A stretch of 64,000 nucleotides of DNA. Source: Apostichopus japonicus. Taxonomy: Eukaryota > Echinodermata > Holothuroidea > Aspidochirotida > Stichopodidae. Location: NCBI RefSeq assembly GCF_037975245.1, contig NC_092578.1:1364001-1428000 (forward strand), in the 5' to 3' direction. Shown one piece after another: positions 1 through 64,000 of this stretch (position 1 is the stretch's first letter; the number at the start of each line of letters is the position of its first letter). The translations under genes were made by a program, and so were the position numbers. The notes under the pieces are model-generated. The model saw nothing but the letters and a program-made list of their open reading frames with translations. It ran no database searches and had not been told where the DNA came from.

Positions 1-768
1 TATACATATACCTTATTGTTGAGAAAGTTCAATTTTTTACATATTTGATTTTTCGAAATTTGTTATCTTCCCCCTCCCCCCATACTTCCTTTTAACCATA
101 TATATATCCTCTCCTTGGACTCCTCCTCTCTTCATCACACATGCTATCAATCCACAACACGCACTTGTTTCTTCCTTTCTTATCACCATTGTCCTTCTCA
201 CATTCACCTAATTAACTCACATTGTTTTATACACCCTTCTGTACAGGTTACCTCTGTTGCATTTCATCTCATAGCTGTTTCATCTCCTAAGTTGTTTTCT
301 CTTTTCAATTTTTTATTTGCTCTATGCATTGTTCATTGGTCCAATTAAGTTGTCTGTCCATCTGACTCATGGAAATACATCCTTAATCTGTTTTTATTTC
401 AGTTTATCATTGAAGTAAATCCTGCTAGGATTGAAACACGAGGCCCTTTAACCTATACTTACACCTACACAGGCTTTTGGAGTAGATAAGTAGTTTAGTT
501 AACAGGTTTTTCTCTCCTTCAAAAAGTTTCAAAATTTGAATGTAACAATTTCAGCCAAAAATAGAAAGACATAAACATATCACTGACATCTAGTCATTGA
601 TTGATAAGATTGATTCACAAGCTTAAAGTTATTTCGATGAAGTTGTATTCATGATATGGGTACAAAATGTTTCTGTGATTTTTTAGGAAAAAGAAATAAA
701 ACAACTCTATAAAGCAAAATATCCTCAAAAATATATTTTTCCCCCCTGATCTGTGACACTGTCCTTAC
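1..768. other. USP40 intron, no coding seen
   Basis: This stretch follows the donor of the last visible USP40 exon and contains no exon I can match to the USP40 C-terminus. It holds one copy of an interspersed repeat (402-506) described separately. The small ORF at 115-348 has no recognisable domain and sits in CT-rich low-complexity sequence. Confidence 0.5.
402..506 (+). repeat. Interspersed repeat with GATCC-type hairpin, copy 1
   Basis: Contains a hairpin AATCC-TGCTA-GGATT at 418-432 followed directly by GAAAC, and ends with a segment like GTAGATAAGTAGTTTAGTTAACAG. Two other copies are in the window, at 8482-8582 (minus) and 51130-51240 (plus). The layout resembles a worn hammerhead ribozyme or Penelope-type repeat, but the CUGAUGA box is not intact. 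Confidence 0.5.
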
Positions 769-3700
769 TTGAGAGTTTGATCTCCGTCTAATACTTTTCC
801 AAGTCGACCTTTTACAACCAGTCTGATTCGCAGGTAATGAACTGACGGAGCGCATATTTCAGCCAACGAGGGTAACGTCAGAATCTGCATTTTGAGCTGA
901 TCCACTTTGTCATCTCGTGAAACTTCCACACTGCCCAGCAATGCATGATGGGAAGTTATGTCCAAGGCATTGTCACTCTCAGTTTGTGTTGAACAAAGTA
1001 GAGTTTGCAAGATTTCTGTGGAAATTTAAACAAATGTAGAAAATTACTAAAATCAGAGGGATTACTGCTATTAGTCATCAAATACTTAATCAAGAGTCCA
1101 TTCGAACCAATCAGCAGAATATTTGCAGGAACCCATGACTACATATCCTCAAGAAAAATTCATTCATAGCCACCAGAAAGCCACTTGATGACTTTAATAT
1201 AATTCCTCTTTCAATACGGTATACAACAGAGCTAGAAGATTAAACAATGGTGAAAACTGTAAGCTGATATATTTTCAAGAAGAGCATCTTGTTTTTCTGG
1301 TTCTAAAGACACTCAGGCTTGATTCAAACCTTGACTTTGTTGGTGCATCCAGGGGGCCTGATCTGAGGTACCCTGGGGATTGGTTTCAAGGAATCCCTGC
1401 TGAGGAGTTGGGTATAGCCAAACCTGACATCGAATGTAACCCTTTGGGGGCAGTCGGCCCTCTTTGAGTAACAGGTGGTCTCCATCTTGAATATTTTCTT
1501 CTTCCAAGCTATGATCCTGAACAGAGAAATTACACAACATTATTAGAATCACAAAAATGAAGAAAACGAAAGAAAAAAAAAGAAGGAAAAAGGGACATAA
1601 GGTAACAAAGCAGAAAAAGGTGCTAAAAAATGGTACGTTAAATTTGCCACCAAAGTTTGGAATAGTTCCGAGCTATCTATAACAAAACTGGCAGCTTGTA
1701 AATGACTTGGAAGGCAAACATTGTCTGGCACAATAAACATATAAGCTTTTAACCGCTGGTTAAAGCATTGAGAATGAAAATCCAAATAAGTGTTGTGTGT
1801 AATCTAAACACTATGTCACTTTAAGTTCTGGCACTGGCATAACTAAGTACACAGTATTCTAGCTACTGACACAGACATAAAAAAGGATATGAAGTGTTTT
1901 GGGATACTCTAAGGGTCTCTAAAGTGAACCCGCTGTAGCAGGTGTTCCCCCGGCACTCTGGTTACTCATGTTATTTCCCACACACCTGTTTTCAGCTATT
2001 GGTAACGTATTTGCTTGAGGTCAAAGGTCAAACACCTTTGATCAGTAGCAGTTTAATTTTGAGTACTAATTGGTAAGTTTATTACAATTGCTATTCAAAC
2101 ACATAAATTTGCTTGAGTAATATTATTTTATTTCAACAATTGACTTTATCAATCTATCAATCAATCAATTTCAGCTAGTTTTCAACTTAACAAGACAAAC
2201 GATATAAATGAGGATCAATAGCTCACCAGCTCTGTTAAGATATTTTGCTCCTCCCAAAACCAGTTGGTTCTGCATAAATGATAATCCTTGTTTTCCAGAT
2301 TAGCAGCAACAGTAGCTTTCTCCAGACACTGTAGGGAAGATTCATGGAGTTTAATGGTTTCTACTGTGTCAAATATACTTTGGTAGCTACATTTAAAAGT
2401 GTGTCTATTAAAAACAAACACAATTCTCAGTGGAAACAATAGATATTTGAATAATTTGTCATGCAACAAGCAATACAAAATAATCCTTTTATTGATAAAA
2501 TTCCATGGTTAGGATTGTTGATATGAAACTAAGTTATGATTATCAGAACAAGAACAAGATGAATAGGCTAATGATTGACAGAGCGGCTATTCCTTGCCTA
2601 CAGTAGCTACACCAGCTACAGGATGGCTACTTCTTACATAGAGAGCCTACTCCAGCAACCCCACACTCCATCCTTTTCATTCTTCCTCAAAGTATTTAGC
2701 AACAGTTACCTCTGCACAAGATAAATTCCTGTTGAGTAGTAGCTCCCATGTTTTTGTCCCTTGCTCTGTGTTGAGAGCAAATGTCACAGAAATCTAAATA
2801 AATATGGGGAAAACAAAAAGTTTAGAATCTCATTGACCTACCAATAAAAGTTTGTTTTTGGTCTTGAAACAGACATAACCAAATATCAATTGTTAAATTA
2901 GTACTTCCGAAATGTAACAATTTGGAGTTTGTTGCAAACTTCTTTAAAAATGTGCCTCTTATTTGCAAAACGACCAAACTTTGGAAAGAGCACTGTAACA
3001 TATGGGATAATGAATATTCATGATGCTAGCAATCAGTACCAAGAGATATGAGTTATGCTTACAGAATGGTTATCTTTTTGTCCATTTATTTTTATGAATT
3101 CAAACTCCTACTTTCAATTACCTCATTGTTCTTTGGAGGTGATCCCATTTCTAGCACTAAATGGCTGTTTCTTTTGATAATAGATTCCTGAATGGTTTGG
3201 TCTTCATGTACTGAAAAAAAACCCACAGAAAACATTGCGAGAGATTCATATGGTATATTCTGATTTACAAAACTAACAGGCTCTGACAAGTTCTGAATCA
3301 TATTTGTTATTACACAAATGATTATGTTTCATTCCTTTGACTACGTAAACAAATCCCATTTACCAATGGATATACCAGAACAACATGTCTCAAGATAGGG
3401 TCTGTGGACCCCTAAGGAACCTATAAATCTCAATAGAGGGTGTATGGACCCCTCAGGAACCTTTAAATCTTCATAGAGGGTGTATGGGGCAAAGGATCTG
3501 CAAAAACAAAAGGGGTCCATAAAAGCCTAATCAGCTTTTTATCATACTAATTAACTGCCCTATGCTGTCAAGACATTCAGAACAATCCTTAAATTGCCAT
3601 CTAGGGCCCATGTGAACCAAGCCTTAACCATGGTGGGGCTAAGGTCATTGCTATATATAGCACCTATGTGGATGGAATATAAACGTTGAGAACCTAAAGG

Positions 3701-6454
3701 CACTAGAGTGACCAGTGTAATATATTGTAAGAAAGCTTCCATAATTATGTCTGAGGAGTGAGGACATATATACTTATATTCCAAAGTGGAATTCAAAGTC
3801 ATGTAAAGTCACAGTTTCAATTGATGAAGAATACCTGTACCTCCACCAGATGAGGACATAAAAACTCATATATCCCTATCTATTGATTTCTGTAAATGTT
3901 GTTTGAGGACAAGAGTAGTACTTACGTGGAGGTTGTAGTCCTAAGTTATCATCCTCCACTCTTAATCTTGTTGAATCAGGTGACAAAGCTTCTCCTGAAA
4001 ATTTGAATAAAATCAGCTGCTTCAGTTCAGCTACAGTCTGAGAGAAAAGAAATAAATAAAACAAAGATAAAATGAATATCATTATTAGACTTCTTGTAGA
4101 ATGGAATACATAAACATGTCATATTGTATATACAGGAGTCATGCACATATGACTGAGTGTTCCCTGTTGCTATGGCTTTTTGTGTCTTACTAACAATAGC
4201 CTAACCGATATCCTATACATTCATCTTGCTGTAACACGTGTTAATGAGTACCAATCAAAATGTGCATGATTAGTTAATGAGTGAAAATGTAATTATTAAT
4301 ACTTGCTTTGTCTTTGGTCGTATTAATCTGTATAGCTGGCCACTCCTCCTCTCCCGTGCCCTGATCAACACATCTATTCTCAGCCGTCAAATGCACCTGG
4401 TTCTGTAAGTTTTCTTTTAGAACAGGAGCAAGTTGTTTAGAGGAACTGTTATGAAGTTAGAGAAAATATGAATAAACATAAGAATACATGCTAATTTAAA
4501 GACAAACAATTGAACTGGGTTAAGATTTAATGAAAAAAGAAGGTCAAAATATTTAATTCAGTTTTTGACAGACCACTGAGGTCAACTGCTATCAAAGTTG
4601 CTGGACTAACTTCTTTGCACACAACCTGTTCGTGCAATAACTTTTCACTGTTGTTTTACTGTTGAGCAAAAACAAAGCTGCCAGTCCAAATACATATTTA
4701 ACAGAGATAAGTAATCTTTACAAGATACTTTTAATACATCATACCTATATTATATTTACATATATTGACTTAATACATCATGGCAATGTGTATCAAACTT
4801 GCCAACGACAGGCACAATATGCTGTCATTTCATGCCTGAGTGTTCTGTCGTTTAGACCCATTTTTCCCTTGTTCTTTGGGAATTAATTTGCTTTCTATGT
4901 GAAGCGCCTTGAGAAGTGACTTTTGTCTAGTGATTTGGCCCTATATAAGTCTCATTTATTATTATTATTATACAAAATGGCAGAAAACACAGGCAATTTT
5001 TGTACACAAACAACATCATAATAAGAGATGATTAATTGGTGCGCCCATGGAATAAAATTGAACAGTTGCAATCACTAATATCCTTCAAATATTATCTATT
5101 ATTCCCCAAAACTTTGTCTGAACCCGACAACTCCCGATCTGACTTTATTTTTTCCATTCACCTTGCCCACTTGTTATCTTTACTCGTCTCCATCTCAGCC
5201 ACTAAATTATCTTCATCCTCTAGTCCCTCTTCAAAGATACTCTCATCTTTCCTCTCCAGCATGACAAGTTGTCCATCTTTTGCCATTCTCTGCAGATTGA
5301 GGCTCTCTTCCGGGATATCTGTGAGCACAGACAACATCTCAAACAGGCTCCGCATGGAAGTGTCCCTCGGGTACCCCCGAGAGATTTCAGAACGATCACC
5401 GGACTCACTCAGATATGAAAGACGCAGAAAGATCGGTTGGGCATCCAGACCAGTTCGTATAGGCATGCCGTCCACCTGCATATATAAATATATTAGACAA
5501 AATATATGCATATGTAACATAATGACTTTATACAGAAATACCTTTCTTGTTCCTGGAATGCTTGCTGCCAAATGATCAGTCAGAACTTTCAGCAAGTTTA
5601 ACATTTGTCATGAGACTAATAAAACAAATATTAAATACAAATTGTACTAAAGTCATAGTGAAATATACATTGAGCAGTTGAAAATACAACAGACAGGTTT
5701 AGCACTCACCTGTTTACCATCCCATACAAAGAGATAACTACCATCGGTAATACACATATTTCGGATAGTGGATGAGTCTTGTTCTGAAAAAATGAAAGAG
5801 AAAATATTTTTAAATTTTTGACTCCACTATCTATTGTATTTATTTGAAGGAGATGGATTACCATGGCAATAGCAACTTCTCTCTATGTATCATTCCACAA
5901 ACCTTTTCAGGCAACTACAAACAAGAAATAGGGACTAACATATTATGAAAGTAAAAATATAAAAGTTAAACACAACTTTAATTTTCCATTTAGTTTAAAC
6001 AAAACTATAGAGCGCAGTCAACAACTCTCTGTCAATATGACTGCTACATTATAAAGATGATAGTTAAGGAGGATACCAATCATCACCCACCAACATCACT
6101 GCCCCACCCCCACGATCATCCATCATCATCACCCACCTTGGCAATCATAACCTACCACCAGTACCCTCATACTAGCAGATTGATAGTGGGAACAAGTGTA
6201 ACTGCAGACCAAGACACAAGGGCAGAAACACTAACTTCACATCTACCATAACTGCAACCACCATCCTCACTCGCAACCACCACTATCACCCTCATCACCA
6301 TACTGGGTGGATAATATTAAGAACAAGGGTAACCTCAAGACAAAGACACAAGGGCAGAAGCACCACCTTGACAACTACTTCAATCACTTGGTGGTTAAAA
6401 TTGGGAAGAAAGGCAACAGCAAAATAAAAACACAAGTGTAAAAGCACCACAATT

Positions 6455-6488
<34 letters not shown>

Positions 6489-9400
6489 CCAGCACCATCA
6501 CTAATATCAATACCATCATCATCAAAGTCACAATCACCACCATTAATCACTCGCCATGACCACCCATCACCATCACATTATTAATAGGTTGATATTGGGA
6601 AGAAATGACAAAGATACCTGAAATACAGTCATACAAATGGAGACCAGCCGGTAATTCTTTGGCAATGTGAAGGCAACAAGGTGAGATAACCTGATCATCA
6701 CAAACCTGTCAAGTAGGGAAAGAATATTACATTTAAGTGAATTACACAACAAGGAAACTATAAAACAAGTCTATGTAAGAATGATTAAACTACTCCCCAG
6801 GATGGGATTTGGAACTAATAGTCACAGAAATGGTTTTCCTGAGTCAGGCACACTGGTTTGAAGTTTCATTGCTGTACTAAGGGTTACTTTGGGTTATGTA
6901 GTTTTTGTAGCCAAATTGTCTTGTTTGGACTGTTTTGACAGCATATATAAGTCAGTAAAATGTTAATGGACCCCTTTTACATACCCAGATTTATACTGCT
7001 GAGGACCCTTTGTTCACTTTCAGACTCCCCCCCCCCACCATTTCTTTTGGACTCCCTAGAGGTCTGCAGACCCCAGTTTAAAGAAGAAGGACTAACATCA
7101 ATACCCTCATCAAAAATAGAACTCTTTGAACCACAAGAATATTATAATATAAGACTTGAACATATGAAAATAATGATTGAAAACAAATTTACAGTAACTT
7201 TTCCGAGAATTTAAAAATCCTTCAAAATGACTCCATATCTGTGATATATTACTTTACAATACTTACCGCTTGAACAGATTGTTTCAGGTCAGCAATGGTT
7301 TTTCTTCGATCCAAGGAGATACATTTGGGACTGATATCTGAGTTTCGTTTGACCTGTAAGGCCCCGGAGCTCCACTCATAGCATTCCGGAAAGAGAAGAT
7401 GTACCTTGATTTCATTGACAGTCAAGTCATAAATATCCCTGAAAGATGATCGTAAAATATATCTTAAAATGACGATATTTACACATGCATCATGTGTCTA
7501 TCAAATGAGGGCGCTGTCTTGACATCTTCAAGTAACACAAGTAAACTAATCACGTGAAGATGCACTGTAGAATACACATGACACATTTAGCTATATTCAG
7601 TTGCATAGAAACAGTTGCCTAGGAACAGTTGCCTAGTAACAGAGACTAATGAAAGGTTCCCTACATACACACTGTGAAAATATGACATACATAAATGATG
7701 GCATCTTTTGCAATTTTGAATGATGACACCTCAAGTAATTTGACTTCTCCTGGTATTTGAAGCAATATTTTTAACAGATTATTAAACCCATATCAGAGAA
7801 TAATTTATCCAGTATTGCATCGCAAAATGCTAAGACAATTGGCAAATTGCTATTACAAGTGCAAAGACGTACATATAGCAGTTTTTTGTACACAGGTACT
7901 ACATTATTTGTAAGGGAACATTCAGTGGCATCGCCAAGGGGTGGCCTGGGGGGGCGTGCCCTCCCCCAAAACATTGTGCCCCCCCTCAAATGCGATTTGT
8001 AGTGTTAAAAATTATACTCAAAACAACAAATTTATCTGCCTCAATAAAAAACATAAATATCGGACAGATTAAGTCTGAAAATTCTTGAACATGAAGTTAC
8101 TTCAAGTTGCAGAGTATAGCACCAGATTGCATCTAAAGACCCTTAATTAATCAAAAATAATAAGTGCTGTGCAACCCAAGATTGAAATGTCTGGCGACGA
8201 TACTGGGAACATTCAGAGCATTCAAGGGTGCTTACTAAATTTGAGCAAAATAAATTATTGGCTGCATATAATTAACTTTAATACACAGACATAACTGGAG
8301 ATTTGATTGGAGCTTTTTGCTGATAAGCTTACAAAGCATGTACTTTACCTCTGCAACGTGAGTTCTTCATTGGATTCTTGGATTTCTTGATGTAGCCACA
8401 TAGGGAGAGATTCAAGATGATTCAACCCTTCTGAAAGATAAAATCGAGGATTGTGACACATTCTACTTCAAAATAAAGTAAAACTGTTAGCAAACTGCTT
8501 ATCTACTAAAGAGCCTGTGTAAGAGAATGTGTAAAAGTAAGCTGGCCTGACTTTTTGATCCTAGCAGGATCTTCTTCAAAGGCTAAATGTCTACTTCTAT
8601 ATTTTTCTGATGCAAGATTTGTTAAAGCAATTTTGATGTTTTCTTATTAGTTTTTTTTTTTGGTTTTCGAGCACAGTGTCTCTAACCTATTCCTTATTAT
8701 TCAAATTGAAGATGAGGCAAATATGTAAAAGTTTTTCTTTTTCTAAATAATTTTCATGCTAACACTTTTAACAATTTTCCGATGAGAATTATTATCCCTC
8801 TATGTATCTTACCTTCTGGTTTTCTCTGCAAATTCTTCTTTCTATAAAAGAGCATGTAGGCACTTTCTCTCCCTGCAAATTTACTTTGTATGACTGCATC
8901 ATGAATTGGTTGTACTCTAGAGTCATTGAAATCAAACCAACCATATCCGGGGGCCGGAGTAGAAAGACTTAAACCAGGAAGAAAGAAAATCAATACTTAA
9001 CTAAAAACAGAAAAGAATAAAAAGGGGGGGGGGAAGGGAGATACAAAAACTTTAAATTTTAAATTAAGGGGTGGAACACTAATCCAACTGAACAGACATA
9101 CCACCAGGCTGATATTTTATGCTTTTGTCAAAACATTAATACAAAAATAAATGTAGAAATACAAGCAAAAATAAAAGGACAAAGCAGGCTAAGTAAGAAG
9201 TAATTTCATAACTGTTTGGATGGAGATTGATATTTTCTGCTTCTTTTAGAAGTGGTGATTATGAATAACTACTGCATATTCATTAGATATTTTACATGTT
9301 GCATCTCATTTATTTGTACAGAAATACATCAATTTATCCCCAAGGTTTTATTCTTTTACCCATTATGTAGATAATATGCCATGAAACTTACTTGATAATG

Positions 9401-12400
9401 TGATAGAATTTGAATCAAGTACAACGGAACACAGGCGCGTAGCCAGGAATTTGCCAAGGGAGGGGTGAACCTGTAGGCAAACTATCAGAGCCGTAGATTC
9501 TGCATTGAAAACTATCTAAGTGTAGCGCCACGATGGGTTGGCGCGAATCATACAAGAAAATTTTGGCTGAAAATGCCTCCCAGATCGCTGGAAATTGGCA
9601 CTTCCCAGGCCTTGTAAGTTGCATCTTAGCATTTTCTCTTTTGAAATTACTAGCGATATCATAAAAACATTAAAAAAAATATGCTTAAAGGGGGGGGCGG
9701 CTGCCCCCTTTGCCCCCCCCCCTTGACTACGCGCCTGACGAAACACAACGATGAGTCCTACCTCTCTTGGGAATTGGCAATCTCTGCTACTTGAGGTGAA
9801 GATATATCCTTATGGTCAGGTGAGGCATTCGATGGTTTACTTGGAGAAGACAAAGCTACAGATTTAATGTCAAATGGATCTTTGAGTGAGACTAGGCTAC
9901 TAACAGGATCCACAATGAAGATATCGTTGTATCTCTTCAAAAACTGTGAAAGAAATGTCAATCAGGTTAATTAAGATGAGAAATCATTAACCAAACTATC
10001 ATGATATACTTTGAATTCTCTCTGATGTATGCCATCCCTTGCTCCTGTAACCACATCTCAAACTGAAGTTTCTTTGATAAATATCACAGGTTATGCGATA
10101 GGAACGTCACTTTATTCTGTAACGGATTACTGAGAACTGCTCCTCAGGTGTTTCTCTGGTGATTGACTGATTACAACATAATTCCAATACTTGATTACAA
10201 CATAATTCCAATACTATTCAAAACTCCAGTCTCCACATATATAAAACTGCTTGTAGTCAGTCTACTACATTTGGTAATGTTTTCCTTCTGTCATTTTCCC
10301 TTATCACATGAATCATGTTGTCTTGTTATGTATCGACTTCTGTACTGCATTTTTTGTGACAAACGATGTTTCGTTACCTTCAAAAACATCTTAAGTGATT
10401 AAAAACGTTGAATACCTTAGAAAATTAAGACAGTGTCTCATGTGATTAATAGTCACTTATAAAGGCAAACGTGAAACATGACAAAAAGCATTTCATACAA
10501 TAAAAAGAGAGAAAAAAAAAACCTGCCAAACATACCTTTGTGATGGATCCATATTGTCTCTTGAATCTTTTGTTCCAGGAAACCCCCGTTTCTTTCATGA
10601 GAACCTGACAATATTTCAGTAACAAGAAATTTATAGTTGGAAACATAAACAACAAAGAATAAAGGGGGTAAAGAGTTCAACATTTAAAGTTTGCGATGTT
10701 TTGATATATTAGTTTTGAATGACGAAAACCTATTACAATGTGCGATGAGAGCGTAAAATTAAATTTGAAATGTTCTGATACTTGGATCCAAACAATTATC
10801 TCCTTCAAAGTCTGGTCAGAAAAGTAGAAAAGGGAAAAAATGTTGAAATTTGGGGGGAATGCCTGATAGAGTATGAATGAAATGAATTTGTATAGCATAA
10901 TCTACTGCAAACAGCAGTGAAGTTTTGGGGAACTTTTATCACTTTGATTACCATGATGCAGATTTCCTCTACCATACTTTAAATCAAACTCAGTAATATT
11001 TCTTGAATATCTAATGTCTAGTACTGTTTGTAGAAATTCACAAAGCATTTGCCAAAATCTTGGCAGTAAGAAACATGTTGTTCAAGCATTTGTGTTAACA
11101 GGGTTGCTTCAAGTCGACTTGACTTACTTGACACAGTTTATCGACTGGCAGTGATCCGTCCGCAGCATACTGCTGAAGAAGAGTTTTAAGTAATTGTTGC
11201 GGGGAACTTATTTCAATGAAGTCAACCTTGCCCTCCTGAGGGTCCGATTTAATCGTGATGGGAGATTCCTCCTGTTGAGAAGGAAAATTACAATGATCAT
11301 AATAATAATAATGTTTGTTTTATATAACAATTTATACCAGCGATAGGTCTCAAAGTGCTTTACAGATGTTAACCCCTGGTCAATGTTGACCTGTCCCAGA
11401 GACAATCCCTCCAGTTGGCTGCAGTTACATACTGCCCCTAATGACAAGTTACCTCACATGTACCCATTTAACCACTAGGTGGAGAGAGGCAATTGAGATA
11501 AAGTATCTTGCCCACCTAAGGACACAACATAATGAACTAGGCAGGAATCGAACCAGCAATGCTTGGATCACAAGTCAGACGCCTTAGCCAATTGACCCAG
11601 TCTCATCATGGAAACATCAAATAATTAAATAAAAGGACTTTCTGAAAAAGGAATTCTGAATTGCTATCGATCAGGAATAATTGTAATATTCCCTGACATC
11701 ATTGCAAAACTATCGGTGGTGATAACATTTTGATAACAGTTTTAGTTTGTAAAAAATGAACCTTTGTACATGAGAGGTTTAGCAAGGAAAGCATTAATAC
11801 AAATGCTGCAGTAAATTTTGTTTTATAAAGGTATCTGAACAAAATGCAGGTATATGAGTATGCGTGAAGATGAAATATCTTACAGGGGCAGACCAGTTTC
11901 CAATGCCATCAACGTCCCTTATGTAGGCCCTGTAGTGTCCACCATGTGTACTTCCACTGTGTATGACCACTGAGAAGAGCTCATAGATACCATCTGAATC
12001 ATCTAAACTCTGAATATAAACATATATCAGGACAAAGGTTTAATTCACGATCAGTCAGAACATATTCATGTGCGTATTCTGTTCTATTAGGATACACAGT
12101 GTACGGTAGATCGCTCATAACCTTCACCAAGACCTTACTCCCTTCCGAGGGACTCATGACACTTTACTTGATATGACATAGCCATGATCACATGTTGTAT
12201 TATTTGAATATTCTTTGATCATTAGACTAGAATCACTCATAGCTATTGGTGAAAAATACAGATGGAATCTCAGTTTTGACATTCTAACCATTTTCATGTA
12301 ATGTAACAATGCAAAGGGTTATTTTAAATTTTTCTTCTTTTCAAAAAACAAAAAATGCAGTAATTTATGTTCTTCTCCGGAATAAAAAAGGAAGTTAATA

Positions 12401-15400
12401 GATATCATTAGCCCCATACATCAATAGACACGCATGCACAAAACTCCTTTCAATAAACAAAGATCTTCATCTCATACTCCTTTTTGAAAAGAAAGTTAAG
12501 TTGTTTCCAAATAATTTAACATCTGGTCGACATTCTTGAAACAACTTGGGGAATATTTGGGCTTACCTCCTCACAGTAAGATGTCATATCAAGTTCGAGT
12601 GGGAAGGTGTAATGATTGGTCTCCTTGTACCGTTCACCACGTTGAAAGTCGTAGCTGAATCTTAATAGAGAAAGGGTCAGGATGGGGGGCAGCTTCCGTA
12701 ACTTGGCATCCTGTTGTTAAAAAAAAATTGAAATGTTACACAGAAAAATATACAAACAATCACACAAACAGGGAAGCAGGATGTGATGTTTTTGAGTGTA
12801 ATGATTTTCAATTATTTAAAGAAATATTCTGGTGGCAAAATATATTTTCTGCACCATTTCATGAATGCTGTCTCCACATGTCATATTAAGTTTGCAGAAA
12901 TGTTATAATTCCTTTAACGTTTTAAATGTATCTAAACACTAGATGTATTGCTAGTGTTTGTTTTCATGTAACAAAATACATATCACACTTTGAGTCAGGT
13001 CTGCTACATTCTGAAATATTAACTCCTGGCCTATGACTACATTTTAAAAATAAACAGCAACAAACATGGCAACTTCTCGCCTTTGTTTCCAACACTTTTG
13101 CAATAAATATACATATACCAAGGGTAATTTGTAAACACCAATACGTAAGAGTTGATTAACTACTAACTTACTGATATTTGATAAATATTATTGTAATATT
13201 TTTGATGATAGTGATACAAGAGATGATTCAAAGAGGTGTTGTTATTGCTTTGACTTCAGAGTGTATTCAGAGTGTCTCATTATAACACACTCATTGTTCT
13301 TAACTACTTCTACTAACAAGGGTCATATGTCATATATAAACATTCCTAATAGTGACCACAGCCCATGCTTCTTAGAGTAGGTTGGGTTGGGTATGTTGGT
13401 GATACATAACAGGACATATATATTGTGGTTGCCAAAGGGTGGTGTAAAATATAATACTGTGGAATGAGTATAATATTTTACAATTATAATATGTGATGCA
13501 ATGTGTTGTGATGGTGTGATGTGGTGTGATGTGGTGTGGTGTGATATGATATGATATGATAAATAATATGATTTATATGATATAATATATGATATGATTT
13601 GATATGATATGATATGATGTGACGTGGTGTGTTGTGTTGTGTTGTGATATGATATGGCATGATTTGATATGGTATATGATATTAAACGAAACTAAGCAAC
13701 ATGATATGATATTATTTGATACTGATACATATGTAAATACAAAACATATCACTACCTACTAGCCATAAATGGTTCTAGGTAGACAGTACTAATAAACCCC
13801 AACCAGCAGTAATAATTATTATTGACATCTTACCTTCTTGGCATCCACAAGTATTTGACAGGAGCTACATCGGTATTGGTTGCTATCTTTCATCAGTTCT
13901 ACCTCAGCGTACATTGCTCTAAGGGTGTCCGAGACTCCTACGTAACCAGTAATGGGCAGAGTCAAATCCAAGAAATCCTCCTATGACAAACAAGAGATTA
14001 TTATTATTATTACTATTATTTACCAAATTTATATAGCACTCTTTTCATGCTTAAGCATGTTCAAGAGCGCTTTACAATGACAACAAAATGACAAAACCCT
14101 TAAAATATGAATATGAAGAATAAAATTGACACAGCTTAAATATTAATATAAAAAATATATATATATATAAACGAAGGAATAATTTTAAAAATAATATAGA
14201 TTTACAGTAAAATTCCTAAAAAAGAAAAAAGTGAGTTTTAAGTAAATTTAATCCCCAATGGTTTTGTCCATAGCAAGTTCTCATAACAAAGAAACTGATG
14301 TCTTCATAAATTGACAATGGAAACAACTTAATTCTGTAATTTTAGTTACATAATACTATACTGACTTGTAACATATTTCAATGTATTGTAATATTATGTT
14401 TGAATGAATGTATGAGTTTGTCTGTTTAAATGTTTTCTCCCACAATGAGAACATTCCAGTAATACCTTACCACAAACTGGGAGTAAACAAGAATAAAGAA
14501 TGTTTTATAACCATTTCTTACCTCACGTTCGCTTACTTTGCCACATTTGTCACAAACAATCTGTAACACAAACGAAACAACGATATGTAACACGTCTAAC
14601 AAGATTATTATAAAAAGAAAAGCTAATTAAATTTTCTCGAGGAATGAAAGAAATTCTACAGCTAGAATGGAGTGTTACGAAGTGCTTAAGCACTCTTCCA
14701 CGAAAGCTATTCAGTCTTAATTGGGAGACAATCCCTTCTTAACACTCCTTTTCTGGCTTTACCAGGTAGGATTAAAGTCACAACCATGGTTGGTAGAGGT
14801 CGGACAAATGCTCAGAGTTTGCATCTGGCAAAGGCTATGAAAGTAGACTTCTGAAGATGGTTCAACATTTACCTCTTTGAAGATTATTATCTTATCTAAA
14901 TCTCAAAGATTTATTCCTTCATGTTGTGTTACTAACTAACAAAGAAAACGTGTTGATCACAAACTCATTAGCATCACCTTGTACTCAGGCTATGAGATTA
15001 TTGAAAACTTCATTTTGATATGAACATTATTAATTTGATTCATTTCTATCTTTATTAAGTTACCCTGTTTACGATGGTACCATGATAGAGCTCAGAGATG
15101 ACATTCTGTCCAGAAGTACCGACAAGGGAATCTTCAAGAGCACTGAAGAGAATTCGATTCAGCTCTTGAATGTCATGTTGCTGAAAATGCTGGAAAGAAA
15201 GAAACATGAAGAGAATGAGGTGATATTACAAGAAACATTAAACATATTGACTGAAATTTACCTTGGGACCTGTGTTAATTACGATTCTATCCTGATACAT
15301 ATGCATGAGGATAGAATAGCTGGGTGGCAAGCTGACACACTGTGGTATGAGAAGGTGTGGTGAAGTGGGTTAATGTGTTTGCTAGACAATCATAAGGTTA

Positions 15401-17416
15401 AAAATCCATCAGGAGCCAAAGTTACAGATCATTGCAGTCATAGTTTGGGTAATTCGACATGAAATAAGATAGTTTTAGTAATTTTTCAAAGTTTAATAAC
15501 TGCACTGTCATAAAAACTGAATTCATGGTTCATTTAACAAGAGTTGATTGAAGTCTGTTACCTCACAACGTTTGAATATATTCATAATATCGTGATCCCG
15601 TAATTGATGCTTACCTCATTACTGTTCCAACCAAAGCTACTTGTGAGAGCGTCTGTGCTGCAACTGTCTTGGTTCTGGAAAAGAAGTCTGGCAAAGAGCC
15701 GCTGTAGCTCAATAGGGATTACACGGACCTACGTAAAAATAAAAAAATAAAAATAAAACAAGACAATGGCAGCATGGCACGCTAAAAAGCCACATACACA
15801 TGGGGCAGAAGCCAAACGGCCTACTACTAAAATAATAATAATAATCAGATAGTTATTATTATGACGCTTACGTGATCACAAAAGTGGGAGAAGCCTGCAA
15901 GGGCTTATGGATTTCAAGTTTCACGTTGGGTGGCTTCCAATTCAACATTTTAACTCAAATTTGGAAAGTTTTCAATTTAGAAAATCATTTTGTATGTGAA
16001 AACTGTAGATAGATCTTGGATGAAAAACCCACCTTACTATGACTCGGCCAGGGATCGAACCCCAAACCTCATTGCTTCCAATGCCACCGCCTTTATCCAC
16101 TCTGCCATAGCAGTGGTAAAACCTATAATGTTGGGTGGCTATCCAATTACAGTTTTAGATCATTTTGGATTTCTGTTCATGGATGTCTAAATTTGGGTGG
16201 AGAATGCCTCATAACAATGTGACTGTAGGTTCCAGCTGAAGAAGGCTAATTTTCAAGGTTAAATGCCTGTTTACGATGGAAAAATTAAAGACTTAAAGAC
16301 TTGGACTTGGTAACTCATCAAAATTCACATCAATTTACAAACCTTAGCTCCAGGGTTGTCCTTGTCTCCTAAATTGCCAAGTTCATCAGGTCCAAGACAA
16401 AAAAGTGCTTCTGTAAATGGCAAAAAATAAAACCAATCAAATTCAAAACAATGAGCAAAAGTCTTAAATGTAGTTGACCAAAGATGCATTGTTGTAAAGT
16501 TTGAACTGAAACAGAGTATCAAATGTGACTTTAAAATACAGGAAGGATCACATCAGTGAAATTTTTTTACCAGATCTATCCCAAACTTGCTTGTTACATT
16601 ACTAATTAAAGACATTAACATACTCAAAAACCTCTAAATCACCTCATAATCACTCTAGTTTCAAATGCAAAATATGTTAGATCTTATGTGAGCCTAACAA
16701 GTAACAGCAAACTTATCCATGCCATTCAGCATTGTGAATTTGCAGAATCATTTCCCGCCCAATTTATAAATTACAGTATTTAATATCTCGAAGTAGATTA
16801 CATCCTTGACCATACAATGTTGGATATAACATCAATCAAACCACTCGTCTCATAAGGCATTCTATACACATGTTTTAATCTTACAAATGCAATTTAAATA
16901 ACCCTCCAGCTACTGTACCTAACACTACTTATTTAACGGAGGATTATTTAATTGGACTGCCCAAGTCCTCCTTTTTTGTTATTTTAATTCCATAGTTGAT
17001 GATGGAATATCAACAAATTTAAAGCACTGTGTAAATGCAAATAAAAAATGGATTATCTTCTTAATTAGCCTGTAAAATATTAAAAGAAAGGCAAAGAATA
17101 CTAACATTTTTCAGTGAAATTCTTTTCCATGAATCATGCAGTGATTTTGAAGCTACTTTAGCACTTACATAAAGTTATGTAACAGCAACATTTGTACAAG
17201 TATCTCACCACGAAGTTCTGGAGTCAAAAGTAACGTCTGAAGGAGAGAGTTTAGGTAGCAAGTGGCTCCTCTGTTATCAATGCCAGCAAGCCCTGTTGGA
17301 TTTTTGGGTGCTGGTGGTCCTGAAATTTTAGTATTATCACCTCCTCCTCCTCCTCCTCTTCTACAGGGTTTCTGAGATGAATTTTCATCTTCGTCTTCAA
17401 ATAGGAGATCCAACAT
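769..17416 (-). CDS. USP40: USP40 ubiquitin carboxyl-terminal hydrolase, 24 coding exons seen, C-terminus outside window
   Basis: Cysteine protease of the USP family that removes ubiquitin from proteins. Coding exons in gene order: 17209-17416, 16343-16410, 15615-15728, 15064-15189, 14522-14560, 13834-13980, 12567-12710, 11884-12009, 11128-11271, 10536-10604, 9762-9943, 8813-8967, 8349-8430, 7267-7438, 6618-6705, 5710-5783, 5162-5475, 4307-4445, 3926-4037, 3122-3210, 2710-2793, 2227-2328, 1330-1516, 769-1015. All join in phase, giving 1,070 residues. The Cys box GATCYLN puts the nucleophile at C53. Zinc-finger CxxC pairs lie in exons 5 and 6. The His box HGGHYRAYIRD gives H307, and GWFDFNDSRVQPI supplies the third catalytic residue near 468-471. 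As in human USP40, about 160 residues separate the last two boxes, followed by ubiquitin-like repeats. The ATG at 17416 is preceded by a likely acceptor, so a 5' UTR exon probably lies near 18.6 kb. The last exon ends in a donor with no stop, so the gene continues past position 1. Family assignment is firm; exact junctions are by eye. Confidence 0.93.
3385..3489. repeat. Short direct tandem repeat, about 53-bp unit, two copies
   Basis: Two adjacent copies of a unit including TGGACCCCT(A/C)AGGAACCT and a third partial copy starting AGAGGGTGTATGG. It lies in a USP40 intron between exons 19 and 20. No coding function is seen. Confidence 0.6.
4885..4975 (+). repeat. SINE/LINE-type 3' tail with (ATT)n end
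   Basis: A segment GAAGCGCCTTGAGAAGTGAC followed by CCCTATATAAGTCTCATTT and a short ATT repeat. This is the usual look of a non-LTR retroposon 3' end in marine invertebrates. It lies in the USP40 intron between exons 17 and 18, as a partial copy. Confidence 0.55.
6452..6540. repeat. (ATC)n microsatellite and flanking CAC/ATC-rich tract
   Basis: About twelve ATC triplets in a row at 6452-6486, surrounded by degenerate CAC/ATC-rich sequence running from about 6070. It is in a USP40 intron. The ORFs here (6057-6251, 6295-6543) are products of the simple repeat. Confidence 0.8.
7923..8205. mobile_element. hAT-type MITE, 283 bp, TSD GGAACATT
   Basis: Ends CAGTGGCATCGCCAAG and CTGGCGACGATACTG form imperfect terminal inverted repeats. 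A perfect 8-bp direct repeat GGAACATT flanks it at 7915-7922 and 8206-8213. The 8-bp duplication and CAGTGGC-type ends are typical of non-autonomous hAT elements. No ORF of note; it sits in the USP40 intron between exons 13 and 14. Confidence 0.85.
8482..8582 (-). repeat. Interspersed repeat with GATCC-type hairpin, copy 2
   Basis: Read on the minus strand it has TGAAGAA, then the hairpin GATCC-TGCTA-GGATC (8557-8571), then AAAAAGTCAGGCC. The far end has GTAGATAAGCAGTTTGCTAACAG, matching copies 1 and 3. It is in the USP40 intron between exons 12 and 13. Confidence 0.5.
9432..9737. mobile_element. hAT-type MITE, 306 bp, TSD ACG(G/A)AACA
   Basis: Terminal inverted repeats CAGGCGCGTAGCCAGG and TTGACTACGCGCCTG. 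The flanking 8-mers ACGGAACA (9424-9431) and ACGAAACA (9738-9745) differ at one base. It ends only 24 bp from the last base of USP40 exon 11 (9762), so it lies just inside the splice donor. Confidence 0.85.
11296..11610 (-). mobile_element. tRNA-derived SINE, about 315 bp
   Basis: Read on the minus strand, a tRNA-like head has an A-box-like GGTCAATTGGCTAAGGC and B box GGTTCGATTCC (near 11545), a body with TGCCCACCTAAGGACACAAC, and an (ATT)n tail at the low-coordinate end. It is a polymerase III retroposon in the USP40 intron between exons 8 and 9. Confidence 0.75.
13484..13690. repeat. (ATATG/ATGTG)n satellite-like tract
   Basis: Roughly 200 bp of degenerate pentamers such as GATAT, GATGT and GTGTT. 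The tract is in the USP40 intron between exons 6 and 7. It has no coding content. Confidence 0.85.
13993..14090 (-). repeat. SINE-type 3' tail, minus orientation
   Basis: An ATT-rich tract followed by AAATTTATATAGCACTC and AGAGCGCTTTACAATG, the mirror of the tail at 4885-4975. It is a partial retroposon copy in the USP40 intron between exons 5 and 6. Confidence 0.5.
16037..16125 (-). mobile_element. tRNA-like SINE head
   Basis: On the minus strand the segment has an A-box-like TGGCAGAGTGGATAAAGG and B box GGTTCGATCCC. Stems of the T arm and acceptor do not pair well, so it is more likely a SINE head than a working tRNA gene. It lies in the USP40 intron between exons 2 and 3. Confidence 0.6.
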
Positions 17417-17734
17417 CACCTCTCTGTGGTACCTTATCTTTCATGAAATATATCTGCAATGCAAGAAATGCACTTAGCATGGTTGGTCCAATGGAACTCT
17501 ACAGTGTCCATCTGAGGGCACTGTTGCTAATAAATTTTAACTGTGAATGTTTACAAATCAGCTCTGCTTCAAATTAACATGATTGCTGGAAAGCACTGAC
17601 AAACACACTACTTATCCTACAATAATAACTGTCCTCTAACCACAACAAACCATGGCAACTTATCTACCATTACCAATACCATCATATGAAGGGAGAGGCT
17701 TACAGTAGCCTACCTGTGTTGTATTATCAACAAC

Positions 17735-18480
17735 AAAACAAGTAATAAGTAACAAGGCTTAAGAAAGGATAATATTACTAAGTAGATCCGACTGTTACTT
17801 GTTAGGATAATTTTAGGCTAGGCCTAGTTAACTACAAACGGTACAAGCATAACGTTATACCCTTCCACAGTAAAGCTACAAAAAGTAGCCTACACCTAAT
17901 ATAGGCTAGGTGTAGGCTGAGCCTAACTTGCATATCAAAAGAATAAACTTAGGCCTAGGCCCTACCAAGATAATGAAATAACTACTCAGGGTAACATAGT
18001 GAGCAGATATCAGCAGTTAGATGTCTGATAAAATGCTCCAACTGCAGAGATAAGATACAGTCCATGTGGTCTGGAAATTCCCTTCTAACTTTTTAAGATC
18101 AAATGTGTAATAGTAATAAGTAATGAGGCTAGGCTAAGTAGACCTGACTGTTTAAGTGTTCGGGCAATGTAAGGCTAGGCTAGACCTACTTAACTACAAG
18201 CCTAACTCATACCCTTCTAAATTCTATAGTAAAACTACAAAAACTAGCCTAGACCTACGCCTATACGAGTAGACCTAGCCTATACTGAGTATAGGTATAT
18301 AGGCTGAGCCTAACTTTGAACGAAAGACTAAAATTTTGCCTACCAAAATTAAAAAATAACTACCAGGGTAACCTAGTAGCAGATATCAGCAAGTGGGTGT
18401 ATGATAGACGCTCTTCCAGCTGCGGATATAAGATACACAGTCCATGGGTTATGGAAATTCCCTTTTTAAGTTCTAACCTG
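17735..18480. repeat. Diverged tandem duplication, about 376-bp unit, two copies
   Basis: Copy A is about 17740-18095 and copy B about 18113-18480. Matching landmarks include AAGTAATAAGTAAC(A)AGGCT, TAACTACAA, TAGGCTGAGCCTAACTT and GCAGATATCAGCA. Both copies are rich in TAGGC/GCCTA. The pair lies upstream of USP40 and next to the shared USP40/ASDURF promoter region. Confidence 0.75.
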
Positions 18481-18489
18481 TTACTGTAC

Positions 18490-18657
18490 GTGAGACTTAA
18501 AAACATTGCGACATGTGTAGTGTTGTTATTTCGCAATGATGACCTTTGACCAACGTGTACATGCTGTACACAGAACAGAAATCGGGACACAGTTGTAACT
18601 TGTACGATTTTCTGAATGCATGCGTCCCCGTTGAGAAATGAGTGACCAAGTTTCAAA
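18490..18657. promoter_or_regulatory. Putative divergent promoter between USP40 and ASDURF
   Basis: The ASDURF start codon is at 18658, and the USP40 start lies 1.2 kb the other way with an apparent 5' UTR intron before it. The short interval is therefore the likely start site for both. No TATA box or defined factor site is evident; this is inferred from gene layout only. Confidence 0.4.
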
Positions 18658-21095
18658 ATGACAAGCGCAAACGATATTAAATGCCTAGAAAATAAGGTAG
18701 GTGCAAAATGAAGTAGGCCATGCTGTTTTGTTCACGATTACTCTTTAGCCCAACATTAGGCCTAAGTTTGACTTGTCCGACCTTTTTTTTAGCTAGGATA
18801 CACTACACTTGCAAGTAGTGTGAATGGGTTCAAGAATGCTTTGGACATTGTAATCGGGTCTGAGTGTTTGTGTCTTCAGTTTTTCTTTTGCCTTGAGTTG
18901 CCACCCTTCTTCTTCAGTGATCTTCTGAAAGAGACTGGCTGTTATGGATAGAGGGTCTCATGACCCTTGAAGATCCATTTCATGTTCCTCTCCAACTTGC
19001 TTTTAAACACATTCAGTGATGGTGCCTTTACTGTATCTTCCAGTAATAAATTCCATATTTTCCATATCCTGCAGAAATATGTGTGCTTCCTATAGGGTTC
19101 TTGATGGGGACTTGAATGTCCCTCCTGTTCTTTTTTTCTACTAAACTAGAGGCATTGGCCTAACATAGGGCTAGCCGATGACTTCACCCCAACTTTATAG
19201 CCTGGCTAGGAGACATATGATAGCATATATATTTCCCTAACTAAGTCCTTAGGAAAGAAATATTTTTATTTGGTGTTTCTTTCGTAATGGTCAGTTCGCA
19301 GTCCATTAACATTTAATAGTTTTCAATTTTGCAATTTGGAAGCAAGTGACTTCCAACAGCCCTCCTTTTTATATTTTTCTTCTAAAAGTTTCAGATTGAC
19401 CTAATCAGATTGTCATAACCACTCAGTATTCTACATAGTGCTTGTGCATATTTCTGCCTCTGATGTAGAGGCCATTTCACAGTTCAACAAATTTTGGCAA
19501 CAGATGAGGCAGTTGAATATAGCTCACTGGCATTAGGCTAAGTAGGTTCTTTACATGATATAGTTGATAGTTATGGCAAGGTCTAGCAGTATTGTCCATT
19601 TCAGGGAAATGCAATTCTCTCTTGGTAAGCTCTATGGAACAACCTTGACATGCCAACAAGTATTTTTCTTACTGACATTACTTATTTAGGATTTAATGGA
19701 AAACAGTTCAAGAACACCTTTCGTAACTCAGAAAGCCCCTTCAAGCTGAATGCTGTGTAGTCAATTAACATTTTTTATGCTTTTTGAAAACAGTTGTTCT
19801 CAGTTCATGCCAAAGACAGATATTTTGTATTACAACTCTAAATAGAACAGTTCTGATTTAACATGTTTCCACTAGTTTACTTCAGTATAAATTATCTAAA
19901 TAATTTGGAAATACATTTTGTCATATTCTATCCTTTTTATAATATTCTGTAGATTGAAGAACTTCTGGTGGTTGAGAGTGAATTATCCAGCACTAAAAAG
20001 GCTGTGGTGAGTATTTCCGACCTTTCTTTCAGTAAATCATTTGATAGTAATTAAAAGTTAAATGTCCATTTTTATCCAGTGCTCCTACTGAGCTGCTTCA
20101 CACAACTAAAGTTCAGAGGAGTTGTAACCATGTTCAATTTTAGTATTAAATAATGAAAATTTGGCATTATAGTAAAATGTAAAGAAAAGGCAATAAGAAA
20201 TACACATATTCTATATTTGGATTCCAAAAGGTATCTTGGTTCTTTATCCAGAGGATTACTTCCAACCATTATTTTAACTTCTTGTTTATTTTCCTAATTG
20301 GTTAAATATTTAATAATGCCATATTGGTCGTGAAATGAAATGCTACATAGCAGACATTTGATAATTACCTTATTTCTAGTTTTTAGAATTTTTTCTCATG
20401 AAAGTGTTGAAATCTCTTTTTTTCTAAACAGAAAGTGTACAAGCAACAACCAAACAGTTTTGTTTACTTTTGTGATGATGGCCATCAACTTCTCAACAAC
20501 TGCCGCAGTAAGTGTAACTTTGATGTCTGCCATCCCTTATCCTTGATGGAACTTTATAATTTTGCTTTGATACCTTGCTTGATAAGAAAATAACGGCCCA
20601 TTGATCGCTAAATTTAACAGGGTCAATAACAAATTCCCAAATTCTATGCAAGAACAAACCTTAGAATTTACCCTAAACTTAGGATCAGGGAAACTTTTTT
20701 TCTGCAAATATCTGCAAATTAATAGGAAAATGAAAATGTGCAAATGTTGTGTGTTCAAGTTAGCATCTCCTACCAAGTACATGAACACATGTGCAAAAGT
20801 TAACCTTACCTAGAGTAATGGTTGCCACCATAACAATGAATGTTTAATACCTAGAGAAAGTCAAAACAAACATTGACTCCAATTAGCCATGATCTACAAC
20901 ACACTCATTTGTTGGCAAAATAGCATCACTTTATCTGTAATTGTTAGGCTTCTTTGAACCAGCAGAAATGATGAAACTAATAGTATTAACAGACAATCAA
21001 CCCTGATTTGATCTTCTCTTTCTGTTTTAGAACAACTAAAGGAGTTGAAAGCTGAGCTTGAAAAGACGAAAGCAGAAAATTCTACCACAAAATGA
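18658..21095 (+). CDS. ASDURF: ASDURF-like prefoldin-like subunit, 77 aa, four exons
   Basis: Exons 18658-18696, 19953-20006, 20432-20507 and 21031-21095 join in phase to 77 residues ending in TGA. The core KVYKQQPNSFVYF followed by a lysine/glutamate-rich helix matches human ASDURF (KVYRQQQNSNIFF), including the two-helix and beta-hairpin plan of beta prefoldins. Human ASDURF is a subunit of the PAQosome (R2TP/prefoldin-like chaperone) and is translated from an upstream ORF of the ASNSD1 mRNA. Here it has its own gene with its own polyadenylation signal, and no ASNSD1 follows before the opposite-strand BHMT gene. The first exon is preceded by a non-repetitive leader shared with USP40. The call rests on recalled similarity over about 60 residues, so another small prefoldin-like protein is possible. 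Confidence 0.75.
18942..19137 (-). pseudogene. LINE reverse-transcriptase C-terminal fragment
   Basis: The minus strand reads an open stretch ending in a stop at 18942-18944. It contains IWNLLLEDTVKAPSLNVFK, the WN-LP-VV-APS-FK signature found at the C-terminus of CR1/L2-type LINE polyproteins. The rest of the element is absent. It lies in intron 1 of the ASDURF homologue. Confidence 0.7.
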
Positions 21096-21455
21096 TGTTA
21101 GGATCATCTCAGTGCAGGATTGTCAGATCGTTTGAAATGTTTGGTAAAAAACAAAATGCAACCAGGGACTGGATATTGTTTCTGCAAACATTTATTAACA
21201 GAGGAGATGGATATATGGTACAATAATGAGAAGATTATGTATTCGTCTGAGAAGATATTAGTAGGACTTGATGGGCTGTGTGTAGTAAGTAGATCTGAGA
21301 GGTCCTGGTGCAGGTGACAGATCAGTATAAATGGGGTAGGGAAGGGGTAGTGAAGGTGACACCAGAGAAGAAGGAGGGACACGTAGAAGACTACCACCGG
21401 TGGGAACAGAGTCGATGAGCCCTCTCCGCTCTCAGTGAATCTTTTGTAATTTGAA

Positions 21456-21461
21456 AATAAA
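21456..21461 (+). terminator. Polyadenylation signal AATAAA for the ASDURF homologue
   Basis: AATAAA occurs 361 bp after the stop codon, with a second at about 21486. It is the natural 3' end for the plus-strand transcript before the minus-strand BHMT gene. Confidence 0.5.
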
Positions 21462-22110
21462 CTATACTTTCAGAGGTCATCTGAGAATAAACAATCCTAA
21501 CATCAGGAGACATTGTATCTCAGACGTGTCGCAAAATTTCATTTTTGTTTTGAGCAAATGTCAACAATGAAAAAGTCCAAATTTGAACAGATTTTGAGAA
21601 ATATCAACTAGATATTGAACATTTGATTGTTTTAATTATTATTCAATATTTTTCATACTACCTTGTCAGCGTCCATGAAACTTGAGTGTTTACAAATGAT
21701 GGCATTTTCCGAATTTTGTGGCTCTGTTGGGTCAAATAAAGTTAGTCTGATAAGTATTTCCCCCCCCCCTCCCCACTAGACCCCCATCCTGTCTTGGAAC
21801 CTTTGTGACACTCCATGTACCACTGATAAGTTTACAGAAAGCTTTCAAAACCGTTACTATTCAATACTACAACCGATGGTATTCAGCCTCTCTTGTATAG
21901 ACTAATTTACAGTTGTTTCATAAACTCATGAAAGTGTTTTAATCATGTAGTTCCTTATAACCAAATATTAGTAGGGGAATAGATCTAAATCAACAAGAAC
22001 AAAAAAAGGTGATATGAAGTAAATATTTCAAGGTGTGTATAAAATTCCTACGTGCATTGAGTATTATTCTGTAACTCTCATGTATACGCATGCACACACA
22101 GTAGGCCCTA
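21462..22110. other. Tail-to-tail intergenic region between ASDURF and BHMT
   Basis: No gene recognised. It should contain the BHMT 3' UTR. A C-rich run is at about 21760-21775. I see no clear AATAAA on the minus strand. Confidence 0.4.
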
Positions 22111-25100
22111 TCAGCCAACGATGAAGCTTTTGTGAGCATCTTTCCTCAAATAGTCATTCACCTTGTCATCCTCCCCAAAAATGCAATGAAGATCCATGTT
22201 TGGTGAGAATTGGGACGCAGGTGGGCATCTACCAATGCTCTCGCAGAGGGCACGGGTGTAGTGAGGGGAATTCCCACAACACAATCCGATGTATTGTATT
22301 CCAAGTTCATCACACTGCCGACCGAAATCGTAGATGTCGTCACGTGTACACAAGAAACAGTCCAGGTTGGTTGGGAACACTCGCTTACCTGCATGAAATG
22401 AAAGAAACTTTAAAATAGTGTGAACAATCAATATTGACCATTTCTACAAGATGAATTTGTGTGTTAGGCTATATCATTTAGAACTGTGATACATGGTGAC
22501 TATCATATGGTCACTTTTTTGATGTAAAGGAAATAACAATGATTTATCATTGAAAGAGATGAAATCTAAATGGGAGGATAGGAATGGGGAAAGAACGAGA
22601 AATCCTATTCGAACATTTCACTGAATAGACAATTTTAAAATAAAACCTTTTCTCCCCATCATCGTGTTAAGTGCCTAATTACAGGGTATAATAAATTAAA
22701 CATCAGTCAACAACATAAAATGCACTTCACTTTGTATACAAAGTAAACACACGCATTCACTGGGCACCTGGATTAATAATGTTACCAAATAACGTGCCTT
22801 GGATGTCTCAAAACTTTTTTTTTGTGCGTGTAATGAGGGGGGGAGGGGGGGGGGGCTGAGTTTTGCCTGGCTCAGTGCAACCAAATTGGCCATGGGTGAG
22901 CTTTCTGTTATTGGCTAACCCTGATTGAATCTTCAACACGTAAAGAAATGTTATAAATACTTTCTATTAATTTGTCTTTTAAATTAACTCCAAAATACAC
23001 GCTCTCGCATTCGTAAAGTCATTAACGATGGTGATCAGTCATATACCTGTTTTTGGGTCGCTCAATGTCATGAACGTGGGCTCTCTTTCGTGGGTTCGAT
23101 ACGTCACAGGAAGAGCTGCTAACGGTACCTTTAAATTAATGGAAATGACGTCATAAACATAACGTTAAAGGATGGAAGGGATGAATGGATGTGTGTAACC
23201 ATGGAAGTCTTACTGGGTAATACAAGCTAAGTAAAACAGAAAAAAAAATATATCTCGTCGCTCGTCCCAAACCCGCCCATCTGCATCCGGTCCAACGGGA
23301 ATATATATACTGAAGCTGAGGGTATCAGACTTTTCTTCAATGGCCTTGAAATCCTCAAGGCGACTGCAGGCCACCGACACACCCATCCTGCTGTACCACA
23401 AACTAACCTTTACTCCGGACTTCATAATTGTTTTCATCAGTGGAATTATAGTCTCCGGACCTCGACTGCAGTTCAGTCCAACTACGTCACTTCCGGCTGA
23501 TTCTAAACGTTTCATGGCTTCGGTTATTTCGACGTCATCAACAGTATAATCTTTGCCATCTTTGTGATTGTAATGGGCAGCTAGAGTGACTACCGCTGGC
23601 ACACCTGTGTTTCCATGGAAACGATTGTTAATATCTAATGGGGTACACAGGATTTGAAGTATAGGTGGGAGGGTGGGGGGGGGGTTTAATCCCGAATGAT
23701 TCAGGTAGGGGATGAACCTTTCATGGAAGGGCTAGAGGCGAATGAAGGATTTTATAAAGGACGGTCTCTGGCCCTGTGGTCGTTGAAGCCAACTCCCAAG
23801 AAACGGAGTTAGACGACAAACGATATATTTTGATACATATTTTTACACTATCAATTAAAACAATAGGCTAAGTTATATGCAAGGTTGCGCTAACAACATA
23901 AACACTCTTGAATTTGTGTGCGACGTTGAAAACGGGACTTTCACTCGATCAAGAACTCTTATTCGTTCGCACGTGTCGATAACATGTGTGGAAATCATGC
24001 CTTTAGTACGTACTGCGTAACATGTGGATACATTGTTTTTGTGAATGAAAATGGAGGGACCATTTAAAATATTTCAACACTAGAAATGTTAGTTTTCTTG
24101 TCATTATTTTACCGGACAGCTTCAATTAATGTCAAATTGAAATTACCTCGGCCAAATTCTTGAATTGCTTCAAGGGCGACGAGAGCTTCCTCCACCATAC
24201 CGAATGTTTCTGCTACAATGTAATCTGCACCTTCATCAACAGCCCACTCTACTTGTTCCTACCCACGAGAGAAAACAAAAACATCAAATTACATACATGC
24301 AAGTATCCCGCATTGGACGGGGAGACTCACGCAATTAGGTCATGTCTAGTACCGCTGAGGTCAATAAAACTCCCGCATTCTGGCCCAGCAGCCAGAAATA
24401 TTTAATCAGTGCTTTTAGTTTGCCCCCAAAAGCCTGAATTAATGTTACAAATGCCATAAGAATGCACTATTTAATTTTCAAAATTTCCCGGGAGCATGCC
24501 TCCGAACCCCCCCCCCCCCCAGCAGGGCGCCGACCTGCGGCCCGGGCGCAGATATCCTTCTTTCAGAAACCCACAACTCGGCATCTCTGAAATAAACAAG
24601 AGACTATGTATGGCTCACATGGGGGCGACAATGTTATCAAAACCAAATTTACGTGGATTTAGTTTGCCCCCCCCCCCTCCCAGCCTACGGCAAACTAACA
24701 TTCATACGCCACCTGCTATGATCACAATTGATGTTCCCGGGTTGGTACCGGCGAAATATGTCAGAAATCCAAAAGTCTGAAGTCTCCACTGCAGGGTCCA
24801 ATATCATGTTCCGGCACCTTCATGGGATAATCGGGCACCTTGCACCCACTTGACCCACCTATACCAGAATTTTCTGTCGAAACCTTACCGGAAATTGTCA
24901 AAGTTGAGTACAAGACAAGTAGGCTACGTTATGAGTTATTATATCTTCACAAATATGTAAGGCATTGTTTTCTTTACTTTTCCATCTTGTTTTAACCTGG
25001 AAATGTTGCCAACATATTTTTTTTTTATTTATTTAGTAACTGACCTTAAATATTTGTTTGACCATTTCTCTGTTTTTAGGAAGCTTGGGATCGTAGACGT

Positions 25101-28100
25101 TTGTGTTACAAATATCACCAGCCATGAGTGTACCAGTTTCGTCAGCGCACTTCCTCGCAATACGTAATGCATCTCGGTTCATATTCTCCAGGTCGGTTAA
25201 CCGGTTGACCAGTTTCAGCTTCTCCCGGTGTCCATAATACTGTAACAAGGAATACGCGTAGGCCAGTTGATTTATATCGATATGGCAACTTTTGCGTTTA
25301 TGTACTATACCAGTGTTATGTGGGACAAAATACCTTTGACCTCCATATAAAATGTAGAAAGTTTGCTGATAGCATGCAGATGGAGGTAAAACCTCCATGT
25401 TTTAACCAGTGGCTTCGCCAAGGGGGGGGGGGCCAAGGGGGCACGTGCCCCCCTGGAAAACCTAGTGCCCCCCGAGTGCCCCCCATCTGAGATTTGGGTT
25501 GGTAAAAAAAATTATATTTTGTTATATTCAACTCCCATCATCTGAGTTGGTTTAGACAAAGAAGCACAGTAATTCGTATTTTCTTCAAATGAGTTGCGAA
25601 AAAATGAAAAAGTTTATCCTTGAACATCGGGTATCGATCACAACAGGTGTCGATATTTACATTGAATGTGTCAGTGCTCACGCCATACCAGCGGATATAC
25701 ACGTCCGCTTCGCGAGCTACATGACTGTGAGAAGGGAGGGTACTGCAATATGTTGCCTTGGTCTGAGGTTGACAGGTTAGGAGCTGACGAAATGTGAGAA
25801 TGTGAGGGTCCGCAGGCACCATACTTGCCTATATTTGTGGACCCATATATTAACCCTGTTGTGTAGGGGGTGCAGAGGTCATTTGAGGTCAGATGCTTTA
25901 GGAACAAATGGCGAATGTTCACACCTGCATACTGAGCCATACTCGATGTGTGATCAAACTTTGGATTGCATGGTGAGATCCCTGATAGGAGCCAATAACG
26001 ATGCTGGAACCTGTTACATCTTAATAGATAATGGGAGAAAACGAGAAGGACAAGAAAGGAGTCGGGGGTCATGCACACATTAATTCAACAAATAGTTCTA
26101 CTGATAGGGTTAGGAATAATATCGACAGCATGTGGTTCATATCCTTTGCAAAATTCTGCGCGTTGTTAAAATCATTACCTCAAAAATAGCAATTTCTGGA
26201 GATATTTTCAGATCGAATTTAGCATCAAATGTGGCAGCATTTTGCACCTAGCCCATCCTCCGTATGCGAAAATTTTCCAAAGGGGAGGGGGCAGTGGCGG
26301 CGGAACCGGGGGGCTTGGGGGGCTCAGCCCCCAATGAAAAAGTTGAGGGGGCAAATGCATGATAAGCCCCCCAATATTTACCAAGGCTCCGAAACGTGCA
26401 TCTGCCCATTTTTCAATGCATACTTGTCGATCTGTCCGATGCACACATATACTATATAGGTGTAAAATTTTAGTAAATGCTGGGGGACCCTCGGCCCGTC
26501 CCCTGGCTATAGACCACATTGTCACCCCAACGGCGTCTTCACGCCCCGTGAAAAGTGGAAGCAGTGAGTGTGAGTACCGGTAAGCGCAACACAACTTCGT
26601 CTTAGGCCAATGACTTGCTTCATTTCAGCCAGTTCTCCAACATCCCACACTCAAAAAAGTCTTTGCGAGTACACTACGAGTAATAGCTACTCTCTTTAAA
26701 CACCATCGAATATACAAATTACAATGTTTTACAGACTTTTACGTGCGGTCTGAGAAATTGCAGGCTTGAGACCCATATTTTAGGGCTAGCTATTCGCAGC
26801 ATAAAACACTCGGGAAGTGCCGTTTCCGGCCATCTGGGGGTTTGAAAAACCCAAAATTTTCTTGTACGCTCCGCGCCAACCAATGGTGGCGCTCCGCTTA
26901 GGTAGTCTCTACACATTAGCCCCCCCCCAATAATTTTCCCGTTCCGCCGCGCCTGGAGGGGGTACCCCCTTCCCTTAGACCCCTCCCCCAGGACGGCGAT
27001 ACGTATCCACCTGAGTGCCCCCCATCAAATGCTGGTGCCCCCTGTGCCCCCCAGACTGAAAAGTCTGTTGACGCCACTGGTTTTAACTCCATGCTGATAG
27101 GAAGTACAAAATACATAGTGCATGATAAAATGAGTAGGCCTATACTCATCAGTGGCGGCGCCAGGAATTTTTAGTTGGGGAGGCTAAGGGGGGGCTGAGC
27201 CATTTTTTTGGGTGGCTTACAAGATTGAGTGATCGCCGTCCTGGGGGAGGGGTATAAGGGGAGGGGGTTCCCCCCTCCCCTTTTGAAATTTTCCCCAATC
27301 CTGGAAAGGCCTACATGCAAAATGGTGGTAATTTAGCGAGGCTTTTGTCACCTGAAAATTTCTCCAAAAATATGCATTTTTTTGTGAGTAACTTTAGTCA
27401 AATTAGAATGGAAGATACCAATTCACAGTTTTCGTATCACTAAAATATTACCTGCTGTGAAAGATCCAATTCCTTTGCTGGTTACATCTCTATGTTCCGA
27501 CGTCTCTATGTTCCGACGTCTCTATGTTCCGACGTCTCTATGTTCCGACGTCTCTATGTTCCGACGTCTCTATGTTCCGACGTCTCTATGTTCCGACGTC
27601 TCTATGTTCCGACGTCTCTATGTTCCGACAATTTTTTTTACCCAAAATTATTTTAGACCAATATATTTTTATGACCAAATTTTTTGACACCAACATGTTT
27701 TTGGACCAACTTTTTTCCGACCAAATTTTTTTTTGACCAAACTTATTTTGGTCCCAAAAAATTTGAGTGCAAACAATTAAATTTCGGGTCACAAGCAATT
27801 TTCGGTCACAAGCAGTATTTGGGTCATAACAAACTTTGGGCCCTTTTATTCCTGAAAAAAATTTGGTGCGTCCAAAAAATTGTGTCCCCCAAAAAGGTAG
27901 GTCAGAAAAATGTTGGTCCCAAAAAATGTATTCCCCCCCCCAAAAAAAAAACAATTGGGTCTCAAAAAATTTGGGGCCAAAAAAATTAAGTCCCCCCAAA
28001 AAGTTTGGTCTGAAAAATGGGGGACCAAAAAGATTGAATCTCCAAAAACAAATTGGGTCCGAAAAAATGTTGGTCAAAAAAAAGAGTCCAAACAATTTGT

Positions 28101-31100
28101 CGGAACATAGAGACGTCGGAACATAGAGACGTCGGAACATAGGGATGTCACCCCTTTGCTCAATTATTATATCGCGCTCTCTGACACAACTCCTGTTTTA
28201 GTCTGTATACACGCTGTTTGTGAAACGCACACGACATTGCCGTATGAGAACACCTGTCGGTGAATTGTTTTTATCAGTCACCAAAACAAGGCTTCCTGCA
28301 CCACAACTGAGTCAGTGACTATTATCATGTGAAAAATTCATCAAAATTTCCATTGACCATTGTAGCACTGCGTTATGGCTGACAAAATTTGGGTAGGCTA
28401 TATCGTTTCAATGAGGTTTTTTGGGGGGGCCTATTTCAGTTGGGGGGCTAATGGGGGGCAGACTACTTCAGTGGGGGGGGGGGCTAAAGCCCCCCAAGTC
28501 CCCCCTTGGCGCCGCCACTGATACTCATGCAGCTAGTCCATGTATACAACGTTGTTATAACAATGCTTGTGAAAAGGAAATTATATTTTCATCCGATGAC
28601 CTTATTCGTGACCTTTGACATGAACTTATATATCATTAACTCACTATAGAGAAGGATCAAGTCAGCGTGTCGCCTATCACGTCTCTGACCTTTACCATTC
28701 TTGATGATGTTAGACTGCAAAGTATAACAGCAGACGTCGCGCTTGTGTACAAAAACACACATACCGACATGTCTGCTCGATCAGCTGTTCATCTGCCTCA
28801 AGATGAATCAAAGTAACTATTCCCTTGGCAAATTTTCACTGCTCGTGAAAATGTACCGTCGGCATTTGTCAAGCTTTTAGCCTTTATTACCCCGTGTGGT
28901 AGACATAACTCAGCTTGTCTGTACCAATCACGCTACCGGGGGACTTCCCATAGGGTTGCAGCCGCAAACCGGCGCACGCAACTATATATAATACAAGTTA
29001 CCTCGCAAGTCTCCATTCATACACCTGGGTGAAGTGATGCAATGGAGATAAAGTGCCTTGCCCAAGGTCACAACGCAATGATCTGGCCCGGGACTCGAAC
29101 CTGTAATCCTTAGATCAGAGTCCACTGCCTTAACTACTTGACCACATTGCAACGCCTTCTCACTTTCAGACAATAATTAATTGATCATCATATAACTAAT
29201 TGAATCTTCATGAAGTGTGGTCTTTGTTATTTTTTAAGGCTTTCTACATCACCATTGTCTTACCGTAATTCCCCCTTTTATTTTATCTTTTCTTTTTTAA
29301 AGTCATTAGTGAATATTCTCTTTCGGATAATCTTGGGTTATCTGCAATTCAAGAAAACCTTCAAAACCCGAACTTCACTGATATCGGAGAAAGTTTTCAG
29401 TCAGATAGAGAGAACAGCATTAAAACGGCAAGATTATGAAATAATATTTGAAATTAATGAAAGGATGACTTTATAGGCCGAAATTTAGTCTTGATATACC
29501 ATGTTCGAGAAAACAAAAACGAAGAAATGCTTCTACAAGTATTCCGGTTTCCAAGATATTAAAGATAATAATATCTATGGAATGATTACGTCAACTCCTC
29601 TGTATAGGCGTTAATGTTTATGCTAATAATCCTTTGTTTTGACAAATTCTAACGAACTCAACCAAGACATGTTCTTTTAATTTCACATACACAACAGAGC
29701 ATGCATTCAATGATGATATTCAACACTGTTTGTCTTTGAAATTTGTTACATATTGTAAACATGTCAATTTTTATATCTTCCCAATGAATTTTGTATTGCA
29801 TCTGATGAATTAATAATGGTCGGTGTATAGTCCGGTCACTAATTACTGTTTAAAGGTTAATTTCTTAAATATTCAAAAAAAGCTATATAGAGATAAAACC
29901 TAGACTGATAACAGCGGTTCCCAATGGTCTGTTTCAATATCAACATTAATGTTTGTGTCTGCAGTCATTCTTTTAAATTAAGAAACCATGACTTTGTAAA
30001 TTTGAGAGTTATGCATTGAACACCTTTAGACTAAAATTTGCGAAATTCAAATTTAGTCCGTATATAGCAACACATTTTTAGACATAGAGTATTGTTAGGC
30101 TACATAATAACTTTTGGAATAAATTCATTATCATACGGTAAACGCTTGAACTACGTCACTTCCGGCCCGGACAAATTCCTCATGAAGTTGTCTGACCAAA
30201 TCGGGTCGGTCTAAGACCACCGTGGGTATGAAAGGTCCAGCCTGGATGTAGCATCTCCTCTCAAAGTTGAATATGTACCCCTCGGCTACCACTACCTTCT
30301 CCCCACAATGAAGCCTCTCCATTAACCCTGAAATGAAAGAAAACCAAAACTTTATGGCGAGGGCAGTCTAAATGGCTGGAAGTGCAACCGCGTGGACGTG
30401 TTGAAGACCGTAACCATGCAAGCGTGTCTCAAGATAGGAATCCCTAGCGTCTATAAAGATCTGTGCTGTTTAGCATTAACGTATCTTTAAACCAACGTAA
30501 CGCGATTGCGTGAAAGCGCATTCAAACATGCTAACGCGCCGCGGGTGAACCGTAAAAACTGATGGGCTGGGTGATTAACTATTTCTAAGTTCCATAAACT
30601 TTCAAACAAGTTGCGTTATAAAACAGTTATAGTTTGTTCTGAAAAGTTCTGTTGCATGTTTTGAAAGATCTATATATCGAATATCGAATAATTACGAACA
30701 AACTTGCAAAAATACAAATTTAAAGACAGCAATGCATTTGTGATTAACCACTGACACCGTGATACTGCGGTTGATTCCATATCATCGACGGGATTAAAAG
30801 TCTCAAGTTACACACTGTACTTTCATGTCACCGCAAAGCATATGCTTGTATGAGCAGTATGCAGCCATATCAGTAATTATAGAAGTACAGAGTGGTACTA
30901 TTAGCACTGGGAAATTGTCCCAAGTTTCTGTTTTTCTCAGATTTTGTTTCTTTATGGTAATTTCACGTCCCGTTTTCAGAGCACTCGTCGGTACTGTCAG
31001 TGCGAGCAGTATGTGAAACAAACATCCAATTAGCCGGGTTTGTCATCGCCACTTGACAATAGGCTTGAACTTCGGTGCATGGGAGTTGTGTGTGTATGAA

Positions 31101-34100
31101 GAAGGACCGGGTGGGGGGGGGGGGGGGGGTTCGCAAAAGTACGAAGCTAACCATAAAATGAAGTTTGATTAGTGATTTTTAACAGAAGACTGTATTTATC
31201 TGTTGAAACGATTTGAAGGGGTGGAATGAAAGTTTCCGCCCTTCCAAACCTGAAAAAACTGGTCGACGTCCCTGTCCACTGCATGGTAGGATCGAGGCCT
31301 ATATCACTATTTTATAACTTGAGGTGATATCCCCATTCCATATGCCCTAGCTCGCTGTTCACAGGACCTGCACGCCCACTCATCCGTTCGCCCACGCTAC
31401 CCCTCATTCCGAACCGACTTGCACCACCCTGTCCCTCTTTCAACCCCCCTGGTCATTTTTTCGTGGGGTTTTGCACTGTTCAAATTTACGGCAACATAAC
31501 TTCCTGCTACAGAAATCGAACCGAATCCCGAACTTGTTCGCAGCAATATTGAAAGATGAGGTCTTTTGATGAATAAACTGACTTCATGTACAAAAGACAT
31601 TAATACGATGGCCCATTAGGGCCATAGTGAAAAAAAAAATTGTCAAGTAAAAAAAAAAAAAAAATCAAGTGAAAAATTGATAAGTGAAAAAAAAAAATTG
31701 ACAAGTGAAAGAAAAAAACAATTCCAACCAAAGAATTAATCTGTCATGACAGATTATTTAATCTGTCGTAACAGATTATTTAATCTGTCGTAACAGATTA
31801 TTTAATCTGTCGTAACAGATTATATAATCTGTCGTAACAGACTATTTAATCTGTCGTAACAGACTATTTAATCTGTCGTAACAGATTATTTAATCTGTCG
31901 TAACAGATTATTTAATCTGTCGTAACAGATTATTTAATCTGTCGTAACAGATTATTTAATCTGTCGTAACAGATTATATAATCTGTCGTAACAGATTATA
32001 TAATCTGTCGTAACAGATTATATAATCTGTCGTAACAGATTATATAATCTGTCGTAACAGATTATATAATCTGTCGTAACAGATTATTTAATCTGTCGTA
32101 ACAGATTATTTAATATGTCGTAACAGATTATTTAATCTGTCGTAACAGATTATTTAATCTGTCGTAACAGATTATTTAATCTGTCGTAACAGATTATTTA
32201 ATTACACATAGATGCCTGCTCTTGTACGGAGACTTCGACGTGCCATATTACTTCTTCTATGAGCGAAATGTCAGTTAGTTCAGATTGAAAAAAGATTGAA
32301 AATGAAGCAAATTAATTTTTGGGTCGATTTATCCTGTATTCCTGTAACTATGAGGAAACGACTATGGTAGTGTGTTTATGTTGGCTACACACATCAAGCA
32401 AAGAGTGTGGAACGCCAAAACCGACCAAAATGCAGTACAAAATTATGTGAACCTTATATGTGAATAAAAAGTTCCCGCTTCATAATGACGTGGAACTGTA
32501 TAAATCCATTTGTGGCACTATTGGCACCGCCAAATTTTAAGAACGCATTTTGGGGGTAAATTTTGGTGGAAAACAAAATTTATTACGGCGATGTGCATTT
32601 ATGGAATAATGCCCGTTTGCTCCTAGTTCACTTTTGGTGCTACATGTTCAAACTTCAGCTGCGTGCTAATGTATCGAAAGCTAGGACAGGACATTAAGAG
32701 TTTATCAGAATGGTAACAATGTATGCCACTATGATATTATAACACATTGTCACAATTCCTGATTCTCAAAGCAACAATTATTTGCCAAATTTTCTTTTAT
32801 TACGTCAAAAGAAATATTTACCATCTTTAAATTCTAAACTAATAAACGATGTGTTTTCCTATTTTCGAGGGTATGAAAGCATAATAATTAAAAATATAGG
32901 GAGGGTTCTCTATATAGGGAACTTTGGATGATAAGTTACAGATCTATTGGTTAGGTAAACGTAGCAGCCGGGGGGGGGGGGGATATCCGTGGGAGGCAAA
33001 TCCCTATATCCAATTTGAACTTGAATTATCCCACTGTTAGAACGCTTAGTAACCGTTTTTTTAGTTCGGAACTTTGATGTTTGGGACTTCTGTATGGCAT
33101 GACGCGAGCTAAAAGGTGGATTTTCAAGCGACAGGGTGGGAATTTTGTCTCTTTCAGGTTTTCCGTCCCACCTAACCTATTTAATGTTTATTAACGAAAG
33201 TTTGCATGACCTGAGTTGGTCCAAACTAGCAGTGGAATCTGCAATGCTTGGCTCTTGATCCCTGACTTGCCGAACCTATATGGTGAAATCATGAATATCT
33301 CTGAAATAAAGTTATTTTTAGGCTAGTTTGATCAGAACAATTATCCTGCATGTCCTCTTTACATCTACTTTCAGTGGCGTAGGAAGGTACTTTTGAGTGG
33401 GGGGGGGCTGAAGACTGATGGCCGGCCTGGGGGAGGGGTCTAAGGGGAGGGGGTGTCCCCCTCCCCTTTGGAATTTTTTGCATTTCCAGGTAGCCTCAGA
33501 TGCAATTTGGTGCAATATAGCACACTTCAACACCCAATCCATTTTGTAAACTTAATTTTGTATTTTCACCAGGCCTTAGATGCAATTTGGTGCTCCAAAT
33601 GAGATTTTTTCTCATTTGGAAATGAAAAAGGGGTTTTCTGACTTGCGAAGCGGGGGGGGGGGGGGGGGCGGAATGATACTTCCGCCCCTCCACATTTTTC
33701 ACTGGGGGGCTGGCGCCCCCCAGCCCCCCCGGTTCCTACGCCCTTGTCTACTTTACATTACAAGTTTGTGTAACTGTGCACGATCACATGATAGCTTAGT
33801 CATTGAAAACATGCTTGATAACAGAGGCGCTCGCAGAAATATAGCCAGGTCCGAAAAAAGGTGGGGGGGGGGGGATCCTGTAGCGTGGACAGCGCCACCA
33901 TTGATTCACAAACATGTCCTTAGATTTTCAAAGTCCAGAAAATTTGGAAAAAAGCAAAACTGACGGAAGGAAAATGATTACTAGAATGAACTTCTGAATT
34001 TTGATACCCCGTATAAACTCATCTATATCCCCTTCATCGTACACAAACGGATGACCTCATGGGCATTAATTTTATTTAAAGCAGCTTTAACATGGCACAT

Positions 34101-37100
34101 CAAAGTCCCCGTACAATGTCCATCTCTGTTAGGACAGATGAAATAGTCTCTCATGACAGGTTATTATCTATGCGGTCGTCATTGTAACGAATCATTTACC
34201 AGTAGGAAGGAAATTTCGGACTTCAAGGAAACTTGAAGGAAATTTCGGAGGAGTTCTACATAATAAGAACATTGCATGTAAGCACATTTCATTTGTAGCC
34301 AGTGTTTTTTAATTACACATTTTGCTATACCGTACTGCAGTTGTAGATACATATTACCGTAGGTAAGCCCAACCATACTAACAATTAACAGAGATATCGA
34401 GAAGAGGTGAGGGTTTTCACGTTCCTTTCCCCAGTTTCCTACCTAAAAAGTTGTTCGTATCATTTACTATCAGAGAGGGCGAATCAACTGTCATTTGGCA
34501 AAGAACCATTACATTGGCTCCTATTAATTGTCAATATTCCATTCACCAAATCACAAGGTAAATTCTTGGTAGGTTGTGCATGCTTGATATAGGTTTCTAG
34601 TAACATACAATTGTCGTTCAATTTTAGAAGTATGAAACTAAATTAACATTTTTGGTTTACAGTGTTCAATAGTGATGATGGTGGTTGGGCCTGGGGAGGT
34701 GACAGGAGATAAAGCATGGAATATGAACTGTGAACTTATACGGTACTGAAAAATGTGTAACAATGGGGCGTAGTTGTTGCCATGGCTTCCCTGTTCGGGT
34801 ATTAGTGGCACATATCACAAATTTCTTAAAATATTTGTGGGGAGAACATGTTATACGAATGCGTTCTAGGAGAATCTGCTCAACTCCGTATAGTACAGGG
34901 AACTAAATTTAGTACGTGACTTATTAATTGGGAGATGTAAAGGTGAGAAATGCAACCCCGTACCCGCGGGTACAGGATTACATGCTCTCCTCTGTGGTCC
35001 ACATACCACACCATCGAATCCACTGTACTGCTGGGGTATAACTAAGTCGTGTACACAGAAGAGTAGGCAAGTTTACATAGCAATAATTGTCTTAGATGGA
35101 TTTCATTTGTTTACAGATATTTTGTTCAAGGCGTAATGGAAGATCGAGAGGAAATTATCCGTCACTATTTTCGCCTTGGATACAGTTATGATGACATTTG
35201 TATTTCCCTTGCATCGCGTCATAACATATTGATTAGCAAGCGGCATCTGAAGAGACTTATTAACTTTCATATGGGTTTGTTTAGACGGAAGCATTATTCT
35301 GATATTAATGATGTTATAGACTTCATTGAGATATTGTTAACGACATCAGGACAGTTACACGGTTATAGGTGGATTCATCTTAAATGTATCTTGCATGGAC
35401 TGACTGTAAGCAGAGAAACTGTTCGCTTGATTCTTGGATTTCTAGATCCAGAGGGCGTTCAAGTTCGGCGGAGAAGAAGACTGAGACGACGCCAATACCG
35501 CGTTGCCGGGCCTAATTTCCTTTGGCACATTGACTCGTATGATAAACTGAAGCCATACGGCATATGCATAAATGGATGCATTGATGGATTCTCTAGGCAG
35601 ATGATATGGTTAAAGGCATACCACAATAACAGCGACCCACGGCTAATTGCCGGCTATTACATGGAATCGATTCGTGAGACCGAGGGATGTCCAGCCGTAC
35701 TCCGCACTGACTTTGGCACCGAAAATAGCATAATCAAACGTATACAGCAGTTTCTAAGGAGAAATGGTAATGATGCCCTAGCTGGCCCTAGTAGCTTTAT
35801 GCAGGGCACAAGCCATCACAATCAAAGAATCGAATGTTGGTGGAGTTTTCTTCGCAAACATTGCACTCAGTTCTGGATGAATGCTTTTAGTTACCTCAGA
35901 GAGGAGGGCATGTTCACTGGAACATACCTGGACAAAGCGTTGATTCAGTTTTGCTTTCTAAATCTTATCCAGGTAATGTATTTTGTATGTAGTCAAATAA
36001 ATCCATGCCATGTATTAGTAACAAATTGCTTGTTTTATGATATGTTTGCAAAATGATAAACCAGAATGCAGAAATGGATTAAGATGGGACAAATTTTGTA
36101 CTTCTGATTATGATGACCAAATGATAGACTTGTGCTTGAACCAATGTGATTCCTCAGCATACAATATGCTATTATAACCATGAGATCTCTCCAAGCTTCC
36201 TCATCTTGAGATATTGTGTCCACATTGTTTTCACAAATTGATGCCTGTTAAACGAAAATAACCTTTGACCTCCATCAAAACAATAAGCTTCTTGTACTCA
36301 ATGCAGTACAACTATATACAACATATCAGACCTTTCCAAGCTTCCAGCCTTGAAATATGGTGTTTACTAGCTGGGCGTCACCAACACACACATACACACA
36401 CCAAAAATGTTACGATTATCATCTAAAAAAAAAAGGAGAGGGGGGAGGGGGGGTCATAGCAGATAGAACAAGAGCATGAAAAGAAATACTTCAAAATTTT
36501 GTGCAGCATATGATTTCTAGGTGCAGAAGGGTGGATGTGCGAATTCAATAAGCATTTTTCACCATGGAGGTTACATATACTATGACATGATTAACTTTTA
36601 ACCAAAATTCGGAAAATTCCAACTAATATTTTTTTACAGACAGAATTACATGATCTGCAGCTTGAATGGAACAACCATCGCATATCACCATCCAGAAACA
36701 GAATTGGTCCTTTCGGTCGACCAGAAATTATGTACACTGCACCGGAACTATATCAAACTAGGAGTTACCTAATGGAAGTGCAACAGGACGAAATAGAAGT
36801 TTGTGAGGAAGAATGTGTCTTTAGGGATAACTTTCCATGCGACAGAGATGTATATGAACTATGTTGTATTCAAATGGTAGATAATAATATTAATGTTCCA
36901 GTTACAGCATTTGATGCCATGATGTTATATGAACGTCTTAGAAGATTGGTGCTGGCTGAACTGTAGGAGAAATCTGCCTCCCCCTGCACCTTTATGCATA
37001 TGGATATTGTATGCTTCCTGTGAGCCTATCTCACATGGCTCCTGATGGAACACATGGTTAAGAGAATTTTTTGGACGTATCAGCAGCCAATCTAATGCCA

Positions 37101-40100
37101 ATCGAAGCCTTCCTAAAAGGCATTAATAGATGAAGGCTGGGTGTCTTGGTGATTGGAAGAGCAAAACATAGGCTTAATTTGCTGACGGAGGCGTTGGCAC
37201 AGTGAAGTGCCCCCAATAAGATTTGTAAAATGGAGGAGTTTTATACTCTTTTATGTTCTGTTTGCTTTACTCTCACTGCAAAACTACCTGTTATTTACTG
37301 TTAATGTCACTTCTTTCCACCCACGTGCACCTGCCCCTTCTGTTTTCCCCTAGTTTTTCCCTTTCTTACCCATAAAGCGTGCATCCCAGGCCAAGCTCAC
37401 CCTGGATAAACGCCTGTTGTTAGTTAAGTTGGACTCAGACTAAGGATATACTTGTCTCAAACTGGGGGATCCCCTGATATTTACTTCAATTATCTGATAT
37501 TAACATGCATGTCTTCTTTAGCTAGTTTTCTCTATGCAGCAATTAGATTTATATTACATTAATCACTTGCCCTCTTTGCTCACCACCACTACACCGACCA
37601 AGTTCATATTAGCCCCCTTTTGCAATCCTTTTCCAAGGTTGTCATAAGCCTATGTTTAAGTGAAAATGATAATTATAGGGTACAATTTTTGTGTAGTTTC
37701 ATACATATGACATATCAAGTGGTGATATAGAGCACATAACCTGCAGACCTATTCGATCACAATAAATTTTTACAGCAAATACACATGATCAAACACAACA
37801 GTGGCTTAAAAAAAAAATAATAATTTGTGGTCAAATTTTAAAAGTAGAGTTAACACCCCTCTGAGAAAGAAGCAAGGCACACCTGAATGTTGTATGGAAA
37901 AAAATCAAGGACGTATTAGGAAGGACATGAGACAAGGTGAGTAATTAAAGGAATGGAATGCTAAGAGTGTGAATGGTTGTCAAATGTGTTGGCAATAGTA
38001 GTAAAATGGCATTAGCTGACAGTACTAACCGTACTTGTTCTGACGAAGTGATTTTTAAATACCAAGACAGAATAATGTAAAGAGGACACTATGACTGACA
38101 ACAGTGTCCTCCAACTACAGCAACAAATATTGATATGGACACAATATGTAAGGACACTATGACTGACAGTAGTGTCTCCATGTTCTGCAGAAGCAGGCTG
38201 CATCCAGTCTAAGCAAGTTCGACAACACGTTACAGTATAATTACAAAGATTTGAAGTATTATCAAATCTGCAGTGTAAAACTGATCATTTGACACAAGAA
38301 AATAGGATCAATAATTGAACTGATAGCCAGATATCTGAGTATCCATCTATATATTTTGATGCTCCTTCAATATACCATGATGTGATACCTTACAGGATGA
38401 ATCCATTACCAAGTCATTGTGTCCTTATAGATGCAATACATTAAGTAATTGAATGGCATGGGAAAGAGGAAAAGGGGGAGGGGGGGGGGGGTAGCCTTAA
38501 CCATACAGTCTAATACATATAAACATAATATCCAAAGACAAAGACCTTACATAAGATATGCATAATGTAGTCTGTGTTTGATAGAGTGCTCAATCTGCAT
38601 AACAAGCTACCTGTATGTCTGATTTATTCCCTTGGATGTTTAAGCATTAATGTACAGTAAGAACACATGACCACAACTATGCTAAAGCAAAGTCAAGACA
38701 TGGTCATCGATACTCAGTTTTGCTTTCTGAAACTTCAGTATGTATATACCTGACCACTTTGATGAATATAGCAAGGTCACTTTTGAAACTAATATACCTA
38801 ATGATATTTAGCTTAAGATATTAAGGGGACAACTATCATGATCAATCTGAGTCATGGGAAAATGGATACTTTCCATACTCATAATAGGTACAGTATATGG
38901 GGTAAACAGAATATTGCATATATGTGTTACAATGTATTGCCATGTACTATTAATATGTAGCTTGGACTTAGGCTCGGACCAGCTGGACTCGGATCTACTA
39001 ATCTCAACTACAGCACTGGACTGTCACTCTAAGTATTTAATGTATTTTTCTCTCTCTAAGTCATGAATTCTTATTAAGTACCCCACATCTAAGTAAATGA
39101 CCCAAGTCATATAGCAGCACTGTACTCTTTATGGTTACTCTGAATATTGGCAATAATGGCAATAACTAATTTTGTTTTGCCCTTTGCCTTAATTATTCCA
39201 TGAATCATTAATAAATTTCACTTTTTTTTGGCTCTCTTAAAGCAGCATTTTGCGTCCTTTTCTATTATTTTTCTCAACCTCACTGACTTGGGTTAATTAC
39301 TTGTATTGAATTTTCAATTCACTGCATAGGTTTTTCTGAAATTTTTCGTTTATCATAACAATCTTTACTGCAGGAATATGACAAAGTTTACAACAAAACT
39401 GTGGAATGACCAGCTCTCCTGCTCTGTTTATTCATGAACAATAATAACTCAAAATAAAAACCAAGAAATAAGTTTAAGATAAAACAATTAAAGTACTTTC
39501 CAAATTATTGAAAATGTTTATGATAAACAACTACACATCTTCAAAACGTGCCCAGAGTAATTACCTGAGGATGCACCAATGCAAGACTCTAATGAGCAGT
39601 GAGGTTGGAGTAGCTGTACATCACACCTCATAGTTCCTGCTCTATTCCGCATAGGACTCATTTTAACTACTGATCTCTCTTTATATTCACGCTGACACTG
39701 TCCTGTTTCTTTCTAAATGATTTATACCACTTTTTGCATTACATACAGGATCTCTGTTTTTGTTGAATATATGGATTAAATATTCTTCAAAATTAAAAAA
39801 CAAAGGCTGCATAAAACTTTACATATAACTCAAAAGTAATGTACAGTAAGCCAACAATTTACTATTTGTAGAAACCATGCCAGTTATGCAAAAAAGTATG
39901 ATAGAAATTTTGTACAAAATTCCTTAGACATACTGCACAAAAATGTATTTTTAATCCGACTTGCTTAATGTACTGACAGTTTCTAGGATCAAAAAGATGA
40001 CAAAAATTGATAAATCTATCCAATTGATGTATAACACTTCCTTGAATATGTTGTAATGGCTCTCTTTTATACTTTGCCAAATTGTCTAAAACTATGAACA

Positions 40101-43100
40101 TATGGAGTAACTACTTCTGCAACTTTAACAAAATGCACTTTTACTACAAAAAAAAACATTAAACTCTCATGCAATATTTAGCCAACACTTCAATCTAACT
40201 ACAGAAAATATTTGTAATGTCAAGTCCTATCTGTTTACTTGTTACTTCATTCACCACGAAGGCTAAATGATGTTGTATGATTTGTTAAATAAGAGACCAA
40301 AAGACAGAAACTTTCAAAGTTCCAGCCGACTTTGCCTAATCAATGTTATACAGGCTGATTGTAATGATTTAAATAAACTGACTCTAGTAGACTAAAACGT
40401 ACACATAACACATATCTACATTTGAAAACAGTTTTCCTGGTCCACAGAGCATTCTGAATGAATGAACAAAACCACTGTACATTTTATCCCTTATCTTAAG
40501 ATGATGGTGATGTAATAATTGGCTGAACAACACCAATTTCTCAGGTTACAGAAGAAAATATCCTTTACTTTAAAACACCACCATAAACAAGAAATATGGG
40601 TCTTTGCAGAAGAAAAATATGTAAAAGACAAGTTGAGGGTACCTCACAAACATAAACTTAAAGTAGTAGAACTTATTTTATTCACAAAGGCCAGCTATAT
40701 TAAACTATGTCCATTACCCAGATACCTGAGTCAAGAACCTGGTTTAGTTCATTTTTCATATCAATGTAGCTTTCATAAGTTGTTGGAAGCTCCAAACACT
40801 GGCTGCAAGTGTGTGCGACTGGCCTGCGTGCAAAGCCATCCAAGAGATTGAATGAAACGTTTAACTGCGGGAATGACAAAACATCAGCCCCAGTCCAAAA
40901 GCGCAAAAACTTCTGAAGCTTGTCTTTCTCAAGGGATCGGATGTACTTCTTTAAGTAAGAAAATACCACATGTTGGCCTTCTGAAATATCTTGTGGGACT
41001 TTTATCCTGCTAATAACTTTCTGGGACGTTGGCATCATGTTTTTGTAGAGTTCACGCAGTTGTAATGGAGTTAGTTCTTCTCGCAAGGGCTCAAGAGTCT
41101 CTCGCATGCTGTCAGCTATGAACATTGGTTTCTGAATTATCTCTTTGTGCCCTATTTCATACAGGATTTGAGGCAAGTTGCGCTTCGTAACTAGAACTCG
41201 GCATCCGTAACCATCAAGAATATCAATCAGCTCATCATAACTAGCACCCTCTGGAAAGTGTGTAAGTGCTTCCACAATGACCATTTTCTCTGACACTGAT
41301 ATGTATTGCAAAAATGCATCCTTCATGTCCCCTTCACTCTTCCCAAATATGGCTTCTTCCATGAATGGGGGACTAAGAGACAATGGAAAGTACCTCATAT
41401 CTTTCCATCCTTTGGAAATTATGCGACCAACTGATTCCCAAGAATTTGCATCAAAGTCATGTCGTAATGAAGGAACTTTGAACTGGTCACCTGTTGAATA
41501 CTTTGCAAACTCCTCCCAAAAAGCTGTGAAGGCATCGGCATACACTCCGGACCCCTCTCCCAATTCAATTTCACCATTTGGCAGTACCATTCTTATCTCA
41601 ATTGCAGAATTTGGTACTTGTGGGTCTTTAAAGAACTCTATGAAGTCTTCAAAAACATGTGTTCTCCTGATTACAAATGTTTTTTTGGTGTGTTTATCAT
41701 CAATATGACTATCACTAGCAGCTAAAGCTGATGGTCGAAACACAATTGTGGGTGTTCCTGAAGGTAATTCATTGCTGGGATGGCCACTTAAATTAATTTC
41801 TGACTCTTCATAAGTCGTCAGATCACTTAGTTCAGTCATTACTTGTTGAGATGTACCAACCGTCACCTCACTGCCAACATCAGTCATCACATGAAGATCA
41901 ATGGCTGGAATTTCATCACCTGAATCATCGGACACATGGACAGTTTCATCTACATCTTGTACCTGGTCAGCTTCCTCAGAGGATGCTTCACCACTAGTTG
42001 ACTCGTCTCTTTCAATTTCTTTGGTAGATATGTACATTCTTAGGACACTCAATTTGGTGGTTTCGTACATCTCTTCAATTGTTGGATTGTTCACAAAGGG
42101 GAGCTTGCGAACATCCATCATCTCAAATTTAAAATCTGCTAGTGTTCCTTTAGGGGAAAGCCCGTCTGGGAAAAACAACTTCTTTGCCTCCTCTAACACA
42201 TGTGAAACATTCATGGCTTTTGGCATAATTAAACGTCGTATGCCACCACCGTTTTGTATACGTACTTGCTTGTATGTGTCCCCTTTGGACAAATGCAGCC
42301 ATCCAACATCAACCCTTCTTTCAGCTTTCGCAGCATTTTTGTTTCCTTGCATTCTGCTGGAACGGTGTGTAGAACCTTCAGTTGTTCTGTTTTCCCTTTG
42401 TCTTAGCCTCAACTTTTCTCGCAGCCTCTCCATTATTTTGTCCTTTCTGGTTGACATTTTCATCAGCAAACCCTTTAAAGAAATAATGCAACAAAAATAT
42501 AAACATCACTATCAAAATGTATTCATATTAAATGAATGCTTACTAAAACACACTCGTACATGTTGACTAATCAGTTTTTCATAATTGCAAAGCTATTACC
42601 AATAATGCCGGGTCAAACAATAATTCTGCCATGCACCTCCATTAATCAAATGTCTTTCATATAACACAATTTACATGAATACTTTGTAATTATCATGCTT
42701 TATGTACAGGACATCTGCACATGCCTATCTATATCACTGTTGGCAGATTGGTTGGGGGGGGGGGATCTTCCCTCGTGCAGGCCAGTCCACTATTAATGGC
42801 TTTTGAACTGTTTATTTCAGTAGGCTATTTTCTGAAAAAGTAGTAGTATATTAAAGGCTTCGTAATTGACGCACCCCCGTAATTGACGCACCTTCAATTA
42901 TTACTAGCAACGATACAGAAGGCCACCTAAACTTTTTGCAGTCAAGCAGAATTACATATTTCATGAGTTTGAATCCATTTCAGCTATTTGCTGACCAACT
43001 TGTGGTATTTTTTAAGCTTTAAACACCCTCCCCCCCAGTTTTACACATTTTTGGGACATTTGGAAATCTTACTCCCTAAAAATAACCAAAACTACTTCAA

Positions 43101-45473
43101 AATGATACCACTACTCTCTGGGACCTGACCTGTCTAAGCTTAGAGGTTCAGAGCATAGCAAACGGCATGCAAAGTCAATGGATGTATACTTAGGCGTACA
43201 ATACAGTTACGACGCATGTGTCAATTTAGGGGTATGAAAGAACTTGACACAGCAGACATTTTGTGGTCAAATTCTTCTCAATTGTACGTTGTGTAAGCAC
43301 AAAACAATAAATATTTTGAGATCATTACATTTCTAAGGAACTACACATATGAAAAGTGCATGCAGTTGAGTGATTTTGATGTTGACCGACATCGTCAATC
43401 CAATCCTTAAGTGCGTCAATTATGAGCCCACCATGCTACTACTAGTACTAGGCTAGGCCTAGCAATTGTTTAATAATGTGTTAAACTCGATCAGTCAAAT
43501 GCTAGGCCACGAAGCAGTGGTATGAATTCCCTCCCAATCTTGCTTCAACTTAGTAATGTATAGTGAAGTGTAGGCCATGGGTTTACTTTATTTCAACTAA
43601 ATCTAACTTTTGCTTTTATCATTCATGGTTAGGGCAGGCCCGGTAACAGCTGTTTGTAACGTTAGGCAACTTAGAGTTGTTCGTAGACCTATGACTAACT
43701 CTGAACATCCATGAAGCCGATGATCTAGGCTTAAAGTTAGTCTTTCTAACCAGAAAAGTAAAACTTTACATGTATAAATAACTTAACATGTTTCAAACGA
43801 ATACAACTTTAAACTTACATGGTAAAACTCACGCCGAAATACAAATGCATCACTGATGGCGTTCCTAATCCTACTGGCTATGCACACGTACGTACTTACT
43901 TCAATGACTGACTGTTCGGTAAGTGGAATATATCATGCGCTATGCGCTACTGTATATGTTGCACGTGCAGCGTGCACTGTGATGTGGTATTGTTCAGCGT
44001 TATTGTGTTGGAGTTCTCTCTTCATACCTTGCTCGTGCCCAGGCTTGGGTTTGGATAAATATATTCTTTACACTTCAATACTCGTGTGTGTTTTTTCGTC
44101 GTTCATCGCCTGGCGTAGACTAATCTGTTACGACAGATTAAATAATCTGTTACGACAGATTAAATAATCTGTTACGACAGATTAAATAATCTGTTACGAC
44201 AGATTAAATAATCTGTTACGACAGATTATATAATCTGTTACGACAGATTAAATAATCTGTTACGACAGATTAAATAATCTGTTACGACAGATTAAATAAT
44301 CTGTTACGACAGATTATATAATCTGTTACGACAGATTAAATAATCTGTTACGACAGATTAAATAATCTGTTACGACAGATTAAATAATCTGTTACGACAG
44401 ATTAAATAATCTGTTACGACAGATTAAATAATCTGTTACGACAGATTAAATAATCTGTTACGACAGATTAAATAATCTGTCACGACAGATTAATTCTTTG
44501 GTTGGATTTTTTTTTCTTTCACTTGTCAATTTTTTTTTCACGTATCAATTTTTCACTTGAATTTTTTTTTTTTTTACTTCAACTTTTTTTTTCACTATGG
44601 CCCTAATGGGCCATCGTACATTAACGTATCCTAAGTAAGATTTTTTAATACCCCTTGTGTTTACCAAAACAAAAAACGTTTTCTTCAATTTTCTCAGTTA
44701 CGTAAAACATCTATCCCTGGACCTCACCAGGGGCCCTAGGGCTGTTCAAAATTACGGCAACATAACTTCCTGCTACAGAAATCGAACCGAATCCCGAACT
44801 TGTTCGCATCAATATTGAAAGATGAGGTCTTGTGATGAATAAACTGACTTCATGTACAAAAGACATTAACGTATCCTAAGTAAGAATTTTTTAATACCCC
44901 TTGTGTTTACCAAAACAAAAACGTTTTCTTCAATTTTCTCAGTTACGTGTAACATCTATACCCTGGACCTCACCAGGGCCCTAGGGCGTCTTGGACCCCC
45001 AGCGGAGAAGCACAGTGCTGCGCGCGCGAATTTATTATGTGCCCCTCAGCCTGCACCTTTTTTCAGTGAAGACAGGGTTCTGATATGATGTTATATCAAG
45101 ATACGCAATCGTTTGAGCCGACGGTCAGTAAACTAAAGCCGGGCTTTAAAAGTTTGCCCACCGCTGGTATAACATAGAACTACAATGGAGATAGCGGAGT
45201 CCGCATAAGACGTATATAACAAGTTGCACAGAAAGCCCGATACCTAATGAAGTTTGCCTATATAACACTTGGACTTGTTAAACAGAAAGTTGTGTTTAAA
45301 AGTATAGTTCACCTCAGTTGTTTCTCTAAAGACAATTTATAAAGAACTATATTAACATTTCTCAAATATGTGGATGTAGTCTGATGCGGTCAATATGGCG
45401 AGTTGATAATGACAATCAATTCAGAAAATATGTGATATTTTAATAGTAGAAAAATCTTACCTTTTGTAGCCAT
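22111..45473 (-). CDS. BHMT: Betaine-homocysteine S-methyltransferase-like enzyme, 355 aa, seven exons
   Basis: Zinc-dependent methyltransferase that moves a methyl group to homocysteine, making methionine; betaine is the expected donor. Exons: 45461-45473, 30137-30327, 25045-25239, 24147-24258, 23408-23604, 23047-23128, 22111-22388. All phases agree and the product is 355 residues. The three zinc-binding cysteines are C216 (GLNCS) and C300/C301 (GLCCG), almost the same numbering as human BHMT (217, 299, 300). The N-terminal part with [14 protein letters not shown] and [13 protein letters not shown] matches the family. The C-terminus is about 50 residues shorter than vertebrate BHMT and ends soon after the cysteine pair, so the vertebrate oligomerisation tail is missing. 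The first exon encodes only MATK plus one base; it is supported by phase and by similarity to the K-K-G start of human BHMT, and is less certain than the rest. Intron 1 holds the 13 kb transposon. Confidence 0.9.
24405..24720. other. GC-rich low-complexity tract in BHMT intron 3
   Basis: Contains two AGTTTGCCCCC motifs (24416 and 24660) and C runs, and may be a worn repeat element. No terminal repeats or target duplication could be fixed. The 94-residue ORF here is not convincing. Confidence 0.35.
25407..27079. mobile_element. hAT-type element, 1,673 bp, TSD GTTTTAAC, with nested insertion
   Basis: Ends CAGTGGCTTCGCCAAGG and TTGACGCCACTG; flanking 8-mers GTTTTAAC at 25399-25406 and 27080-27087 are identical. 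The interior is G/C-run rich and is interrupted by a second element at 26292-26954. Several ORFs up to 135 codons are present, but none resembles a transposase. It lies in BHMT intron 2. Confidence 0.85.
26292..26954. mobile_element. hAT-type MITE nested in another MITE, 663 bp
   Basis: Starts CAGTGGCGGCGGAAC and ends GTTCCGCCGCGCCT. The 8-mers GGAGGGGG at 26284-26291 and 26955-26962 flank it; their low complexity makes the exact edge uncertain by a base. It lies inside the 25407-27079 element, so it arrived later. Confidence 0.7.
27150..28520. mobile_element. hAT-type element, 1,371 bp, TSD ATACTCAT, host of a foldback element
   Basis: Ends CAGTGGCGGCGCCAGG and TTGGCGCCGCCACTG; perfect 8-bp repeats ATACTCAT at 27142-27149 and 28521-28528. 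It is split by the foldback element 27480-28152. It lies in BHMT intron 2, 71 bp from the previous hAT element. Confidence 0.85.
27480..28152. mobile_element. Foldback element with 16-bp repeat TIRs, 673 bp, TSD CCTTTGCT
   Basis: Ends GGTTACATCTCTATGTTCC and, in reverse complement, GGTGACATCCCTATGTTCC. The 8-bp duplication CCTTTGCT is perfect (27472-27479 and 28153-28160). Inside the left end are nine copies of the 16-mer TCTCTATGTTCCGACG; inside the right end are three inverted copies (28098-28148). Between them the left half is rich in GACCAA plus T runs and the right half in GGTCC plus A runs, so the halves are worn inverted copies. No transposase is present; the 184-residue ORF is a repeat artefact. 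Confidence 0.85.
28980..29155 (-). mobile_element. tRNA-derived SINE
   Basis: The minus strand has an A-box-like GTGGTCAAGTAGTTAAGGC, B box GGTTCGAGTCC and then CCTTGGGCAAGGCACTTTATC, the same body motif as the SINE at 11296-11610. It lies in BHMT intron 2. Confidence 0.7.
29156..30136. other. BHMT intron 2, nothing recognised
   Basis: AT-rich sequence with no coding similarity, repeat array or element ends that I can define. The 88-codon ORF at 29210-29476 has no recognisable motif. Confidence 0.4.
30328..31475. other. Start of BHMT intron 1 before the transposon
   Basis: No exon or element recognised. A G run lies at about 31115-31130. Upstream of 31476 the sequence is unlike the sequence that flanks the right end of the transposon, so the tandem duplication starts at about 31476. 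Confidence 0.4.
31737..32202. repeat. Left subterminal array, about 21 copies of a 22-bp near-palindrome
   Basis: Unit TAATCTGTCGTAACAGATTA plus a 2-base spacer TT or TA. The arms TAATCTGT and ACAGATTA are perfect inverted repeats around CGTA. The outermost unit has CATG in the centre and is a perfect 20-bp palindrome. Copies with the TA spacer cluster at about 31970-32085, showing local homogenisation. Confidence 0.95.
32203..35135. other. Transposon interior before the integrase gene
   Basis: Apart from the hAT MITE at 33372-33746 and G runs near 32970 and 33860, I see no gene. The integrase promoter should lie near the end of this stretch, but no motif stands out. Confidence 0.4.
33372..33746. 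mobile_element. hAT-type MITE inside the transposon, 375 bp, TSD TCTACTTT
   Basis: Ends CAGTGGCGTAGGAAGG and GGTTCCTACGCCCTTG; perfect 8-bp repeats TCTACTTT at 33364-33371 and 33747-33754. It is a close relative, in reverse orientation, of the MITE at 46098-46464. It inserted after or together with the larger element's spread. Confidence 0.9.
35136..36966 (+). CDS. Transposon DDE integrase/transposase, 387 aa, two exons
   Basis: Exons 35136-35972 and 36640-36966 join in phase with a GT..AG intron; the stop is TAG. Residues 1-50 form an HTH-like region with [13 protein letters not shown]. An arginine-rich stretch lies at 110-122. The rve-type catalytic core gives D133 (WHIDSYDKL), D192 (RTDFGTEN) and E233 (NQRIECWWS), with 40 residues between the last two. 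[11 protein letters not shown] is the conserved strand after the first Asp. The second exon carries [19 protein letters not shown], a C-terminal part that in integrases binds DNA. It would cut and join the element's ends. It resembles the integrase-core proteins common in fish and cnidarian genomes. No frameshift or stop is seen, so it could be active. Confidence 0.9.
36967..40699. other. Transposon interior between integrase and HECT genes
   Basis: No coding exon recognised over 3.7 kb. AATAAA at 37761 could end the integrase transcript. A pair of hairpin repeats lies at 38082-38179 and a G run near 38480. The size of this non-coding stretch is not explained. Confidence 0.4.
38082..38179. 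repeat. Two direct copies of a small hairpin sequence
   Basis: Copy one (38082-38111) has GAGGACACT and its inverse AGTGTCCTC around ATGACTGACAAC. Copy two (38151-38179) has AGGACACTATGACTGACAG with AGTGTCTCC. Confidence 0.6.
40700..42463 (-). CDS. Transposon-borne HECT-domain E3 ubiquitin ligase-like protein, 587 aa
   Basis: A single open exon from ATG 42463 to the stop at 40700. An acceptor-like site lies just upstream and a donor GTAAGT near 43820, so a non-coding first exon is likely. Residues 1-45 are very basic ([18 protein letters not shown]). Next comes a small domain with [16 protein letters not shown] and [15 protein letters not shown], then an acidic Ser/Asp/Glu-rich linker. The HECT N-lobe starts near [11 protein letters not shown], with [19 protein letters not shown]. 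The C-lobe has [16 protein letters not shown] and [20 protein letters not shown]; the HTC cysteine, near residue 553, is the predicted ubiquitin acceptor. Such HECT proteins are frequent as unassigned genes in fish and invertebrates. Its job in the element is unknown: it may tag host repressors or the integrase. Confidence 0.87.
   Translation of the reverse strand: MKMSTRKDKIMERLREKLRLRQRENRTTEGSTHRSSRMQGNKNAAKAERRVDVGWLHLSKGDTYKQVRIQNGGGIRRLIMPKAMNVSHVLEEAKKLFFPDGLSPKGTLADFKFEMMDVRKLPFVNNPTIEEMYETTKLSVLRMYISTKEIERDESTSGEASSEEADQVQDVDETVHVSDDSGDEIPAIDLHVMTDVGSEVTVGTSQQVMTELSDLTTYEESEINLSGHPSNELPSGTPTIVFRPSALAASDSHIDDKHTKKTFVIRRTHVFEDFIEFFKDPQVPNSAIEIRMVLPNGEIELGEGSGVYADAFTAFWEEFAKYSTGDQFKVPSLRHDFDANSWESVGRIISKGWKDMRYFPLSLSPPFMEEAIFGKSEGDMKDAFLQYISVSEKMVIVEALTHFPEGASYDELIDILDGYGCRVLVTKRNLPQILYEIGHKEIIQKPMFIADSMRETLEPLREELTPLQLRELYKNMMPTSQKVISRIKVPQDISEGQHVVFSYLKKYIRSLEKDKLQKFLRFWTGADVLSFPQLNVSFNLLDGFARRPVAHTCSQCLELPTTYESYIDMKNELNQVLDSGIWVMDIV
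42857..43427. repeat. Possible MITE remnant with GTAATTGACGCAC ends
   Basis: Left GGCTTCGTAATTGACGCAC and right GTGCGTCAATTATGAGCC are inverted, about 570 bp apart, and the left motif is repeated once. No target duplication was found. It lies in the transposon, upstream of the HECT gene. Confidence 0.4.
44121..44492. repeat. Right subterminal array, about 17 copies of the 22-bp near-palindrome
   Basis: Unit TAATCTGTTACGACAGATTA plus spacer AA or TA, the reverse complement of the left array. The outermost unit has CACG in the centre. The two arrays face each other across 12 kb. Confidence 0.95.
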
Positions 45474-45589
45474 TCCGATAGCTGTGTAGCCGAAATCCCT
45501 TACTATTTGGAAATGGGTGTTACCTCCATGGTGTTACGTGATGCAACATGGCGATTTGCTTGCGACGTTTTCTTATTTCTCTGTATATA

Positions 45590-45960
45590 GAATAGTACGG
45601 AAGCGTAGAAGGGACATTGCATTGACGAGTGACCAACTTGACAATACGACAATTTTCTGCAAATTGACGAGTTGTCGAGACGGTAACGTGACAAAATTCA
45701 GAAAATTGACGTTTTGACGAGATCACGGATCTCGTCAATGCAGCAATTTTCTGCAAATTGACGAGTTGCACAGTTACTACCATCTCGACAAGATGACAAA
45801 ATTCAGAAAGTTGTCGTTTTGACGAGATATCGGATCTCGTCAATGCATCAATTTTCTGCAAATTGACGAGTTGCACACTTACTACGTATACCATCTCGAT
45901 AAGATGACAAAATTCAGAAAATTGATGCATTGACGAGATCCGGAATGCAATAGTCTTCTT
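45590..45960. repeat. About 100-bp tandem repeat, three copies, with internal inverted motifs
   Basis: AATTTTCTGCAAATTGACGAG recurs at about 45650, 45745 and 45850, each followed by a partly inverted partner TGACAAAATTCAGAAA. The hinges GACGAGATCACGGATCTCGTC and GACGAGATATCGGATCTCGTC are near-palindromes. The array starts about 120 bp upstream of the proposed BHMT start codon. The 154-codon minus ORF across it is a repeat artefact. Confidence 0.8.
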
Positions 45961-46097
45961 GTACTTAATAAGACAGATCCACATACCAAGTATGAAGTTA
46001 ATCCACCATTAACTTATTGAGTTTCCATGTTTACAAGCAAGAGTGACACACATATACGCCATCACCATCACATAGATTCCTTTTTCCTCTCGGCAAG

Positions 46098-46464
46098 CAA
46101 GGGCGTAGGAACCGGGGGCTGGGGGCGCCAGCCCCCCAGTGAAAAATATGGGGGGGGCGGAAGTATCATTCTGCCCCCCCCCCGCTCCGCAAGTCAGAAA
46201 ACCCCTTTTTCATTTCCAAATGAGAAAAAAATCTCACTTGGAGCACCAAATTACATTTAAGGTCAGGTGAAAATGAAAAATTCTTTACAAAATGGAGTGG
46301 GAGTTGAAGTGTGCTATATTGCACCAAATTGCATCTGAGGCCACCTGGGAATGCAAAAAAATTCCAAAGGGGAGGGGACACCCCCTCCCCTTAGACCCCT
46401 CCCCCAGGCCGGACATCAGTCTTCAGCCCCCCCCCCCACTCAAAAGTACCTTCCTACGCCACTG
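46098..46464. mobile_element. hAT-type MITE, 367 bp, TSD TCGGCAAG
   Basis: Ends CAAGGGCGTAGGAACC and CTTCCTACGCCACTG; perfect 8-bp repeats TCGGCAAG at 46090-46097 and 46465-46472. It is homologous along its length to the MITE at 33372-33746, in reverse orientation. Confidence 0.9.
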
Positions 46465-46472
46465 TCGGCAAG

Positions 46473-47563
46473 GAATCAAAAACAGCCAGGAGTGTCTTCT
46501 GTACAATGACCAGGTGAAGGGGAGGGGGGAGGGGTTGCATGAAGGGGCATGCTGGTATTTTGCCTAGGTAATGTTTGTCCTAACAATATTTGCAAGCAAT
46601 GCCATACATTAGTTACTGCCACTATGAATAATCAAGTCATCGATTTTGACTATACCTCTCATCATTTGAATTTCTAACTTGAAACGTTATCAAGATGTCC
46701 AATTTTGAGCCAAAAAAGAAAAAAAAACGAAACAAGAATTTTGTCATAAAACGTTGTTACGTTAGGATGAAAATGTTAAATTTCCATGTAAACATTGCAA
46801 ATTAACAGCCCAGTTCAATACTAAACCTATCATAGTGCTTTTTCTCTAATATAACATGTATGGCTTTGTGTCAAGCAGGACTTTTCCTGCCAAAAATACC
46901 CCTTATCCAAAGAAAAGTTTCCCATAGAGGAGGGGAACCCTTCCCTAAAACTTGGGCTTAGGTTGGTTATCAATTGAGTGCAGTGAAGATGAAATGAGGG
47001 TAAAGGAACTCTGCTCTTACTCTTATGCCACCGACTTGTGTGTCTTTTCCTCGTGAGAGGACACTCATGGTCAGCTAAAGCTGAACTCCAATCAAGTTGA
47101 ACACCTCCCTCAATTTTTTTTGAGAAAGTGATCAGTGTTGGATGGAGAAAATGCTCCAGTCATGTGGGAGAGACTACACTGTTAGATATCATGAGTGTCT
47201 GTGAATGGGGGAATGCAAGTAAACAAAAGGGTAATCCAAAAACACTAAGTCCATTACTTAACAGGGAATCTGCGCTTTATTCAGCCACAAATTCCTAGCA
47301 TATGGCCAAAACCAGAATTATGCCACTAAACATTCTGAACAACAGAAAAATTTGAATGGATATTTTATCATTTTTTCCCCTGTTCACTACAGGACCATCT
47401 CATTGTGAGATACTCTATTGGCTATTTCGACACAATGACTAAACAGAGTTTGAGAGATTGTTAGTTTGTCTGCTGGGAGAGTGCATGGTAATATCTGACC
47501 TGTGTCCGGAGAGTGCATGGTAATATCTGACACTGTGTCCATAACGAATGGTTTCAGTAAATC
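46473..47563. other. Intergenic region between BHMT promoter and BBS12 3' end
   Basis: No gene seen. A direct repeat GAGAGTGCATGGTAATATCTGA occurs twice at about 47481-47530. The region should include the BBS12 3' UTR. Confidence 0.4.
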
Positions 47564-50500
47564 CTAGAGAAGAACATTCCTATGAGTTTGGAGTTGAGAT
47601 TTTTGAAGACCTGTAGTGAGAATCCAGTCCATACTCATTATCACCTTAAGAAGACTCCAAGCATTCTCCCAGGCCTCTGTCTTACTGGTCACAGAATCAA
47701 GCACTATCCCTGGTTTATGAATATTCATAGAGGATCCAGACAGTCTATCAGTCACAAATCCAGTCTGCTTCTCACAATTGGTCTTACCAGGTCTGACTAA
47801 CACACTGGAAAAGTGATCCTGAGGTAAGCTGTGATGAATGCTGGCTTGATGAGCACTCTTTTGGTCGTCTAAAGAAATTAAACTTTGATCTCTGCTTGTT
47901 TGGACATCTGGACCAGCATTTATGGAATGAGTTGTATCATTCGTTTGATGAACTGCTTTGCAGTCTGAACGACTGGCTCTATCAGTCTCAGATAACAGAC
48001 TAGATGTGTCAGTCTTCATGTAGTGATCCACACTTGAACTGCTCTCTGTTCTACCAGCACAAATATTACAATTAGGAACTGATAGACTGACTCCATCAGT
48101 ACGACTGAAACCATCAGTACTAAGAGGCATGCTTTGTGTCCTGGCTTTGGCTTTATGACAGCCAGTTTTTGCCTCCTGCTCCTCAATCTCTTGAAAACCA
48201 CTAGTAGAAGTTGGAGCTATGTCAGTGAGAGAGTTCTGGCTGGTCAATAATGTAGAGTTAATTTCCACGGTTGTTTTCACCACTTTGTCCGGGGTCCAAT
48301 TTTTGTCTTGACGGGATGAAAACAGGGTTTCTATTACAGCCTCAGTGTCCAAATATGAGGCTGATACAAAATTCCTGATGGCAGTCTTGATGTCAAACTT
48401 TGACAAATTGCCTTGATTTGAAACTAACCAAATTATGAATTCTTCCAACCCCTCCTGGAATGCTTCGAGTACTCTCGTTTCTTCCAAAACTTTACGAGAA
48501 CCTTTCGGCTGACCCAGTGAGACTGTGAAAACAAGGATGAATAAGACAAATAAAATCGACCAATGCTTCAGAAAACAGTGAATAGGATGGACAGATCTGG
48601 TCTGGAGGGTCGTTTGGATAGTAAAACAATCTGGGTAATATATAAGCTTTAATACACTACAGCTTAGGATGCAATTTCATTGGAATGTACACAGTGAAAA
48701 ATAATTTCTCTCCTGCGTGATTATGGCATTCTGGGCTGTAACTGAATCTGTCCCGTTTAAATTTTAAATACTCATGAAATTTGAGTTTCATAAGTTGTAA
48801 TTATGTCCTTCATTTTTACACTAATGAATGTTTAGTTATCAGAGCAGGATAATGGAGGATATGTATGAGAGAGGCACTGGATATTCCAGGTGATGCTATA
48901 ATTATAATTAATCATAATATAATTAATCATAATTAATTAATTATAATTAAGTATAATATAATTATAATTAATAACTATAATTAATCAGTAAGGATTGCCA
49001 TTACTTTCAACAGAGCTATATGCAGCAGCATGAATGTTTATTGTTGGTAGAGTAGAGGGTTTACAGGCTCAGATCCAGGGGATGGGGGAGGGGGAGATGG
49101 GGGGTAATTTGCTGACTGGGGCCTTACCTTTATGTTCTTCTAATTTTCTTAATACTTTTAGTTCTGTTATTGCGCCTCCCAAACAAACGTATCGCATCTT
49201 CAATAAATCTCTCAACTTGTGATAACTTGACCAAAATTTTACTCTCTGTTCCTCTACATGAGGGTTACTTGGTCCACAGATTACCACTGTCTGAAATAAT
49301 GGAACATAAATGAAAAACCAAAATAGATATATTATCACCATAAACTTAATCCAAAACAATTCACATATGTAGACGATGTGACCTTAATAAAGAAGTACTT
49401 GGATGATCATTGTAACCTAAAACTGAAAGAAGATGAATTATGTTATGCTTAAGACTAACAGATGACTCAAGCAATGGAATTGAAAAATCTAAAGTAACTT
49501 ACAAAATGACAGAAAGCTGAAACAGTTGAATACAAACAGTTTACACCTTCTTTATCACACTAGACAAAACAATCACCAAGTATATTGATGCAATGTGAAA
49601 CTGAATGGCTCCTGTCCTGACTTCATACAACACAGGGGAGTTACATCGGTTTTCAACAAGGGAGTTTTCTCAACTGCCTTATTCGGTATAAAGGGTCAAA
49701 TATATTTTCAAACAATGATATAATGATCCCTGACCTTTGATCTTAAATTCTTAAACTACCCAACCACCCACTATTCAAATATTGTTATGAGCAACATTGA
49801 TCCCCGATCCAGACAATCATGTACAAGGGTCAGAGTTTGAGTAGTTTCAAACAATTACCTATAATGTCCACTTAACGACCTTTGACTCTGACCTGAATCA
49901 GGAAGACAAAGTAGGGCAATGTTTGAATCCAATGGGTGTGAGTCTGTGCTGTAGAAAGCCATTACTAAAGCTACCAATTTTCCTTGCTCGATAAACCATA
50001 AATTTGTGAAGATTTTTTTTTTCCCGTAGAGAGTAATACTGTTGAACTTGGCTAAATGCAGGAAACTTACTGACAAATGACTTGGCTCGATTTAAAATTT
50101 AGAATATCTCGTTAATTTATCTGATTAATGACAACAATGTAGTAAAAGCTATTACATACATGCAGGCTGTTAATTCCTGTTATTTTGATGAAGGCTGTTT
50201 GTTGGGTTTGAAGCTTTCTGACCACAGAATGCCAGCCTGCCTCCCAACAATCTATGTGGAGATTGTCACAAATATCATGCTGTGGACAAAAAAACAAAGA
50301 CAATGATAATCCTGATAATTATACTGATAGGGGGACACAATAAAGGACTGCTTATGATAATGGGGAGGGTGTTGGGGGAGGAGGGGGGCTAACAAGGCCT
50401 ACTATACATGGCTTTGTGTGGTGAACATTTGTTTTATTTGTACAGTGAATGTTTACATGTCACATTTGCAATCATGTATGTCAAAGGTCATTCTTCAAGT

Positions 50501-53500
50501 AGGGGAAAGATTCTTTTATTATACTGCCCTCATGCTGTCATTTATATCAGGTATTCTGATTTAAGTCTTTTTTATTATCTTGTAATGGGTGTAAGAAACA
50601 GGGCAAGTTTAACCCCTATAAAATTTAGGGCAAATGTTGGCAGCAATGTACAAGCCTTGAAAGATAACCAATTACAACTAATCACCTCTAAAGTAAGGTG
50701 CACCTCAGTCACACAAATTAGGACATTATCCTTCTGCCCCCCCCCCTACTTCTCACTAAAACTTATTTTGTTTTCCCCACAAAGTAGAGGGGTAACGCTC
50801 AAACTATATCACCCTCCTCTTTTTCTTCATACCTAGATTAGGAATGTTTCATACCTGAGTAATACATGTAAAATATACATTGATATGTGTATTTGTGACT
50901 GCACTCAAATACTCCAAGGCACTAAAAGGTACTGACGAGACAACCAGGATATCATTAGCCAAGCAGTAATCACATAGCTGAGTATCCACATGACCTTTGA
51001 CCAGAATCATTGAAACTTTCAGCTGCAAAGAGATTAAACTTGATTAGACCTTGTATCAGTATAGTCAGTGGTTTAATATCTATTATATTTATTACACTAA
51101 CAAGAATCATCAGTTCTGTGACCTGATGTATTGGTCCTAGCAGGATCTTGATCCTCTGAATAAGATCCTTCTAGGATCGACATGTCATTCCATCTAACTA
51201 CAATGGTGTTTTGCAGTAGATAAGCAGTTTGTTAACAGTTCATTTCACTCTCTCTCATGTACTGTTATTATAAAAGTGCTACATTCTAATATTAGGGCAA
51301 AGGTGGCCACCCTTTAAATAGTAGAACAACATAGAGTTACTCATTAAGAATGTCTGGTAAAGAAAATTGAACAATGATTTGAAGGAACAAAACTTTCAAA
51401 TAGTGCAAAAATCTCTTCCCATAATGGCCAGTTACACATCAATCCCTCTGACGACTTTAAAAGAAAAACTTCCCACTCTCTGGAACAAATTCATTTATTT
51501 AATGTAAATAGCTTCTTTAATAATCGTCTTCTTCGTAGTCTTCATCATACTTTGTTCTGATTCGATACAAGAAATGTTTATCCTACCTCCTGCAAGATTT
51601 GCTTAATGTTATCCAGCCATGATGAGTGACTGTCCCTTGCACTCTGTGAAAGGCTATCTGTGACAAGCTTTACTTCCATTGGGCCTTTGAAACCTGGATG
51701 TTTGAATCCAGGTGTCAAATCTCCATTGATTAACTGTGAATCAAACATAAAAATTGAAACCTAGAATACATATACAGAGCACCATGGGATATGTAAATGC
51801 ACATCTTAACAGACAATGGGGCATTGCACCTTTTGCGATATGTTATGCTTTGCAAAGAAGGAGAAGGATCTAAATACTAAATATTCTAATTTTACATATC
51901 CTTCTACCAAACACGCTATAGTGGGTAAAAGTTGTTTCTTAAATTTGACATTATTTCTGTCACTGTATTTTAGCCAAAAATGCAACAATTTATCTGTTCA
52001 ATGGCACAGTGGTATTAGACATGGTTGAATAATTACAGGAAAGATGAAATTATTCAGACCTCTTCTATTTCAAGATATCATCACCATTTGCTGGAAATGT
52101 TTTGTCATTTGTAACCTGTTCCACCAAACAATTCAAAGTTGCACATTTAAAGTACATATCATTGATTTTGTCCATTAACTTACCACTGCTCTCAAAGAGT
52201 TGCATCTAAGAGAACTCACAAGAGGAATCTGGTCTACCTCACATCTTAGCACCAACCCATCTATGATGGTGGAATCCTCTACAGAAGGACCAAGGACCTG
52301 GCAAACAAAAGGATCTCCATGGTGACTGCTAAAAAACAAGGAAAGCAAGATACTTATCCATGTGTAAAATGCAAGAAAAACATCATAACACAAAGTTATA
52401 AGCTAAAAAAACAAAAATTAGGGAAATACTACATAGCAACAGCTAGACTAGATAAGTATAAACCATCAGTACTCCCTCCACCCCCCTCTTCCCCTCCCCT
52501 ACCACAGGCATTACACTTTCATACTGCACAAATTGTTCATGCCACATTTAATAAATTAAACTCCTTCATTGTTAATGTCAGCTGAATCAAACAATGAGGT
52601 GAGTTTAGTTTTGTCCAAATATATCATTTTCTTCTTAAACAATGAAATAAATTTCACAGCTTGGTTTCTCTATCTGTTCTCACAACAAACCTGTTTTATA
52701 ATTTTGCATCTAAAAAGGTACAGGGAAATCGAATAAAATCACATTTAAAATGTATAAAAACAAATAAATCAAACAAGACAATTCATCCATTAAATGTTAT
52801 AATGTCTTAAAATCTGACATTTGTTGGTTTAAAATCAGTGACCAAATCATCCAATAAATCAATGAATAAATGAATAAAAGATATTGTTTATTTACTTATC
52901 CTGCAACTGCTTTAAGCAGATCTGCTTGGCTAAATTCATTGAAGACTTCGCACCATGAGATAAACTACCACTGGTAAACAGAAAGAAATATGTATCAAAT
53001 TGTGGTCAATTCATTACAATTTTAACAAGCAATCTTACACGATTCTTTGCTACTTTCGATAAAATTTCATTACTTTCCAGTTAGAATTTACATTTCCTCT
53101 ATAAAATGTTTCCAGATGAATTGAGTAACAAACCAGGTATTTACCATCTTGAGTTAAAAAAAAAAAACAGTCTGAGCAACAAACCATGTTTTTGCTTCTT
53201 TTTGTAAAAACCACCCAATTTTAACTTCTATTTTCTTGTTAGAGTAACCTTCAAGGAAGAGCAAATTATCAAAGGGACAACAGCAAACATTCTTAAAATT
53301 CAGCTCTGCTCTGTTCACAGACAGCACCACAACTAATTGGAACTTACCAAAGATTCAGAAATGCTTGAACTCTCTCATCATCAATATCCTCATCAGTTGG
53401 ACTGAGAGAATGTCTTGAAGAACTAGCAACAGAGTGAAAATGTTGAATACCTTTGTTGCTGCATGAGATGGGTTGATGAAGTGTTTGTTCTCCTACTCTC

Positions 53501-56500
53501 TCAGGAGATATTTCTCCTGGCTTCATTTCTACTTGAACTTTACCATTTCTCTCCATCTCTCTTAACTCATCATCACATTTCACACTTGGCAGAACAAACA
53601 ACCCTTTATCCCTGGGTGACTGAACAGGACTTGAAGGATGTGTTACGTTTGAGGAGAGATACATATTGCTCAATCTACCTTCAGAAGAAGAGTTTGCAAC
53701 CATTGCTCTGGGAGGTAAAATGGAGGATGAAGTCATAGGTTCTCCGTGGTTACCATGGTAACTTCCTCTATCATTCTCAGTCATTCTGTCATCATCATCA
53801 AAGGTCAGTCTATCTTGTAAATTTTCTGACTTCCCATTTGCAGGTTTGTAACGAGCTTTGTTTCCATTAGTTTTTAAACAACTCCTGTTATCTTCATCGA
53901 AAATTCCACCAGAAGTTGTCCGAGTAGTTTGAAAGTGTCTGCTATTCCTGAGTATCATTTGTATGGATGGAGCTTTGGGTTTCATTGATTTCACATCAAC
54001 ATTCAAGCTGCTTAATCGTGTTTCCAAATTTTCATCATTATTTCCTAATTCTACAGGAAGTAGGTGCTTTGTCATATTTTGATTGTGCTCCAGTAATAAG
54101 TTTCGTGTGTGTCTAGTCCCTGATGTAAGATTAATTTTGGTCTGTTCTTCTGATGCAACCATCTGATCATAAGATTGGACGTCAGAGATGGAATATTTAT
54201 CATTTGACATTCCTTGCTCTGTTGTCAAATTATCATCTTCTGCAGAAAGGGCTAACTTTCTTCCTGTCAATGACATCCTTTCTCCTAAACCATTATCATC
54301 ATCTTCATAATATCTGCCATTGTCACTTCTGGTCTTTTTTGCATCCTCCATAATTCCACAAGTTCCTGAGACTTGGAGCAAGTCTAGAGAAGCTTTGTTG
54401 CTAGGAGATGCATCATCCACTCTTATGCCATTTGTTTCTTTCAGGCTTGAGATACCAGAGTCACCAATAGAATCCTCAAAATACCAACCAACCTCATCAT
54501 CGCTGTTCATTGCTACTGATTCATGGATGACTTCCGACAAGTTTACAGAATTCCCTTTGTCAATCCTGTTGCTTGCTATTGCATCATCTCTTTCAGTTTG
54601 CCTAACGGAATCACTCTCATCTCCATCCCTATCGAAAAACCAACTTAAATCATCCTCAGAATAATTCACATCGATTTTTGAATCCTCTGACGACTCCAAG
54701 TTTTTTGTGCTGAACTCCAAACTAAGGTCGACTGGGCCTACTTTGCAGTCATCTGCTCCAAGCAAAGATCTTTGTTCCACCTGATTTTGTTGGATCATTT
54801 CTTTGGTTTGAGAGCTTTCTGTTCCAAACAATTGTGGTCTTTTATTTGTTGTCTCTAAGGTTTCTATAATATCTGAACAATCGATGGCTTCTTCCTTACA
54901 GGCATCTACACACACATGCATGATGCTATCCCCCAGAGAATGAATGGTTTCTACTGATATTCCCTGTCAAGAGAAAATTAAAAACAGTAGTGTAGTAAAT
55001 TTGTGAACAAAGACATTTTTTAATATTATTAATTGTATCTGAGACATTAGTAATTGGTTAATTTCTCAAATCAACAGCCATAGGAAAAAAGAAAGATCAG
55101 AAGAAAGGTAACATTGCCCCAATGTACGCTAAAAGACTAGAAATTGTCGCCAATTACTACAATTAAATCACTGCTGTTAAATCCTCCTCCAGATTACCAA
55201 GTACTAACATTTGGAGCCAACTTAAATGATCTTTAAGTGACATCATTTAGAGATGGTTTGGTATTGCGTGTTAATTTAAAACAGATATGTAAAAACACTG
55301 GTACATAATTAGATTTGGCATTTCTCTAGCTAAATTAATTTGATGATTGCATGTAAGTAATTGTCCCCAAATAAATCATCCAACTTGCAGTAATTCATTA
55401 AACATCGGGAAAACGAATATTTGATTTAAACAATGAAAGGGTTTTATGACTTCTAACCTTCACCCAAAAAACACCCCAAAAAAAGCCATGATTTATCTTT
55501 CTTTAACTAATGCGGTACAGCCTCATATACCAGCTAAACACCTACTTCGTCCAGCAGTGACTGTATGGCGTTTGCCCAGGTGCCAGCCATGCAAACTAAT
55601 GTGGTGCAGCCAGAGCCTATTCGTTTGGAATGATTCAAGCAAGCATCCCTAAGAAGATGGCCAACTGGATGCTATAGAAAAGGAAAACCAAAAATAAGGA
55701 ATTTATGTTAAGCTGATTATTACTTAAGTCAAAACCTAGGTTTAAGAAATGAAAATATTTACTTCTAAACTAAAACAAACACAGATTGATTAAATAAACA
55801 CTTTTAATTAACAACTACTATTATCGGCATGCTTCTAAACTTTCAAGCAATGAACCCATCTTAAATAAATGCTACTTACTTCTATATCCAGCAACGATAA
55901 TAACTTTTGGGTAGAAAAGGCGGCCTCACAACCATCATCTTCTGTGATAAATTTAATACTAAGATGAGAAAACAGAGTCGTGTAAAGAAGTTAACATCAG
56001 TAATCTATTCTTTCTTGGTATACTTGTTGGTTTACTTTTGAAAACAATGTGTTATTAAATTCAGAAGAAAAGGTGCAAATATGAGAAAAATGTTGCAGAA
56101 ACAAGAAACTTTTTGGGGGACATAGCCCTATTAGTCTACCATAGTGTAACGATTGTATGTACTGTGAGACTGAAATATATGGAACGCGAAAAGGACCACA
56201 ACATATGATGATGTTAATGATGATCTAATTTTATACGATCATGTACTGTAAACTTACGATCATGTACTAGAAATACACCATCATGTATTAAAAATTTACG
56301 ATCATGTACCAAACATATACGATCATGTACTAAAAGTATACGATCATGTTCTAAACATATACGATCATGTACTACAAACGTACGATGTACATCAAAACAA
56401 ATACGATCATGTACTAATAATGTTATGTTCAAAAAAAGTGGCGTCTGCATACGCGTATGTATATTCATATGTGGTGTATGCATACGAGTATGGATATTCA

Positions 56501-57625
56501 GTTTAAACTCATTAAGAACCATTAGGGGCGGGGCTTCAGTATCAACTTTGATATTCCTAGGGACACTTATATATGGATATGCATACGCGTATTCAAACGA
56601 CAATAATGGATATTCATACGCCACTTTTTTTTAACTTTTTTTAAGTTTTCAGTACATGATCGTATATGTTTTGATGTACATCTTACGTTTTTAGTACATC
56701 ATCGCATGTTTTGATGTACATCTTAGTTTTTAGTACATCATCGTATATGTTTAGTACATCATCGTAAGTTTTTTAGTACATGAACGTATAAAATTAGATC
56801 ATCATTAACATCATCATATGTTGTGGTCCTTTTCGCGTTCCATAGAAATACATGTGTTGTAACCTAACAAATTAACTAATGAAATACATTAAAAATAGCA
56901 TATTGTTATTAGCAAATTTATAATTTCCAACAAATACAAAGACATTATCTATTAGGAATAAAAAATAAAAGAAATTGTATGACTAATTTGTAAAAAAATT
57001 GGCCTACCTTCTTTCTGGTCCCAGAAATCTTTTGCAAGCAACAGCTTAAGAAATTAAGAAAGAAAAGTTATAATTACTCTCAGTAACTCTTTACTTTATT
57101 ACGTTATGAAAGGAAAGGGTTATGTTTTGATAATTAGTAATTACTGTAGGTTATCCAGATATAATCATCAGATATTATTATTTCTATTACTTATTGTAAA
57201 ATGTTGTAAGTTTTGTATAATCATGTTTTTTATTCAAAAAAAAATAAAAAATGTATTTAATATTAATATTGTTAAAAAGTGATAACTATTTACTTAATCT
57301 CTGCTAACTTATCAGTTGATAACATAATTAGAGATGGCAAATCTAATAAGCACAAAAATTTAATCCTAAGCATTATATTTTAGAAAATATAAAGTAGTTA
57401 TGGTGAAAATTTTGGAAAAGTTCATCAAGAATTTATATTCAGACCATCTTGCAACCTGATATAATCGAAACGATTAGGTAGAATAATGCAATGTATACCT
57501 GTCTATGATACCTTACTGCAAGAATGGTTGAGAAGTGTTTTACCCTAAGTTACATTCTTACCGATGGAATGTACAGCTTGTAGCCCAGAACAGCATTTTG
57601 CGGTGGTGGGTTCCCAGTATGTCAT
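47564..57625 (-). CDS. BBS12: BBS12 chaperonin-like BBSome assembly protein, 1,232 aa, twelve exons
   Basis: Group II chaperonin relative that, with MKKS, BBS10 and CCT, assembles the BBSome for cilia. Exons: 57562-57625, 57008-57044, 55880-55958, 55546-55671, 53348-54963, 52896-52970, 52184-52328, 51587-51733, 50855-51022, 50160-50279, 49128-49290, 47564-48522. All phases join. Matches to human BBS12 include GLQAVHS, RFLGPER, HPVGHLLRDACLNHSKRIG, SHGAKSSMNLA, LINGDLTPGFKHPGF, LKVSMILVKGHVD, KFWSSYHKLRDLLK with LGGAITE, and VTSKTEAWENAWSLL near the end. Human BBS12 has about 710 residues; the extra 520 come from Ser/Asp/Asn-rich expansions in exon 5 (residues 103-641) and in the last exon (914-1232). 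The start MTYWEPTTAKCCSGLQ is supported by phase only. A short-interval divergent neighbour, TTC19, lies 1 kb upstream. Confidence 0.88.
48893..48990. repeat. AT-only palindrome-rich tract
   Basis: About 100 bp of ATAATTATAATTAATCATAAT-type sequence made of overlapping inverted repeats. It is in the last BBS12 intron (48522-49128) and has no coding content. Confidence 0.75.
51130..51240 (+). repeat. Interspersed repeat with GATCC-type hairpin, copy 3
   Basis: CTGAATAA (51156-51163) precedes the hairpin GATCC-TTCTA-GGATC (51164-51178), followed by GACATGTC. The far end has GTAGATAAGCAGTTTGTTAACAG as in copies 1 and 2. It is the copy closest to a hammerhead core. It lies in the BBS12 intron between exons 8 and 9. 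Confidence 0.5.
56178..56844. mobile_element. MITE with long TIRs and ~21-bp subterminal repeats, 667 bp, TSD GAAATA
   Basis: Ends TATGGAACGCGAAAAGGACC, in inverted copies. Inverted homology continues for about 60 bp. The 6-bp duplication GAAATA is perfect (56172-56177 and 56845-56850). The left side has about eight copies of a ~21-bp unit with core TACGATCATGTACT, and the right side about five inverted copies. The 6-bp duplication, TA-pyrimidine termini and facing repeat arrays copy the plan of the 13 kb transposon. No ORF of its own. It lies in BBS12 intron 2. Confidence 0.88.
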
Positions 57626-58652
57626 TATTTTAAAGCACTATATAACTGTCTCATGTCAAAAGCACTCAGCAAAAAAGAAGAAGATCATCCTGAAAAAGAA
57701 AAGGAAACATCAGGAAAGAGAGGTACAAGGTAATTCCCACTTTCAAGCAAAAGAGTAGATTGAGTCAATTTAACTGTGGCATACAAGATCTATTTCCTCT
57801 CCTTTAGTGCCTTGCAGTGTGGGAGGTGATGTAGGATTCTAGGAAATTACAAATTGGTATATATTTAGGCAGTTTATACTACTACTAGTAGTACTAGCAC
57901 TAGTGCTATATGAATAATTGGTTTATTTGCAAGACTGCTTGATGAACAGAGGTGAAAGAAAGTACTGTAAGCAAATACAAACTACTGAAAGTAGACTGGG
58001 GCATTCACTTACATAGTTACATCTGCTACCAAATTAACCAATACAATCACCTGACACCTAGCCTATATACTTCCACAACTTAATATTTCGCACAACTGGT
58101 GACGAGATGTGCGATCGAATTTGCAGATGGGACTAGGCTAGCCTAAAAATAAATTAGTGCCTAGGCTTAGTATTCGATAGAGAAGTTACAAATTTTACCG
58201 TACTCAGGTATGGGATGTGATAACGATGCTTATAAAAGAAATCGACACCTATGTTTTAATTTGGTCCATATGTTCAATTATATATCCTTCACCGATGGCG
58301 ATCAATTCTGTTGATTTCTTCACCGCTATAGTTCTGCATGCACCTGCTGACACTGATCTGTACACTAGTGTACAGATCAGTGCCTGCTGATCATGAATTG
58401 GATTTGTTTACAAACAAGGAATTTGTTCGTTGGTGATATTGCACAATACATGCTGCTAAGAATAGCTGCATGTTTTTAAACGTTTATATCTCAGTAATAT
58501 ATTTTCAATATTGATCACAAATACTTCATTAAGAAGTAAAATTAAGACATTATAGTAACTTTTAAGACATTTATATTGCTAAAAAATGGTTTTTAGTATT
58601 TTTAAACTCGAACTTTAAAGTGCAAAATTCTCCTTCTGGCTATATTTTCAAA
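57626..58652. promoter_or_regulatory. Divergent intergenic region between BBS12 and TTC19
   Basis: About 1 kb separates the two proposed start codons, so promoters for both genes should be here. A 32-bp perfect palindrome lies at 58351-58382. No TATA box or X-box site could be defined by eye. Confidence 0.5.
58351..58382. repeat. 32-bp perfect palindrome
   Basis: Two 16-base arms, the left being CACTGATCTGTACACT, with no spacer and no mismatch. It is 271 bp before the TTC19 start codon. Confidence 0.95.
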
Positions 58653-61600
58653 ATGGCAGCCTCCATGATCAATACATACCGCAATGGGACTGTGAGATGC
58701 AAAAGAATCATTCGATGTTTACCTCATTTTAAACATCATTTTCTGAATTCAGCGGGAGAAACCAAAGCAATGTCATATGAAATCAAGAATCAGAAGAATT
58801 ATTCTGGTAGATGTGGGGTCGTTTTTTCATTAGACAATTTGTATGGCTCCGTTTTCTGTCGCAGATTTGATACTATATATGCTGCTCTTGTTGGGCCTAA
58901 GCATAGAATTGATTCTACAAAATGTTCCTCCGCCGCAACATGTACAAGGCAAAAACATACAGCGGGACACCAGAATTTGATAGTAATTGCCATTGACTCT
59001 TGGTTGAATAAACCACTTAGACCAGGTGTTTGTGTTCGTACTCAAGGGAATGGATGTAAATGTCTGTCGAATTTTGATCAACAGCCCAATTCAAAAACCA
59101 CTAGCAACAGAAGTGGAAATACCTTAAAAGTTATAGGTAAGGATCATGCAACCTAACTTTAATAGAGTATCCAGCATTGAAGGGTTAATTTAATTCATTT
59201 TATACCAATCTTAATGACACATTTGTGTAGAAAGTGTGTTATTACTGACAAAGGTTGCTTTTACTCATGAACAAATTAGGCTAATAATTGTACTGTATCA
59301 AATGTTAGTAACTAATGTTTATACAATTAAATGAGTGAAGATGATTGTTGAGTGGAAAATATGAGTTCAAATCCCCTCAAGTAAGTTTATTTTAGACATA
59401 ATAGTGAAATGTGCAGCTGCAAGCTACTGTATGCAGTTAGAATTTGGACTATAGGTCATGTGTTTGGTTTGAAAAATCCTGTCTTGAATATTTATTTTCT
59501 CAACTTCCTTTTAATGCTTACACTTATTTTCCATTTAACAAAGCTTTGAATCACTTCTACAGAACCCTAGCTCAATATTCCTTTACTGCACTATTTCTAA
59601 GAAGATCTACTCATTTGTAAATTTTCTGTACATTTGTACCTTCAGGTATTGGCCCAGTTTTCATTGAAAATAACTTATAATAGGACATATAAATGATGTC
59701 CTTTCATTTTGCTCATCATATGCTGCTTCTATTCTTTGTATTCTGTGCAGACAGTAAATTGTTTCCTAATCATGAACAATTACACAGGATGGCAGTTGAT
59801 GTTTTCATTATCCCTACTAATAAAGTAACATATTTAGGTTTTTATTCTTCTATATATATTGATTTTCAGGGATATTTGCTGCATTATTTTTCAAAAAGGA
59901 AAAAGAAGAAGAAAGTGTCGAATCACTAGTTGCAAAAGCTGTAGCATCTGAGCAGAAAGGACACATGGATAAAGCTGAGGACTTTTATCATCTAGCAATT
60001 GAGTTGGCAAAACAAGAAAACAGAACTGATAAAGTAGTCTACATTTATGATATGGTATGTTTTTCTATTTATTTTCTTTTAAGGTCCTATGGACTGAAGA
60101 AAAAATATTGTGTGTGTGTTTTACTGTGCTATTTTGACCGACTGAATCAACACTGTTCACTTTGTTAATATATGATGGTATCATTTCTTTCCCCAGACAT
60201 CAGGGTAAATGTAAATGATAAAACTTTTGGTAGTCATAGTAAATATAACTTAGCAATACAATACCTGCTTCATTTTGCTTTAAACTTTAGTCCCATGGTA
60301 CAAAGAGCCCAGTAAAACCAACTTTACTGATTTACTTGATCAACTTTCATAACTTTGATACCAAGATAGATATCAAACACATAAGCCCTCATTTTCTATG
60401 CTTATTCATATTGTACATACACTACATTTAATTCTTTTATTTTATTTACCTTCAGATGGCAAATTTCAACCTGAAAATCAGCAAGTATTTGAAAGCAGAG
60501 CAGCTCTTTAAAGAAACTATTAAGCTACTTCTGGAGGCAGGGTTCAAGCAGCATGACCCCGCAGTCCTTGAAATATCTCTTAAACTAGCTGGTATATACG
60601 ATCTACAGTACAGGTATAGTACAACAGTGTTCATTTTAATTTTGCTTTTCATAACCAGATCACAAAATTGATGCAAACTGGTATCTAAACTACTTCTTGA
60701 GGCAGGCTTACCCAAGCACGACCTAGTCGTCCTTGAGATATCTCTTAAACTAGGGAGTATATATATATGATCTTTTTGTCTGTTTACGAACTGGCATGCA
60801 ATAATATAAAGTGAAGCGGTGTTTTGAAAGTATGGTGATGTACGTTGGTGGCAAAATGATACTGTTAATTTGTGGTTAAGAAGCCATGATTTCCTTATTA
60901 TTAATGTGCTTGAATATTCATCAGAGAGTCTGCCCAATCATGTTTTAATTAATGCAGATTTGTTTTAGTTAAATCAGGGGTGGGCATGAAATTGATTTTG
61001 TTGATTACAGCAATAGTTGTACCCAATCTCCCGGGTTGCAACATTTGGGTTGTACTTACTGTGGTGCAAATATTAAAATGTTACATAATATTGGAAGTCA
61101 TAAATTTATTAGAAAAATTGTACATTTGTATTGTTGACCTGTTATGATGAATACTCTATCACAATTAGGCCCTGAGCTTAAACTCCCAAAGGTATACATG
61201 TTTCATGTTTTTCTTGCTAAAATGATTCTGGTACTATTATAGTAGGGGCAGCAGATACTTGCCCGCAGGTTGCCATCTTTGAGTCATACTGTCAGTGTTG
61301 TAGTCACATTTTTAGTAATTATACAGAATTTGTTTTACTTGCAAGGTACACAGAGGCAGAAGCAGGATTTCAGTTTTGTCTTTCTAAAGCGGAGGAAGGT
61401 TTGAAGATATTTAAGGAGAATGGTGAGGAAGATATCGAACAGGAGATGAATCTGTACGCCATGCTCGGCGTCAGCTTGGATGCTTATGGTAAATTCATGT
61501 TGAAGAGGAAACATTATGATGTTGCAGAAGATGCTTACATCAGAGCAATCAAGATTTGTGAGAATGAGCTGGCAGATAAAGGAAAACCACATCCACAGGT

Positions 61601-63450
61601 AGGTAACACTACAGAGTGTCATGGTCGTATAGTAGAAACCGCACTTATAGTGTCACACAATATTAAAATGTGGAAATACGAACACTTGAAACCCTTGGTA
61701 GCAGAAATTCAGATATTTATGGATCCTTATGTTAGATCATGCACTTTCTATGTTACAAACGGACCAGACCAGAATAGTATCCACTTTTTTCTGGTTCCTT
61801 TACTTCCATCTGCAATTCCCTATATTTACCGTTTACTGTATTTGATACCATCTATATTTATCCTATCTTGTTCAAAATGTAAACAATGGAAGGTAGCAAA
61901 TACACTTGATTGATTGATCATGTGATGTCAACACAGATATATTTAGGAAATGTTGTAAAACAGAAGACTTGTTTTGTGCATCTATGTTAGTACTAAATAC
62001 TAAAGTGAATACTTATAGTAAACTGTTATAGCACTACAGAATGTTTGGTGAACCTTGCAGGAACAAGGAGTCAGCTCTTGGAAAACCAACCAGAAGATTT
62101 TGTCTCAAGTAGATAATGTGAAAAGCTCCTATTGAAATAGAGATTAAGTTAAAGGGAGGGAAGACTCGCGCACAAAGAAACGTCTGATGCCGGTAATCTG
62201 ACCTAGTTTTGAATGAGGTGTAACAGAAGTGTTAGACACCACCATCGATCCCAGAAAATACACACACAGCTTGCTACCTTCGGTAATTAGACACTAGTGT
62301 ACAGTCAATGCATACAGCTACGGTCAATACCCACAACACATTGTACATAGCAGCGATGGACATCTCAGGTCAAGATAAAAAATAACAAGGTATCACGTTT
62401 CATTACTGTCTGCATTTTGTAGCGACAAGATAAAAACTTCACTTGCAAGCTACGGAAATTAACTTTTTCAGAGGGCGGCACGCGGTTTGGGGCAAGTCTT
62501 CAATGCCTTTAAATATTGGTTTAACTTAACATGCTATTACATAGCAATTCACTACATTAAAGAACAGAAAGAATGAAATTAGGATTACATCATTACAGAA
62601 CAGGCGAAGGACAGAGCTTAGCTATAAATGCCAGCAATGTTTTCTTGTTTGTTTTCAATTTCTCTTATTTCTGTGTTGCAGACGGCAACTCTCCTAAACG
62701 ATCTTGGAACGGTTTATGAACAGAAGAAGAATTATAAGAAAGCTATGGAGATGGTTTGTAGAGCTGAGAAACTGGCACAGGATTCTCCAGATAATTTAGC
62801 CGTGATATTGTGCAATAAAGCTTCTTTGCTTCTCAGGAATGGTAAGAAACTGAGTAGCTGTTGATAGAAGTCTGTTTGTTGATGTGGTACTCTCTTTATA
62901 TCACTAAAAGATACAACAGAGATTCAACTACTTCTGTGCAGTCTCCTGATCTTAGTAATAACCTACTTTTCACAAGAGTGTAGAGGACGGGGAGGGGGGG
63001 GGCAGGAGGTTCATATGAGAGAAAAGGGGAAGGAAAGTGAATATCCAAATACATTGTGGTGTCAAAAACTGTTGCTTAGATTCACATTTTTATGACAGTT
63101 GTGCTGAACCAGCCATGCTGCATTTTCTCAGCTCACAGGTCTTATTCCATCTTGGGCTGACCTTTGAACCTTTGAAAGTGTCTTGGTTATTATGACTGGT
63201 GAGTGATGACATGCAATGTGTTCTACTTAGGTCTTTCTCTCTACGTTTAAATTTTATGATATTTTGTTGTTTTACTGACAAGTATCAATTATTAATCTTT
63301 CTTTTATGATCTGCAGGTGACAGAGAGGAAGCAACTGCTCTCTTTCGACGAGCATTACGATTGGCCGAAAAATCACAAGATGATGATACCATCATATTTG
63401 TACGGATTGCCATGTCCAAGCTCGCAGCTCCTCTCAGAAAAACAGATTAG
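58653..63450 (+). CDS. TTC19: TTC19 mitochondrial tetratricopeptide repeat protein, 457 aa, six exons
   Basis: Inner-membrane TPR protein that helps keep respiratory complex III working by clearing Rieske protein fragments. Exons: 58653-59136, 59870-60054, 60456-60613, 61346-61598, 62682-62841, 63317-63450; phases agree. The first exon encodes about 160 residues rich in Arg/Lys/Ser/Asn with few acids, fitting a mitochondrial presequence although longer than in human. Exon 2 starts GIFAALFFKKEKEEE, a short hydrophobic stretch matching the human LLGFF region. TPR matches include AEDFYHLAIELA, KAEQLFKETIKLLLEAG, AVLEISLKLAGIYDLQ, LGVSLDAYGKFML, PHPQTATLLNDLGTVYEQ and REEATALFRRALRLAEK. The start chosen is the first ATG in the frame (MAAS); the earlier in-frame GTG is not needed. 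Human TTC19 has 380 residues. Confidence 0.9.
60686..60772 (+). pseudogene. Decayed duplicate of TTC19 exon 3
   Basis: This intron sequence matches the 3' part of exon 3 (about 60520-60605). It still reads LLLEAG, KHD, VLEISLKL and IY in one frame, then hits TGA. The splice donor of the real exon is not kept. It is a tandem partial exon duplication within intron 3. Confidence 0.75.
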
Positions 63451-64000
63451 AATACTAAAATTAATGCCAGTGATGAAAGGAACAAAAAGAAATAAGTCGT
63501 TGGTGCAAAAAAGTCCATTATACGATTTTAGTTTCCGCTTAAGCCATTGTTGCTTACATGTACCTCAGTTGCTATGGCAACTATTTTTCAAGAATCTCAG
63601 GTAGTTTAACAATGAGATTTGTTCTCATATTATCTACATCTACTCTTCTCCAGGTGAGGAGTGTCTAGTGTACTGAGCGACAAATCAATGGTGGAGCTGC
63701 ATTAATCTGTTTGGGTCTGTGTGACTGTTATCTATTTCTCTAAAAAGACGGAAAAGAAAAAAAAGGGTTAGAATAATGATAATGGATTGGTCTACTTCAA
63801 ATGCAATACCACCAGACTCCCAGAAGGAACCAAAGTGTTAGTTTCTTGTCCTTAACATTTACCATGATATGCCTTCTAGTAGAATCTCTGCATAACTAAT
63901 CTAGTTTTTGGTCAACAGTGGTAACATTGTGACACACCTTGGCCTGTCCACCCTATATTCACCCCTCTCCACCCCCTACAGCACCCCCTCCCCCCCCCCC
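63451..64000. other. TTC19 3' flank
   Basis: TTC19 3' UTR and downstream sequence ending in a C run at the window edge. No further gene recognised. Confidence 0.4.

What the first reader, a model, noticed from the sequence alone, without database searches (positions are those of the whole stretch)
31604..44618. Large transposon pairing a DDE integrase with a HECT ubiquitin ligase
One 13,015 bp unit with perfect TIRs and a 6-bp duplication encodes two intact convergent proteins: a retroviral-type DDE integrase and a HECT-domain protein with the catalytic HTC motif. A mobile element that brings its own ubiquitin ligase is unusual; it could mark host silencing factors or control integrase levels. 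The 6-bp duplication and TAC ends fit my memory of the IS3EU superfamily, but I cannot confirm that HECT cargo is described there.
Basis: partly seen in the sequence, partly recalled or inferred. Interest (0 to 1): 0.9.

Follow-up and report, generated by a model that had tools for sequence, protein, structure and literature searches.

The report
Jumping gene with own ubiquitin ligase
A large mobile DNA element in a sea cucumber genome carries, besides the enzyme that moves it, an intact gene for a HECT-type ubiquitin ligase, and the same facing pair of genes recurs in related mobile elements, so the ligase looks like a long-standing partner rather than accidental baggage.

Summary
Confirmed and extended. 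The unit at 31604-44618 has 35-bp perfect TIRs (about 135 bp imperfect), inner arrays of a 22-bp palindromic repeat, and TSD CATTAA. It encodes a 387-aa DDE transposase in two exons and, convergent to it, a 587-aa protein with a ubiquitin-like N-terminal fold and a complete HECT domain with its catalytic cysteine. A second full copy with both genes intact sits elsewhere with another TSD. All 7 TIR pairs found have perfect, mutually different 6-bp TSDs; the 3 long ones hold a HECT gene, the 4 short ones are non-autonomous. Genome-wide, 41 of 77 HECT loci have a transposase locus within 15 kb, all 41 convergent; shuffles give 0.9-2.6. A much diverged 22.7-kb element has the same design. Trees of transposase and HECT for six pairs, one from Holothuria, agree. 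This is a conserved two-gene lineage of IS3EU/GingerRoot-type transposons. I found no held paper reporting HECT there, but Repbase could not be searched. What the ligase ubiquitinates is unknown; removal of a host restraint is my best inference.

The parts
31598..31603 (.). left target-site duplication CATTAA
31604..31638 (+). left TIR, perfect 35 bp (imperfect pairing continues to about 31738)
31736..32202 (+). left subterminal array, 21.2 copies of a 22-bp unit; each unit is a near-palindrome AATCTGT-CGTA-ACAGATT
   Evidence: (inverted repeats)
35136..35972 (+). transposase exon 1 (DDE core; D133 at 35532-35534, D192 at 35709-35711, E233 at 35832-35834)
35973..36639 (+). intron, GTAATG..TTTACAG
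   Evidence: inferred from borders and collinearity with relatives
36640..36966 (+). transposase exon 2 with stop
40700..42463 (-). HECT protein gene, 587 aa, one open frame
   Evidence: the copy at C8 is identical to the A. japonicus protein record P0001
42017..42322 (-). ubiquitin-like (beta-grasp) N-terminal domain, residues 48-149
40703..41698 (-). HECT domain, residues 256-587
40805..40807 (-). codon of the predicted catalytic cysteine, Cys553 (AHTC)
   Evidence: kept in relatives
44121..44493 (-). right subterminal array, 17 copies of the same 22-bp unit, inverted
44584..44618 (-). right TIR, perfect 35 bp
44619..44624 (.). right target-site duplication CATTAA

Best explanation
This is an apparently autonomous, probably cut-and-paste DNA transposon of the IS3EU/GingerRoot kind in a sea cucumber (Apostichopus japonicus by protein identity). 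It belongs to a lineage in which the transposase and a HECT-family E3 ubiquitin ligase are a conserved, convergent gene pair. SHOWN: the whole unit moves, because copies with the same TIRs sit at different sites with different TSDs; both genes are intact in two copies; the pair recurs in diverged families and their trees agree. INFERRED: the transposase binds the TIRs and perhaps the palindromic arrays and inserts the element with a 6-bp stagger. The HECT protein is an active thioester E3 (Cys553) that acts in trans and helps the element persist, most likely by ubiquitinating a host factor that restrains the element (chromatin silencing or repair); action on the transposase itself is the main alternative. 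The confidence below is for anatomy and conserved partnership; I give the host-restraint step about 0.4.
Against: No activity, expression or excision data. 42 of 83 PF24764 loci have no detected HECT within 15 kb; some are fragments, but HECT-less relatives may exist. The third long copy (C17, 19,061 bp) has a HECT with 5 in-frame stops and no listed transposase match. The transposase between the two intact copies shows 7 non-synonymous and 1 synonymous change over both open frames, intron borders not cut off: no sign of constraint at that short distance. The 41 pairs include near-identical copies, so independent families are fewer. Of the database relatives one, P0131, has RIC instead of HTC. 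The protein ends WVMDIV, with Met rather than the Phe that I recall four residues from the end of many HECT ligases, so activity is not certain. No substrate evidence supports host restraint over self-regulation.
Confidence: 0.88

Rival explanations
1. The HECT ligase acts on the transposase itself: it limits transposase level (copy-number control) or tags the transpososome so that it is taken apart after insertion.
For: Transposase and HECT trees agree, as expected for co-adapted partners; the pairs found are convergent in 41 of 41 cases, which could allow mutual control.
Against: Linkage inside one mobile unit alone explains the tree agreement; no interaction evidence.
Confidence: 0.3
2. The HECT gene is a host gene caught between two repeats, or recent passenger cargo with no role for the element.
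For: Copies without HECT were mobilised (4 of 7 TIR pairs); the genome holds many HECT genes; 42 of 83 transposase loci have no detected HECT nearby.
Against: Recurrence of the convergent pair (41 of 41), same tree topology at up to 75-80% protein divergence, a pair in Holothuria, catalytic TC retained.
Confidence: 0.03
3. The HECT protein is no longer a ligase; it is a structural or binding subunit of the transposition machinery that uses its ubiquitin-like and HECT folds as scaffolds.
For: Weak Pfam score, divergent N-lobe, WVMDIV tail; RIC in P0131; a conserved second protein next to a transposase often assists it (general knowledge).
Against: Catalytic TC kept in 7 of 7 genomic frames that reach it, from four families, and the cysteine in the 8 database relatives that reach it; both lobes predicted.
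Confidence: 0.15
4. A Ginger1 or Polinton-type element rather than IS3EU.
For: Integrase-like DDE core; Ginger1 transposases carry OTU or Ulp1 domains (PMC2836005, passages seen).
Against: No HHCC finger, TA..TA ends, 6-bp TSD; best Pfam is PF24764; no Pfam family in the 8 further open frames tested.
Confidence: 0.02

Closest known systems
IS3EU/GingerRoot superfamily (Repbase; PMC10045372, passages seen)
   Same: TA..TA termini, TSDs usually 6 bp, DDE transposase without HHCC finger
   Different: HECT and ubiquitin do not occur in that paper's text
Fungal IS3EU with TET/JBP dioxygenase and alpha-kinase genes (PMC12730594, passages seen)
   Same: Same superfamily; a second enzyme gene in opposite orientation to the transposase; ends TAYGG..CCRTA, as in the family-A and family-B elements here
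   Different: Alpha-kinase and TET/JBP instead of a HECT ligase; fungi instead of an echinoderm; HECT does not occur in that paper's text
Ginger1 with OTU or Ulp1 protease domains (PMC2836005, passages seen)
   Same: Integrase-like transposon that carries a ubiquitin/SUMO-pathway domain; its authors proposed that the ubiquitin pathway takes part in transposition
   Different: Proteases fused to the transposase; here a separate ligase gene; zinc finger and GPY/F motif in Ginger1
Cellular HECT ligases UBR5, HUWE1, UBE3C, AREL1
   Same: Bilobal HECT fold and catalytic TC
   Different: 13-20% identity in the Foldseek list; ubiquitin-like N-terminal domain and disordered linker; encoded by a transposon

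Membership tests
IS3EU/GingerRoot DNA transposons | TA..TA termini | tested here: met
   TACGATGG..CCATCGTA in the window family; TATGGCAAG.. in families A and B
IS3EU/GingerRoot DNA transposons | 6-bp target-site duplication | tested here: met
   7 of 7 TIR pairs of the window family and 5 of 5 examined TIR pairs of families A/B
IS3EU/GingerRoot DNA transposons | DDE transposase core without an upstream HHCC zinc finger | tested here: met
   D133, D192, E233 invariant in 22 of 22 aligned sequences (own protein and 21 relatives); no invariant HHCC; HTH_21 hit below cut-off in P0059
IS3EU/GingerRoot DNA transposons | transposase clusters with Repbase IS3EU proteins in a tree | not testable with these tools
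   Repbase proteins not held; GingerRoot paper not held
HECT E3 ubiquitin ligases | match to PF00632 over the curated cut-off | tested here: met
   36.9 bits against 23.9; several relatives score below it
HECT E3 ubiquitin ligases | bilobal HECT fold | tested here: met
HECT E3 ubiquitin ligases | catalytic cysteine in the C-lobe | tested here: met
   Profile alignment with UBE3C 6k2c, E 4.8e-5 overall, the C-lobe stretch alone weak; Cys553
HECT E3 ubiquitin ligases | ubiquitin thioester and ligase activity | not testable with these tools
   needs protein biochemistry
Ginger1 | zinc finger and fused OTU or Ulp1 domain (PMC2836005) | tested here: not met
Polinton/Maverick | DNA polymerase and capsid genes beside the integrase (recalled) | tested here: not met
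   8 of 8 further open frames of 80 aa or more, other than two that lie antisense inside HECT, have no Pfam match; genes of short exons could escape this

The most novel reading that the evidence does not exclude
The HECT ligase is a dedicated transposition factor: it ubiquitinates its own transposase in the strand-transfer complex so that host unfoldase/proteasome machinery removes it and repair can proceed, a eukaryotic, self-encoded counterpart of the ClpX-MuA step in phage Mu (recalled). The ubiquitin-like N-terminal domain would recruit that machinery.
Probability: 0.12. Interest if true: 0.92.

Novelty: new variant of a known kind. Interest (0 to 1): 0.7.

Why it matters
Ubiquitin- and SUMO-pathway proteases have been noted in transposons and a role in transposition was proposed in 2010 (PMC2836005, passages seen). 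A conserved, separate ligase gene inside a transposon with two near-identical intact copies offers a clean way to test such a role: the ligase can be mutated at a single cysteine without touching the transposase. The agreeing trees point to an old, maintained partnership rather than cargo. Annotation consequence: some genes named 'HECT domain-containing' in animal genomes may be transposon genes.

Tried and rejected
Host HECT gene trapped between repeats: rejected. Viral relatives: scans of viral contigs with the HECT profile and with the transposase profile confirmed none. Ends of family A: one end found in three copies, but the far end of those copies was not reached in the extra 3.3 kb fetched; other, shorter pairs with both ends and TSDs were found by pattern. 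TIRs of the C7 pair: not found in 7.7 kb of flanks. HECT-less transposases: a second HECT query meant to test this did not complete. PDB searches with the transposase: none. Papers: IS3EU with HECT 0; four- and five-term searches with HECT 0; HECT domain with DNA transposon(s), integrase, ubiquitin 1; HECT domain with DNA transposons 2, neither about a transposon-encoded HECT in the passages seen; phase-specific E3 ubiquitin with transposon 4, listing only. Dfam and Repbase could not be searched. The protein searches are capped lists: 11 distinct HECT proteins, where only about 8,000 candidates each were scored; 120 listed of 1,106 transposases.

Full report
Observation. The unit begins TACGATGGCCCATTAGGGCCATAGTG at 31604 and ends with its reverse complement at 44618; the first 35 bp are identical at both ends, similarity goes on to about 135 bp, and the element is flanked by CATTAA on both sides. 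Inside each end lies an array of a 22-bp unit, 21.2 and 17.0 copies, in opposite orientation; each unit is itself near-palindromic. Two genes converge: a DDE transposase on the + strand and a HECT protein on the - strand. Eight further open frames of 80 aa or more, other than two that lie antisense inside HECT, have no Pfam match.

Host. The C8 copy's HECT protein is letter for letter P0001, a protein of Apostichopus japonicus.

Mobility of the whole unit. A second copy at C8:13960563-13973751 has the same TIRs, its own TSD (AAATAA on the contig), and both genes without stops; 99.1% identity over 12,857 aligned columns; of 490 gap columns 290 fall in the three 500-bp bins with most of the arrays and 122 in one bin near 34104. 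The TIR pattern has 24 matches at up to 3 mismatches, reversed control 0. They form 7 pairs, all with perfect 6-bp TSDs: window CATTAA, C8 AAATAA, C17 GCCTGT (19,061 bp), C15 ATATAG (1,015 bp), C17 CACTTG (874 bp), C21 GTCATT (2,471 bp), C22 CAAATG (422 bp); the other 10 matches are single. The three long pairs hold HECT; the 19-kb one has 91% identity with five in-frame stops, and no PF24764 match is listed inside it. The four short pairs have no listed HECT or PF24764 match. Two of the single TIRs, on C19 and C20, stand beside remnants of both genes.

Genome-wide association. HECT matches (96 by Pfam, 49 by the window protein) cluster into 77 loci, and 143 PF24764 matches into 83 loci; 150 of 224 PF24764 candidates were scored, so that list is a lower bound. 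41 of 77 HECT loci have a transposase locus within 15 kb, and all 41 pairs are convergent. Random placement gives a mean of 0.92 (max 6 in 500 shuffles), or 2.58 (max 10) when the C17 and C16 hot regions are kept. In these shuffles contigs without an entered length were given a round figure. Of the 36 loci without a partner, 23 are Pfam-only, among them 16 of the 17 Pfam-only loci with two or more matches, which I take for host HECT genes; 13 match the window protein: 9 fragments and 4 long ones with in-frame stops. 42 of 83 transposase loci have no detected HECT within 15 kb; whether these are fragments, have HECT too diverged to see, or truly lack it is open. Near-identical copies are among the 41, so independent families are fewer.

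Other families. Ten further HECT loci were fetched first, chosen for repeated scores or long open frames, not at random; one was the C8 copy. tblastn with the window transposase found a partner in 8 of the 10; Pfam later placed one for a ninth, C17:20488923, and none within 15 kb for the tenth, C17:23424374. Family A (C16, C17, C12 copies) and family B (C16, C1) start TATGGCAAGCCGTTTT and again have palindromic subterminal repeats. The C1 copy of family B is complete: 22,667 bp, TSD CGGCCG, HECT and transposase inside, convergent. Four shorter pairs with family-A ends, picked from the part of the list that was shown, also have perfect 6-bp TSDs. The catalytic TC is present in 7 of the 8 HECT open frames read (four families; some are near-identical copies); the eighth, C17d, ends upstream at a stop and was not read further. 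Of the 11 database proteins, 7 have HTC, P0131 has RIC, and 3 end before the site.

Co-divergence. For six pairs (window, C16a, C16b, C17b, C3, Holothuria) trees of the two proteins have the same topology over their three inner branches, local supports 0.90-1.00; distances correlate at r 0.79, and the true matching is the best of all 720. The pairs were chosen because sequences were at hand, and parts of proteins were used. The Holothuria pair is HOLleu_35318 and HOLleu_35319, consecutive locus tags on a contig of the same stated length; I did not see their DNA.

Mechanism. Shown: unit mobility, intact genes, conserved pairing, conserved catalytic site. Inferred: active ligase; action in trans. 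I favour removal of a host restraint, by analogy with fungal IS3EU that carry TET/JBP enzymes, which their author thinks help escape methylation silencing (PMC12730594, abstract and passages seen), but ubiquitination of the transposase fits nearly as well.

Novelty. IS3EU is a described superfamily (PMC10045372, passages seen), and enzyme genes in it are described in fungi. I found no held paper with HECT in IS3EU, but the library lacks most subscription papers and Repbase entries, so an unnoticed Repbase record is possible. Hence a new variant of a known kind.

Noticed in passing
G000 C17, mostly 15-26 Mb: C17 holds 27 of 77 HECT loci and 35 of 83 transposase loci, a marked accumulation on one contig.
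   Followed up: partly
G000, pattern TATGGCAAGCCGTTTTA: 1,072 ends at up to 1 mismatch (reversed control 2): families A/B or elements with their ends are abundant; among the first 100 places listed many facing pairs lie under 10 kb apart.
   Followed up: partly
L042-L051 against L031-L037: Target preference may differ: TSDs of families A/B are GC-rich (CGGCCG, CGTCCC, CGGGCG, CGCCCG, AGGGCG), those of the window family mostly AT-rich.
   Followed up: no
window 31736-32202 and 44121-44493; L042, L044: Subterminal arrays of different short palindromes (AATCTGT..ACAGATT, TGATATCA, CTTAAG) in diverged families: same design, different sequence; binding sites for a dimer are one guess.
   Followed up: partly
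P0004-P0007, P0130 N-termini: Several relatives have an extra N-terminal stretch that looks SAM-like (P0005 SAM_3 E 0.057, below cut-off); the window protein lacks it.
   Followed up: no
window 47564-48676 (-), 53344-54966 (-): Long open frames of 370 and 540 aa with no Pfam match, perhaps host exons.
   Followed up: partly
window 27487-27629: 16-bp tandem repeat, 8.9 perfect copies, overlapping a low-complexity open frame.
   Followed up: no
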